Shown piece after piece: positions 1 through 64,000 of a stretch of DNA of 64,000 bases (position 1 is its first letter; each line of letters starts with the position of its first letter). This stretch comes from Todiramphus chloris collaris (taxonomy: Eukaryota; Chordata; Aves; Coraciiformes; Alcedinidae): contig JANVCC010000040.1 of NCBI GenBank assembly GCA_025345505.1, forward strand, positions 8,207,655 to 8,271,654, read 5' to 3'. The notes under the pieces are model-generated. The model worked only from the letters and a program-made list of their open reading frames with translations. It was not told the DNA's origin and searched no databases. The position numbers and the translations under genes are program-made.

Positions 1-3000
1 TGTAGCTTTCCAAGAACTGTCATGTTGGCAGACTCTGAGTCATTCAGATTCAAGTTAGACCATGCTTGCAGGAGGATGGTTTTTTGTTAGGGTTTTTTTG
101 TTGTTGTTTTTGGTGCATTTTTTTTTCCTTCAAGACCTGTGCAAGCAGGTTTGAATATAATTTAAAAATAAAACAATAATAAAAAAACCCAAAACAACAA
201 CAAAACACAAACCAAAAAAAAAAAAACCAAAACCAAACTAAAAAATCTTATCTGTTTCTGGAAAGGGGAGGGACATAAACCCCTTTGCTGGTAGCATCCT
301 TATTTGTGGGTTTGTGTTTCCCTGCAGCTCAATTTGGGGCAGCAAATACTTTCTTTATGGGGCACACAGATCCTGCTGTGATTTTAGTTGTTTTGCAGCT
401 CTCTGGGGACAGACACTGAAGCACATCAAAAAGCAGCAGTGAGTCCATGTGGGAGGGAAAATTGACTATTTTCTCTCTCTCCTGTTGCAATGGGTTGATG
501 GACTCTACTCCAGGGGTCTACCAGCCATGGTCTTTCTGTTAAGCAGTGGTGGTCCAGGAAAGTAGGGTCGCTTCTCTGTCCTTTTCCTTCAAAGGGCAGT
601 GGGACTGCTCTAACCCTGAGTACCTAAATGCTTGCTGTGAGTTTATCCAGAGACTATCACAATCCTGCTCCTCAGGTCTGTGCAAGATCTCAACGTGAGT
701 TCCCTGTGTGGCCTGAATTTGGTTGGTTGCCATGCAGTCTGTGAGAGGATCTGCCGCACATTGCTGTCTTTGAACTGGAACTTAGTTGCACAGTGTGAGG
801 TTTTTTTTTTTAACTTCTTTCTAAATTTAAGAACAACTCCAGAGCATGCAGTGTTTCAGTAGCTGTGTGAGAGAGGAAATCAAGCCTTTGGCAAATAAGG
901 CAAAACCTTTTGTGTGTGGTGTGGGTTCTGTTCTATCCTAAATGGGCCATTTTCTGTCATATTGGTGTGATAGAAAGCATGTCAAGATTGATGGCAAATC
1001 TCGCTCCTGCAGTGTATCAGAAGCAGTTAGCATTTTACATGCAGTGTAAACAAAAGGATGATCATTAGCCATAATTAGATTTTTATGGGTTTGTAAGCTG
1101 ACTCATGCCCCCTGGAACTTTTGCACAGCAAGCTAAAGATATGCCAAGGTTTAGAAAAGTGTGATTGCTCTTTGGCTTGTAAAATATCAAGTTTGGATGT
1201 ACAGCTGTTGTGTGTTCCCTAATAATAATAACAATAATAAGACAAAAATATTGTAACCTTTACTCATTCCTTATTCCAGCAAACTTTCCATGGGATTGAG
1301 TAAGAGCTTCAGGATGCAGTTTGTGGATGCTGGCTGTTAATGTTAGATTGGAAAGCCAGCAGTAAAAATAGCCAGGCTCTGATGTATGTTCAGTTTTGGG
1401 GGATGCCAAAGATAGCAGACTTCTGAGTGGGCAGCGAATCTCAGTCCAAGCTTTGAAGTTGAAATCTATCAACCATAGTAGCACATCTTGGCCTTTTGGA
1501 AGACCTGAAACCATGGTACATTGTGGTTGAGGAGAGAGATGTTCTGTAGGGCACTCCTGAAGATCTTGAAACAGCTGTAGACAAGTTCCCCCTGAAACTC
1601 AGCAGGTGACTAGCTCCTGAATATGTTGCTCAAGTCTGTTATCTTGTACCCGTAAGGCTTTTACAGCTTCTCACAACTGTCCATTGACATGGAACATCCT
1701 TGACTAGATAACATTTCTTTTGATCTACAAATCTGTTGACATTAATTTCTGCTTTCAAAACTGTAAAAAATATTTTCTCGAAATGCAGCTTGCCACTTAG
1801 GTGGTCCCTGAGGCAATCGGCTATCATCATAGCTCCTCTGGCTCCTTTCAGATCAGAAGTTCAGTCTGGCACCTGAAGGTCTCGGAGTTGAATGTGCCGA
1901 GTGTAGGAGTCAGGGATGGCAATGATGTCCCTTCTTCCTCTACAGCCTGATGCCTTCTTCCATCACTCTCCCTCTGTCACCATTGCTGCTGCAGGCAAGC
2001 TTGATCTTCCCTGGTGTCTGTGCTCAGCGCAGTTGTGCCTGGATAAGGTACAGGCTTGACCCCAGACTCTGACCATCCAGGTGACTGGTGCATGGGTCTG
2101 GTGGGTTTGGACATTGTTTTCCCTTGCCAGTGCCTGTACCTCACACCTTTCTCTGCAAAACTTCTCATGTCTCTATCCAATAAATAAAATTGCATATGTA
2201 AGAGACAGGAAAGTCCTCTTCTTGGTTGGCAAAATAATTGCATAATTTCGTCTGAATAAAACTAGGAAATTGATAAATATCGAGTTACCATCCCTAAAAA
2301 TTACTGTTCCCATTGGTGGTTTGGGTTTTTTTATGTATATGGAGGAGGTTTCCTGCATGGTTATGGGATACTGAGATGGCTTAAATGAAGGTGTACATGT
2401 CCTCAAAGGACTGAGCATGTGGATAAGTGTAAATATGGAAACAATCAGACTGGTTTCTCAGTGCTGATTTCCCTGTTATGAAGTGTAGAGGCTGCAAGGC
2501 ACAGAGTCACTTCTACAGCTCTGGCAAAATGCATGAACTGGTGTATGATGATGGTGTACTGGGGTCTGTTCAGGCTGAAATCATATAGATGCATTGAGAT
2601 GATGCTCACTGAAAAGAAAGGGGCTGTGTTGAAGCATAATGACAAGACAGCAGCATAAAGCATATAGCTTTTTGATGTAACCTTGTTGGTACTGCTGCTT
2701 CTTAGCAAGAACAGAGTGAGGGGAAGGAACAAGCCTGTGTCACTTGGGGGGGGGGACACCAACCAAAAAACCTCCTCCCGAAAACCCGGAACAGACAAGA
2801 GAATTGACTAGCATTTGTACACTTCTAAAATGTGTCTTTCTGGAAACCCCTAATCGGAAACAGCAGCTTTGAGCTGAACAAGGACTGAATTCTCAGTCGC
2901 TTACTTGTCCTTCCTTGACCCCTTGCCCAGTCACTGCTGGGTGATACTGGAGGTTGGTAGCCAGATGACTGAGAGGGGCTTGTGACTGTTGGCATGTTTG

Positions 3001-6000
3001 CTTTTGACTTCAGGAGTGGCTGCTGTGCTACCTCTACAGAGATTTTTTTTTTTTTCCTTTTTTTTTTTTTTTAAAGCATCTGTTGTACATTTGTCTATGG
3101 CAAGAATTACAATCCCCGAAGGAATTGTTGGCTGATGTATAGATGATGCCAGATGAGGCAAAGCACCGTTTGGCACATTCCAAATTAAGCAGCTCTCTGT
3201 GTATGACACTGTCATTTGGAGATGATTTACACAGCCGCTCTTTGCCATCAGGATGTCATCTGCCCTCTCTGTGCTGCTGAACTTTCTTGGATGCAGCCTG
3301 ACTCCTTAAACACACTGCCCTGATTGGAAACACACCGAGGAAAACAAATGCATGCGCTTGCCTTTTGTTGCAAACTGGTTTGTTTCAATGGAAAGCAGAA
3401 GTAGTGGAGTCATTTTTCCCTCCTCTGATGTTGATGTTAGGATTTCAAGCCTGAGTGCCTGAATGACGAGAGCCGTGGTATTTCCATAGGACAGAGCTGT
3501 TGTCAGGTTTCAATGTGTTCCCATGAATGCAGAGGGAGAAAAGAGCAGTCTCCTTCCCATTTTGGCCAGATGTTCCCATGCATTTGCATCGGTATCGTGC
3601 ATGTTCCTCCAGCTGCTTTTTGTCCTTAAGAGATTATTTTGTTTTCCATCCTTTCCTCTCCATTGTGCACAAGGTAAAACTAATCATGGGCAAGTTGTGA
3701 TGATTAGCACTTCTCTTCAGATAAGGTCCGGATCCTGTGCTGGTGTAAACCAGCATAGCCCTGTTGACTTCTGTGAAATGACCAAGTCTCATCTCCTTGC
3801 TGGCTTTTGCCTGCATGCATTGATGGAGAGAGGGAGGTATCTCCATTCCCCACTGCGTGTGGCTGTGCTGATGGTTGGGCCAGCAGCTCCTCTTTCCTCC
3901 AGCAGCAGAAGTTGAAAGCACACGAAAAGATACAAGAGATCTTATCTTCTGTGTCCCATCCCTCCCTTCCCCACTCCCTCCCCATTTCCCCCCCCCACCT
4001 CAGCTTGGGGCAAGAGAAAGTCTATATATTGGTATAACCATCCTAATTGTAGGACTTGGCTTGTACCACTGAAATCTGTCTGTGGACATTTCTTTACTTT
4101 CAGATCTAGATTTAGTGTGTTAAAAGTTGTATGTGTCCAGAAGGAAAATATTTCATTCCATACTTTAATGGTCTTTCTGCGACCATGAGGTTAATTGGTA
4201 ACCCTTGCCCATAAATGTCTTTCCCCACCAAAAGCTTCCAACTTGAAATAGGTCCAGTTCTTTAAAGTTTTCAATAAAGACCCAGTTTTCCCAGTGTATC
4301 TCTGCCCTTGCTGCTTTAATAAAGTCTTTGCTGGAGTAAAGCCTGTGGCTCTGAGAGAATAATGGTGGCAGCTTCTGCCCTATGTGTGACAAGGAAACAC
4401 GGGCAGATGTTAAATGAGGCTTAAGAGAGGAAGAACACTCTGGTTTTAGGTAGTGTACTGATTTTTAAACTTAATTTAGGACAGCTTAGAAAACTGTTTT
4501 TGCTTCCTGGGTTTGGTCTGTGGAAGCTAAATTTTATATTCTCAAATGAATAAAGCAAAAATGACTTTCCATTCTGCTCCTGGCACTGTATCAACATTTG
4601 TGTAGGAACGTGAAAGTTTTAAACTGTGAAAGAAATAATCGCCTGCTCTAATCAACATTTATGGTGGAAGGCTTATTAAAGCACTGATACATTATCTTAA
4701 AATTTTGAGTACTGTTCCTTCCATTTACAAGAACTCGAACTTTCCATAGCTGCTTCGATAAACTTTTCAACAGGTCTCAAAAAACTAACAAACGATCCCA
4801 TTACACCATGCGTTAAAAATCCATCCATCTTATACTAATGAGTTAGTGGACGTGCATAAAATAAAAATATCTGTTCCTTTTACATTGTTTAAATCGCTAC
4901 TGTCAGGTACTTCAGCTCCAAATGATAATGTGTGTTTAAAAAAACAAATACATTAATGTTTCATGTTATTTTAAAGTGTGTCTTTTTTCAGATGATTTAT
5001 ATGGTGTTTGTGATCCAAGCCTGAAAGTATGCTAAGAGGCCTGGGGAGAAGAAAACTTGTTTTAAAAACAGAGTATTTCCCATCCTATTGCCCCAAACCA
5101 GTAAAATAATGAAATATGATAAAGAAATTGGAACAGATGACTGGTTTTTATCTTCAGCATGTTTATTTAACAGACAATATTTTATAAAAATGACAAATCA
5201 ATTTAGTAATGAGACCCATAATGTGGAATGCCTGAGTAATCCTTCTGTGTTACACTTCATTTGCTTCCCCTTGTGGCTTATTTTCAAGATGTGCAACTGT
5301 AATATCTTGGAAAAATCAGCCCTGTGTTACTGTAAGCACCTCTTTCAAATGATGGCTAGTCTTCTGGTTTGATATGCATCCAACTTTGAATTATAATGCA
5401 GAAAGAGCACTGACCTTTAAGAAAATCTTCGTGGGCCTGTGCACTAGATGGAAAGGGCTTTAGGTACAAAAAAAACCCTGTTTGGCTTAATGTGTCAAAG
5501 GGAGAAGAAAAAGCTCCTATAGAGAGCTATCTCTATAGCAAGAAAATATACGGTGGGTGTTATACCTCCCATACAGCTTCTGCTTTACTTGTCTTGTGCT
5601 GTGAAGACGTGCCGTCAGCATCCTCCTCCTGGTGCAGTAGCTGTGTGTTGATGTATTCTGGTTGCCTTCAGTGGTCTCATGCAAGTAGGTTTGGAAAGCA
5701 CTGGAATAGCTGACGTTGACTAACATTTAAATAAGATATTCAGCAAAAGCCGTCATTGATCAGACAGCCGGTTCCTGTGCTGAAACAGTAACACATGGGG
5801 AGTATAATTACCAAGAGGAGTTGGGGGTTTTATAGCTGCTGATGCTGCTCAGCTCTGGTGACTGTGGACTGTCAAGTCTGTCCCAACAGGGAACTTCATG
5901 ATTCAGCTCCCTCTGTATTGTTCAGAGATGCTTCAGGAAGGTGGAAACAGCACAGGGATGATTAGTCTCTTTAAAGCTCTCCCCAACAAGTAATCCTGTT

Positions 6001-7855
6001 TGTTTAAGCCTAGATTTAAATCGGTGAAGCTCTGTCTTAAAACTGCTTTACTCATCTGTGCAAAAACTATTCCAGATCTTCTGTCAGTCACAAAACTTGT
6101 AATTTTTAACATGAGTTTATTCAAGGTCAATTTATTATTCTTACGCCAACACTGTCCTATAGTTCAAACAGCTTTTTGAGAACAAAACTGGGTGTATCTC
6201 CCTTTTGTTGTGTTTGTAGATGGCAGTCTGTCCCATCTGTCTTTGTTTTGCTAGACTAAGCATGGCAGGCTCCTCTTGTCCCTTGGCCAAGGCTGCACCT
6301 CCGATGTCCTGCTCCTTTCTGGCTCCCACTGGTTAAGGAATAAAAATAGGAATAAATGTTTCAACTGAAAGCCACCTTGAGAAGGCAATCCTAAGCCAGG
6401 CTTCTCTCCGGAGTTTAATTGGTTTAGTTTTATTATATTTCCTGATGGAAATGTAAAAAAATGTGTGCGAGGAGTGCAAGAACGCTGTTGTGGATCCAAA
6501 GGGCTCCCCTTTGAAACGAAGCGGGTGTGCGTTCGCAGTGTCCAGGCACTGGTGGGAATGCCATAGTGTTGTTGTGTTTCCGTGACCCCAAGGCAGTGAT
6601 TGTGCTGACATCAGTTCATAGGGAATAAAAGTAAAGTCAGATGTGGGTTTATTGCTTGAGCTCTTTGCGTTTTCAGTGCTATCTTGCGTTTGAATACGTT
6701 GTAAGTTTTTAATTATTTTTTAATACATTCACATGTAGCAAAATTTAAAAAAAAAATACTTTTTTGAAATTTGGATGTTTTCTTGGACAATGTGCAAAAA
6801 AAAAAGTTTTGAAGTAAGCTGTAAATACGTTCTTTCCAAAAAGCTTCTGCAAAGATTAGATTGATGCTGAAGTTGTGCCTTTCTGAAGACAAACCCGGAT
6901 TTGAAATGGGACCAGTAAAGGCGAGTCACGTACATCCCATGAAGTGGTTTTACCAAGCTGATTTCTGTCATAGCAGTGCAAATGCCACTTATGGATTAAG
7001 GCTATTTTATGAACTGCAAACTAGCCGATCTTAAAAGCACTGTCCTGAAACACCAGCTGTGTAAATATTTCAGTACATTTTTTCCCTCCTGATTTGTTAT
7101 TCTCCCCTCACCCCCAGCCCCCTTTGTGATAGCAGATAATTCACTTTTCCTTTGGAAAAGGGTCTTTGCAGTTTGAAGTTTCCTGGCATCAAGCTCCACT
7201 GGGGACCTTCGCTCTCCTTTGCAGAAGCATGTTGAGCCCTCACTGTCCCATCAGTCAGAATTAAAACTAAATGATCCCTGGTATTTCCTTGCCAGATAAC
7301 CAGATGTCACGCACAGCGACAAGGATGTAGAGGGCAAGTCTAGCACCTGACTGCCTAAATCTCTGTCTGTATCGTTCCCATTGTCAGTAACAAACATGGG
7401 AATTTTACTGTGGGTCTTTCAGATGTAGTTGTCTGAACCTGGGGGTTTGTTTTAGTCTCTAATGTTATTAGCTGTTTTGTTATCTATTTTTTAATCTGTT
7501 GGAATAATTTGCAGGAAATCAGTGTGACTTTCTCTAAACCAAGAGAAGCAGAAAGACTTTGCTTTCCTGTTTTCACAAGGGCTTTAGTTCTGCAGGTTGA
7601 AAAATCCACTGGTTTTGTTTGTTTGTTTTGTTTTTGGTTTTTTAAGCTTGTAATAAACTCTAGTCCGTAAATATTTATTCCACTTCAGTTACCATCTTAA
7701 TGGACACAGAGAGAAGTGACCATGTAAAAATGGGCTCCAGAACTTGGTTTACTACTGCAACTGTAGCCGGTGACTGGTGATCCTGAGGATCCTGGAGACA
7801 AGCCTGGTCCCCAGCAGGTGATGTACGTTATGTCCTTCAAAAGGGTGAAGATCTT
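1..7855. other. Intron stretch without genes
   Basis: No exon, RNA gene or mobile element was recognised here. It holds T/G-rich and A/C-rich tracts near 79-246 that form an inverted repeat, an (aat)n-like run at 1220-1240, a G10 run at 2746-2755, a T-rich tract at 3043-3072 and a C-rich tract at 3961-3999. Confidence 0.6.
161..246. repeat. A/C-rich low-complexity tract
   Basis: The tract is almost pure A with interspersed C (aaaac, aac and aaacc units). It lies opposite a T/G-rich tract at 79-128, with which it can pair over a perfect 15-bp inverted repeat (96-110 with 191-205). Confidence 0.85.
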
Positions 7856-8206
7856 TTAGGAAACATTTCTTTACCTGAGAGGGTGGTCAAACACTGAAAC
7901 AGTCTTCCCAGAGAGGTGGTCAATGCCCTAAGCCTGTCAATGTTTAAGAGGCATTTGGACAATGCCCTTAATAACACAATTTTGCTTTCTAACCACCCTG
8001 GAGGTGTTTAAAAAAAATGTGTAGATGTGGCAGTTCAGGATATGGTTTAGTGGTCCTGATAGCATCTAGTAGGTGGTTGGACTTGATGATCTTGAAGGTC
8101 ATTTCCAACCTTAGTGATTCTATGACTTGGTCAGCCCTGAAGTGGTCAGGCAGCTGGACTAGATAACTGTTGTTGAGTCCCTTCCAACCGAAATAGTCTA
8201 TTTTTT
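7856..8206 (+). mobile_element. CR1 LINE 3' end, interrupted by a second CR1
   Basis: The first part (7856-7990) contains the sense-strand CR1 3' motif gagggtggtcaaacactg, then cttcccagagaggtggtc and a segment ending near ttaataac. The last part (about 8126-8206) carries the matching terminal piece of the same subfamily: ggtcagccctgaagtggtc, ggactagataactgttg, cccttccaaccgaaatag and a tctattttt tail. Between the two halves lies a complete 3' tail of a different CR1 type, listed separately. The outer copy is about 215 bp without the insert and holds no coding capacity. It is in the same orientation as COL23A1. Subfamily names cannot be assigned without a repeat library. Confidence 0.85.
7991..8125 (+). 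mobile_element. CR1 LINE 3' tail inserted inside another CR1
   Basis: The segment starts at ccaccctggaggtgtttaa and runs through atgtgtagatgtggca, atggtttagtggt and ggttggacttgatgatct to tccaaccttagtgattctatga. The final gattctatga is one unit of the 8-bp terminal repeat (ATTCTATG type) that ends most bird CR1 subfamilies. It is about 135 bp and severely 5' truncated. It splits the surrounding CR1 copy, so it must be the younger insertion. Confidence 0.82.
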
Positions 8207-11052
8207 TAATATGGACCAGAGTGTCTGGACTGGGTAATCTTCTTATATTTGTGTATCATCTTCAGAGTTAAAAGATGTGCTGCCCAGCAGGGTGCTGATC
8301 ATTTGATTCCCACTTGGCTGTGGGGCTTGTGCAGACCAGTGCTGGACCATGCACCTAATATTAGGTGTCATATCTTAAAAGCAGAACCTTTGTTGGGAAA
8401 TGCCAATGCCAGGCTGGGCAAATGCCAGCTGTGTACATCTAGTGTGAGGTTTTTTTTAAACCCGAGTCTGTGTATGAACTTGAGAAAGGGCATCTGTGGA
8501 GTCGGGAAAGCCTAGAAACATGTTATAGCTGATAATGTGCTCTCTGTAGCACTGCTCTCCCCCCTGATGCCCTTTGCAAGCTGTGAACGAGCAGTATGAA
8601 AGTCATTGGTTTGGTGCTGAAATGAAACTTGGGACTTTTTCTGTTGACCTGGAATGGACACCATTTATGCATTTATTTTCTAACTGAGATTGCTGGGGAC
8701 TCTTTAAATGGGCTAAAGGAAATTCCTCTGTCCAGAATTTAGTGCAGCCATTCCTGGCTGCATCTGCTGCTCACAGGAGATGCATCCTCCCATCCATCAC
8801 TTGCACATTCATTAGCCTACTCAAGATTGCCACTAAAAATTTGTTTTTTTAAAAAGGAAAAAAGAAAACTAAGTTACTGGGAGGGGAATGGAAGGAAGCC
8901 CTGTGGTATGTCTAGCTGAAGACTGAAGATGAGCAGAGCTGGACTGGGGCAGCAATATCCAGTGGGATGACTTGGAGGTGTGCTAGTGAAGAGTTTGGAC
9001 TGCCCGTATATTATATTTTGCTTTTTCTTCCCTTCCACTAGCTTTTCATAGCCATTGCAAAGACGGGAAGGAAATGAACCTCCAACTTTATGCCTAAAGG
9101 GCAGGGTATGTGTGTTGTGTGCACAGCTCCAGAGGAGACTTGGGATGTGTTTTATGCTTCTTATTGCAAAGGAGCCCAGTAACCTGGCCCCTGGTGATCT
9201 CCTCATGCCTGTGGGTGAGATCCAAGTTACCATGTGTGTGTCTGCGCCTGCATGGCACAAATTGTGGTGGGTGGTACGTCTGCAAAAAGGTACTGTTTGG
9301 GAGGAGTCTGGTACTCTTACATCACTACTGGTCTGGGACACTTCTGCATCACTACACATACGTCTTTTATTTATTATAGTGATCGTTAGGTGTTTTGGGA
9401 TCTTTTTCTCAATAGGTGGAGCCTGAAAAGATGGTAGCCAAAGATAGTCATGAATTGTTCAGGTTCTGCCAACAAGTAAGGACTGGGTGTGTTAACACTT
9501 GACAAAAACCAAAAACCTCCCTGGTTTAGAGAGAGATGTTGAGCCTGTGTGTAAATTCGCACTCTGTGCTGTGTCCCCCTGTGTTGCCCATTGAGGGATG
9601 GGATTCCCACTTTTCTTTTTTCTTCTTTAAGGAGTAATTTAATAGAGCAGAATTTAATTAAGTTGCAACTTTTTCAGAAGGCCGCTGTCTGAATCGCAAA
9701 TGAAAGATAGGCTCTAACCACCGTCATTCCCTAAGCATAATTTGCAAAAAATACTTACATCGACTAAGTAAATGTGATCTGAATCAGAAAAATGATTCTG
9801 AAAGACTGTTTTAGCTTAGCTTCAACCAAATTAATGTCAGTCTGGTTAGTGGCTTGATAATAAACATGCTTCTGCTTTCTGAAGCCACTACTGTATAATC
9901 TTATTACAGCTGATGTGGCTGGCAGTGAGCCAGCCCCGACTCTTGCAGCAACCTCCTTCCCCACTGGAATGTTCCGATAAAAAGCCCACAGTTTGCTTTG
10001 AAAGCCATCGGCTGAAGCTGGTGCCTTAGTCATGCAGCACAGCAGCAGCACGGGATACTGGTGAAATAAAAACAAACAAAACAGAAACAACAACAAAAAC
10101 CCAAAACAAACAAACCAACCCCTAACAGTGAACACAAGGGTTCTTTGCAAGGTTTTATCAGATATCAATTTAAGTGCTGCTTCCACCGCTTTCATTCACT
10201 TCCCCATCAGTTGTTCTGGTGTCATTGTCCAGCACTTCAGAGTTGGAAGCTTTGCCCCCAAACCCTGAAGGGTTAGTGGAACTTTTTTTCCTATATCAAG
10301 TTGCATGGCTTTATATAACTTATTTGCAGTTTTTCTGATGTCTTTTTTTCCCAACATGCTTTTGTACTCATGTGATGAGGGCTGTTGTATTGCCATCTGC
10401 AGCAGAGGCAAAATTAACGCAGAAGAGAAGCCTATGGTGATGAAAACTTGCAACTTTGTGCAGTGTTACTGGAACAGGAACTATTTTTGTAATAAGCATT
10501 TATTAAAGTGGAATTTTTCTGTTCATTTAAAAAAAAAAACTTGGAAAATTTAGAGTTTTACTCTTTTTTTTTTTTTTTTTCTTTTTTTTTCTTTGCTTTT
10601 ATGGGGGAGGCTCTGCAAAGTGGGTTGGATACTATGAGAGCAGTTTCCTGGGCAAGCAAAATGCAAATGATCATCTCTTCCAGATAAGAATTACTTTATT
10701 TCTTGGCAGTTGGATTGCTGTTAGTGCTGAAACATCTTCAAAGACTATAAAAATGGAGACTTGTTACTGTACCTACAATGACTTTGTCCAAGATGTTGCT
10801 CCCCGGATGTTATATATATCTGCAGGGTCTGTTTCTTATATTTCCAGAGCTGCTGGCATGAAGACAACTGTAGGAAATCAGAAAAAACTCTTCTGAAGTT
10901 AAAAAAATAAAAAAATAAAAAAACCAAAAACCCAAACTAGAAATACCTCTACCTGAAGGTAGCCAGTGATGAATAGAAGAGTTTAAAAGAAAAAAAAAAA
11001 AAAAAATTCAGTGAAGTCCATCCACATTGCTAGTAAAAGCAGCAAGTTATTT
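8207..11052. other. Intron stretch without genes
   Basis: Nothing coding was recognised. Low-complexity tracts include an A/C-rich block at about 10068-10115 (aaacaaac-like units), a T-rich block at 10561-10600 and A-rich blocks at about 10899-10935 and 10985-11006, the last directly preceding the antisense CR1. Confidence 0.6.
10561..10600. repeat. T-rich tract
   Basis: Forty bases are nearly all T with a few C and one G, in intron sequence. Confidence 0.85.
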
Positions 11053-11494
11053 TCACAGACTCAGAATGGTAGGGGTTGGAAGGGACCTCTAGAGATTGAG
11101 TCCAACCCCCCCTGCCAAGCAGGGTCACCTAGGGCATGTCACTCAGGAAGGCATCCAGACAGGTTTTGAAAGTCTCTAGAGAAGGTGACTCCACAACTTC
11201 TCTAGGCAGCCTGTTCTAGTGCTCTGTCACCCTCATAGTAAAGAAGTTCCTCCTCATGTTGAGGTGGAACATTCGATGTGCAAGTTTATACTCATCGTTC
11301 CTTATCCTATTTCTGGGCACTACAGAAAGGAGATTGGCTCCTTCAATTTGAAACCCACCCTTTAGATATTCATAGATATTAGTAAGGTCCCTTCTCAGTC
11401 TTCTTAAGACTAAACAGCCCCAGTTCCCTCAGTCTTTCTTCATAGGGGAGATGCTCAAGTTCCTTGATCATCCTCGTAGTTTGCCATCGGACTC

Positions 11495-12515
11495 TTTCCA
11501 GTAGATCCTTGTCTCAAATTGTGGAGCCCAAAACTGAACACAGTATTCCAGGTGTGGTCTTATAAGGGCAGAGTAGAGGGGGAGGAGGACCACCCTACAC
11601 TTGCTGGACACAGTTTTCTTAATGCAGCCCAGGATGCCATTGGCCTTTCTAGCTGCAGGGGCACACTGCTGTCTCGTGGATACCCTGGTATCCAGTAGGA
11701 CTCCAAGGTCTTTCTCCATGGTGCTGCTTTCCAGCAGGGTGACCCCTAACCTGTACCAGTGCCGGGTGCTATTCCTCCCCATATGCATGACTCTACACTT
11801 GTCCTTATTGAACCTCCTGGGGATTACCTTCACCCAGCTATCTAGCCTGTCCAGGTCTCATTGGATAGCAGCACAGCCTTCTGGTGTGTCAGCCACACCT
11901 CCCAGTTTTGTATCATCAGCAGACTTTCTGAGGGTACACTCTATCCCCTCCTCCAGGTCGTTGATGAAGCTATTGAACAAAACTGGACCCAGTACTGGTC
12001 CATGGAAAACCCACTGGCCACAGGCCTCCAGCTTGAATCAGTGCCACTGTTCACAACCCTCTGAACTCTGTTGTTGAGCCAGTTTTCAATCCACCTCACA
12101 GACCAATTGTCTGTGCCACATTTCTAGAGTTTGTCTATGGGGATGTTATGGGAGGCAGTATCAAAAGCCTTACTGAAGGCAAGGTAAATGACATCTGGTG
12201 CTCTGCCTTCATCTACCCATTTGGTCATGGCTTCAAAGAAAGATATCAGGTTAGTCAAGCAGGATTTCTGTTTGGTAAATCCATGTTGGCTACTCCTGAT
12301 AACCTTCTTTTCTTCCATGTGGTTAGAGATGGCCTCCAGAATGAGCTGCTTTATCACCTTTCCGGGGATAGATGTGAGGCTGACCAGTCTGTAGTTGCCT
12401 AGGTAATCCCTCTTGCCCTTTCTGAAGGTTGCAGTGGCATTGGCTTCCTTCCAGTCACCAGGCAACACTCCTGTTCTCCACGATTTTTCAAAAATGATGG
12501 AGAACCATTTTTCAA
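11495..12515 (-). pseudogene. CR1 reverse transcriptase (ORF2) remnant
   Basis: The minus-strand translation recovers the CR1 ORF2 reverse transcriptase in pieces. From the N side these are LPGDWKEAN, YRLVSLTSIPGKV, HGFTKQKSCLTNLI and FSKAFDTASHNI (12124-12468). Next comes RWIENWLNNRVQRVV, then a shifted frame containing [12 protein letters not shown] and the catalytic [15 protein letters not shown] block (Asp pair at 11912-11917). Last is NKDKCRVMHMGRN through SALIRPHLEYCVQFWAPQ (11468-11833). Visible lesions are an amber stop at 12124-12126 in place of the residue before KCG, a one-base frameshift near 12000-12012, and a TGA at 11858-11860 where the family has Arg (CpG decay). The residue before the Asp pair region reads SADD rather than FADD. 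The copy is non-functional. Confidence 0.93.
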
Positions 12516-12520
12516 AAATG
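12483..12520. repeat. 14-bp direct repeat at the CR1 5' junction
   Basis: The 14-mer atttttcaaaaatg occurs at 12483-12496, inside CR1 coding sequence, and again at 12507-12520, where recognisable CR1 similarity ends. The period is 24 bp. Confidence 0.9.
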
Positions 12521-15500
12521 TGCGACTATGAGCTTCTCTTCCCCTGATGACTTCTCTTTTTCTTGGAAAAGCTCATAAATTCAGGATCTGCCAAGCTCAC
12601 AAGCAGTGAAATACTGCTGGGGTATGTCTCGAGAGCCAGATCGAGACTTCAGAAACAGCAGCTTGTGTGTTTTGGTGGTTTTTAAATAGGGTTTTGGATA
12701 ATATCGCCACAGATGCTTGTTGTTGGTCCAGGCTCTAAATTCTTTGAAGCTGTCTATCAAAGTCTTAACTGCAAAGCAAGCAGGCCTCTGGAAGATAGCA
12801 GTGATGGTCAAGGCTGTCTCTGCAGAAACACTTGTTGGATTAAAGATGGGAGGTATTTGGCAATTGACTTTGAAGTCTGCTTAGATACAAGTGATGAATA
12901 AATGTTTGTTCCTGCTATGAGGAGGCGATGCCTGTGGTGGGTACTGTGATGGGACATGGATGCTGGTGTGACAGCACATGGTAGTTTCGTGCTGAGTGAG
13001 GGCATGGGGAAGAAAGTGCGTGGTGGAACAATGTGGCCATCAATATATGGTGCAGAGTTCAGAGGCTGTGCCTGTCTGAACCTACAACCTCTGCCCCAAG
13101 AGCAGGAGGGGTTGAGCTCCTTTGGGTGGAAATGGGCATCCTGGAGGTCTCTAAAGCTTTTGGGTCAAAGAGGAGACACCTCTGTGTGCCAAAAGAGACT
13201 GTTACTCTGCATCATTCATTTGTCCTGCACATTGTAAAAGTGGCACCTCTTTCAACCCATACTCTAGTTAGTATGTGTGTAGGGGGGTGAACTCTATTTC
13301 TCTATTATAAATTATAATGTCAGCTAATAGAAAACAGAACCATGCTCTACTTACAGTCATTACACTAAAATACATTAAATTTTTATATCCCAGCTGAAAA
13401 GAATTAGATGATTGACATACAAAATAGATGATTGGGATGGAAAAGAAAATTATGTTGACTTTTCGGAGAACAAACTCTAAAATGGCATTTAATTTTGTTT
13501 AATGGATTGCTAAGAAAAGCACCTGAAAAAATAATTTCACATAAACTGAGGATCATTAGTGAGATTTTAGTAATGGAGGCAGTAGAGGAACCTGAAAGAA
13601 TTTCAGGAAATAGAAATTAAGTTGTGTAGGGGATATAAAATAAGGTACCTCTTTTCCTAAAGAGATTCATCTTTAAATTTTCCAAATATGTTTTAAGCGT
13701 TCTCTAAAGTGCTGAAGATACTGAAATCTGGCGTGTGTGCTGCTAGTCTGATAAGTTGAAACAAAATAAGACTTTCTGGAACTTCAGAGAGGCATTTTAA
13801 GGGTATATTTGTATAATATAGCATATAGCCTCTACCTAAGAGATATGGATTTTATAGATACTATTTCTTTGCTAAGATGAGGAAATCTACCACAAAGTGA
13901 GTGGAAAGTATCTGGTTTGCCATTCTCTTCTCTGCTTCTTACGGGACACAAGAAGTAAAAATAACTTCTCCCAAGCTTCTCAATTTTCAAAGCCATTTGT
14001 TCAGGTTTCCCATACCCAACTGCTTGAGTGGAGACATGCAGACACTTGAAAAATATGGACCTTTGGGTAGTTTGCATTTATTTGGCAAGAAAACATCTAA
14101 TGTTTTAGTAAATTCTTTCAGTAAATAGGTAGAAATGTTTGCTTAACTATGAGGAAAGTGGGACATTAGAAAAGTCTTCCCACTTCATTGTCTTGCCATT
14201 TTATTTTATTTTTTTTAATAAATTTTAACTGGAACCTTTATTTAGACTATAGATCACTGAGTTTAAGTGGGTTATTTCTTTTGGTTTGTGGGAGGGTTTG
14301 TTTTTTTATAAATACATACCACTGCTGAAGCAGACAAATGGCTTCAAGGTTAATAAAGGCAGAGAAGATGCAGGTTCTTGTTTCAGAGCCATGAATGTTT
14401 TTAGTTTATTTGTTGCCAATGAATTTAAACTTGCTTTACAATAAAGCTGGAAAGGAGATGCTATTATTTTTCCCACAAAATAGTGCCAGGAAATGACTTT
14501 TCTGTGATTTGTTTTCATCTTGGAAGTGGTGGTTGGAGTACTTCTTGCAAGTTCTCAATTACTGTGGCTGTGGTCATCTTACACATGGGTCCATATAGGG
14601 AATCTGAGTCCATGGAGGTTGCTTGGAGGTAGGACTCCAGGTCCAAAACTGTGCTGTGGTTCTCCATATCCGTCTGTGCATTTGGGTCGCACATCAGCAT
14701 CCACTTTCCTGCTCTGCCTGAAAGAGATTCTGGGGCTTGCTTGTTGTTTATGGGGTTTTGTGGCATGGATGATGATGGAAAAGACAGGAACTTGAATGTC
14801 TACTTAGACTATAATTTTTTTTTTTTACATTATCTAGGTGTGATGTATAAAGCTGTACACATACAGGTTTGTGGGAGTCACTTCTGTGTGCAAGTATCTG
14901 TGCAACAGATCTGCACTGCCCTAAAGCACGGCAATTTTAATGTGCAGCAAGACTGCTGATCATCTAGGCAGCACTGTGCTTCTGTAGTAATTAATGTTGT
15001 AATTATTAATGGGTTGAAAGCCCAATTTAAAATGGTCCTATGGAAATCTTAATCCTGGGGACTAAACCGCTGTAACTGACTGGAATCAAGTATATAACTT
15101 CTTGCAGTGAGATACATGCATGTTGGGGGGGGGTGTGTACGCCTTTTCCTTTTACATAAAAGCACAAATTTTTTTTTGTTTTTGTTTGTTTGTTGGGTTT
15201 TTTCTAGTTTTCTTTCATTTCCTTCACAGCATGCCACGTCTCAACAGCAGTCTTGCCTGTACCTCAGCTGTGCTGGATCAATACAAGAGGTGGTGGAGGG
15301 AGGTATGAGGCCTTTTCCTATGAAACAAGCTCTGAAGGGGCACACTTCTAGTGCAAAGAGAGCCACAGCCTCCTGTTTGTTGCTCTTCTAGAATACGTGT
15401 GGCAACTGTAAAGCCAGAGGGTTTCCACATCAGTGGGGCGAGGTGTCCTTGTACAGGAGGCGATATCAATTCCCTAGCCTGCTCCCACACCACCTCCTCC

Positions 15501-18500
15501 TCCTCCCCCTCCATCGGGGCATCTCCATGCAGCTGCAAAAAGCAGAATTCTTGAATCTAGGCTGAAAGTGATGTAAAGGCTCCTGGTTCTGGCCTGTAGC
15601 CTCTCTTTTCTCCGCTCTGCTCATTTTCTCCTTGCTCCCTAATGTAATGAGGATACAGGCAGAGTTTCTCTGCTGACTGTGTATATGGGGAGAGATTTCT
15701 CTCTATAGGTATGGTGCAAAAAGAAAGTGGTTTGGTCCTGGCTGCTCTCCTGCTCCACCCTAGGATGATTCAGCTCTTATTTTGCAAATATTTGTCTGTA
15801 AATGATTTGAAAAATCACAGCAATTGAGTTAATGTTATCTAGCCCGCTTTCACTCGCCTCTGACGCCAGGGAAGAAGAAACCTCCCTGCTGCAGTTAATC
15901 CCTAGGGTGAGACCACCCTTTCTCTTTTGTTTAAAATCTTCAAGTTGGTAGATGAATGTGGTGGCATCTGCAGCTCCTCGCTTCCTGGGCAGGCTTCCTG
16001 GGAGAGGCACAGCAGATGTCCCTGGGACCTGCTGCAGGAACTTCATCAGAAATTGTGTCCAAGCAAAGCTGCTGGAAAAATTCTTCCCCACAACAGGAGT
16101 CCCAAGGCACTGGCAGTTTCCTCCATAAATAATCCACACTCACTTGGTCCTAAAGAGAATTTATTTTTGCATGTCTGTGAAATAGAGGAGGAAGGGCTGC
16201 TCCCTTTTTCTTTGCCCGACTCGCATATGAAGCAAGGAGCTGTAAAGCTTTTTGGGTAAAGAGTGTGTCTTCATTCTGAGTTCCTACAGCACCAGGTGCC
16301 CCAGTGCTTAAAGCTGTGGCTGTTCCTCTTAGGATGCACCTACAAAAAAAACCCCAAACCCATCTCTGTGCACGTGGAGCTGAGACTTATTCTGAGTTTT
16401 ATTTTGCACTTTTGTGCCTCTTCCTCTCATTTCAGGTGGCCATGCAGTGCACCTCCTTGTTTGCTGCTGCTTGTTGCCATACGTTAGGTGCACATCAGTG
16501 CAAAGGGGTGTTCAGCTGTGCTGGTGGTATTTGCTGGAGGTTTTTCCACCCGTATGATTTTCCTTTTTATTTTATTTTTTTTTTAAAGCCAGCTGTTGCT
16601 GGGGGACTTTGCGTGCCTGTCAGTATGTTTTGGAATTGCAGAGGATTTGGGGTTCTGTTTTTTAGCAGACTCGTAAAATTCTACCAGGGTCTTTAATGCA
16701 GTGTGTACTTCTAGCACTGCTGCTCTGCAGCTGTATGGTTATTGAAATAATAAAACATTTCAATAACATTTTGAAAGGGATGTTTCCCTCCCAGCTTGAG
16801 GGAAGAAAATTAAATCCGCTTTCTGTTTTCTCAAGGCCATGGGACTAAAACTGATGTGCTCAGACCTCATCTGTAAAGGGTTCATTGCCTGTGCCCATGC
16901 CTAGTGGTTTGGAAGAGAACAGGACATGTCTCTCAGCAGATATCCTTAGCAAAGACCAATTTTGTGAGTGCATTTTGCTGAATGTGAGTTGTTACTTGTG
17001 AATATAAAGGCTTTCTTCCAAGAAATCTTAAGCGATTTCTGCTGCCTGATTGTGTGCTGATGTGTGCTCTAGCAAGGAGCAGCAGGTAAAGTATTTATCT
17101 GTTTAAGAATAGTTTTTGCCAGAGATCTGCTGGCTTATGAAATTATAAATTAGACATGAATTCATACCAGCTGATGGAAAAAAAGCACTGACCTTCTCTG
17201 CTCCATATTAATGATGGGAGTATGTACAAAATCCTCTGGTTTATTTTCATCGTCGGTCCCTGGTGCTGCCAGCCTTGGTGTGCCCATCCTGCACAGTGCG
17301 TGTCTGGCACCACATCCTGGGCAGGGCTTTCCAGCCTCCCTGCTCCCAGCCTGGGCAGCCTTGGAGCAGTCAGATGGTGTCACTTGGGATTTTCTGAGTC
17401 ATCACAACGTTGTTTGGGCTCTGCCTGTGTCATGCAAGGAGGGTTTTACTTTGAAGTCGCTCCTGGCATGTGTTCTGTTGAGCAAACGTGTAGAAGGACC
17501 TTGTTTTGTTGTCGTCCTTCTGTGTTGGATTAGCTTATTCCTGGCATGGTGTGTCAGAGTGGCTGTTGACAGTTGACATGAAGACCAGGTTGTCCTGTGT
17601 GTGATGTTCCCTGGTCAGATGGGAACGGGCATTGTGATCTGAAAGCAAGATCAGTTTTCAGTGTTTTCTGCTTTTCTTATTTGTTCTTCTGAAAGAAGGA
17701 ATTCCCATGTATGTAAGAGCAGCTTACACTCTGGAGATTAGTTTGAAAAGTGCTGAAGTTGGATATTCTCCTTAAATGTGTTTCCAAAGGCAACATATCC
17801 TACTGGTTTAATACTTAGTGGTAAGGAGTAACGGGGCTGAGCCAGCAGCCAGAGCAAACCAGCTTCAGAGATTCACCAGACCTGTGACTTCCTAGGTCCT
17901 GTCCTTGGGCTTGGCAATGCTGCCTTGGTGGTTCTTGAAGGGTGCTGAAAGAAACCAGAACTTGAATGCGTTTATTGAATTTTGTCCTCTTTGTGGCTGG
18001 AAATGGATTCATTAGCTCAAAACAATAATAAAGAGGTGACTCCACCAGTGAGGCAAGCAGGGTGGGCTGGACTGGTAAGTCTTGCTGGGGGTGGGAGCTG
18101 TGCTTCTGGTCAGGATGGGAAGACAAGGATGGGCCATGCTTCAAAGGACAGAGGGATCAAGACTGTTTGATTTGTAGGCATAAATCAACTTAAGCATAAA
18201 ACCTCAGGAACAGCAGAGGGGCACTGTTTACAAAATACTGTAGACTGGAAATTCTCCAGTGGAGGTGCTGGAGGTGGTGTGAGTCTCTGAGCCACCTTGG
18301 TGTCCAGATGGGCACCCGTTGGTGCTTCTGCCCAGCGGGCGTGCTGGGAGGGAAGTGCTCCCTTTTGCAAGGCTTGGTTGTATGCTAAGCACATGTATCT
18401 GTCAGTATCTCTAACTATTGGTAATATGAGCATTTTTATTACTATTGAAGCAGTTGCCATTTACACGCCTCTAAGCTTCAGACAAGAGCTGGACCCCATT

Positions 18501-21500
18501 TTGTACTCAGGTGCTCATGCCACTGAGGAACCTGGCCATGCTGCGGGTTGTGGCTGCCCTCTGCTCAGCGTTGCTCATGGCTGGCTTTGCACTGAACCTT
18601 TCCTAAACTGCACCATAGGCAGGGATGCACAACAGCATCAAAATGTGCAGTTGTACAATTACAGAGAGGGGCTCACAGATCATTTAGTTGCCGATTACAG
18701 ATTCATCTTCTGAAATAGATTCTAAGATGGATAATTAAAGAAAAGGGTGAATTTAAAAGCATGTGTTACAAATACCAAAAAAAAAAAGGTGTGTGTAAAA
18801 CAACCCTCATTAGGTCAATCACCGAGAAAACACAGAGGAAGGTAAGCCTGAAGACCTACTTAGGTTGAATTTTAGTTGTTCCCTTGCTTGATTTATTCCT
18901 TTGCCCAGCCACCCCCAGCAACACATGTGAAAATAAGATGCCCAAGGTGTGGACCTGATCACAGAATGTGGGTCCTTCAGTTTGGTGCTAATCTCAGGGC
19001 TCCGTGAGTCAGTGGATTAATGAAATAAGGTCCTATAGACACAATGAAAAACTCCTTGATTGCCAAGAAACTGTCATCCTAATGAACGCGGATAGTCTGT
19101 TTGTTGAAGACACCAGAAAATGGAATGGGGCTTGCATAGCTTTATTATATTCAAAAATAGACTTTAACTAGAACATTCTGTATTCTTTCCTGTTTGAGTA
19201 AAAACAGGGGCTGATAGAAGTTGAAAGCAGCAGATAAGCTGATGTGGAGCCACATATGGCTTGAAGTTAGTGTTTAAAAAAAGCAAAGAAACCATAATCA
19301 GTTGCAGGTAAAAAGAAAAATGTTCGTAGTAAAGAGTCCTGTTCTCAAGGCATCGCTTCACATTGGTATGAAGACAAGTTTCGATTAACTCCAGATAAAT
19401 TCTTTTTTTTTAATGTGCACCTCATGCAGAATGGATGTTTGTCACCGTCCATCTTCGTTACTAGGGGGGGAAAAATGTGGCAGCATGTTGCTGCTCAGGC
19501 ATTTGGGGCCTTAATGCTAAAAATCAATTCAATGTGGTCATCTTATGAAAATACTCTAAACAGCCCATGTGCTGCTCTGATTTCTACTTAAAGAGGATAA
19601 ATTTCCTTCATAATCAGTACTGTAAGATGGGATACAAAAAACTCATTTTTCTTTCTGAAGACTGCTTTTTCTAGAGGTTTTCAGTGGACCTGGGAAGTAA
19701 TTTGGTAAAATAACTTAGAATTGCTGGAGGAGGGGAGACCCGTGATGGTGGAAAATAAGACCTGACCCATCTGACGTGATGCGTGGCCAAGCGTGAGGAC
19801 TTGGCTGGGTTTCTGCTAGTAGGGTGTTGAACTGTTGTCACTTGTGTCTCATATCTCTGTGGCACCTGGAATATTGTTGATATTTGCTGGAGTCTTTCAC
19901 ATCTACATAGTGAAATTGCTGCAGGAGTATGTCTCTACCTTGGACACTTTTTTGAAAGAAGAAGGAAAGCAACTGTTATAAAATTTTGAACCTTTTCAAC
20001 TTTAGCACTGTTTTTGATTGGAAAATGTAAATGGTTGTGCTGAATTATTGGTTATTTACTTTTTAAAGTCAAAATATTCACTGGAAAACACCCTCATTTT
20101 CTATCCGGCATCTGGGCCTTGATTCTTTGGACGAGGTGATGGTTGTCTGGTCTCAGTTTCCTATGGCAGAAGTGCAACCTAGAACCATATTGGCCCTTTA
20201 TAGGTGCTCTGAATTTCAGAAGCAACATCCTGACACTGGCAAATCAGCAGAAGGGTATGGAGCTGTTTCACATAGACAGGAATGAAATATAAAAAGACAG
20301 CATGTTTTTTTCATAAACTGTTACCCTTAGTTTTCAGCAGAGTGGAGTATAAAGGCAAGGTAGTTACAGAAGATTGAAGCCAAAGGAGTAATTTGCTTGC
20401 TTTCATTTTTATTTTATTTTATTGTTTTTAATCTAGAACTTAATTGGTAGGGAATATGTAAGTTATTCTTAAAGCAACCCAGCAACAGAGAATGTACGTG
20501 GGTGAACACAGCAGTACAAGCACTCCAGCTGGTACCCAGGATGAGTGTTTCCTTTTGAACTGGAAACCAGAAAACTTGACATTAGTACTGGTTGTAACTG
20601 CTGTTGTTGGGTAAACTATCTTAAATGTTGAGGAGCTGCGTTACTTGTCTGTAAAATATGAATAACAACATTGTATAAATATTCTTTGATCTCTTCCCAT
20701 GAAAAGCTCTATGGAAATTCCAAGAATTCAACACTGAAAGCTGGATTTAACCTTTGTGGAAAATTGAGACTCTTAAGTTATTTATAAATATTTTAAAGTA
20801 GAATATTATTTGTCACAGTTGATACTTTTTACTGTAGTCAAAGGCAAGCGGCTAATAATAAAATAATTCTGTTGTGGCAGTGATTAAACAACAATTTAAT
20901 GTCTGCATCTACAGTATGTTCAGAAGTGGATTTAAAAATGCCACAATGCCCTGAGTGATGCAGTGATATAGGCTTTGTGAATTCTCTTGGGTAACTCTGA
21001 GGCGAGAATCGTGGCTGTGATTACAGCACTGTAAGAGAGAGTTGTTCCAGTGTGTGAAAGGAGTTGAAATGGTACTTCTCCAAGTCAAATGGGCAATTGA
21101 CTACTTATTGCTGATTTAACAGGCATAAAATACAAGTCAAGAGGGATACTGCACTTCAGGCTGACACCCAATCTTCTCTCATTGAAATTGATGTGCAATG
21201 GCTTCTTGATTCCCTGCCATCAATCTTCTCCTTAGGAACCACAAGCTGAAGTTAATGGTTTTCATCACAATGGCAATGAAGATACCATTTACCTATTTAA
21301 AATGCTCGACAGGGAAATGCTCAAGAATGATGCCTTGTGCTCCAGGCCATTCATCCAGTTTGATGAAATCTCACTTTCTCCTTATGGCTGCATGAACACA
21401 GACATGCCTCAAAGATTTGAGCGCTCTATCCATTCTGGAGCGTGATTAATTTATGTCCACACCAGACAGCTTGTTGTACATTAAGCCGTGCCAGCCAACA

Positions 21501-24500
21501 GATAATTTTTCTAGCATTTAAACCAATTTACGACCTAGCTGACGTGCTCATTGTTTCACTAAACCTGGCCAGTCAGCACCGTCTCTGCCACAGAGCAGGA
21601 AATTAATCTTTGCAGATATTTGACTCCATCAGCTTTTCCTACCTGCTGTGTGCAATTGTGGAGGAATTTGGCACATTTTCTGTAAGAGCTATGTCTTCAA
21701 ATTGTGTTCCGGATAACTCTGTTATCCTCTCCTCCCTTTCCTAGACTGTGTCCTCCAGGACACCATCTCTTCTCTCACCCAGCTGGGTGTAACCTGAACA
21801 TCCAAAGTCCAGGGGAGAGGGTTTGTCTTTGGCTGTTTCATTTATACAGCTTAGGAGGGAATACCTGAGGTTGCTGAGACTCATCTTATGGGCAGACAGT
21901 AAATACATGACTGAGGTGCCCTGAAGATTCAAGTCTTGTACTGTTGACTTTTATGGCATGGAGCTGTTAAAGATACAAAAAGACTTGGAGGATGCCAGCT
22001 TAGCTCCTTGGTTATGTCACTGGTTTAAATTATGAGCATGGATGCAATTAGGCTGAAACTTCAGCAGGATTAAGAGAGAAATTGCAAAGGAAGCATTAGC
22101 CAAAATGTGTACTTTTATCTGCATGTTCGTACAGATGCTTTACGAACAGAAATCTGAATGTCATGTGTTGGTTGCGCTGTGCCATTGCAGTTGTCACTCT
22201 TAGGATGTGAAAAAGCAATAGGAGCTGGAAAGGAAATTCAGATCAAATTTCCTTTAAGGAGTGCAGTAAGACTGCCACAAAACCAGGTCTGTGCCCAAGC
22301 CCCATTGAGGTAAACCCCCCTCATTTGCACGGTGAAAGTGAAGCCCAGCCCTAGTGCAGTCCAGCGGGGCTGGGAGGTGCTGCTCTCCCAAAGCCTTCCG
22401 ACAACTCTACAGTTTCCACATTCCCAGTATCTTCCTCATACTGAATCTCTAATACACAATTTGAGATGGTGTTAATTTTACAACTCTTTGCTTAAAATGA
22501 AAGCTTGTAAGTTCAAGTTATTTGGCTTATAATTTGTATGACTAGGAAAAGGCCATTTGGTTGGGATTTTTTTTTTAACTTTTAAGGATTGTGGAGACAG
22601 AACTGTCATGTGGTGAGCTTTGGAGAGGATAATGGGATGTATCAAAAAGATGCAAGGAGATAAATTTCAAGTGATCTGAATTTAATTCAGAGATCCCAAG
22701 GAGATCTCACTAAGTGACCAGTGTTTTGCTGAAATGCCAGCATCATTTTTTTCTTTCATTTTGTTTTCTCCCTGAGCCATATCTATTGCCTTTGAAGTAG
22801 CTACAGCTGAGGCCAAAATTTGTGAATGCTGGGAAACCAGCAGTTCTGAGCAAGGAAAAACCTTTGTAGTCTGTTCAGAGTGCAACAGAGTAGGCAAAGA
22901 ATCTTTTTTTTTTTTTAATTAATATTTTGTTTCCAAGCCTCTGGCATTTGGCCCTCAGCTTCAGCCTGGTTGCATTAAAATGCATGGTGCAATCTTAAAG
23001 GTCAGTTGACCGCTAAGCAAAGATCTTCCTGGTCAAGGAGACCTGGCGAGGAGAGCGTTTCCCTCCGTGTTCCTGTATTGCCAGATGGGTTAGGTGAAGG
23101 ATAACAAGTCATGGGCCTCAACTTTACTGGTTTCAAGAAGCAATATATTGCCTCTTCTGGGTAGTTGCATGAGTAAGTTGGGACTATGGTTAATGTCAGG
23201 AAGTCTTGTCTTGGTTAAAACATATGCAGCATTTCCATGGAGTGTCTGAGGGTTCAAGAACTGGGAATCATGAGCATTAAGGCGAAGCAATAAAATGTGC
23301 GGTGTCTGCGATTGCCATTCTTGTGTTGTAGATTGTGTTTGAGTTGCAATCTCCTGTTCACAACTGGAAATTCCTTTGGATGCAACAGATACAATTCCTG
23401 TTACCATCCGACTTCCAGTCTGTGGCATTGTAAGAACAAGCAAGTATTATAAGACATGTTAAAAAATAAATATCAAGCCAATATTAAATTTCATACTTAA
23501 GATGCCCATTCAGCTGAGCAACAGAAACTGGTGCTCTGGAGCGCAGATCCTGCCATGATAGTGCTGCTATTGCGAGTGAAAGCTGAAATTAGTGTCACTT
23601 CTTCCAGGGATTTAAAGACCTTTACGTTTTCCTGAGTTACTCTGTTCCTTTCAATTAATTTCAAAAGAAAAGACTACAAAAATTCAAATGCAAAACAGTC
23701 TGAATGTCATCTGGAATTTATTTGACCTCTTGCATTGGCTCTAAAAGAAATCATAAACAAATAAACAAATAAAACTTCTAAGATAAAAAAGACACTCCAT
23801 TTAATAACTAGATTAAAAAGCAATTTGAAACTTAGTGGGGGAGGTTGCATGTGGCACAAGAAAGGAAGGCGCGCATTTCATTTTAGTGGTGACTGGAGAT
23901 GCTGCCAGTTCATTTGGGATGAACCCTCGCTGAGGCGTTTAGGAATTCCTTTTGTGCTGAGACCCCACAGTTACAGTGACCTGTGCTCCCTGAAGTTAGT
24001 GAAGCTGGGATCTTTATTTGGAAGGTTTGGATGTTTAGGGGGGGGAGAAGTTGTTTTCTTTTGGAGGGAGTGAAATTTTAAGGCCAGTATTTAGAAAGGC
24101 TGTATTTCTTCACTAAGAAGCCGCAATACTCCCAGATTCTTTTAAATCTACTTGATGATCATCATTCTTCTCTTGGAAAATTAATAACAAGCTTTCTCCA
24201 CCTTTAAAAAGCTAACTCTTCTTTATGCCCAAACACACAATTTTTTGGTTTCAGCTTGTCTCCCCTTGTCTCCCCCACCACCATTCCTCCCTCCCATGAG
24301 GAGCCACTGTATGTCTCTTGGATGAAATGTGATGCTAGACATCAAACAAGAAAATTACGTGTGTATTCTTCCATAGACAGCTGTATAGGGTGCTGTGGAA
24401 GCCCAAGTCTCATAGCAGTTTTGCACATGTCGCTCGTATGTAACTTTCTTGGAAATCATCCTTGTTAGAAGGAATGGAGTGTTTCTGTGCATCCCTGGTG

Positions 24501-27500
24501 AAGAAAGTTGGGCTTTTTTCCTTTAGCATCTTTGTCCAAGGAATTTGAAGGAGGAGAGACAGAGGAAGGTTTCCAATGTTTGATCAAAATGAGGGCCCAT
24601 TCAGCCTTGAGCTACTAGAGAGTTGGGGTTTTTTTCTAGGCATGAACTAAGATGCTCAGTGTCCAAAGTCCAACTGTGCTGAAAAAAAACTCTGTTCTAG
24701 AAAAAGTCCCTTTTAGTGACTTGTAGGGAAGTGGTAGATTATGTCTAGAAACAGGTCTTTGTTTTTGTGCAGGGAACCATTTTGGATGGTCTGTGCTTTC
24801 AGTTTGGTTAAAAAGAGCTGGTTTGGGATTAATCTGCAAATCTCCAACACACAGTGAGAAAAGGGGTTCCCCAGGGTGATGGCTGTAGGGCAAATCAAGT
24901 TTCCCTCCAGAGCTGGGGATATAGATGCACTTGCATTTGAATACTTACATATTTCTATTAAGATAATTCAGCCAACAAAACATATAGCCAAGGGTGATAG
25001 AAATGGAGGAATGTAGACTCTTTCTTGGCAGCTCAAAGCTGGCTTGGAAACATTTCAGAGGAGGATTAAATCTCTCTACTTGGCGGCTCAGGTTTGGGGT
25101 AATCAGCAGAGGTTGGGGATGGCTGAACTGGGGATTAGTGCAGCACAGCGAAGAGTCTAGGGCTGCTGTAAATGAGGATGCAAATGAAAATATGTCAAGC
25201 GTCTTTCATCTGAGGCATTTCCAAATGGCCTGTGGTATTTTTGGGTGCTTGGAGGCTGTGGAGTGGGGAGAGGTGTATGGTAAAGTTGCTGTCTGTGCTC
25301 AGCATGGGTTTCTGTCTGGGGTTAGGTGGGAAGGTGAGAGCACTCCGGGCTTGTTTGATCCTGTTTCCTTTTTAGTGACACAGATACCTTAAGTCCCACG
25401 AGGAAAAACTGACTTTTGTGCCCTGATTTTGTTTGGTTTGTGAAATTATCCACCGTGTCATTAGTTCATCTGCTATTGTGTAATATGTGCATTGTATGCA
25501 AATTAATAGGCTAAAACCAATGTCAAACAGGCTTGTATTTGAGAAATGTTAATATTTCTCTTGGCAGTTCTGATATCCTTTGTTCCTTATGTGCTGAATT
25601 AATTTCTTCTGCCGGCTTTTGCTCTGTGCACATGGTGATAGTGCCTGAGTGACTTGCTGAAAGAAAGGGCTCTGCTTTTCCACTGAACAAGGTGGCAATT
25701 CTCCTGCTTTGCAAAGTGTGCATCTGAGATGTATCCACTTCTGCACAGCTTCCAGAACAAGATAGCAGACCAAAACCAAAGAGTAGAATTAAATAGTTTG
25801 TGGTGTGAAACTACCACAAGCAAAACAAAGCTGCCCTTGGCCTTGTGTTTGGGTTTGTCTGGTTGGCCGAATGGACTGTGCCAGGAGGCTTGGTGCTGGC
25901 ACATGAGATGAATCCAGAGCCTGAGTTCTTGCCATGCTGCTATATGTGCCAATAAGAGGGTTTAAACCTAAATGCGGGGTGCGGTCACCCAGGCTCTAAA
26001 TGCAAACCGTGGGTTTTGGATACACGGCAACAAATTTGGATTTCGCCCACTTTCAACAAGTGCTAAACCAGAACAAGTTCTGGAACCAGAGATGGTGCTG
26101 GTCTGAGCTTTGCTCAGCATGAATGTTCTTTGCCCTCTGTAACTGATGGGCAGGAGCTGCTGCTCCTGGTGGCACAGCACTTCAGGAATAAACTGTTTCT
26201 CAGACATTTCTCAGGTTGTCATATTCATTAAAATGGATTCAGATTTTTGTCGGGTGTAAGTGAACCTCTGGGGTTTTGTGCAGGTTGGTTCAATGGTGGT
26301 ATGTGCTGCAGGTCATCATGGCCCTTCAAAAGCTACAATTTCTCCAGCATTGTTGGTGCAGTCACGTGGAAACAGCAGAGCAAAGTTGGTTTTGCGGTAG
26401 CTCAAGGCTGAGAATTTTGTGGAGTTAGAAATGCTTGTAATTTCCATAGTGTTGTCCAGCAGAGCAAACCTCCTACAATATCTCCATGAACTGCTGCTCT
26501 CTCCCTCTTAAAGGAAGGCACTGACATATGTCCCAGGCCATGTCCATGGTGGAGCCCACTGGGCAGGACCAGGGAGGTGGTGATACAGGAGCAGTGCTGG
26601 AGATATGTCCCTGCTTGACATATCTGCATGAAGGTTTTGGGCTGAACCCATCCATTATTCTCATGTTTATTTCTTGTTCCATCAACTTAAGTTGTGCTTC
26701 TGGCAACTGTTTGTTTCCTTTGGGCGTTTATGGTTATGTTAGTGTAAATATTTTCTAGTGATTGTGAAGTGTCCAGTTTAGTTTCTTACAATTTCCTGCT
26801 GTAGTTTCAGAAACAAAAAATTTAAAAAGTCAGAAAATCACCCTTCCCATAAGCACCAAATTGTGCTTTTTCGGGCAAAACTCGTATCTGAAATTTCAAA
26901 GGTACCGTTTTGTGATTTGAGAACTGAAGAGGTGGCATCTACACGACTGAAGTGAGTTCTCCTCCGTGGTTGTAAAATGGTACAATAAAACTCAAATGAG
27001 TCACTGCTGCTGGAGCTAAATGACCATGGGAAATTTATGGTCATACCATAGTTCTTGTTTATCCTCCTCTTTATCCCAACCATCTCCTATTCAGACTCAT
27101 TTTCGTTGTTGTGCACGTACATCAAATAGCAGTGTTTTGGGAAGGGGAGCCCTGTGTGTGTGAGCTTTGCAAAACATCTAAAAGTCTTCTGGTTGCTGTA
27201 ATAGCGATTGCACAAAAAACGCTCAGAGCCGAACCACGCTGAATAGCTGTAATCTGGGACTTCATTTTTCTTTTTTTCCCCCACTGCAAAAGGTACTCTT
27301 TTTCCTAAATGCTTTCTCCAGTTTCCCTTTCGAGGCATGTGGGCACAGACATTGTGAGAGCTGCTCACATGCTGCGCTGGCCCTGGGATACCCTATTTTT
27401 GTATAACTAATTTTCCTTGCAGCAGTATGAGCGAGGGATGGATCTTATTTATTTTACCAAAGTCATTTTTTCAATATGAGAACAATTAATAAATGATTAT

Positions 27501-29353
27501 GGAAAAGAAATGCAGCATTTGTTCCCCAACCCCTCTAAATAAGGTAATTGCCTTCTCCAGAGGGAACAGAGCTGGCAAGAAGTTTTGCAGGGAACTGTTG
27601 AACTGTGGTATGTGTTTGACATGTTTTAGATGGTTTACCAAGCAAAATCAGACACAAAAGGAAAGGGGCTTGTCAATCAGCTGGCTTGCATTGGGCTGTT
27701 AATGTCCCCCTGTCAATCAGAGCAAGAGCAGCTTTCCTAGGTGGCTGAGGAGTTCCTGGCAGGAGGTGGGGAGCAGCTGCGATAACTTGGGTTTTTTTAA
27801 GACTTTCCAATGTTATACAAGTGACATGTAGTTTCTTGGAGGATCTGATTTATTATTTTATGGATTCAGGAAGAGTGTTTGCAAGATTTACTCTACTTTA
27901 TGGTATTACAGTAAATGTAAACATGTATAATTCAACAGTGCCAGAAGAAAATGAAGGTGGAAAATGGCCTTTGTCAGCAGCAGGAGGGCTTTAGAGAGAG
28001 CTGTGAAAAGAAGAAAAGAAACAGAGTTGTGACCAATAGTCAGATTTTTTCATCTCTGAGTGGAAGATTTTGGGACGCTGTTGAGGAAAATAGAGGTGAA
28101 ATGATGCTGAGGGTTAGGGGAGGCTTATGCCACTTGGGATGGTCATGGGGAATGTGCCGTGAGGGGACCCGGGGTGCTGGGGGCCTGTTGGGGCTGACCC
28201 CCATAGCAGCTGGCTCCTTTGCTCAGCTGGAACTTGTTTTAGCTCCAAAAGCAAGCAAAAAGATAAGAAACAGAAACATCAGCAAGAGAGAAGTTTGACA
28301 GCCAAATTGTGCAGAAACCAGATGTCATTCTTCATAGCTTTCTTTCACCCGGGTAACATGGGCTATTGCACCCCTCTGCCTCTGAGTAAGGGAACACCTC
28401 CCTCCCAACAAAAAGTCTGGTTTTAACACAGATTTTAGCTGTAGTTGTGGTGTGCTGCTTGGTTGCAGGTCTGTGCATCCACTTGTGAGTGTGCTGCAGT
28501 GATGGACAAACACAACCAGAGACTCCCGTGAGGTTCTTCTGTGACAGGAGGTGCTGCCTGGGGACATGGGACTCCCCAGCAGTATCCCTCTGGGGACAAG
28601 ATTTTCTGCTCCTTGGTTCAGTAAAGGTCATTGTTCTGCATCAGGTTAGTTTAGGGTCATTTTTTCAGTGGCGGAGAAGTGTGTGGTGTGGAATACCTGC
28701 GCTCTGCTGTATGAAGCACCGGCGGCCACAAGCATCACGTTTTGCGGGGGGCACACAGCCATGTGTGGAGCTGGCCGGAGTGCAGTGCTGGGATAATGTG
28801 GTTGCAAAGGAAAATACACTCTATGGGTTTACTCTAGCTTTGTAGCTTTCCTAATTATCTGGAAAACCCAAACCCAGAAGTGATCTTTGCTGTATTCTGA
28901 TACTCTAGAAAAATTTAGAGAGGAAAAAAAAGCCCCACTATTTTTTGTTACTTTTCATGAGTTCTTAGTGCTGCAAACCCATATTTATTTTCTATAATAC
29001 CTTGTTGGATCTATAGGTATTTCTGCTCTTTGGCAAGATATTGGTACAAGTTTTCTAAAGCTTACGATGAGTGGAAAATCTGGGTTTGGGGCTTGCTTTC
29101 AGACTGGGCTTCATTGCTCGTTAACTCTTTATATCCCTTAAAGTCCCATCATGTAGCATAGACTGGCTGTGCGTTATTCAGCTACAGATGCAGTAAATAC
29201 TGAAAGGCTAATTATGGATATTGATTAATAATCAACCCAATTCTTGGAGCAATGAGTCAGATGTGCCACAAAACTTTCATTTGTAGGCAGAAAAGTATCA
29301 GATGAAGCAGTGGTTTGAAAACATTATAAGCCTAGACCCCTACCACCATGGAG
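12521..29353. other. Intron stretch without genes (16.8 kb)
   Basis: No exon, transposable-element fragment or RNA gene was recognised by eye over this stretch. Short homopolymers occur at 15125-15133 (G), 16569-16586 (T), 19463-19470 (G) and 24039-24046 (G), and a guanine-run cluster lies at 28163-28193. Old, strongly diverged repeats could be hidden here and would need a repeat library to detect. Confidence 0.5.
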
Positions 29354-29443
29354 TTTTTTTTTTTTCTTTTCTTTCTTTTTTTTAATTTTTTTTTCTTTCC
29401 CCCCCCCCCCCTTGTCTTTTTTTTTTTTTTTTTTTTTTTTCTG
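29354..29443. repeat. Long pyrimidine tract (T/C), with C13 and T24 runs
   Basis: About 90 bases are pyrimidine on the + strand, apart from two A and one G. It includes a C13 run (29399-29411) and a T24 run (29417-29440). Tracts like this are prone to length variation and sequencing error. Confidence 0.9.
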
Positions 29444-30805
29444 CTTTCAGGGTTCATTTTCATCTGTTACACTTTCATATGTGGTTAACTGCCCTTCCAA
29501 ATGCTTCATTTAGCTCCATTTCAGAATTCAGTGACAACATATCTATATCCTTGCAGGACTCTCAAGATGTTTACTTGAAGTACTTTTTAGATCCTCAGGT
29601 GAAATTACATCCAGTATATCAATAGTTTAACAGTGTATCCTGAAATCCAGAAAGCAAAATTGAAAGCAGGATTCAGCTTATTGTGTTGCATCTTAAGTCC
29701 AGGCCTGATTTTAGTTAAAAACTTGGCAGGATGCAGCAATAGGCATCGTATATTAATCAAAGAAAGATGAAGGCCAGCCCGCTGTCCTGCTTTGGGGAGA
29801 GACCTGCCTTTTTTTTTTTTTACAAGGTAGACTTGGAGAGTTAGTAAAAGTATTTGTGCAGTACCTGGAGCATATGATTGAGAAAATAGTGCTATTTGGA
29901 CAAAATGGCTCATAAAATGGTTCAATCAAGCCTCAAACGGACACGTTTAGGAAGTGAAATCTTAGGTGTTGATTCTGTTTTGTAAATCTCTTGTCCCTTA
30001 CTGTGACAAAAGGATACACTGTCTTTCCCCAGCCCATGTGAGTGCAGCTTCAGTCCACACAGACCCACCACTGCGCTTGTCATTAACACCAAATCAAACC
30101 GAAGTCGGATGCTTTTTGTGCTTCACTTTCAAATGTCTCTGGCTTTATTTCCTCCTTCCACCATGTTTTGCACCGGTTTTCTCAATCTTGGACACTTTAA
30201 AATACAAGTGGAAACTGATGGTAGTATCCAAACTTAGTAACATATTGGATAGCTTTGCTCAGAATTATTGCATCTTTCTTTTCATCTTATCTCAGTATTT
30301 AAAGAACAATACCTCATCTCCGCTAAATCTTTGAGCATCTCCTGGATATTGTTCGGTAAGTTAAACTGGCAACCCAGCGTTTGTTTCGCTGCTCTCTAAA
30401 ATGCACAGATGATAGGAACTCAAGTATCTGGAGTTAAAAGTTGCACCTTTGGGATTGTCAGAAATAATTTACATTTCCTGGTTGATCTTTGAGATGTTTT
30501 TCACTGCTGAAAAAAAACCAAAGCAGTAACCGAACAAAAAAAACCTGCGTGTCTCCCACACTGCTACCTTCCTACCCTATTGATCCTGCTTTTTTAGCTT
30601 TAAAATGGGAAAGAATGCACTTAGCTGTCGTGTCAAAAGATTTATAGACCTATTGCTTTATAGAGTTGAAAATGGTCTAAGTACCATCTGAAAGATGCAT
30701 TTGGCTGTTTGGTAATGAATTAAGCATCTGGAAGAAGCAGCTGAGCAAAGGCAGTCACTTCATTATGGCTTTTTGAGCTGTTTGCAACACTGGTGATCCC
30801 GATAC

Positions 30806-30843
30806 AGCTATTCATCAAATAAAACGAGCTATTCATCAAATAA
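30806..30843. repeat. Two-copy direct repeat, 21-bp period
   Basis: The 17-mer agctattcatcaaataa is present at 30806-30822 and 30827-30843 with four bases (aacg) between. Confidence 0.95.
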
Positions 30844-32774
30844 GACACATCCAGTAAGCAAATGAACATGGTTAAACAAATGACAGTGGTGATTTTGGTA
30901 ATTTGAACGTTTACTGTGCATTTGCAGGGCTGCACGGTGTACACTGCACCTTGGATAGCTGTTGGCTGAGCCGCGTGTTTGGAAGCAACTCATTGCAATG
31001 TGTTGTCACAGGAGAAGACTTTGGTCTAAAATGAAGTTGTTACTGAAACGTTCCCCAGATGTGTGAGCGATACATCATTCTCTCTTTGCACTTGAATAAT
31101 AACCACCATTGCCACTGAATTCTGGGTCAGAGCAGGCCCAAAACATGGTCGGGACTGGGCTGTAACAGAGTTTGGCTTTACACCTTGTGTGACTGTTGGC
31201 TTGTGCTGTTTCATGAACTGCGCCTGTTCCCCACCTTGTGCCAACCACCTCCACGGCACAGCGTGTTCCAGAGAAATGTCAGCATGCATTCTGGTATCTC
31301 AACTATGTTTTTATACAAGCTGATATACCCTCCCCCCGCCTCCCCTGGTCTTCCTACAGCTGTTTTATGCATATAAAACATTGCTAGCAGTATATTTAGC
31401 ATCCAGCTTCCCAGCCTGGGGCAAGTTTTCCTTTACCCTGACTCTGATCTCTGCAGTCTGGTCACTTAGGACTGGGCATGTCCAAAGAGAGAGTTTGTAT
31501 CTCTCTGGCTAAGTATCTTTGGATTTGAATAGTCTTGCCTTCTGATGGCAGTTGTAATTAATCTCTGAGGTGGGCGGCCTTTTATATTTCATGGAGTTGC
31601 CCGAAGGCTTGTGGGATTGTCACCTGCATCCAGCTTGAAAGTGCTGGTGCTCTTTGATTTTATTCTATTTTGTTAATATATTTTTTTAATCAAATGTCTT
31701 TCCATTATCTCCTGCTTATTAATTGTATTGGCTGGAAGCCTAATTCTTTAAACAGAGACACAAATGCTGCTCTTAAGTTAGTCATCAATTGCTTTTATTT
31801 ATCAGAGCTCGACAAGTGGCTGTGTAGACCTCAGTTAGAAATTTTAACTGCAACTGCCTCAGCATATTTCTGCTGGAAGCAGTGCAGGTCAGATACACGG
31901 CAGTAAAAAGGTTTATATTGTTTTGATCATTCACACTTGCTACAGGAAGCACTGTGTTCTTTCTATGGAGTGGGTATGACTGTAGCATGTGCTGGTTCTA
32001 TCTATATAATGGAAACTATATATTCCATAAAAGCTCATGTATTTATTCCTTTCTTGGAAGAATCTCAGGTGGGAAAGCAAACTGTTTACACACAGCAAAT
32101 CTAGTGTTTGCCCAGGGTCATCAGGGACAGAAAACGTTTGTACTTCTAATTACATGCTCCGTTAAAATGAGGAGAAACTCAGTGGTTAACTCTTCAACAT
32201 GGTGAAAACTCGAGGCCTCAATATTGCATTTCCACAAACAACAAAATCCGAGGCTTCAAAAAAGAAATCCTACTTTTTCTGTCTGCGTCTCTTCTGTAAA
32301 AATTTTTCATCACTGATTTCACTGCATTATCAGAACTAAAATGAGAAACACTGCTTATGAGCAAATATAGCATTTGAATATGGGCCAGGAATTCCTTTTA
32401 CAGTATAAGATTTTGTGTGAAATAAAAGCCAAACAGCTGCTCACAACTTATGTCAGAATAAGTGATCTAACGCTATTGCTCTAGTCTCAAATTTGAGGCT
32501 AAATTGTTTCTTTGCCAAAGACCTTGTGCCAACTTACCTGGTCCCAATTTGTGAGAACAAAGTACATTGTTTCTGCTGCTCTGAAAGTGAAATCATTTTA
32601 TTGGACATTTTTTTCATTATCATTTCAACCGTGATATGGGAAGCCCCTACAAGTTTGAGAGACTACTTCTCACCTCCAGTCCTCCAGGATATATTTCAAG
32701 TAGGAAAAAAATCTCCTAGTAAGGCTAGTACAGCATGATGTATGGAGATATTTTCATATACGTAAAGACTCTTT

Positions 32775-32889
32775 CTTTTTATTCTTTTTTTTTTTGTAAG
32801 TGTAATTGGCTTTTGATTTATTTTGCTCTTTTTTTTTCCCTCTCAAATCTTCTATTCTCTTTTTTTTTTTTTTTTTTTTCCCCCCTCCT
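32775..32889. repeat. T-rich pyrimidine tract
   Basis: This is a series of T runs separated by short mixed pyrimidine stretches, with a T20 run at 32860-32879 followed by a C6 run. It is intronic low-complexity sequence with no retroposon body recognised beside it. Confidence 0.85.
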
Positions 32890-35800
32890 ACTTTTACTGT
32901 TCTCTTCTCATCAGATGCTCTCCAGTCTTTCCCTGGGTCACCCTGATACAGTGTGAAACTTCTTCCCAAGGGCTGCCTGAGAAACCACTACAGCCTGAAC
33001 TGGAGACCACCACGCAGAGCAGAACATTAGCCATGATTAAGTCTTTTGGCATCAAACTTTCCTCAGTTCTTCGGAAAGAACTTAAGACAAGGCAGATATT
33101 CCCAAATGATTTAGCTAAAGATTTCTAAGGACTTTGGATGCTCCTAAATGCACAAGATAACCAGAAATTAGTATATGTGGGGACAGTTGATTTTTCAGTT
33201 GTCCCATTTAAAGAGTTGAGGTGCACTGATGTGATAAGCACAATATAGAAATTTGTGCACAAAGAAAATGGGAAAAATCCCTGAAGTCCCCTGGTCTGTC
33301 TCTTAAATGCATTAAATTGTCCACTCAACTTCCATGGTGCTGTTACTTGTGTTTCTTCTGGCTGTTCTTCCATCCCACCAATGGTCAGTTAAAAATGTTT
33401 TCCTGGCAGTAAACAGCATCATTTTGCATCTGTTGCCATTGTCCTCAGACAAATCCCAATCTCTGCAAGGTCACAGTGATATTAATAATAACTCTTTCTT
33501 GTGTGCCGAGTGGTATTTTAATAGCATTGCTCAGAGTATCTCTCTTAGTGCTGCCCCACTAACACATTTACTGGGAGAATGGAATTCCTGATAGCTGAAT
33601 CACATCGTCTTTAAATTACATTGTCAAAAAGATCGTTTATCTTGTGTGTATTGTGACTGACACAAATAGTAAATAGAATAACAGGCAGTCAGTCATCGTC
33701 TAATGTACTAGTCTGTGTTGCAGCAAAATCCTCTCCCGTAACTCTCAGTTGTGGTTGCCTGGCTTCAGAGATAACTGCACATGTTCGTGCTACTAGATGA
33801 TCCCACGTGGTACTGGGTGAGATGCAGTGTTCTGAAGCCATGTGCCCCATCCCTGCTCAAGCAGCCCTTAAACAGCTATGCCAAGAGAAAGGTCATTCCG
33901 TATGCAAGAGAGGACTTTTTCCTCCTTGTCTTTTCTGTCAGCAACTGTCTGTCTGCAGATGGTCTGCTTTCTTAGATGGAATTCCTGTTGGATAATTCAG
34001 GGCAGTATGAATTCACACACCTGTTTCATTATGAGTGGGAGGACGATCATCTCTGTCCATGTCCCATCCCTTAATTGTTGAAGACAGTGTGGTAATTTCA
34101 CAGGGTATTTTATACTGGGTGAAATTATTTTGTAACAGCCAACTTTGTTAATATCCAGAGTTTATAGGTGTTTGTTTATGTGACACTGCTGCCATTGGGA
34201 TAAAATTACACCATTAAGTAGTTTACTTAATTTTACAAGATTTCATTGAATGATAGCTTGTTACTCATCGCCTGGTTGGATCACTGGAGGCTGCAGGCTT
34301 TTTGGAAGCTACACCAACATCATACTATTAGGTTTTCAAAATCAGTTGGTTGTTTATGCTGAACTTGGCCAGGAGCACACAAACACCAAATAGCTGCTGC
34401 AGTTGTTTTGGAGCAAAACTTAAATCCTCAATGTTGTATTCTTCAGTTTCCCTTGATCTGTAGCATCTCCTGTAATGTGCCTGTGCTGGTGGTAGCTTCT
34501 TGGTACCGAGATGTAGAAGAAAATATCCCTCACTTTGTCACTTTATCCCCACGTTTATCCCACATGGAAGGTATTTTGTTGTGTGGGTTTTGTTTCACTA
34601 TGATGTGCTTTTGCTCTGTCTTTTAAAGCATATGGCATCGTGGAGCCGTGGTCAGGGGTTAATGCACATAATGGAAATAGAAACGGCTCCGACTGAATTC
34701 ATATTTGTTTGACAGTCTATTCCTGATCTTCTCTCTTTATAAAGATAATGTTGCTTCTGGGACAAAGTGTAGAGAACAAGGTCTTGAAAGAGGTGGAGGA
34801 AATGCCTTCTGCATGCCGAAAGCTTGAGGGAAGAAGAGGATTAAACAAAAGAAAAAAATGAAATGTTTCTTTTGAAGACCACAGGAGGAAGAATTTAACA
34901 GCTTTTTTTCAGAGACGTTGAAAGAGGGACATGTAATAGTGTAGTGCTGGATGAGTTTTGAAACAGGAAAACTGTGATTTTTATGTTAAACTTGATTTGT
35001 AACATGGAAGCAAAATCTGTTGGTGATGTTAGTGTGTTGGTTGTGGGCTTGCCCTTAGGATGGGCTTGGCATTGTCCTTGGATGCTTTATGGTCTGCACA
35101 TGGCAGCTTGCACTCTCCTTTTTAGGAAGCTGAGAAACAATAAGGGTGGAAAACTCTGCCAAAATGAGCATTAACCATAGACTATGTCCACAAATGTGTT
35201 CGTGTAGGAATAACATTTAAACACAGAGTATGTGATTCTTTGCTTAAAGTCTCTAATGTATATACTTCTCTGTAGCTACTGGGATCTTTTCTGGGTGTAG
35301 AAGAAACTGCATTATTCAGCTGCTCTCAAAGTGTTCGTTTGCTGGTTTCTCTTCTTTTGCAATTTTTGCAAGAGTTTTGAAAATGACAAAGAATGTTTTG
35401 TTTTGTGGGGGTATTTTTTTGGTTTGTTTTTCTGTGGGATCCTGGCTCTGGAAGGGCTAATTCTGATTGTAGATTATACACATTAGCTTTGAGTACTTCC
35501 GTGCTCCAAAAACACAATTCATCAAAACTCAAGTACTTTGTGTCAGATCTGAATGTTTCACAAGAGATTTTGTAATCCAACATGTCAAACTTGTTTAAAT
35601 GTGAGATTGTAACTGAAAACCAAAGGAAGCAATAAGTGCTTTGTTATCTTCCTTACCTTACAGAAGTGTCTTGTAGTTCTTGGAAAAAAGAAAATTTCCT
35701 ATCTACAAGAAATACACGTCTACCTCATGCTGTAGAAGGGCTCCCAGTCGATGCATGTGCTCCTTGTGTTTGTAAACAGCCTGGTGTTTCATGGGGGCAA

Positions 35801-36168
35801 ATTTAGTGACTCAGCAGTGCAGTGCTCATCTCCATCTGCTGAATAACTCCCTGCAACTTGGTCACTGGTAACTTCTTCCTGCTTCTGAGAGGTAGCTTCG
35901 TGTTGGCAATTATTTGAGCAAGAAAAAGCCTAATTTACAAATTCTTTCCAAAAAAGCAGACCTTGAGGGCATCTGCTTTTTCATTTGTTCCAGACAGTGA
36001 TGCTTTAAGTTACCTAGTGCTAAATAGAAGGTTAATGAATTTCAGTCAAATGGTACTGGAGACTTCAGTGTGAGTTAGGCTTCACTTCTGTTCCCCAGCT
36101 CTACATGATTTTCTAGCTTGTATCTTTAGCAAAAAAACACGAATCTGTGTCCATTCTGGCCTCAGGTT

Positions 36169-36408
36169 GCATCAGGGGAGGTTTAGGTTGGATATTAGGG
36201 AAAATTTCTTCCCTGTAAAGGGTTGTCAAACCCCATCCCCGGCTGCCCAGGGTAGTGGTGGATTCACCATCCCTGAACATATTTAAATGCCATGTAGATG
36301 TGGTGCTGAGGGACTTGGTTTAGTGGTGAACTGACAGCGCTGGGTTAATGGTTGGACTTGATGATCTTAAATGTCTCTTCCAACCTAAACAATTCTGTGA
36401 TTCTATGG
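36169..36408 (+). mobile_element. CR1 LINE 3' tail, sense orientation
   Basis: This 240-bp fragment shows consecutive CR1 3' landmarks on the + strand: ggggaggtttaggttgga, tattagggaaaatttcttcc, a diverged caaaccccatccccggctgcc, tggtggattcaccatccctg, atgtagatgtggtgctgagg, ggacttggtttagtggtg and ggttggacttgatgatctt. It ends with a gtgattctatgg terminal repeat. It is the same general subfamily type as the insert at 7991-8125. No coding sequence remains. It lies about 4 kb upstream of the 45-nt COL23A1 exon. Confidence 0.93.
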
Positions 36409-39400
36409 TTTTCCAGATTCATGTTGGTAAGACTCTGCCTGACTTGCCTAACCAGTAAGTTTCTGAAAAGAGGAGACTATGACTTGCTTATGGTTTTTTT
36501 TAACCTTTGTAGGTGTTTCAAGTGTGTAGGAGCATATGGGTATGATGCATAGAGATTGTCACCATTCTCATAAAGAAACATGGAACCAAATGTGTGTGTT
36601 TGTGCACAGACACTTTCTGAAAGATTTTCTAAGTTGTTATCTCTGTCCGGGACTTGTACCGAAGCAGCTGTCTTGGTGCAGATGTGGAAAACTGAAATCT
36701 GCTGTGAAAACCTTTCTACCTTGCATATAGCAGCCCCTGCAGCTGCCAAACTATGCATCCTCTTGTGTTTAAAAATAGAGGGGGGTATACTGCATACATC
36801 TGCTCCTGCCCTGCAGCTGTGCCAGTATATTATCTGGAAATGACCTGAGTAAGACCAGCCATAACAAAGGGGGAAAAAATCCCATGTTTGATGTAAGTGC
36901 AATTGTGGCTTTATTCCAGTCACTTCTTAATTTATATCTCAAATTCAGTTTATCTTTGTGCCCTGGTGACTAAACAAAAGAGCTGTATGCATTTGACTGT
37001 TTGAAGAAGCTGTCTCTGGGGGTGTGTGGGGGAAGGGTGGGGAGAATTAAACGGTGTGGGGTGGAAATCCAGAGTACTGAGCAAGCAACACCTTCTTGGT
37101 TGTTTTACATGGATCATAATCAGCTCTTTTGTTTCAGCATGTGTGCATAGATCAGTTCACTCTTTGAATAAGCCTGATTTTTTTTAATTTTTTTTTCTTT
37201 TCCTTTTGCAACAAACATTCTCCCGGGGAAGGGGAAGACCCTCCAAGAGGGTCTTGGTTGGCTACAGCTAAAATCAACACTTAAACACCCTAAATATGTC
37301 TCTAGTCTTGAAACGTTATGTCCTCTTGAGCAAATATACCTTGTGTGCAAGTTTCATCTGTGCTGGTGAGCATTAGATTTGGGACTTGGATTTGCTCTGC
37401 TGTGTCTTGTTGGGAGGGCTTAAGACTGTGCCCCTCCTCCCGCAAGCTGTGTCCCCATTCTCTCATTCAATATTCCTCATTTTAGCTCTGCTGTAGGTAA
37501 AGGAGAGTTTGTGACTGTAAACCTTTAGTGCTGAGGTTCTGAGGTGCTTTAGCACCTTAAATGTTGCCCCTTTATTATTCCAATTGTAACAGCAATATTT
37601 CAGTTTGGTTCCTGGAGAAGGAGTTTTCTTCCCCAAGGTTGAGCACAGCTCCCTGACACACTGTGAGGAGGATGCTTGTGTGCGCCCCTGCTCAGAAAGA
37701 TTGTGTGGAGCTATGAGAAGGAAAACAATTTTTTGCTTGTTCTGTATCTTGAAAGCAACTAGATCGTGTATTGAACTGCCAGGAACTTTCCACAGCTAAC
37801 AACCAGAGGTTGCTTTCTGGGTGGCTTTTCTGCTAACATAAAACGTAGCCCAGGATTTCAGAGAGCTTTGGGGTACTTGGGCCAAATTTGAAATGAATCT
37901 ACATATTATTTTTTTATTTTACTTGGAAAATTTCTGTAGACTGCATGTGCTGCATGTTTCCAATCTGCGTCTGGTATTTGATTTGAATCTTTGGGTCCAC
38001 TGGAATCCAAAGCCAAAAAGGTTCACACAAAGTGTTGTGACCCAAAACTGTTTAATCTTAGATCTGCAGTCTCAGAGCCCGCAGCCCGACTAGAATACCT
38101 GATGAGTATCAGCTGAGCAAGCATTGCAGAATTTAACTTCTGCCCATGAACCATAAACCTTTTCCCCAGGGAACAAGAAAGTAAATTGGCCTTTGTTCAG
38201 GAACAGCCAGCTAGACCGGGGCTGTGGGTTCCTCATGCTCAATACCAGATCCTGTGTTACGCTGCTGCGAAGTTCCCCTTCCTTCTAAGTGAAGCCATAT
38301 GAAAAAAAAAAAAAAAACAAAAAAAAAAAAACCAAAAAAAAAAAAACCAAAACAACAAAACCCAACAAAAAAAACCCAAACCACACTTTTCTAAGAGTGA
38401 CTGAACCAACCAATTTGTTCAAGCTATTCTTCTGGTTGACTCATTTTTAACTGAAGAAAACACTGATATGTCGAAGGCAACTCAAAAAATGGCAAAAAGG
38501 AAGAAGGGGAAATAGAATCTAAACCATTACAAGATCAATAAAAAAAATAAGTGCAAGCATCTGAGCAGGTAGACCCTCCAAACTTAATGCCATGTTAGAG
38601 CATGATGAGTTAGATACAAGATCATCTAGAAACTAAGACCCTAAAAGTGAGCTCAGTATTTATGATTCAGAGGTCACAACGTTATCAGCTCACTGTATCA
38701 TGTTTGCAAGGGGGGGAAAATCCTCTGATTTAAAGATATCCAGTAAGACAGGTCTTCCTTTTACTTGGCCAAGGTTTTCACTTGCATGTTGCTCCCAACT
38801 GCTTCTTTGTATTAACATATCTCCAAAAAAGTCCCCGAGAGTCTCAGCAGCACATGGCTTGAAGAAAGAGATGGGCACAGATTTATGGTTAATATATCTG
38901 TGCATATATTCTCAATAAAAAAGGATGATACGTAGTAGGGGTGTAAGTGAAAAGGTAGTGCAAGCCTGCTGCCACAAGTTCTTGGGTAAGAATGTGCTTC
39001 ATTGGCTTAACGTTTAAAAAACGTTGCGTGTCTTCAGTGAGGTTTTGCTAGGTTGTAGTATCAGGCTCTTTTTCTTTCTGGCATTTAAAACTCTCTTTAT
39101 CCTCGATGAACATCGATTTACCTCATGAAGCCCAACAGCAAGGCAGGCAGCAATTTGCCCATCAAGCCAAAGGGACAGAAGCCAGCCATATAGCCTCCCA
39201 AGCCCTGGGAGTAGTGTGGGTCAAGGACCACATTTGATTTAATTATGGGGGGTAAAAAAACCCAACATTAAGCGTCCATAGTGCCATAGATCTGTTTTTC
39301 TGGTATTGCTGGGTTACAGAGTTCATTGATCAGCCCAATTTGCAATTGCACAATTTGCAATGGGTAAATTAGTTCAAACAGGAGCAATTTAATGCACTGG

Positions 39401-40432
39401 GAAACAAGTACGTGGTTTGGGCTCTTGACAGTGTTTTATGTGAACTATAAAGTGATGATGATTCTCAATATTTCATTTACTCACCCACAGCAGATGACAT
39501 AAATTGCTGCTACCCAGCAGAACAGCTAAGTCAATTGAGTGTATTTGCTGTGAACTTTTTACCTTGTTTCAGAGTAGCTACCCTTTAGATGCACTCATCA
39601 GCTCTTCCTCGTAATGTTTCCAAATAGCGATATATTTCATTCTCTTTCTTTGTCTGGGGTTACTAAATCCATCATCTTACTGGAAAGCTTATGATGTTGT
39701 CAGAAATTGCATATTATGCCCTGGATTAGGGCTGTTTAGCTTGAACATGACAAGTTGTTTAAAAATGGACTGGCTTATGCTTTTTATTCCTTCTCTCTAA
39801 AACTGTCTTTCATAACCGTGTAAATAAAGAACTCCCAGAACTGATACAGCAGACCTGGCATGGTTAGATGAATAGAAGAAAAGGCTCAGCTATTACCCAA
39901 TAGACATTAATGCAACATAAATCTTAATTATATTGAACAAGCATCAAACTGCAAGGTCTTGGGAGATGGAGTCATTAGGAAACAGTTTACAGTGAACATT
40001 TATCTTTAAACAAATTCCCAGGCCTCCTTAATTGCCTTTGTAGTCTCTTAAAGAGGTTGGAAATGAGAGGTGCAATATGGATGCACTTTCTGCCCAGCTC
40101 TTTTAGCAGTACCCAAAGCTGATCCCCTGGTGGAGGGTAGAAATTGCTGAAATGGTAATTCCCAGTTATGCGGACCATGGACTTAATGGCATCTGCACAG
40201 GTCAGGGTAGCAGATGGCACTAACAACTCGTGGGTTACTCTTGCTCACTGTCCTCTCGCTGCAGGCAGCTGAGAGGTCTCTGTCCTTCTGCTCACCTGTA
40301 TCTGCATCACAGGATTGCAACTTGCAAGTCCTGCCTGAATGGATACCACGTGTGACATGATGATGTGGTGGGTCCCCTCCTGAACTCGCTGCCTGGGGGC
40401 ATCTCTAACACTCTGCTCTCTGCTTTCCACAG
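36409..40432. other. Intron stretch upstream of the 45-nt exon
   Basis: No further exon was found. It holds a G-run cluster at 37018-37042, an A/C-rich tract at 38301-38385 and a small TTGCAA-type repeat at 39336-39360. It ends with the pyrimidine tract and AG acceptor of the collagen exon. Confidence 0.55.
38301..38385. repeat. A/C-rich low-complexity tract
   Basis: A runs of 10 to 16 bases are separated by single or paired C, grading into aacaacaaaaccc-type units. No recognisable retroposon precedes it. Confidence 0.88.
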
Positions 40433-40477
40433 GCCCTCCGGGGAGGCGAGGGAAGCCCGGCCGGCGCGGAGAACCCG
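40433..40477 (+). CDS. COL23A1: COL23A1 collagenous exon (probable exon 3), 45 nt
   Basis: The exon is bounded by a strong acceptor (pyrimidine tract ending ttccacag, with a likely branch-point ctaac at 40405-40409) and a gtaagc donor. It starts with the last two bases of a glycine codon and ends with the first base of the next, the split-glycine phase seen in non-fibrillar collagens; 45 nt is a classic collagen exon size. It encodes (G)PP GRR GKP GRR GEP (G), five Gly-X-Y triplets. The Arg/Lys-rich GRR-GKP-GRR run followed by an acidic triplet matches the start of the first collagenous domain of human collagen XXIII alpha-1 as I remember it, with Asp changed to Glu. COL23A1 is a type II single-pass transmembrane collagen whose ectodomain can be shed and which forms homotrimers. 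The preceding exon, which should end in the cysteine-containing linker and the first G of this glycine codon, was not found in the window. COL13A1 and COL25A1 are the paralogue alternatives but fit less well. Confidence 0.88.
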
Positions 40478-41454
40478 GTAAGCATCGCCTTCCCTCACGT
40501 GGGACTGTGAGTTGGCACAAACATAGAATCCCCACAGCCGTGCTAGGTGGAGGTGTGCGCTGGCTTGTTCCCTGCGTACGGGCACGTCTGTACATTGCCT
40601 GCCGGTCCTACACATGTGATGTCTGCATTTTAGGCTTGGGGGATAACCAAACGTCTAGTGCCACCAGCCTTGGGTACATCCCAGGAACACTGATTGTGCC
40701 CTTAGGCCAGATGAAAGCATAGAACAGTCTCTCTGGGAACTTTTATTTGAGCTGTTTGCTTTAATTATATGCCTCTGTCATTTTGGTAGCTGGTGGTGGT
40801 TGGTTGCTTTTTTTATTCCTGTCTTGTGAAATGGAAAAGCACCAATGCTATTTCAGCTGGTGCGTTTTCCACAGCTCTGAAGGGCTGTTGGAAAGGGGAG
40901 GGATGTGGTTGACTTTGCTCTTTCTAAGGAACAGTCAGACAGGAATGTACCTCAAAAGCCACATGGGGTTTGCAACTGCCTTTGTATGTCAGAAAGCAGC
41001 AGATGAAATCCTACACTTTGCAGGTCTCAAGTTTTTGAATGCTAAGAGAATGAATGGGGACCAGGTAGATTTCTGTTTAGTGGGGAGGTGCTTCTTTGCT
41101 GCCTCTTGCTATAGCAAAAAGATGGCTGGGTATTGAAAATGGGCAGCATAATTTTCTGATCACCAATATTTTAAACAATGTTTTTAACTCTGAGGAAAGG
41201 AAATTAGGGGGTTTGTGCTGCAGACCATGATCTGATCTCCATGGAAAAGGCAAGCAGGCATTTCCCTTCTCTCTTCCACTGATGGTATTTCACAGTGTGT
41301 TAGTTGTTCTCCGAGATATTTTTGCTCAGGGATTACTTGTGGCCAAGGGATGGGTACTGCACTCATGGGGATGATTGATGGATCCCAGGCCGCTTCACTG
41401 AACCCTGTTTTCCTGACAGTTGGGCTGTAGGAATAACCACCAGGTAGCTTTGTC

Positions 41455-41475
41455 TTTTTTTTTTTTTTTTTTTTT
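41455..41475. repeat. T21 homopolymer
   Basis: An uninterrupted run of 21 T lies in the intron after the 45-nt exon. Confidence 0.9.
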
Positions 41476-44400
41476 AATTGGGTTTTAAATATTGTGAAGG
41501 GCTTTAAGAAGGACAGTGAAGTACAGCATTCAACAAAGGGCAGCTGGTGAGGTCAGCCAATGAATTTGGGTTTTATATGCAGACATTTATGCAAGTGTTG
41601 TCTGAAATGTCTCTCTAGCCTGTATGAAAATCTGGGAGGTAGTGCTGAACTTGAGCATACCCTTGTCCTTTGCTCCCTTCTGTTTCATGTAAGAGCTTCT
41701 GAAAAGCGATGTCCACAGGTGCCACTTGAGCATCCCTCTGGTGAAGCAAAAGCTGACATGGAATGCAGGACAACAAACATTATAAAAGGAAGGGGAAAAA
41801 AAAATGATCAATCATTAATCATTAATAACAACTTATGATCTTTTTTGAACTTTTCTGCAACTGTGGAGGAAAATTGAGGAGAGTGCAGCAGACACCCACC
41901 TGCACACACAGACACTCAATGGGTCACACCAGTTAAATCCATCTAATGCAACACAGCCCCCGTGGATTGCTCTGCTGCAATATAGATAGAAACACGGAGA
42001 GCAGACATCCATCTGTATATTGGTTTTGGCCGAGCTGCCAGATGTTTGTTTTCACAGATAGCTTGAATATATATTTCATTTTTGTTTGAGAACCTGACCA
42101 CATATAAACCAGGTCCTTGTTCCTTTGATGCAGCTGATAAATGTGAATAAAACTTTGTTTGTATAGCATGACAGTGTCCATCCCCAGGGACCCTGCATGG
42201 TTATAGCTTTACAGCCTCCAGACAATTGCTGCTGCAGGGCCAGAAGGCTCAGAGCTGGTCTCAGCCCTGCCAAGGGGAGCATTTTTTCTGGTAATTGTTG
42301 AGCTGGTCATGTTGAAAAACTTTTTCTGATTCATATTGAAACTTCCAACATATATCTCTCAGAAGCAAGCAGAGAAACATTTAAGAGATCATTCTGTCCC
42401 TTTTCAATCTCACCCTGCTGATTTAAACCAAGACTCAGTTTTACTTTTTTCTTTTTCTGTGATGGATTCAGATGAAAAAAAAAAAATTAAATGATCCAAC
42501 AGCTCTGTTTCTCTAAACTAAGAATTCATCATCCTGAGAGTGCTCTGAGACAACCACTCTCTACCACAGAATAAGACCATACCATAAACCATTTCTAGGG
42601 GGGAAAAAAAAAAAACCAACAACTATTTGGACTGTTTGGAAGTGGGGCAAGCCTGGCTGCATGTGCTGAAATGTGGGAGTGAACCACCATTGCCACCTCC
42701 TGATTCCTCACCAAGGGAGTTGCTGAGGGCAGGCAGTGGGTCCTGCCAGGGACCTGCCTGTGGGCTTGGCTTTGTGTCTTTGGACACAGAGAAGCATAAA
42801 TGAAGTAAGCTTTCCCCCTTGGGGAGCCTGTGGGAAGGGGTGCTGTGCTAAACCCTAGCCTTTCCTTGTGCTTTGCACTTTTGGCAGCAGCTCAAGCTTC
42901 TCATGGTGACACAGTTGTCCTCACTGTCATCTCTGCCCTGCCCTCAAAGTCCAACACCAGGTACCTGAGGGAGCATTTCCGCTGTTGTCAGCCCGTGTAA
43001 GCAAACTAGGGAGTAATTGAATCAAGAGGCTTCATCGGATCCGTTTTATTTACTCTTGGTGTCATCTGGTCCTGTGGGAATTGTGGCTGTTGCAGGAGAA
43101 CAGCACATGTGTCCTGGAGCTGGTCACGGGGATGGAATAGCTGTGTGATCACCACCTGAGCACTATGAGCGTGCAAGAGGTTACTTTTAAAAATTAATTT
43201 ATTCTGCTGTTGTTAGACGAGGCCAGGAAATTCACACCAGCATCCTCGCCGGGCAGGTGTCACTCCTGATCTGGCCCTTCAGTAGTGTGGTCTGGTCTGG
43301 CATGTCCCAAGCTCTGTCCCATTCTGTCGGGACCCACAGGTCCCATCATCCCTATTCCTGCATGTGAGCATCAGTGGTTTCTTGCACAGTTAGAAAACAA
43401 GCACAGCCTTAAAGAGCCACATGCTCCTACCCATGAAAATAGTTGGTAAATAAATAGGAAACTACATTTGAATCCAATGTTATATGGGATTTTCAGCTTC
43501 TTCTGAATGTGAGAGGAAGGTTTGCAGCACTAGCTGTTGCGGTTGGTCCTGACATCCAGCCTGCACATCTCAGATACAGTTCCCTTCCCATGCTGAAGTC
43601 AAAATCATGTTTAATGTCACATTAGCTTGTTTTTTCAGTGTGATATGGCCCACTGAGGACACAGCTCAACTGTTGTAGTAAGTGTTTGTGAAATAACATG
43701 GATTTTAGCAGGGGACCTGGGAGGTTTTGCTTCCCAACTCTTGATGCCAGCTGGTGCTAAGTGAGTAGGATGGGGTATGACCACTCAGACCTCTGGGGGC
43801 TTTATGTTTATTTTTTTATTCATACTGGGGTGTTCCTGAAGAATAGATGAATCAGATCCAGGATTTGTGAGTTTATTCAGTTTAAAGTCTCTGCACAACT
43901 ACTAGATGGTAGTAGATGATGGCTCGTGTGTCTCATACTGACATGCTGCTTTCTTCACCTGGCTTGAAGATTGATCCAAAAACTGTTCTAAATCTCAAAA
44001 ATCCCACAAGAAAAAACAAGAGAAAATACACCTGAAATGTTAAGCCTGGGAATTCTCAGAGTATGTCTCCACCCTCCTCACATGAAGCAAGGACTGGTTC
44101 TGGCCATAAGCACTCAAAGCTGGTCGCTGTGGAGTTGGATAGCACCTGTTTGTCTCAACTGTGCACAGCTTCAGCAGAAGGAAATAAATGTTGTCTGGTT
44201 TAGGCACAAAATTGCTCTTGCAGGTGGGCCTGGGAGGGCATTTTTTTGATGAAGTGTTATTTCATTGGAAAATGTTGACTTGGCAAAATTGCTGCTTCTG
44301 GCAGTAAAAGTGTTTTGTTTACAGATTATTTTTTTTTTCCATTTCAAAAAACACTTGTAGGGAGAATGTTTTGAAATTGTTGAAATGAACTAAAAGCCTC

Positions 44401-45057
44401 CTGCTCCACCTCCCGTGATTTTTGGTTCCCAAGTTTACATGACACTATCACTGTCTCTTTAATTTCAACTTCCAACAAAGTTTTGATTCCAAGTTGTTTG
44501 TTTGTTTTTCTTACAGCTATTCTGTTTGCAGAAATATCCTGATTTGGAGCAGGGAAGAATCTAAAGCTTTTTAAAGAACAAAAGCAAAGCAATTTCTCTG
44601 CAGGGCAACGTTATTTCTCTCCCCGCTCTACACGTAGCTACACCCCTATTTTACCCATTAAGACCCTTTCAAACCCCTAGATCATGTGCTTGTATTTACT
44701 GGGGGCCGGGGGTTTATTGCTCCCTGTATTTCTTATGATGAGTTGCACACACATACCCTCGTACTTGAGGACTGCTTTGGTTTCTACTGAGCTTGAGGAA
44801 AAAAATCTAATCTAATCTGTCCCATATTTGTTCTCAATAATGAGCTTCTCTGCTAGAAACGCTAGAACATTCCCTGTGCTCACCCGTGCTGAGGCATGAG
44901 TAGGAATTATTGAGGTCAGCAGGCAGTGACAAATACTCTTTTTTTTTTCAGACTGACGTAGAGCTGATCTCAGTGACGACTTATGACTGTAGCAGTTGTC
45001 CTCCTTCCTTGTTGTCCTTGGCTTAGTTACTCCCCTTATTCTGGATTAATAACTTTG

Positions 45058-45172
45058 TGCACACATATATGTACATATTGTGTGTGTATACATGTGTGAG
45101 ACATATGTGTTTATATAGATGTATATATGTATATATACATACAGTTTTTAATATATATAATTTTTTTTACAC
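45058..45172. repeat. TA/TG/CA dinucleotide-rich microsatellite region
   Basis: About 115 bases are dominated by alternating purine-pyrimidine steps (acacatatatgt, gtgtgtgtatac, tatatatgtatatatac). They contain a perfect 16-bp palindrome, tatgtatatatacata. Confidence 0.85.
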
Positions 45173-46969
45173 ATCTTCAAGTGGCCCCAGATGTGTGTAT
45201 GCTACCTTGGGGATAGGTTCTTTGCCCATTAAGGGCAGCAGCAAAGTACCCTCTGATTCTTCCTGAGCTATTGGAGAAAGGTCTTTCTGGTTTGGTATCC
45301 CCCTCCCAGCAGTGTGCTCTCCTGTCATGGCAGGAAAGCTTCCGTGAGAAATGATGTATACATGAAACAGAAATGGTTGCTTATCCCCAAATTCTCAAGT
45401 GACAAAAATACTTGGAAATAAATGACTGTGACGTGTCATTTCCCATATGTTTGTGTACTGACAGGGATGATGCCACTCTGACCTGCTAGGTCTTTGGGTA
45501 CACAAAATAACATTCATGTTAGCCAATCAGGAAATCTGGGTCACTTATTTTTGATGAGTTCCTGTTTTCACCTCCTGCTAGCACAGCTCTTCATGTTCTT
45601 AAGGAATCTCTTGGTGTTTCTAAGTATCTCCATGCCCTCGCAGGCTTGGGTTCTAGGTGTTCGCTCCTGGCAGTATAGCAGCACTGTATGCTGCAGATCA
45701 TGGAAAAGCTCAGCATGTTTCATGCACGTCAGTCGGAGACCCAAACCTGTGCATTTGCAGGTTATTTTGTCTTTCTCCTCTTCCTTCTGGAATAAGCCCC
45801 CAAGTTAATTTGTTACAGAGTTTTAAATATCTAAAGGCTGTTTCAAACTTTTATTCATTAATAATAAGAGTTTCCAAGTGGTTTCATCCTTTCTTCCAAG
45901 ATCTCAAATGGATTCTCACTAGTCAGAATTATTACCCATAAATTCTGGAAAATTTCTCTGAAACTCTTGTGCAATGTGCCCACTTTGAGGAGATAGCTGG
46001 GCAGCCCCCAAGTACATAATTAACTTCTTTATTGGTGCCTTGAAAAATAGTTGACTTTCTTCCATAGGAAACAAGTGTGCTGTGGCTAGGCTATTGAAAA
46101 ACATGTTCAGCAAACCACAAAGTTCTGTTGTTCTTAGGAGGAGGAAAGATCAGTTCAGTAGTCTTGACTTTGTGCCTTAATGAAGATTTAGCTAAACCCG
46201 TTTGGTCAACAGTGCAGTTAAAGAGTAGTGTAACTCCACTGGTGCAGAGAAGAGCATCCCATGTTGCACAGACAGATCCCCCCCATACAATTTTGATGCT
46301 TGTAGTTGAGAGGAAAATATTTTAAATGAGCACTTGCCTGCACGTGTTGGGGAAAAAACAGTAGCTGAGAAAAGAAAAAAGGCAACAAATTCCAAGGAGA
46401 TTATAATTGGTACATGATTGAAATCCCATATTAAAATAATTTCCTGACTGCTGCTTATTCGAGACTTAGTTTTGACTTCTCTACAAAAGGGCTTTTGTGG
46501 GTAGCTCGCCGTAAGTGAGTTAATAAATCAGGTTTGTGATTCTCAGTTAATAAATTGGCATAGAGCCATTGACTTCTGTATTTATAGGAAATTAAACCAA
46601 GGAAAGTGTGCTAAGAGCGTATGTGCATTCTAGCGCTAAAGAAAATAGGCTTCTGGGCATGGAGGGAGGTTGGCTCCTCCCCGCCGGCCGGGCACTTGGC
46701 TGGGTTGTGTGCAGAGCTGACCACACTGGGCTGATGAACACAGGTTAACAGGCTAATTCTTGGCAGCGGGTGCTGCCTGTCATTATTCGCTTTCAGTCCT
46801 CATTCTTGGGCTCCTCGTGGGTTTTGTTATTCAACTTTTCAACGTTTTCATTTTTAAGCAAATTTTTAAAACCTAGAAAAGACATTAGCTTGAAATATGC
46901 TTCTTGTTTTATATTCTTGAATAAGATGAACCAAGCAATCTTATTTTTTTCCCCTCCATTGTAATCATT

Positions 46970-47001
46970 CCCCACCCCCCACCCCCTTTTTTTTTTTTTT
47001 T
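46970..47001. repeat. C-run / T-run tract
   Basis: Runs of C separated by single A residues are followed directly by a T15 run. It is low-complexity intronic sequence. Confidence 0.8.
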
Positions 47002-48009
47002 ATTGTGATTAGTTTCTGGTTTTGATCAGGCAGGAAATGGAGCATGAAGAAGCCCCAAACAGAGAGCTATAGGCTGCCTTGTGAACAGGAGTGAAATGTG
47101 GATTGCATTAGATAGTGGCTCAGCGTTCACCTCTGCGTAGCACCAGCCTGAGCGAGCAGTGGGAAAGCTGCAGAAATCAGTATGGCAGGGGATGAAGTCC
47201 CCAAACTGCAGGGGACTATAGTGGATTTTTTTAATGGTTCCCCCCCCCCCCACTGCCATTATTCACAGCTTCAGACTGTGACAGCTGTACTTAAAGCCTG
47301 TTGTAGGTGTAATGTGCTTTTCCCTTGGGTCTAAGGCACTGTGCATTAGCCCACTGTCTGCCTCTGAGCACAGCAAAGCCCTCGAGCAGGGGTCACATGG
47401 AGATGACACAGGACCATAGGCTTGTGTGCTGTGTTTTGATGTCAGGGAGGGATGGGGAACAAATGACAGGGATGTCTGGAACCTGTGGCAGCTGTAGCAA
47501 CATCCTTGCCAGGTGCCCCTGGCGTTGCATTGCTCCTTTGGCTTCTGCAAGAGTATCTCCAGCTCCTCTTGCAGTACCTAAAGGAAAATAAGCTCTATGG
47601 TGAAAATGCAATTTTTGCTCTACAAAATTCCAGCCGTATCTCTGCTTTTTGCTGGTGCTGCTCTGCAATTGCACGTGGTGCCGCAGGCCTTGAACACGGG
47701 TGATGCTTTGCGATGTGTCTGGGGTCTCATGGAGTGAGAGGGAATGGAGTCACACTGGGGAAAAAATGGGAAGAGGAGGAGTATACACCCCCCGTAAGTA
47801 CAGATGTGCCAGCAGCACAGGTGAGATGGTCCCATAATGGGAGAATGTGGAGGGCATTAAGCATATCTGAAAAGTCATCCCATTGGAACTGAATGGGAAA
47901 GTATTAAATTGTTTTGGTTTTGATTCCTGATATGTGCTGTTTTATCAGATTATGCTTTTTCTTTGCAATTAAGTGACTTTTTTTTCTTTGTTTTTCTTTT
48001 GTTTTCCAG

Positions 48010-48017
48010 GACCTGCA
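48010..48017 (+). CDS. COL23A1: COL23A1 microexon (probable exon 4), 8 nt
   Basis: This 8-nt exon (gacctgca) lies between a very strong pyrimidine tract (about 47977-48007, ending ttttccag) and a consensus gtaagt donor. A plausible branch-point adenosine is at 47976 in aagtgac. The first two bases complete the glycine codon opened by the 45-nt exon (G|GA), followed by CCT and GCA, giving one Gly-Pro-Ala triplet. The exon ends in phase 0, exactly what the 27-nt exon downstream needs. Human collagen XXIII has Gly-Pro-Pro at this place as I recall. Because 8 is not a multiple of three, skipping it would shift the frame for the rest of the collagen. It is too short for ordinary ORF or similarity searches. 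The call rests on splice signals, phase on both sides and the expected residue count, which all agree. Confidence 0.82.
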
Positions 48018-51000
48018 GTAAGTATCCTGGATTTTACTGTTGGATCAACAAAGTTAAGGCTTCCCCTTCCCCCCTCCCCTGCCTTTCAGTGTCATTGCAA
48101 AAGCACAGCATTTTTTGGTAGAGGTGTGTCTGGAAGTAAAATTGGTACCAGATGCTGTTGTATTTTATTTTTTCAGGACTGTAGACAAATACAGAGGGGG
48201 AGAAAAAGTTTTAAAATGTTTAACTTGCTGCCCTGAGGGACTTCCAGTAATTTTAAACCCAGAAAATATTCAGTAAAAGAAAGTTTTCCCTTTCAAGTAT
48301 TCTTTAATCCCCTTTCGTTTAGCAGAAAGAGTGCTGTACTAATATTTTAACATGTTAGTGGGTTTATTGGTTCTAAAGCTCTCTCTTGCTTTTCTTAACT
48401 GTTGTGTTCCCATCATTTCAGAGGGGTTTGGTAACCTCACAAGGTCTTCTAGAAGGAAAGCTGTAGCCTGCTTGCTTCTCTCTTTGAAGTCTTTGGTAGA
48501 ATAATGAGCATTCCTACCAATGCAACCAGAAAATTTATGCAGGATTTGGTGTTTAATGGGGTAATAGTTGAAAATGTGTGTCAACTCCTCCTTCCAAATG
48601 TTCAGACGTGCTTTTGACTGTGCCACCACCATGTCCAAATCTGTTCTCCCACTGGTTTTGGAGTGAGAAAACAGTGTTTCATTTGTGGCCTCCTAGTTGC
48701 TGAGGGATAGTTAAAAAGAAGTTATGGGCATTAGGTAGTTCTGGGTTTCTACCTTTCTTGCCCCAAAGGAGGAGAAGAAACACAGGCTGTTTGCAGCCAC
48801 ATGTTTCCTCCTCCATCCTTGCAGTAACAGATGTTTCTTTATGTTGCTGTCTTCATGTAGAGCATCACTGGGTTGAAAAGTGGGCATTTCAGGAAAAATA
48901 GCTTTGCTAACTATTCCCAGGTGCATTAATTTCCAGTTCCGTAAACCTGTTTAAAAGCCAAAAGGTGACAAGAAAATGCATGGGGAGTGTTGAGGCTGTC
49001 ACAAGTCTATGGCTTTGGTTGTCCTTGGATCAGCAGCGCTGCCTATGGGTTTCGTTAATGGCCTTCAGCTCTCTGAAATTTTAATTCTATTGCAGGTTCA
49101 TTTTTTAATGTAAAGACTTAATAGTCATTTGAGCAAAATTATTATTTGGCCAGGCTTTGAAGGAGCAAATTGGGAAGACTTAACAGCTTTAGGTTAACCG
49201 TCTGTACAGGAGATCCAAATGGATTTGTTCTAAAAGTTGTGCCCAGTGTTAGCAATAAAGCCAAGATTCTGGCTCAAGAAATGCAAACAAATGGTTTTGT
49301 CTTGCTTGTGTTCAGACATGTAGCCTGTCAATAAACTAATTTTCCTGTAAACATTCTGTGATCAAATACTGCAAGGCAGCCTCTCCAACCCACACAGTAA
49401 AAGCAATTCAATGGGTTTTTTTAAATATTAGTGCCTTGAGCATTGACTGTGGGAGCACCGCTGGGAGATGAATTCCCACCTGCCTGGCCCAGAGCTCAGC
49501 ACGGCTCCCCAGCAGCACAGCCATTCACCTGCTTCACCAAATCCTGCCCTGCCATTGGGCAAGATCCCGAGGCTGGGGAGAGCATCCCTGAGGCTGAGCG
49601 CAGGGACGTGTGTCTGAGGAGCCCTTTTGGGTGCTAGAGCTGGTCCTGACAGGGTTTCTGCCTGGTGACACTATGGGGTTTGGTTTGGTTTTTCTCCCCC
49701 CTCTTTGAAATTCCTGCAATTTGGCTTAATTACTAGAGAAAAAATTCTCACCCAACAGTACGTTACAAATTAAGAGGATACTGCCTATTTAAAATTCTAT
49801 ATACCCATCTCTTAAGGGATGTTTTCCTCTTGGTTAAAGTACTTTGAGTTATTTCAGCTGGATTTATTTAACCATTTCAGTCCTGCTCCTGCTCAGAGGC
49901 TATTACCAGCCCACACGCAGCCAGCTGGGTTAGGCTTCCTCACGTGTGCGCTCTGTTCACTTTTATTGTATGTGATTCGGCGTAGGCAACATATGGCACA
50001 CTATTAATTTTTCTTTGTCTCTAGTTGGTTTCATTTCCTGGTTCCCACGGCACTATTGAATTGCAGACGAAGCACAGGGGATATTTAACACAAACAAGAC
50101 TTTTTTTTTTTCCCCTTGCCTTTCTTTAAAAGACAACTCCTGGTTTGGTTCGTTTGTTTAAAAGAAAAAAAAAATCCTGCATTTTTAGTGTAAGCAGCAT
50201 TTGCCAGACACTACTTTAGACATAATATGAGTCCTAGAACCCACAGAACCACAATATTATTTTATTTCAACAGTACTGTATTTAACTCTATTAGTTTCTT
50301 CTGTTTCTTGATTTTGGCCATAAGGAATCGATTACCTCTTATATGTACAGCATCGCACTTTGCTAAAACTGTATCCTCAATTCTCTTGTTCCCTAGTAGC
50401 AGTTGTTCTGGTATTTTATTTTTTTGGCTGTCATAAGCTAGTTGTGTATATGAAATTATTAGAATTTGTGGTACAGGATTTGTGGCTGTTGGATGATTGA
50501 TCGTCCTGTCTGTGAGTAAGGGGTAATCTGCTCAGATGTGCTGTAAAACCTCTGTTTCAGAGGGTATTAAAATCACATGCTGGGTAGGAAATTTCTACAA
50601 TTGAAGGATAGACTTACCACAGACTGTAATTATACATTTACAGTCCCAGATATTAACAAACACTTTATGTATTAACATGCTGGCTGGGGAACTCACCAGC
50701 GAGTGAGGGCTGGGAGTTGCAAGTGTTTCCTATTTATCTGTGTGTGCTCCAGTGCCATACGTCTCCATAAAAATCTCACCGTACACTTTATCCCAAGACT
50801 GTAATTTGTTAAATAGGTGGTTGTTGAAGTCAATATTGTTTCTGGATGAATCAGTAGTGCTGCAGGAGGCATTAAAAGCAGCGGGGGCACTTAGCAAGGC
50901 AGGAGAACCACCGTACTTGGTATGAAGTGGGCTGCCAGAGCTATTTCATGCTGTAAGAAATGTATGAATCTGACTGTATATCCACAGCATGCTGACATAC

Positions 51001-51872
51001 CCTATGTTTATGGTAGCAGATGACATTGCTGTACCAGACACACGCTTTACTGCCTACTTGTGTACCAGCTAATACTTAACAGTTCCTTCCCAGGAATCTG
51101 CCTTACGTCTGGCTTGCAGCAGGCTCCTTTTGCTGTAGCTCACAGTACATTTAATGGCAGCTCGAGCATTAAATGCCTTTGGGAGCCCCCCAAGGAGAGC
51201 AGAAAAGGTGAAATAATCCTGAAGGGGTTGTGTTTTATTCTGCTGATCTTTCAGTTGTTACTAGCAATTTAAGTAAGGTCTTCCCCTGTAGCATAAGCTT
51301 TTCTTTCTGCTTCATCACAAACTAAAGCAAAGCTTACAGGTGAGCTGAGCGAGCTGCATCCTGCAAGGAAATTAGTGGATCTAAGAGGGAGAAAACGTCA
51401 CTGAATCTGATGCTGGAATAGGAGTTTGAAGCTCAGCGACTGCCCCTGGGCAGATGGGCTGTCCTGGCTGCTGGCTCAGCAGCGCTGCAGCCTCCCCAGC
51501 CTCTCCCCAGCACTCGGCTGTTCCTGAGCCTCTCGGTACACGGGTCCCAGGGCAGGTTCATGGCCACAATCGAGTGTACCATGAACACCCTTGGCTTCAG
51601 GGGCAGCAGGGACTGAGCACAGGCAGCAGGGATGGGGGTGAGTTGGTAAAAACTTTGGTAAGTAGCTGAAGAGAAGCACAAGATGAAAGCCGGGGGAAAA
51701 TATGGCATAGATGTGACCTTTGTGATTGCCCCAAGAGTATTCTCTGGAGAGAGTTTAGCCCTGGGGCCAACCTGGGGAGCCAATGGCCCCATCTCCTGCC
51801 TGCTGCTATGTGTTGTCATACTGCTATGGGTGCCTTGACTGACTTGTTATCTCACTTGTTCCCCCACCACAG
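48018..51872 (+). other. COL23A1: COL23A1 intron between 8-nt and 27-nt exons (3,855 bp)
   Basis: This complete GT-AG intron is in phase 0. It starts with a consensus gtaagt donor and ends with a modest pyrimidine tract (ttgttcccccaccacag). I saw no transposable-element fragment, RNA gene or further exon. Short T and A runs occur near 50101-50112 and 50164-50173. Confidence 0.8.
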
Positions 51873-51899
51873 GGGCAGTCAGGACGCGATGGTTACCCG
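51873..51899 (+). CDS. COL23A1: COL23A1 collagenous exon (probable exon 5), 27 nt
   Basis: The acceptor is ccaccacag and the donor is gtaact, which is weaker than consensus because position +5 is C. The 27-nt exon reads in phase 0 as GQS GRD GYP, three Gly-X-Y triplets. This is identical to the corresponding human collagen XXIII segment as I remember it. It follows directly on the Gly-Pro-Ala of the 8-nt exon with no interruption. A multiple-of-nine exon length is typical of collagen genes. The next triplets expected from the human protein (starting GPL GLD) were not found between here and the window end, so the following exon should lie beyond 64000. A strongly pyrimidine-rich stretch (about 51995-52055) sits roughly 100 nt downstream of the weak donor and could bind U-rich-element splicing factors; that is inference. 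Confidence 0.88.
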
Positions 51900-54800
51900 G
51901 TAACTCTGCTATTCCTTTTATTTTTATTCTCTTCTAATCTACTTTACATGGTCCTCTCAGTTTTTTTCCATGACACGATTTTCTTTGCCTGTCTTGGTCT
52001 CTCTCTCTCCCCTCTTTTTTTTTTTTTTTTTATTTTTTGTTTTGGTTTTTTTCTTTAACCATCTTCCCTTCCTCTTCATCAGTGATAGCTTTGGAGGGAT
52101 TTGGCCCTAAAACTCAGGAGCCTGTGCAATATTCTCTGTTAACATTTATAGGGCAGAAATACATGAGCCCTTTCATGGTGTTATGTGCACTTTTGTCTAA
52201 GAGTTCCCTGAACTGCCAAGGTAGTGAAGGCTTTGGGGTTTGTCCTACTCACAGCCACATTTGTGGCCACATTTGGGGATGTTGGTGAAAGAGCTTCGGG
52301 AGTTAAGGTAGATCCTCGTTTGCCCATCTCCAAGAATTTTTCCTCGGGAGCAGAGGTGTCCTGCCAAGCCTGTAGGCAAAGAGAGGTGGTGAGGGGGAAG
52401 GATAATTTGGAAGCTGATGCCTTTCCCATGCCCATGGACACCACTAATATGTCTCTGTTGGAGGGAGGTATCTTCTGGGGGAGAAATAAAGCTGGTAACT
52501 TGGGGCTGTTAAAGGCTCTGAGCTGTTTCTGCAGGAGGTGGGAGACCCCGTTCTGGCCAGAACCCAAACTTCTGGCTCCCCTAGTTCCCCATTAACACAC
52601 TTGGATAATGGCAGTGCTCCAGCTCTGAGGGGCTCAATTGCTTGTCAGGGAGCAACTCCTGTGCATGCCCTCAGTGTAACGGGTTGGTAAAGGTCACTGT
52701 GCAGAGCCTCCACGTTCACGGCCCATTTCCAGTTCTGCTTCTGCTTTTGAATGGGTGCAGCGAGTCCTGCACCACCTGATGCTCTGGAAGGGTCTTCTTG
52801 GCTATTTGCCCTGCTGTTCCATTTATAAGATAAAGAAAAATGATTACTCTTCTCCTTCCTGTGGTTGGTGCCCCCATTTTTTTTTCTTTTTATATTTTTT
52901 CTTCTTCTTGTTTTTCTTTCTTTTTTTCCTCAAAGGAGTGTGCTGGGGAAACTCACTCCTTGTCTCTGCCACCTCATGCCCTGGCTTGGTTCCCCCTGAA
53001 TGCCCATAAAACACAGAAACATCTATTGAGTTTTCTGTGTGTGATGGTCTGGGAGCTCACAGGGGGGAGCATTGGAAGGGAAATAGAGCAGCTTTCATCT
53101 CCCCATGACCCTGGTGAGCCTCTCTGGGGAAGACAGCAGTGTTTTCCCAGAAGGGGAAGAGGTATGAGATGGGCTAATTTTGCAGAGTGTATTTTGCATC
53201 AGCAATACGAAAGCATTCGGGGCTCTACTAATTGATTTGAATAAATTAAATGTAGGATGAGGGAACGGTGGGAGGGAAGAGGGCTGCTGGTTTCCAGGGA
53301 AGGCTGGCGGGGGTGAGCCCTGCACGGTGGTTTGTCTCCCTCAGGCGGTACCCGAGGTGCTGGAGCAAGGAGGTTATGTAAATGCACGAGTGGTTTATTG
53401 CAAGAGTTTAATTGATTAGAAATTAAGATGGGAGATTTTGCTCTGCCTGGGTTGTTTAATGGCAGTTTTAGGGAGGCTTTCTGCTCTTGTGGGATGTGGC
53501 AAAGCACTTCTGGGTTAGCAGTGCCTGTGGCAGCTTTGCTTCCTTCGCTGTGTTAGGCATATTCTGGCAAAGCTCGTGTCTGTGGTTTGCTTGCAGAGCT
53601 CTGAACACCAGAAACTCTGGGAGGACACAGCAACATTTCCCTTAGATGGAGCACCATTCCCACCCTGTCCCAGTGGGCAGCCCCAGCACTGTGCCTGTCC
53701 CAGCTCCTGGTAAGGGATTTTGGTGCTGTTCTGGCTCTCCTGGATGGCATCAGGGACTGGCAGTGACCTTCAGCTCTGCTGCCACATCTGCACTGGGAAA
53801 ATGGCATTCATGTCACCAAAAGGTTTTTCTGTCTCTTCCCCCCCGCCCCAGAACCCGCAGTCCAGACGAGCTGTGTGGCCAGTCTTATTCCTGACTTTGC
53901 AAAACCAGCTGAGCTGAACCCAGCAAACTCTGAATTACTGCATCCCTTGTGGCTGTGGTGATGCTAATGAGCTTTATCTCATAGGGAGGTGATGATAATT
54001 GCCTTTCTAAAGCAGTATGTACACCTGAGGAAGAAGGAAACTAAACATAAAGCAGCCTTGAGAGTCTTATTCAGCAGAAGCTTATGAATGGGCTTTATTA
54101 CATCCACTTGTGTAGTCAAATCAATGTAATTATTTAGCTCCCTTCAGAGTGATCAAATAAATTCTGAGCTGCTTCAGCAGGTGGATGTGGAGCAAATGCA
54201 GAAGTGTCAAGTGGATATTAAATGCTCTTTGGTGCCAGAGATAGGTTTGTGAACACGTGCATCCCTTGGATATTGGTGCTTTGTGAGCTGCCGGTGTGTA
54301 ACCAAGCTGCAAGCAAAGTCAGCTTTAAGGGGATGACAAGAACAAGAACTCTGGAGCTGGGGCCCGAAGAAAAAAGAGATTTTGTAGGATGCTTTCAATA
54401 TTTTGGTACTTATCTTAAGAGGAGTGGGTTGTGCCCTACAGTAAAACTTCACAGCAGGAACGTTTTTCTTCTTTATGAAGTTCTGTAGGTTCATTATTAT
54501 GTTTCCAACCCTGGAGAGGATTTAGTTTCTATCTTTGGGTTTATGGCATAGCCTACTAATGTTACCATAACAGCTATTAAGAATGGTTGGGGTTTGATGC
54601 GTTTCTGGTCTTGTTTGACTTGGTTTTGATATCCCATTGAACATGGATCACATACAACTCAACCTGTCTTTCAGTGTTAGTTCCTATGGGTGAAGGGCTG
54701 CATAGGCCTGTCTTTTCTCCTGTTGCCTGGTAACTTTTGAACTTGGCCCATTTCAGACCATAAAATCCTCCTTCTGCAGGTAGTCCAGTTACAGTGGAAA

Positions 54801-56414
54801 CTGCATTTAGCCTGGGTCGGGCAGAGGCAGCTCCCATTGTCTCACCAGTAGCTGGTGAACCAGGCAGGAGCCCACAGCTCACTGGGCTTCTCACTTTAGC
54901 TGCTGGGAGAACCAGCTCTTGGGGGACAGAAGTGTCTCTGAGAGCTAATTTAAGGGCTGTTATATTGAGTATCATTCAGGTTCTGCAGGGGTTTGAATGT
55001 GAGTCACATGTGTGTGTGCTCTGCAGAGAACTGAGGGGGAAAAAAAAGAAGGCCAAAGATCTACTTAGTGTCCAAAATACCTACAACTTCATTTTTTTTC
55101 TAATCTTGGCTGTGCAATTTGCACGTAGTAATGGTGGCAGTGTGATCATCATAAGCTCCTGGGTTTTGGGGTGCAAATCCACTTAGTCTGAGAAGTCTGC
55201 CTTGCACCTCCTGAGCTTGCAAGAAGGCAAGTGAAGGCAGTAGGGATTGGGGAGGCTCTTACTCTGATGCCAAAACAGTAATCCTGGAAGTCATCTTTTA
55301 GAGAAAATTACCTAAAAAAACTTTTAAGGGGAAGCAGAGTGCTTTACCCCAAGGGTGGAGGAGAACTGGCAGGTTGCTTTTCTCATCTTGACATCTGCTG
55401 TTCTCCTTTTTCCCAGACGCTGGGGTGTTCCTGTAGCTCTTTCTGCTGGTGGCGGTGGGCTGGAGTAACATGTAGGTGTGTGATAGATTGTGTCCTGGGG
55501 TGAACCAGCAGTGTCAGTGACTGAAAAGCTACAAGATAGGTGATTCCTTTATATAGAAATCCCAGAATAATTGGTAATTACAGATTGATTACAGAGCTCT
55601 ATTTATTCATTGATGACACAGTGGTCTCTAAGGATAAAGGTGATAAAAATGCTGCGAAACAAGCAGTTCAGGAGAGAAAATGACAGTTTCCTAGACAAGG
55701 TCCTGAGCAACCTGTTCCACTGTTGGTTAGCCCTTCCTGATGGTGTTGCCGTGTCTACAGTCCCCTGCTCAGGAACCTCGCCAGTGGATGTGGGTATGGT
55801 GGTGGAGCCCCAGTTGCGCTCCCTGTGGGCTCTGCACAGGTTAGGTCCAAGTGTGTGCTGAGGTCTCCCCGCTGCCATGGAGGGTGTTACTGCAGCAGGG
55901 CCACCAGCTTTTCTGAAGAGATGACAGTAGCCTTTAGGTAAGATAGATGAAGTAAATTTGGATGATGCTTTGCCAAAAGACCACCCAGCCCATATCCAAA
56001 CACCCAAAGCACAACCCCAGAGTTTGAGCTGGAGCAGAGGAAAAGCAGATGTGTGGCTGCCACGATGATGGAAATGTGTTTCTTGTTGGGCAGAAGAGGC
56101 GCTGGGCCTGGAATCCCCTGGGACTTGTCGCGAGCCATGCTTTCTGAGGCAAGGAGCATCCACGCTGCAGTGGTTCCCCTCGACTTGATCTGCTGTCACT
56201 GGGGGCATTTGTCCTCATAAAGCTGGGAGGGGAGCAGAGGCATTGGCTGTGCCAAGGGCTGATGCAGCAGGGTTTTCGGCTGCTTACGTTAGCAGGGTGG
56301 GCAGTTGCAGCTGGGCAGGAGGATAAAAAAGAAAATGAGGAGCAGGTGGAAGAGCCGAACTGTGAGGAAGCTTTGCAGCTGACCTTTCCACGCAGCCATA
56401 TCTTTCTGTTATGT

Positions 56415-56473
56415 AGCTGTTTAATGGAGTAAAATAATGTATGGAGCTGTTTAATGGAGTAAAATAATGTATG
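56415..56473. repeat. Two-copy tandem duplication, 30-bp period
   Basis: A 29-bp sequence beginning agctgtttaatggagtaa occurs at 56415-56443 and again, identically, at 56445-56473, with one base between. It lies in the intron downstream of the 27-nt exon. Confidence 0.95.
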
Positions 56474-59400
56474 AAAAGCAATGGTGGGGTGATGCTTTTA
56501 GCAGCCTTGTCCTGTCCTTTCCCCTGCCCCACAAGGCAATGGTTTTATACTTGTCTTTATCCTACTTATCTGTCCTCCTAGATGATATTTCTCCTCTTTT
56601 CCAATGGGATTTTGCATTTGTAGGTCACCAGAACCCCTTCTCTTCCCTATTCCCACCTACCAGAGAGGCCTTTTGAAGCCAACGTCTCTGTTTGTTGAGA
56701 GTTTCCTGTGCCTCTGCTACTATCCCTCACTAAAATCAGTCCCTGCTCTGCCTCTACGTGACATCCCAAATGGAGGGTTGTCACTTCAAGTGGGAAGAAA
56801 CCAAAAGAATGAAGTTGATTAATGAGGGGAATTACTTCATGTGCATGTCTTCATTAATAAAAAGCAGAGCAGGGAAGAGGCTTTGCAGGAAGAAGTATGA
56901 TATGAAACAGAGTCATCTCCGATTTTATACATTTTCCTTAAGATATTAGCATCTCTTTTTAGTTAAGCAGAGTGTTGTTAATGTCATTCCTCTGGTGTAT
57001 AATGGTTTATCTTCTGAATTTTGTAAATCAGTCACATTGCCTGGAAGAGTTCAGGCATCGTACTGCCCTAACTGTCCTAACAGTGGGAACTCTTCGGGAA
57101 AGCAGGGAGAGAAGGGCCTCAGGTTCTGCCTTCTTAGAAGTAATGTAGCTTGTTACTCAAAATAATTCAATATTGAGTAGTACCATTCTTTTCTAATGAC
57201 AGGTAACTATCCCAGGATAATAAACTAATGGACCTATGGTAAAGGAGAGGCACAGTACAGGTGTTGCTCAACACTGGCACAGCTTCCAGGAAATAATTGC
57301 TCAGTTAAAATTGAAATACTCTTATACAGGCCATTCTCGTGTGTTTAACATCCACCTCACACTAAGGAGCTGTTGGAGCTAAGCAGCTCAGCATCTTCAG
57401 AAACTTTGGGACCCCTACACTGTAAGCCAAGACCTTCCTTTGGCTGCAGTGTTGTAAATCCAGCGTTGTCCACTGAAGTCAGCTGTAAGGCCTGCAGTCG
57501 GAAATCAACTTTTAAGGATGATAAACTCTGGTTTTAATTAATTTTCAAGACTTAAAGTGAAGCCAAATGTTTTCTCTGAGCTGTTGTCTGGGAGAGGGGT
57601 CGGAGGAACACATGCAGAAGGGAAGCTGATTCCTTGACTTGCACAACCTCAGTGCAGTGGAGCAGCATGACAGGGGCTTTGGTGGCAGCTCTAGACCTTG
57701 GCCATAACCAACAGAGTTTGGGGTTTTCTCCTCTCAGCTATTAAGAATTGCAATTAGTGTAGATAATTTACCAAGTGAAAGCCTGTGCAAGCTGTTTGTG
57801 TGTGACCCATAAATGTACAATGACTGCAGACAGGTTGATAAGTGGGAAATGAGGAACACGTGCCCAGGCTCATTCTTGGTGGCAGTTCCTCCAACCCACT
57901 GTGGTCCCTCAGAGTTTACCAGAAACATCCAAGACATACACTTAGGCATTTTGGAAATGGCAACACCAGAAAAACAGATGTGGTGTTAATAATAAACTGC
58001 TTTTACAGGAGAACTGTAGAAATAACTTGGAATTGAGCTGGCTGATGACTTGATGAGTTGCCTCTGTGCATTTATCTCCAAGTCCTGCTTGGGCACGATC
58101 AGGGTGCAGCCGGAGGCAGTCACAGAAGGAGTTGTGTGTAGCTCCGTGCCCAAAGCAGTGCAACAGGCAGTGGTTTAACTCTTCAGGAGGGCTGCCAGAA
58201 ATCCCATGAGAGATAGGGAAGACCATGCTATGTGGTCAGATCTCATAGGCTGTAGAGAAGAGCGTGTGGATCTCAGACTTTTCCTGGTTTTTCTCAGTAG
58301 GCAGATGCTTTGCAGACCCTGGGTGGTAGCTCATGCATGGACACGGAGTGCCTGTACATTGCATGGGTGTTCTGGGTGGTTGTGCATGCACAGAATTAAA
58401 AAACTTGTCTAACATCTGGCATCACTAGACTTAGATAATTTCAAATACTGTCATGAGATTGGTATCCATCCCCAAAATGAAGGCTGCTGTTGGTAAGCTG
58501 ACTACTTAGTTTTCTCAGATAGGTTCATCAAGGTCGTAACTGTAATTTAGAGTTCAGTCCTGTGTTTGTTCTCGGGAATATCTTTACTCAAATACTCAGA
58601 CTCCAAGGAGCATCTCCTGTGAATGAAGTCATTTGCACACATACTTTTCCCAGTAAGAGCCCAAAAGACAGAAGTAGCAAATATTAATTTTACAAGGCAA
58701 GCTTTGTAGTTCTAGTCATCTTCATTTTATTTTAGTATCAGTTTTGTGGCCAATTCACATCGTTACTTGCCTAGAGGGGAAAACCTCTTTAAGCACGGAA
58801 AGCAGATCCAGTGTATTTTCCTGCTACATCTGTTTGCTGGTTCTCTGATGTGGAGACAACAATGATTCTGTAAAGACCAGCTCTTCATGGCAGCAGTTTC
58901 TTTTTCTTTTGATTTAGAGGTAATTCTTCCACAGGGAAAATAAAATGTTGTCTTATATCCCACCCAGTGGAAAAATTGCATTTGTTTATTTTCTGTGTTT
59001 CCAGCATTTGTGGCCAGGGAAAAGAGAGGGTCTGCTGAAGGAGATGATGATAACAGCAAAGGAGAACTTTTCTGCTGAGATTGCAGAGGCAGATTTCTGA
59101 TACAGGGCATGTGTGGGTCTTCAGGTGATGATTTGGACACAGCTGGCCACCTTCTCCCAAGCTTGCTCATGCAAAGGGAGGCTTGGTGAGGGTGGCTGTG
59201 AGGATGGATGATAGAAAAGGTTCTTCACCATCCAACTTCTGTCTGAAGCAGGGGATTTGTTTTCTGACTTCTCGTGCTGCTTTCCTTCTGGTTCCCTGCT
59301 TTGAGCCTGAGTGCAGCTGGTGGATCTGCATCTCTGCTTCCAGTGGATTTCGGCACAATCACGTGGTAACAAGGCTTGGCTTGTAGGCAGGGGAAAACTG

Positions 59401-62400
59401 AGAAAACCCAAGAAGTTTGATCATTAACCACAAAAGAGAGGTAATCCAAACAGCAGCTGTCAAACAGGGATGGCACTGGTGGGGGAAGAGTATAAAGGCA
59501 GTTGGAAGCTGAAGAGTTTGCTTGAAATGTCAGTGTTCTTCCAAAACAATTGCCTACCGGCTTCAAAACTGTATTTCCACCACAGAGGCCATCTCCTCTC
59601 TCATAGTTGGACATTAAAAAAATAATATCCAAAACCCAATTAGGCACTGAGTGCTTGAAACAAGCAATTGCAGAGAACACATGGAACTCATTTAAGCCTC
59701 AGAAATTTGGGGGAATTCAGGGGACTCTTTCTTCCATAAAAGCAATTTGTTGTTTTGGAAGAAAACTGGTGCAATGTGATGCACAGATGAGTGAGCTCCT
59801 GCTTCTGAAAGGATGATGAGCAGAAGATAGGCTGATATGACGTGCTGGAGTGCTCCTTGCAAAGTGCTGCTGGTCCAGGAGTCAAGGCAGTTGGCTGTGG
59901 TGACTCCTTCCCCTCCCTGTGAATCAGAAGGAACAAATAAACCAGCTCTTCTGGCATTTCTTTGCCTTTTATCCAAATAGGCTTGCTCACCAACCCAAGT
60001 AATAGGGTCCTGTGCATCTCAAGCCCTTTGGACTGGTCAGCAATAGATTTGCTTCCAGGTGTTTTTCTTGAGCATCTTTAAGATGACATGCAGTAAGACG
60101 AGGAGGGAGCTCTATGAACAAATGGTAGGAGGCACATCTTTGAGGACAGGGTGAAAAGGTGCCTTATCTCCACAACCAAGCCCTGATGAACGTGGTTGGC
60201 CTGTCTGGGAAGAGAGTTGGGAACTGAACAGCTCCAATGAGCCCATGCTGTCAGTACAAAGGAGGGGCTGAACAGTGGGCAGGGCCCTGTGCTGCCCCAA
60301 AAATATTCTCAGGATAGGGTTTGAGGGGTTTTTTCTTGTTTATTTTGGTTTGGTTTTGTTTCTCAAGGATTTCAGAAATCCTTGCAAGTCTCCATGCCCC
60401 ATGGAGGGGAGCTGGGCTCTTGTTGCAGAGGCTGTCTGTGAGTGGCTGCTGGATGCCCAGCATGGACCAGCCCAGCCTCGGAGGTGGCAGCTCCCTTGCA
60501 GAGCCCTGCAGTCTGGTTTGCATTATGAGTGAAGTTTTTAGCAAATTACTGCTCCTTTCTGCTCCGTTTCCATCAAAGAATGGGCAGAGGCTGCCCAGCA
60601 GTCTGAGGACAGATCTTTGGGGGGTTTTTTTGGGGATTTTTTTTTTGGAATAGAGCACTGATTTGTGGTTTTTTGGTCAGTTTGTTAACGCACACTTGGC
60701 TCTTATCAGGCTGCTGGTCTGCATCATTTGCCCGATGGCTCTGTTGGAGGATTTACTGCTCCAGCCTCAGTCTGTGGGATGCGGTTCTCCCCAGAGAACT
60801 GTTTCAGAGGAGCCTTTTGGGATTTAGTGGTGCTGAGCCCTGCCAGATACTGTGGGCAATGCCAGGGTGTGCTCAGGTGGCCTTTTCGGAAAGAAATTTG
60901 GGAGAGGGGTGAGAGCTGCCAGAAGTGGAGGGGGCTTTGTGGATGAGGGGACTCAGTTCACCCCACTGCCTGGAGCAGCCCCATCAGAACCCCTCCCAAG
61001 CCTGGGGTCAGATGTTACATGCAGGGCTACTGTTTGCAGGGAGATGGATTTGGTGGAACCCCTAATTGCCCCCTCCTTCCCCCGAGATGAAGTAGAGTTT
61101 TCTAGCTGAACAAGGAGAGCCTGGCTCTGAGCCCATACAGGACAGTGACAGCAAATGGAGTAGAGGGGGGAGAGAACAAAACTAGAAGATGGTTTCCCAT
61201 TAAACTCTCAAAAACTTAGTAGCAGTTAATTGTTCCCCAAAAATGTGTAGACCCAACTGTAGCCCCAGCCATGGGGTAACACACGTGCATAGGCAGAAGG
61301 GGCCATCCCTGGGTTTCAGCGTTCTCTTGCCTCTTGTGCTACACCGTGGGTAGGGTTTGGTCTAAGAATGGAATGAAAGCACTGCGTGACATCTTCTGTT
61401 ACACAAGTGCCTCCTGCTGTGCTTTCAGTCCAGAGCTGTCCCCAGATGGGAGCTGCCACTGGCAATAGCAATTTCTCTTACCTGCTGCTCTGATGGTAAT
61501 TGTCCTAGTGCAGTCTGATATTTAAATTAGGTTTTGATCCAGAAATACAACTTAGTGGCTAAATAAGTGCCTATGTCTGTCTTATCTATTACTTCCATGA
61601 CATCTTGCTGCTTTCTTGGGGAGGACTATAAACCACCCGATACTTGTGTGCAGAAAGCTGTGGTCTCAGTGCCTCAGGTAGGGTGTAGGTGACACCAAGG
61701 CTGATGTAAGGGGTAAATGGTTTCCTTGTTAAATCTAGTAACAAGTTATTTATCAGGATTTACTTTGGAGCTTTGCTCTTTTCAGTGATTTTGAAAATAA
61801 GAAAGGAAAAAAAAAACCCAAAACCCAGATGTTTTATTGATTTACCCAGAAAATGTTTAAAAGACCTGTATCTGTTGTGGGGCAGCCAAGCCAGTGAAGT
61901 TTTCCTCTTTTCAATTATTCATTGGTTCAGTTTTTAAAGCAAATACGCTGATGCGTGTCATGACAAGTGTAAATTATTTTCAAAGTCAAACCAATTAATT
62001 TTACAAACATTGCCTCATCAACATCTCTGTTTTGTGCTTGTAAGAGAACTGTAGAACAATTTGATTTTTTTTCTTTTTAATTATGACAAAAACTGTCACC
62101 TAGTAATGAAAAAGTAGTTTTCAGGTTTGCATGTGGTCGTGGACCAAAGGGAATTTTTTGTTGGGCAATACTGAAATAGCTTTTTTTCAAACAAAGAAAC
62201 AGAAAAATTACTAGCAAAGGATTGTTAAGAATCATGCTCATGCTGAAAAAAAATTTATTCATTTTTTAAGTGCAGGGCTGTTTCCCTGGTTATCAGTCCC
62301 ATCCCATGCCAGTGAGACCACCATATGTTAGTTAAATGTGAAGCTGTTGTGATATCAAATGGTTTTAGTGCTTAAATACGACAGCTCCTGGTAGGAACTT

Positions 62401-63894
62401 TTCCAATGCTGCGTCACGTCGCAGCCTGACAGAATTTCGGGGTCTCACAGAAGGGATTTCAAAGGTCAGGTCAGATGCAGGAGGAACCTCCCACCAAGAG
62501 CTTGTCTGGGCTCAGAGCCATTGCAATTGGTGTGTGTGCAGGATAATTCCTGGTGTGACCAATTTCCTACGTATGGGCTGTCTTGTCAGATATTTAAATG
62601 CTGTTATTTGAAAGGGCAGATGATTCCAGTAGCAGAGGTGGTATTGGATGGAGTAGAAAAACTTGCTTTTTTTTATAAGGGCTTCTGGTCTTCCTGCACT
62701 GAGGACTTCAGGGAGGGGGGAGGTGGTAGCATTGACGTCCTAAAGCACATTTCTCATACTCAGTTCATTCACAGTTAGTGCTGGTGGTTCTCAGTTGCTG
62801 TGTAGAGGACTCGCATTTCATTTCTCAGTCCCCCTTCTCCCCTTCTCCTTCAGCTGGGAAGCTTGGGGGAGCCACAGCAACCTGGCTGCCTTTCTTCACT
62901 TCCCTTGTGATGGGTCTGGCAGGACGTGCTTGGCCACGGCTTTTGCCAGAGCTTTCTTTTCTCTCATACACAAATGAGCTGAGGAATAGCACTGGCAGCA
63001 GACACTGTCCCACTTGCAAAGATTTACAGAGTAGCCTATAGGAAGGGATGGTCCCTGTTCTCTGGCTGCACTGCAAACCACGCTGTCTAATGACCCAGGC
63101 ATGGCCCTTCGTAGGGATACTAAAATACTATCGTGCTCTTTTGTTCTGACACTTTCCTCCTTCTCAAAAGTAAGATTTTCCCATTTTTCAAAACCACAGA
63201 GACAGAGATTGAAGGCAGCCCTTTGAATTTGTTAAAATTTGACTGCAGGGTTCCTTCCGACCCCTGTGCTAATTTTTAGCAGAGCAGGAAACATTAAAAA
63301 TAACCATAAGAGAAGATTGCCCAACTCAAAAGGATTGTCCTCTTAATAATCTCTGGCTTTATTTTCACTAGATATTTTCCTCCCTTAGAATTCCTGTAAC
63401 ATTGCTAGAGCAAGTACATCCCTGCCAGCAGCAATAATGGCACTGGAGGAGGAAGGCAGAGGGCCAGTTAGCCAGTCTGGCACCTAGGCTTGCTCTGAGC
63501 CGGGGAAAGGGATTTATGGGGGAAAGGCTTATTATTTATTGAAAGAACTTTTGCGTGTGCATTGGAGCTTGCAAGATCCCTGTCTTCCCTTTTCGGTGAA
63601 TTCAAAACTGTTCCCAAGCCTTTGCCTGATTTCAGCATTGGGTGAATCTCATTGTTGCAATGAGAGGTGATGTTTTCATGTTGTATCTTGAGCTTCTGAG
63701 CTTCTACCGTGATGCAAAACAAAAATAGCATAATTTGTTTTAAAAGGTGTCTGAAAGTAGCCCTTTCCTCTGAAGCTGAAATGTTGCACGGCCAAACCAA
63801 AGCATGCAGCAAGAGTGCATGGTGTAGTAATAACTGCTTAATGCCTAGTGTCTTATCTGACCTGTGCCTGCATTCTCAGCATCATGGTATAAGT

Positions 63895-63921
63895 ATATAT
63901 CATTAAATAATATATCATTAA
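63895..63921. repeat. Short AT-rich direct repeat
   Basis: The 12-mer atatatcattaa occurs at 63895-63906 and at 63910-63921, within a very AT-rich stretch near the window end. Confidence 0.85.
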
Positions 63922-64000
63922 TGTATACCATAAAATATTTATTCTATCCGTCACATCCTCACCCGGGCAATGGCAGTGGGAATGCACCATGGTTTGGGTC

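Follow-up and report, generated by a model that had tools for sequence, protein, structure and literature searches.

A predicted 8-nt frame-adaptor exon in the collagen gene COL23A1 of Todiramphus chloris collaris and its counterparts in COL25A1 and COL13A1

The window analysed here, a 64,000-nt stretch of Todiramphus chloris collaris DNA (C24:8207655-8271654, within a 1.17-Gb assembly), holds three consecutive exons of a collagen gene, two longer ones and, between them, one of 8 nt (Table 1). The longer two were the only exons returned when both strands of the window were scanned for Gly-X-Y exons (AG-exon-GT, 24-129 nt, perfect Gly-X-Y, at least three glycines); the minus strand gave no exon within these limits, and a gene on the opposite strand was rejected. 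The 8-nt exon is invisible to such a scan. It fits the definition of a microexon, being internal, at most 30 nt long and bordered by AG and GT. An initial annotation had placed all three exons where we find them, and had read the 8 nt as completing a glycine codon, opened by the last base of the 45-nt exon, and adding Pro-Ala ahead of a phase-0 exon; both the coordinates and the split codon hold. The splice signals need some adjustment from that account. The pyrimidine tract reaches the 33 nt originally given only if the AG is counted, and is otherwise 31 nt long with two G interruptions. The donor, described as perfect, is so in its six intron bases; the exon itself, however, finishes in A where the consensus has G, and the matrix score is moderate. 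An intron that extends over C24:8122134-8248086 accounts, with its 3' part, for the window's initial 40 kb.

Table 1. Features of COL23A1 in the window (position 1 is the first base of the 64,000-nt stretch)
Feature	Position	Strand	Description
COL23A1 intron 2, 3' part	1..40432	+	whole intron ~126 kb; exon 2 outside the window at C24:8122064-8122133
COL23A1 exon 3	40433..40477	+	45 nt, phase 1 to 1, (G)PPGRRGKPGRRGEP(G); also present in COL25A1 of this genome
COL23A1 intron 3	40478..48009	+	7,532 nt, gtaagc...ttttccag
U-rich pyrimidine tract, proposed U2AF site	47977..48007	+	31 nt, 29/31 pyrimidines; AG at 48008-48009
COL23A1 exon 4, predicted microexon GACCTGCA	48010..48017	+	8 nt, phase 1 to 0; completes Gly, adds Pro-Ala
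Donor gtaagt	48018..48023	+	last exon base A, not G; gtaagt likewise follows the 8-nt exons of COL13A1 and COL25A1
COL23A1 intron 4	48018..51872	+	3,855 nt
COL23A1 exon 5	51873..51899	+	27 nt, phase 0 to 0, GQSGRDGYP

Judged by the order of its exons, the gene is COL23A1. When the human COL23A1 protein was compared with the genome, 82 matches were obtained, the best E-values falling to other collagens; four of the matches lie at this locus (identities of 87%, 84%, 54%, and 40% for the N-terminal exon at 8118267-8118647). Scanning 264 kb for Gly-X-Y exons produced 23 candidates, of which 22, namely the window's two and 20 downstream, lie in C24:8248087-8295356; a lone weak candidate at C24:8398060 was set aside. 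Short collagen peptides are ambiguous when placed singly (a greedy one-by-one placement put 13 of the 22 in order), and the assignment therefore rests on chaining them. Taken in genome order, the 22 peptides chained on human COL23A1 with a score of 1445, whereas none of 200 shuffled orders exceeded 1039, and 255 of the 335 residues so placed are identical. The first 13 peptides tile human residues 122-303 with a single gap, residues 136-138 (Gly-Pro-Pro), which is exactly the place of the 8-nt exon. Exons 1 and 2, the window's two longer exons and the 20 downstream exons are collinear with human COL23A1, which bears out the gene name originally proposed. The overall arrangement is that of a MACIT (the collagen XIII/XXIII/XXV group): a signal-anchor exon at the N-terminus, then Gly-X-Y exons with interruptions, collinear with those of collagen XXIII.

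The significance of the 8 nt becomes apparent when the reading frame is followed from the start of the gene. Exon 1 closes in phase 0. Exon 2 (70 nt, C24:8122064-8122133), which lies ~126 kb upstream of exon 3, reads KLGEGLAKLRTVREAPSDCMCPP plus one base, so that a glycine codon is left open after its first base, an offset that the 45 nt of exon 3 retain. The 8-nt exon cancels this offset and returns the frame to phase 0; of the 20 later Gly-X-Y exons, 18 both begin and end in that phase, and the other two, with unrefined ends, begin in it. Joined in this way, exons 1-9 read unbroken and show no gap across the 8-nt exon relative to human COL23A1 (GEPGPAGQSGRDGYP against GDPGPPGQSGRDGYP), with the Gly-Pro-Ala of the 8-nt exon facing Gly-Pro-Pro of the human protein. 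We propose that the exon acts as an adaptor between the split-glycine junction and the phase-0 collagen exons.

Because a direct join of exon 3 to exon 5 breaks the frame, either an insert of 3n+2 nt or a shifted splice site is needed between them. Candidate inserts were scored with splice matrices of generic vertebrate frequencies, so that the ranks that follow are approximate. Within the interval 40538-51852, the acceptor at 48010 ranks first of 772 AGs, and its pairing with the donor after 48017 ranks first of 1,272 AG-GT pairs of 3-30 nt, scoring 22.4; the runner-up, which uses the same acceptor, scores 15.4, a wide margin. The donor taken by itself, with A at -1, ranks 25th of 688 GTs. 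Across the whole window the pair also tops all 7,687 plus-strand pairs, and the best of 5,579 minus-strand pairs is lower at 20.6. Among 3n+2 pairs of up to 120 nt with both scores at least 3, just one in 70 keeps the Gly-X-Y repeat, and it is 48010-48017; relaxing the scores to at least 0 gives three in 313 (reading GGG, GLW and GPA, the first two with weak donors), and relaxing them to at least -3 gives five in 863. None of 300 simulated introns (order-2 Markov, exons of up to 45 nt) produced a candidate with the scores of the 8-nt exon, although 0.143 per intron passed at thresholds of 5/5. In the real sequence of the locus (584,364 bases, both strands summed) 10 candidates pass at 5/5, the 8-nt exon included. 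At least three of the others are parts of real COL23A1 exons, and only 48010-48017 attains its own scores.

One further element lies close by. At 48060-48089, ~40 nt 3' of the 8-nt exon, there is a C-rich, acceptor-like tract ending in cag, third of the 772 AGs in rank, which might serve as a decoy or as an intronic enhancer; the 8-nt exon of COL13A1 described below has no such tract directly 3' of it.

The initial annotation had suggested a comparison with COL13A1, and an 8-nt exon is indeed found in COL13A1 of the same genome, as well as in COL25A1. The genome was searched with an exact pattern (eight pyrimidines, NYAG, GNCCNSCN, GTRAGT), which occurs once, at C38:10626659-10626684 on the minus strand (GTCCACCT); the site in the window is one base off the pattern, from a G in its tract. 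With up to one mismatch there are at least 33 sites, against 11 for a reversed-pattern control, and three of them are the 8-nt exons of COL23A1, COL25A1 and COL13A1. Some of the 30 further one-mismatch sites might be other small collagen exons.

COL25A1 lies on C40, where it was recognised by 93%, 92% and 85% identity at three places and 53% for exon 1 (5701601-5701885). Its 8-nt exon, GACCTCCT followed by gtaagt, lies within the pattern site C40:5568671-5568696 (minus strand); given 33 sites in the genome, 0.003 would be expected by chance on the correct strand of the 188-kb COL25A1 stretch. Within 9 kb the layout is a 45-nt exon in phase 1 to 1 (GPPGKRGKRGRRGETG), the 8 nt, and a 27-nt exon in phase 0 to 0 reading GLPGRNGYP, the same 45-8-27 order as in the window. 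The 8-nt acceptor ranks first of 581 AGs, and the pair third of 1,058 in the 9 kb, the two better pairs sitting inside the gene's own 45-nt exon. As a separate observation, the 27-nt peptide GLPGRNGYP (C40:5566575-5566601, minus strand) is nearer to GQSGRDGYP of COL23A1 than to the peptide of human COL25A1 in the same place, and may represent an alternative exon or a difference between lineages.

The C38 site is taken as COL13A1 because the downstream exons resemble human COL13A1 and because C-terminal MACIT matches (69% and 53%) are found further on, on the same strand of the contig. The exons concerned read GDKGAMGIPGRP and GAPGEAGMSIIGPR, and resemble the human COL13A1 segments GDKGAIGMPGRV and GSPGDAGLSIIGPR. 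The 8-nt exon, GTCCACCT followed by gtaagt, has the best of 1,532 acceptors and forms the best of 2,322 pairs in 20 kb. No 45-nt neighbour was found in the 10 kb upstream of it, and human COL13A1 is not known to have one; the phase of the preceding exon is assumed from the human protein. Downstream, a 27-nt COL13A1-like candidate at C38:10624014 (minus strand) reads GLPGRPWLP, in which Trp takes the place of an expected Gly, and its donor (gtagaaac) is poor. It is perhaps an interruption or a decaying exon, and whether it is the exon that follows the 8 nt is uncertain. Another 27-nt candidate, GLKGQPGEK, listed in the scan that gave the COL13A1-like exons above, has a weak acceptor. In the human COL13A1 protein, the numbering of which agrees with seven of seven published residues, a 27-nt exon presumably reads GPIGLDGKP, and its counterpart is an exon reading GPLGLDGKP downstream of the window. 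A length of 27 nt for this human exon is implied by the variants c.523-1 and c.549+5 (PMC6752227).

These three genes are described in PMC4678570 as paralogues from early vertebrate duplications. Since the same 8-nt exon occurs in COL25A1 and COL13A1, it is probably older, on this comparison of sequences, than the genome duplications behind the three genes. No description of an 8-nt exon in COL13A1, COL23A1 or COL25A1 was found among the open-access matches listed. Human COL13A1 reportedly has exons down to 8 bp. Microexons of this kind are known; what is less expected is that all three collagen XIII/XXIII/XXV genes keep one of 8 nt.

Taking the splice scores, the frame and the sister genes together, we consider that positions 48010-48017 are very probably (about 0.92) the fourth exon of COL23A1, an 8-nt microexon of constitutive type acting as a frame adaptor. 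This estimate covers the exon and its adaptor role, and does not extend to the order of splicing. Among human brain micro-exons of up to 51 nt, the large majority are constitutive with stronger splice sites, and 96% of the constitutive ones carry a U2AF2-like motif, according to PMC4317164; strong splice signals are similarly tied to constitutive inclusion in PMC7821500. The acceptor of the 8-nt exon resembles those of the constitutive class, which have a U2AF2-like pyrimidine tract 10-20 nt upstream, in being strong (first of 772 AGs) and in following a pyrimidine tract (29 of 31 bases), a likeness that concerns strength and composition. The donor has a perfect gtaagt but A at -1, and ranks 25th of 688. 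The flanking introns, at 7,532 and 3,855 nt, are not short, whereas those of constitutive micro-exons tend to be shorter in PMC4317164. The nearest UGC upstream of the exon is at -46, so that the 45 nt before it contain none, and GCAUG is absent from the 300 nt on either side. With the best acceptor in the interval and neither motif nearby, the exon looks constitutive, unlike SRRM4-dependent neural microexons; an exon of the latter type was rejected on the absence of a nearby UGC, on the best-scoring acceptor in the intron, and on a length of 8, which is not a multiple of three. Surprise at the inclusion of so small an exon, as first expressed, is thus overstated, constitutive microexons with strong acceptors being a known class.

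The claim that the exon is essential to the frame stands for its skipping alone, which leads to a stop after 27 out-of-frame codons, but not for the joint skipping of exons 2-4, which total 123 nt and leave the frame intact. As exons 2-4 are together a multiple of three, the 8-nt exon is essential only when exon 2 is used, and the further claim that it must be recognised constitutively is not established. We regard it as likely that the exon is included in essentially all transcripts using exon 2. Should the exon be real but regulated, its omission would serve as an off switch for COL23A1 through the early stop and nonsense-mediated decay. The stop does lie upstream of many later exon junctions, and micro-exons that are not multiples of three may act through decay (PMC4317164); the acceptor strength typical of constitutive microexons and the lack of UGC and GCAUG in the ranges given above nevertheless make such a switch improbable. 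Just as doubtful is the broader idea that the 8-nt exon is a shared unproductive-splicing control point over the XIII/XXIII/XXV membrane collagens, kept since before the vertebrate duplications; the shared ancestry it supposes is well supported, and the exon may have a control role. PMC4678414 describes a muscle COL13A1 transcript, variant 21, without 'exons 3, 5, 6 and 30'; if exon 3 of that numbering were the 8-nt exon, obligatory inclusion would fail for COL13A1.

Skipping of exons 2, 3 and 4 as a block in some transcripts is more doubtful still. An in-frame protein lacking the juxtamembrane segment would result, since exon 1 ends and exon 5 begins in phase 0, and the paralogue COL13A1 is known for complex exon deletions (PMC4678570), but the skip would have to pass over the ~126-kb intron and give up a conserved segment. 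Lastly, the chance that the 8-nt call is a coincidental match, and that another small exon or a shifted flanking site bridges the frame, is very slight: some frame fix is obligatory and two other 8-nt candidates (GGG and GLW) exist at scores of at least 0, but their donors score 2.1 and 0.6 and their acceptors are weaker too, the Gly-X-Y repeat is lost with every other donor up to 700 nt from exon 3 and every other acceptor up to 300 nt from exon 5, and 48010-48017 is the best pair in the window, with an equivalent exon at the same place in the paralogues. A chance AG-8-GT match was rejected on rank, uniqueness and the real-sequence control at the locus, and shifted sites for exons 3 and 5 were rejected over the ranges scanned.

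If the adaptor exon is spliced as its signals suggest, the long U-rich tract would recruit U2AF2 and U2 to it. Eight nucleotides would be too short for U1 and U2 to be accommodated across the exon simultaneously, an incompatibility suggested for very short microexons in PMC10250204, and for that reason intron 3 may be removed first, which would join the microexon and the 45-nt exon into a 53-nt unit, the gtaagt donor of which would then be used with exon 5. We lean only slightly towards this upstream-first order (intron 3, then intron 4), an argument from length. Two observations in the same study count against it: its control microexons divide about evenly between the two orders, and the shorter SRRM4-dependent microexons lean, not significantly, towards downstream-first. 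The upstream-first subset of SRRM4-dependent microexons has stronger acceptors and less UGC, features that the COL23A1 exon shares, but lies on the longer side (PMC10250204).

The three genes indicate that a tiny exon that is not a multiple of three can be frame-essential and old, with the same length and phase change kept in each, and they form a natural set for asking how exons below the size of ordinary exon definition are reliably spliced in. There is also a practical aspect. Trouble with microexons in automated annotation has general support in PMC8831610 (plants) and PMC7821500, and COL13A1 is among the genes for congenital myasthenic syndrome (PMC4678414, PMC6752227). For COL13A1, COL23A1 and COL25A1 alike, it should be checked whether the 8-nt exon is present in gene models and is taken into account in exome variant calling and in the interpretation of splice variants.

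How does the COL23A1 exon compare with known systems? Its closest relatives are the 8-nt exons of COL25A1 and COL13A1, which have the same length, phase 1 to 0, Gly-Pro-Pro or Gly-Pro-Ala and gtaagt; the 45-nt and 27-nt neighbours are present in COL25A1 too, whereas COL13A1 differs, no 45-nt neighbour having been found in the 10 kb upstream. Plant microexons of up to 15 nt (PMC8831610) are alike in not being multiples of three and in causing a frameshift when omitted from gene models, but belong to plants and to unrelated genes. With SRRM4-dependent neural microexons (PMC10250204) the exon has only the size class in common: these tend to keep the frame and to have a weak acceptor and a UGC close by, and the COL23A1 exon has none of the three. 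The constitutive vertebrate micro-exons of Li et al. 2015 (PMC4317164) and the 'included' clusters of MicroExonator (PMC7821500) are the nearest general class, sharing a strong U-rich acceptor, coding sequence and a conserved gene; relative to them the COL23A1 exon is at the short end, its flanking introns are long, and its inclusion is predicted.
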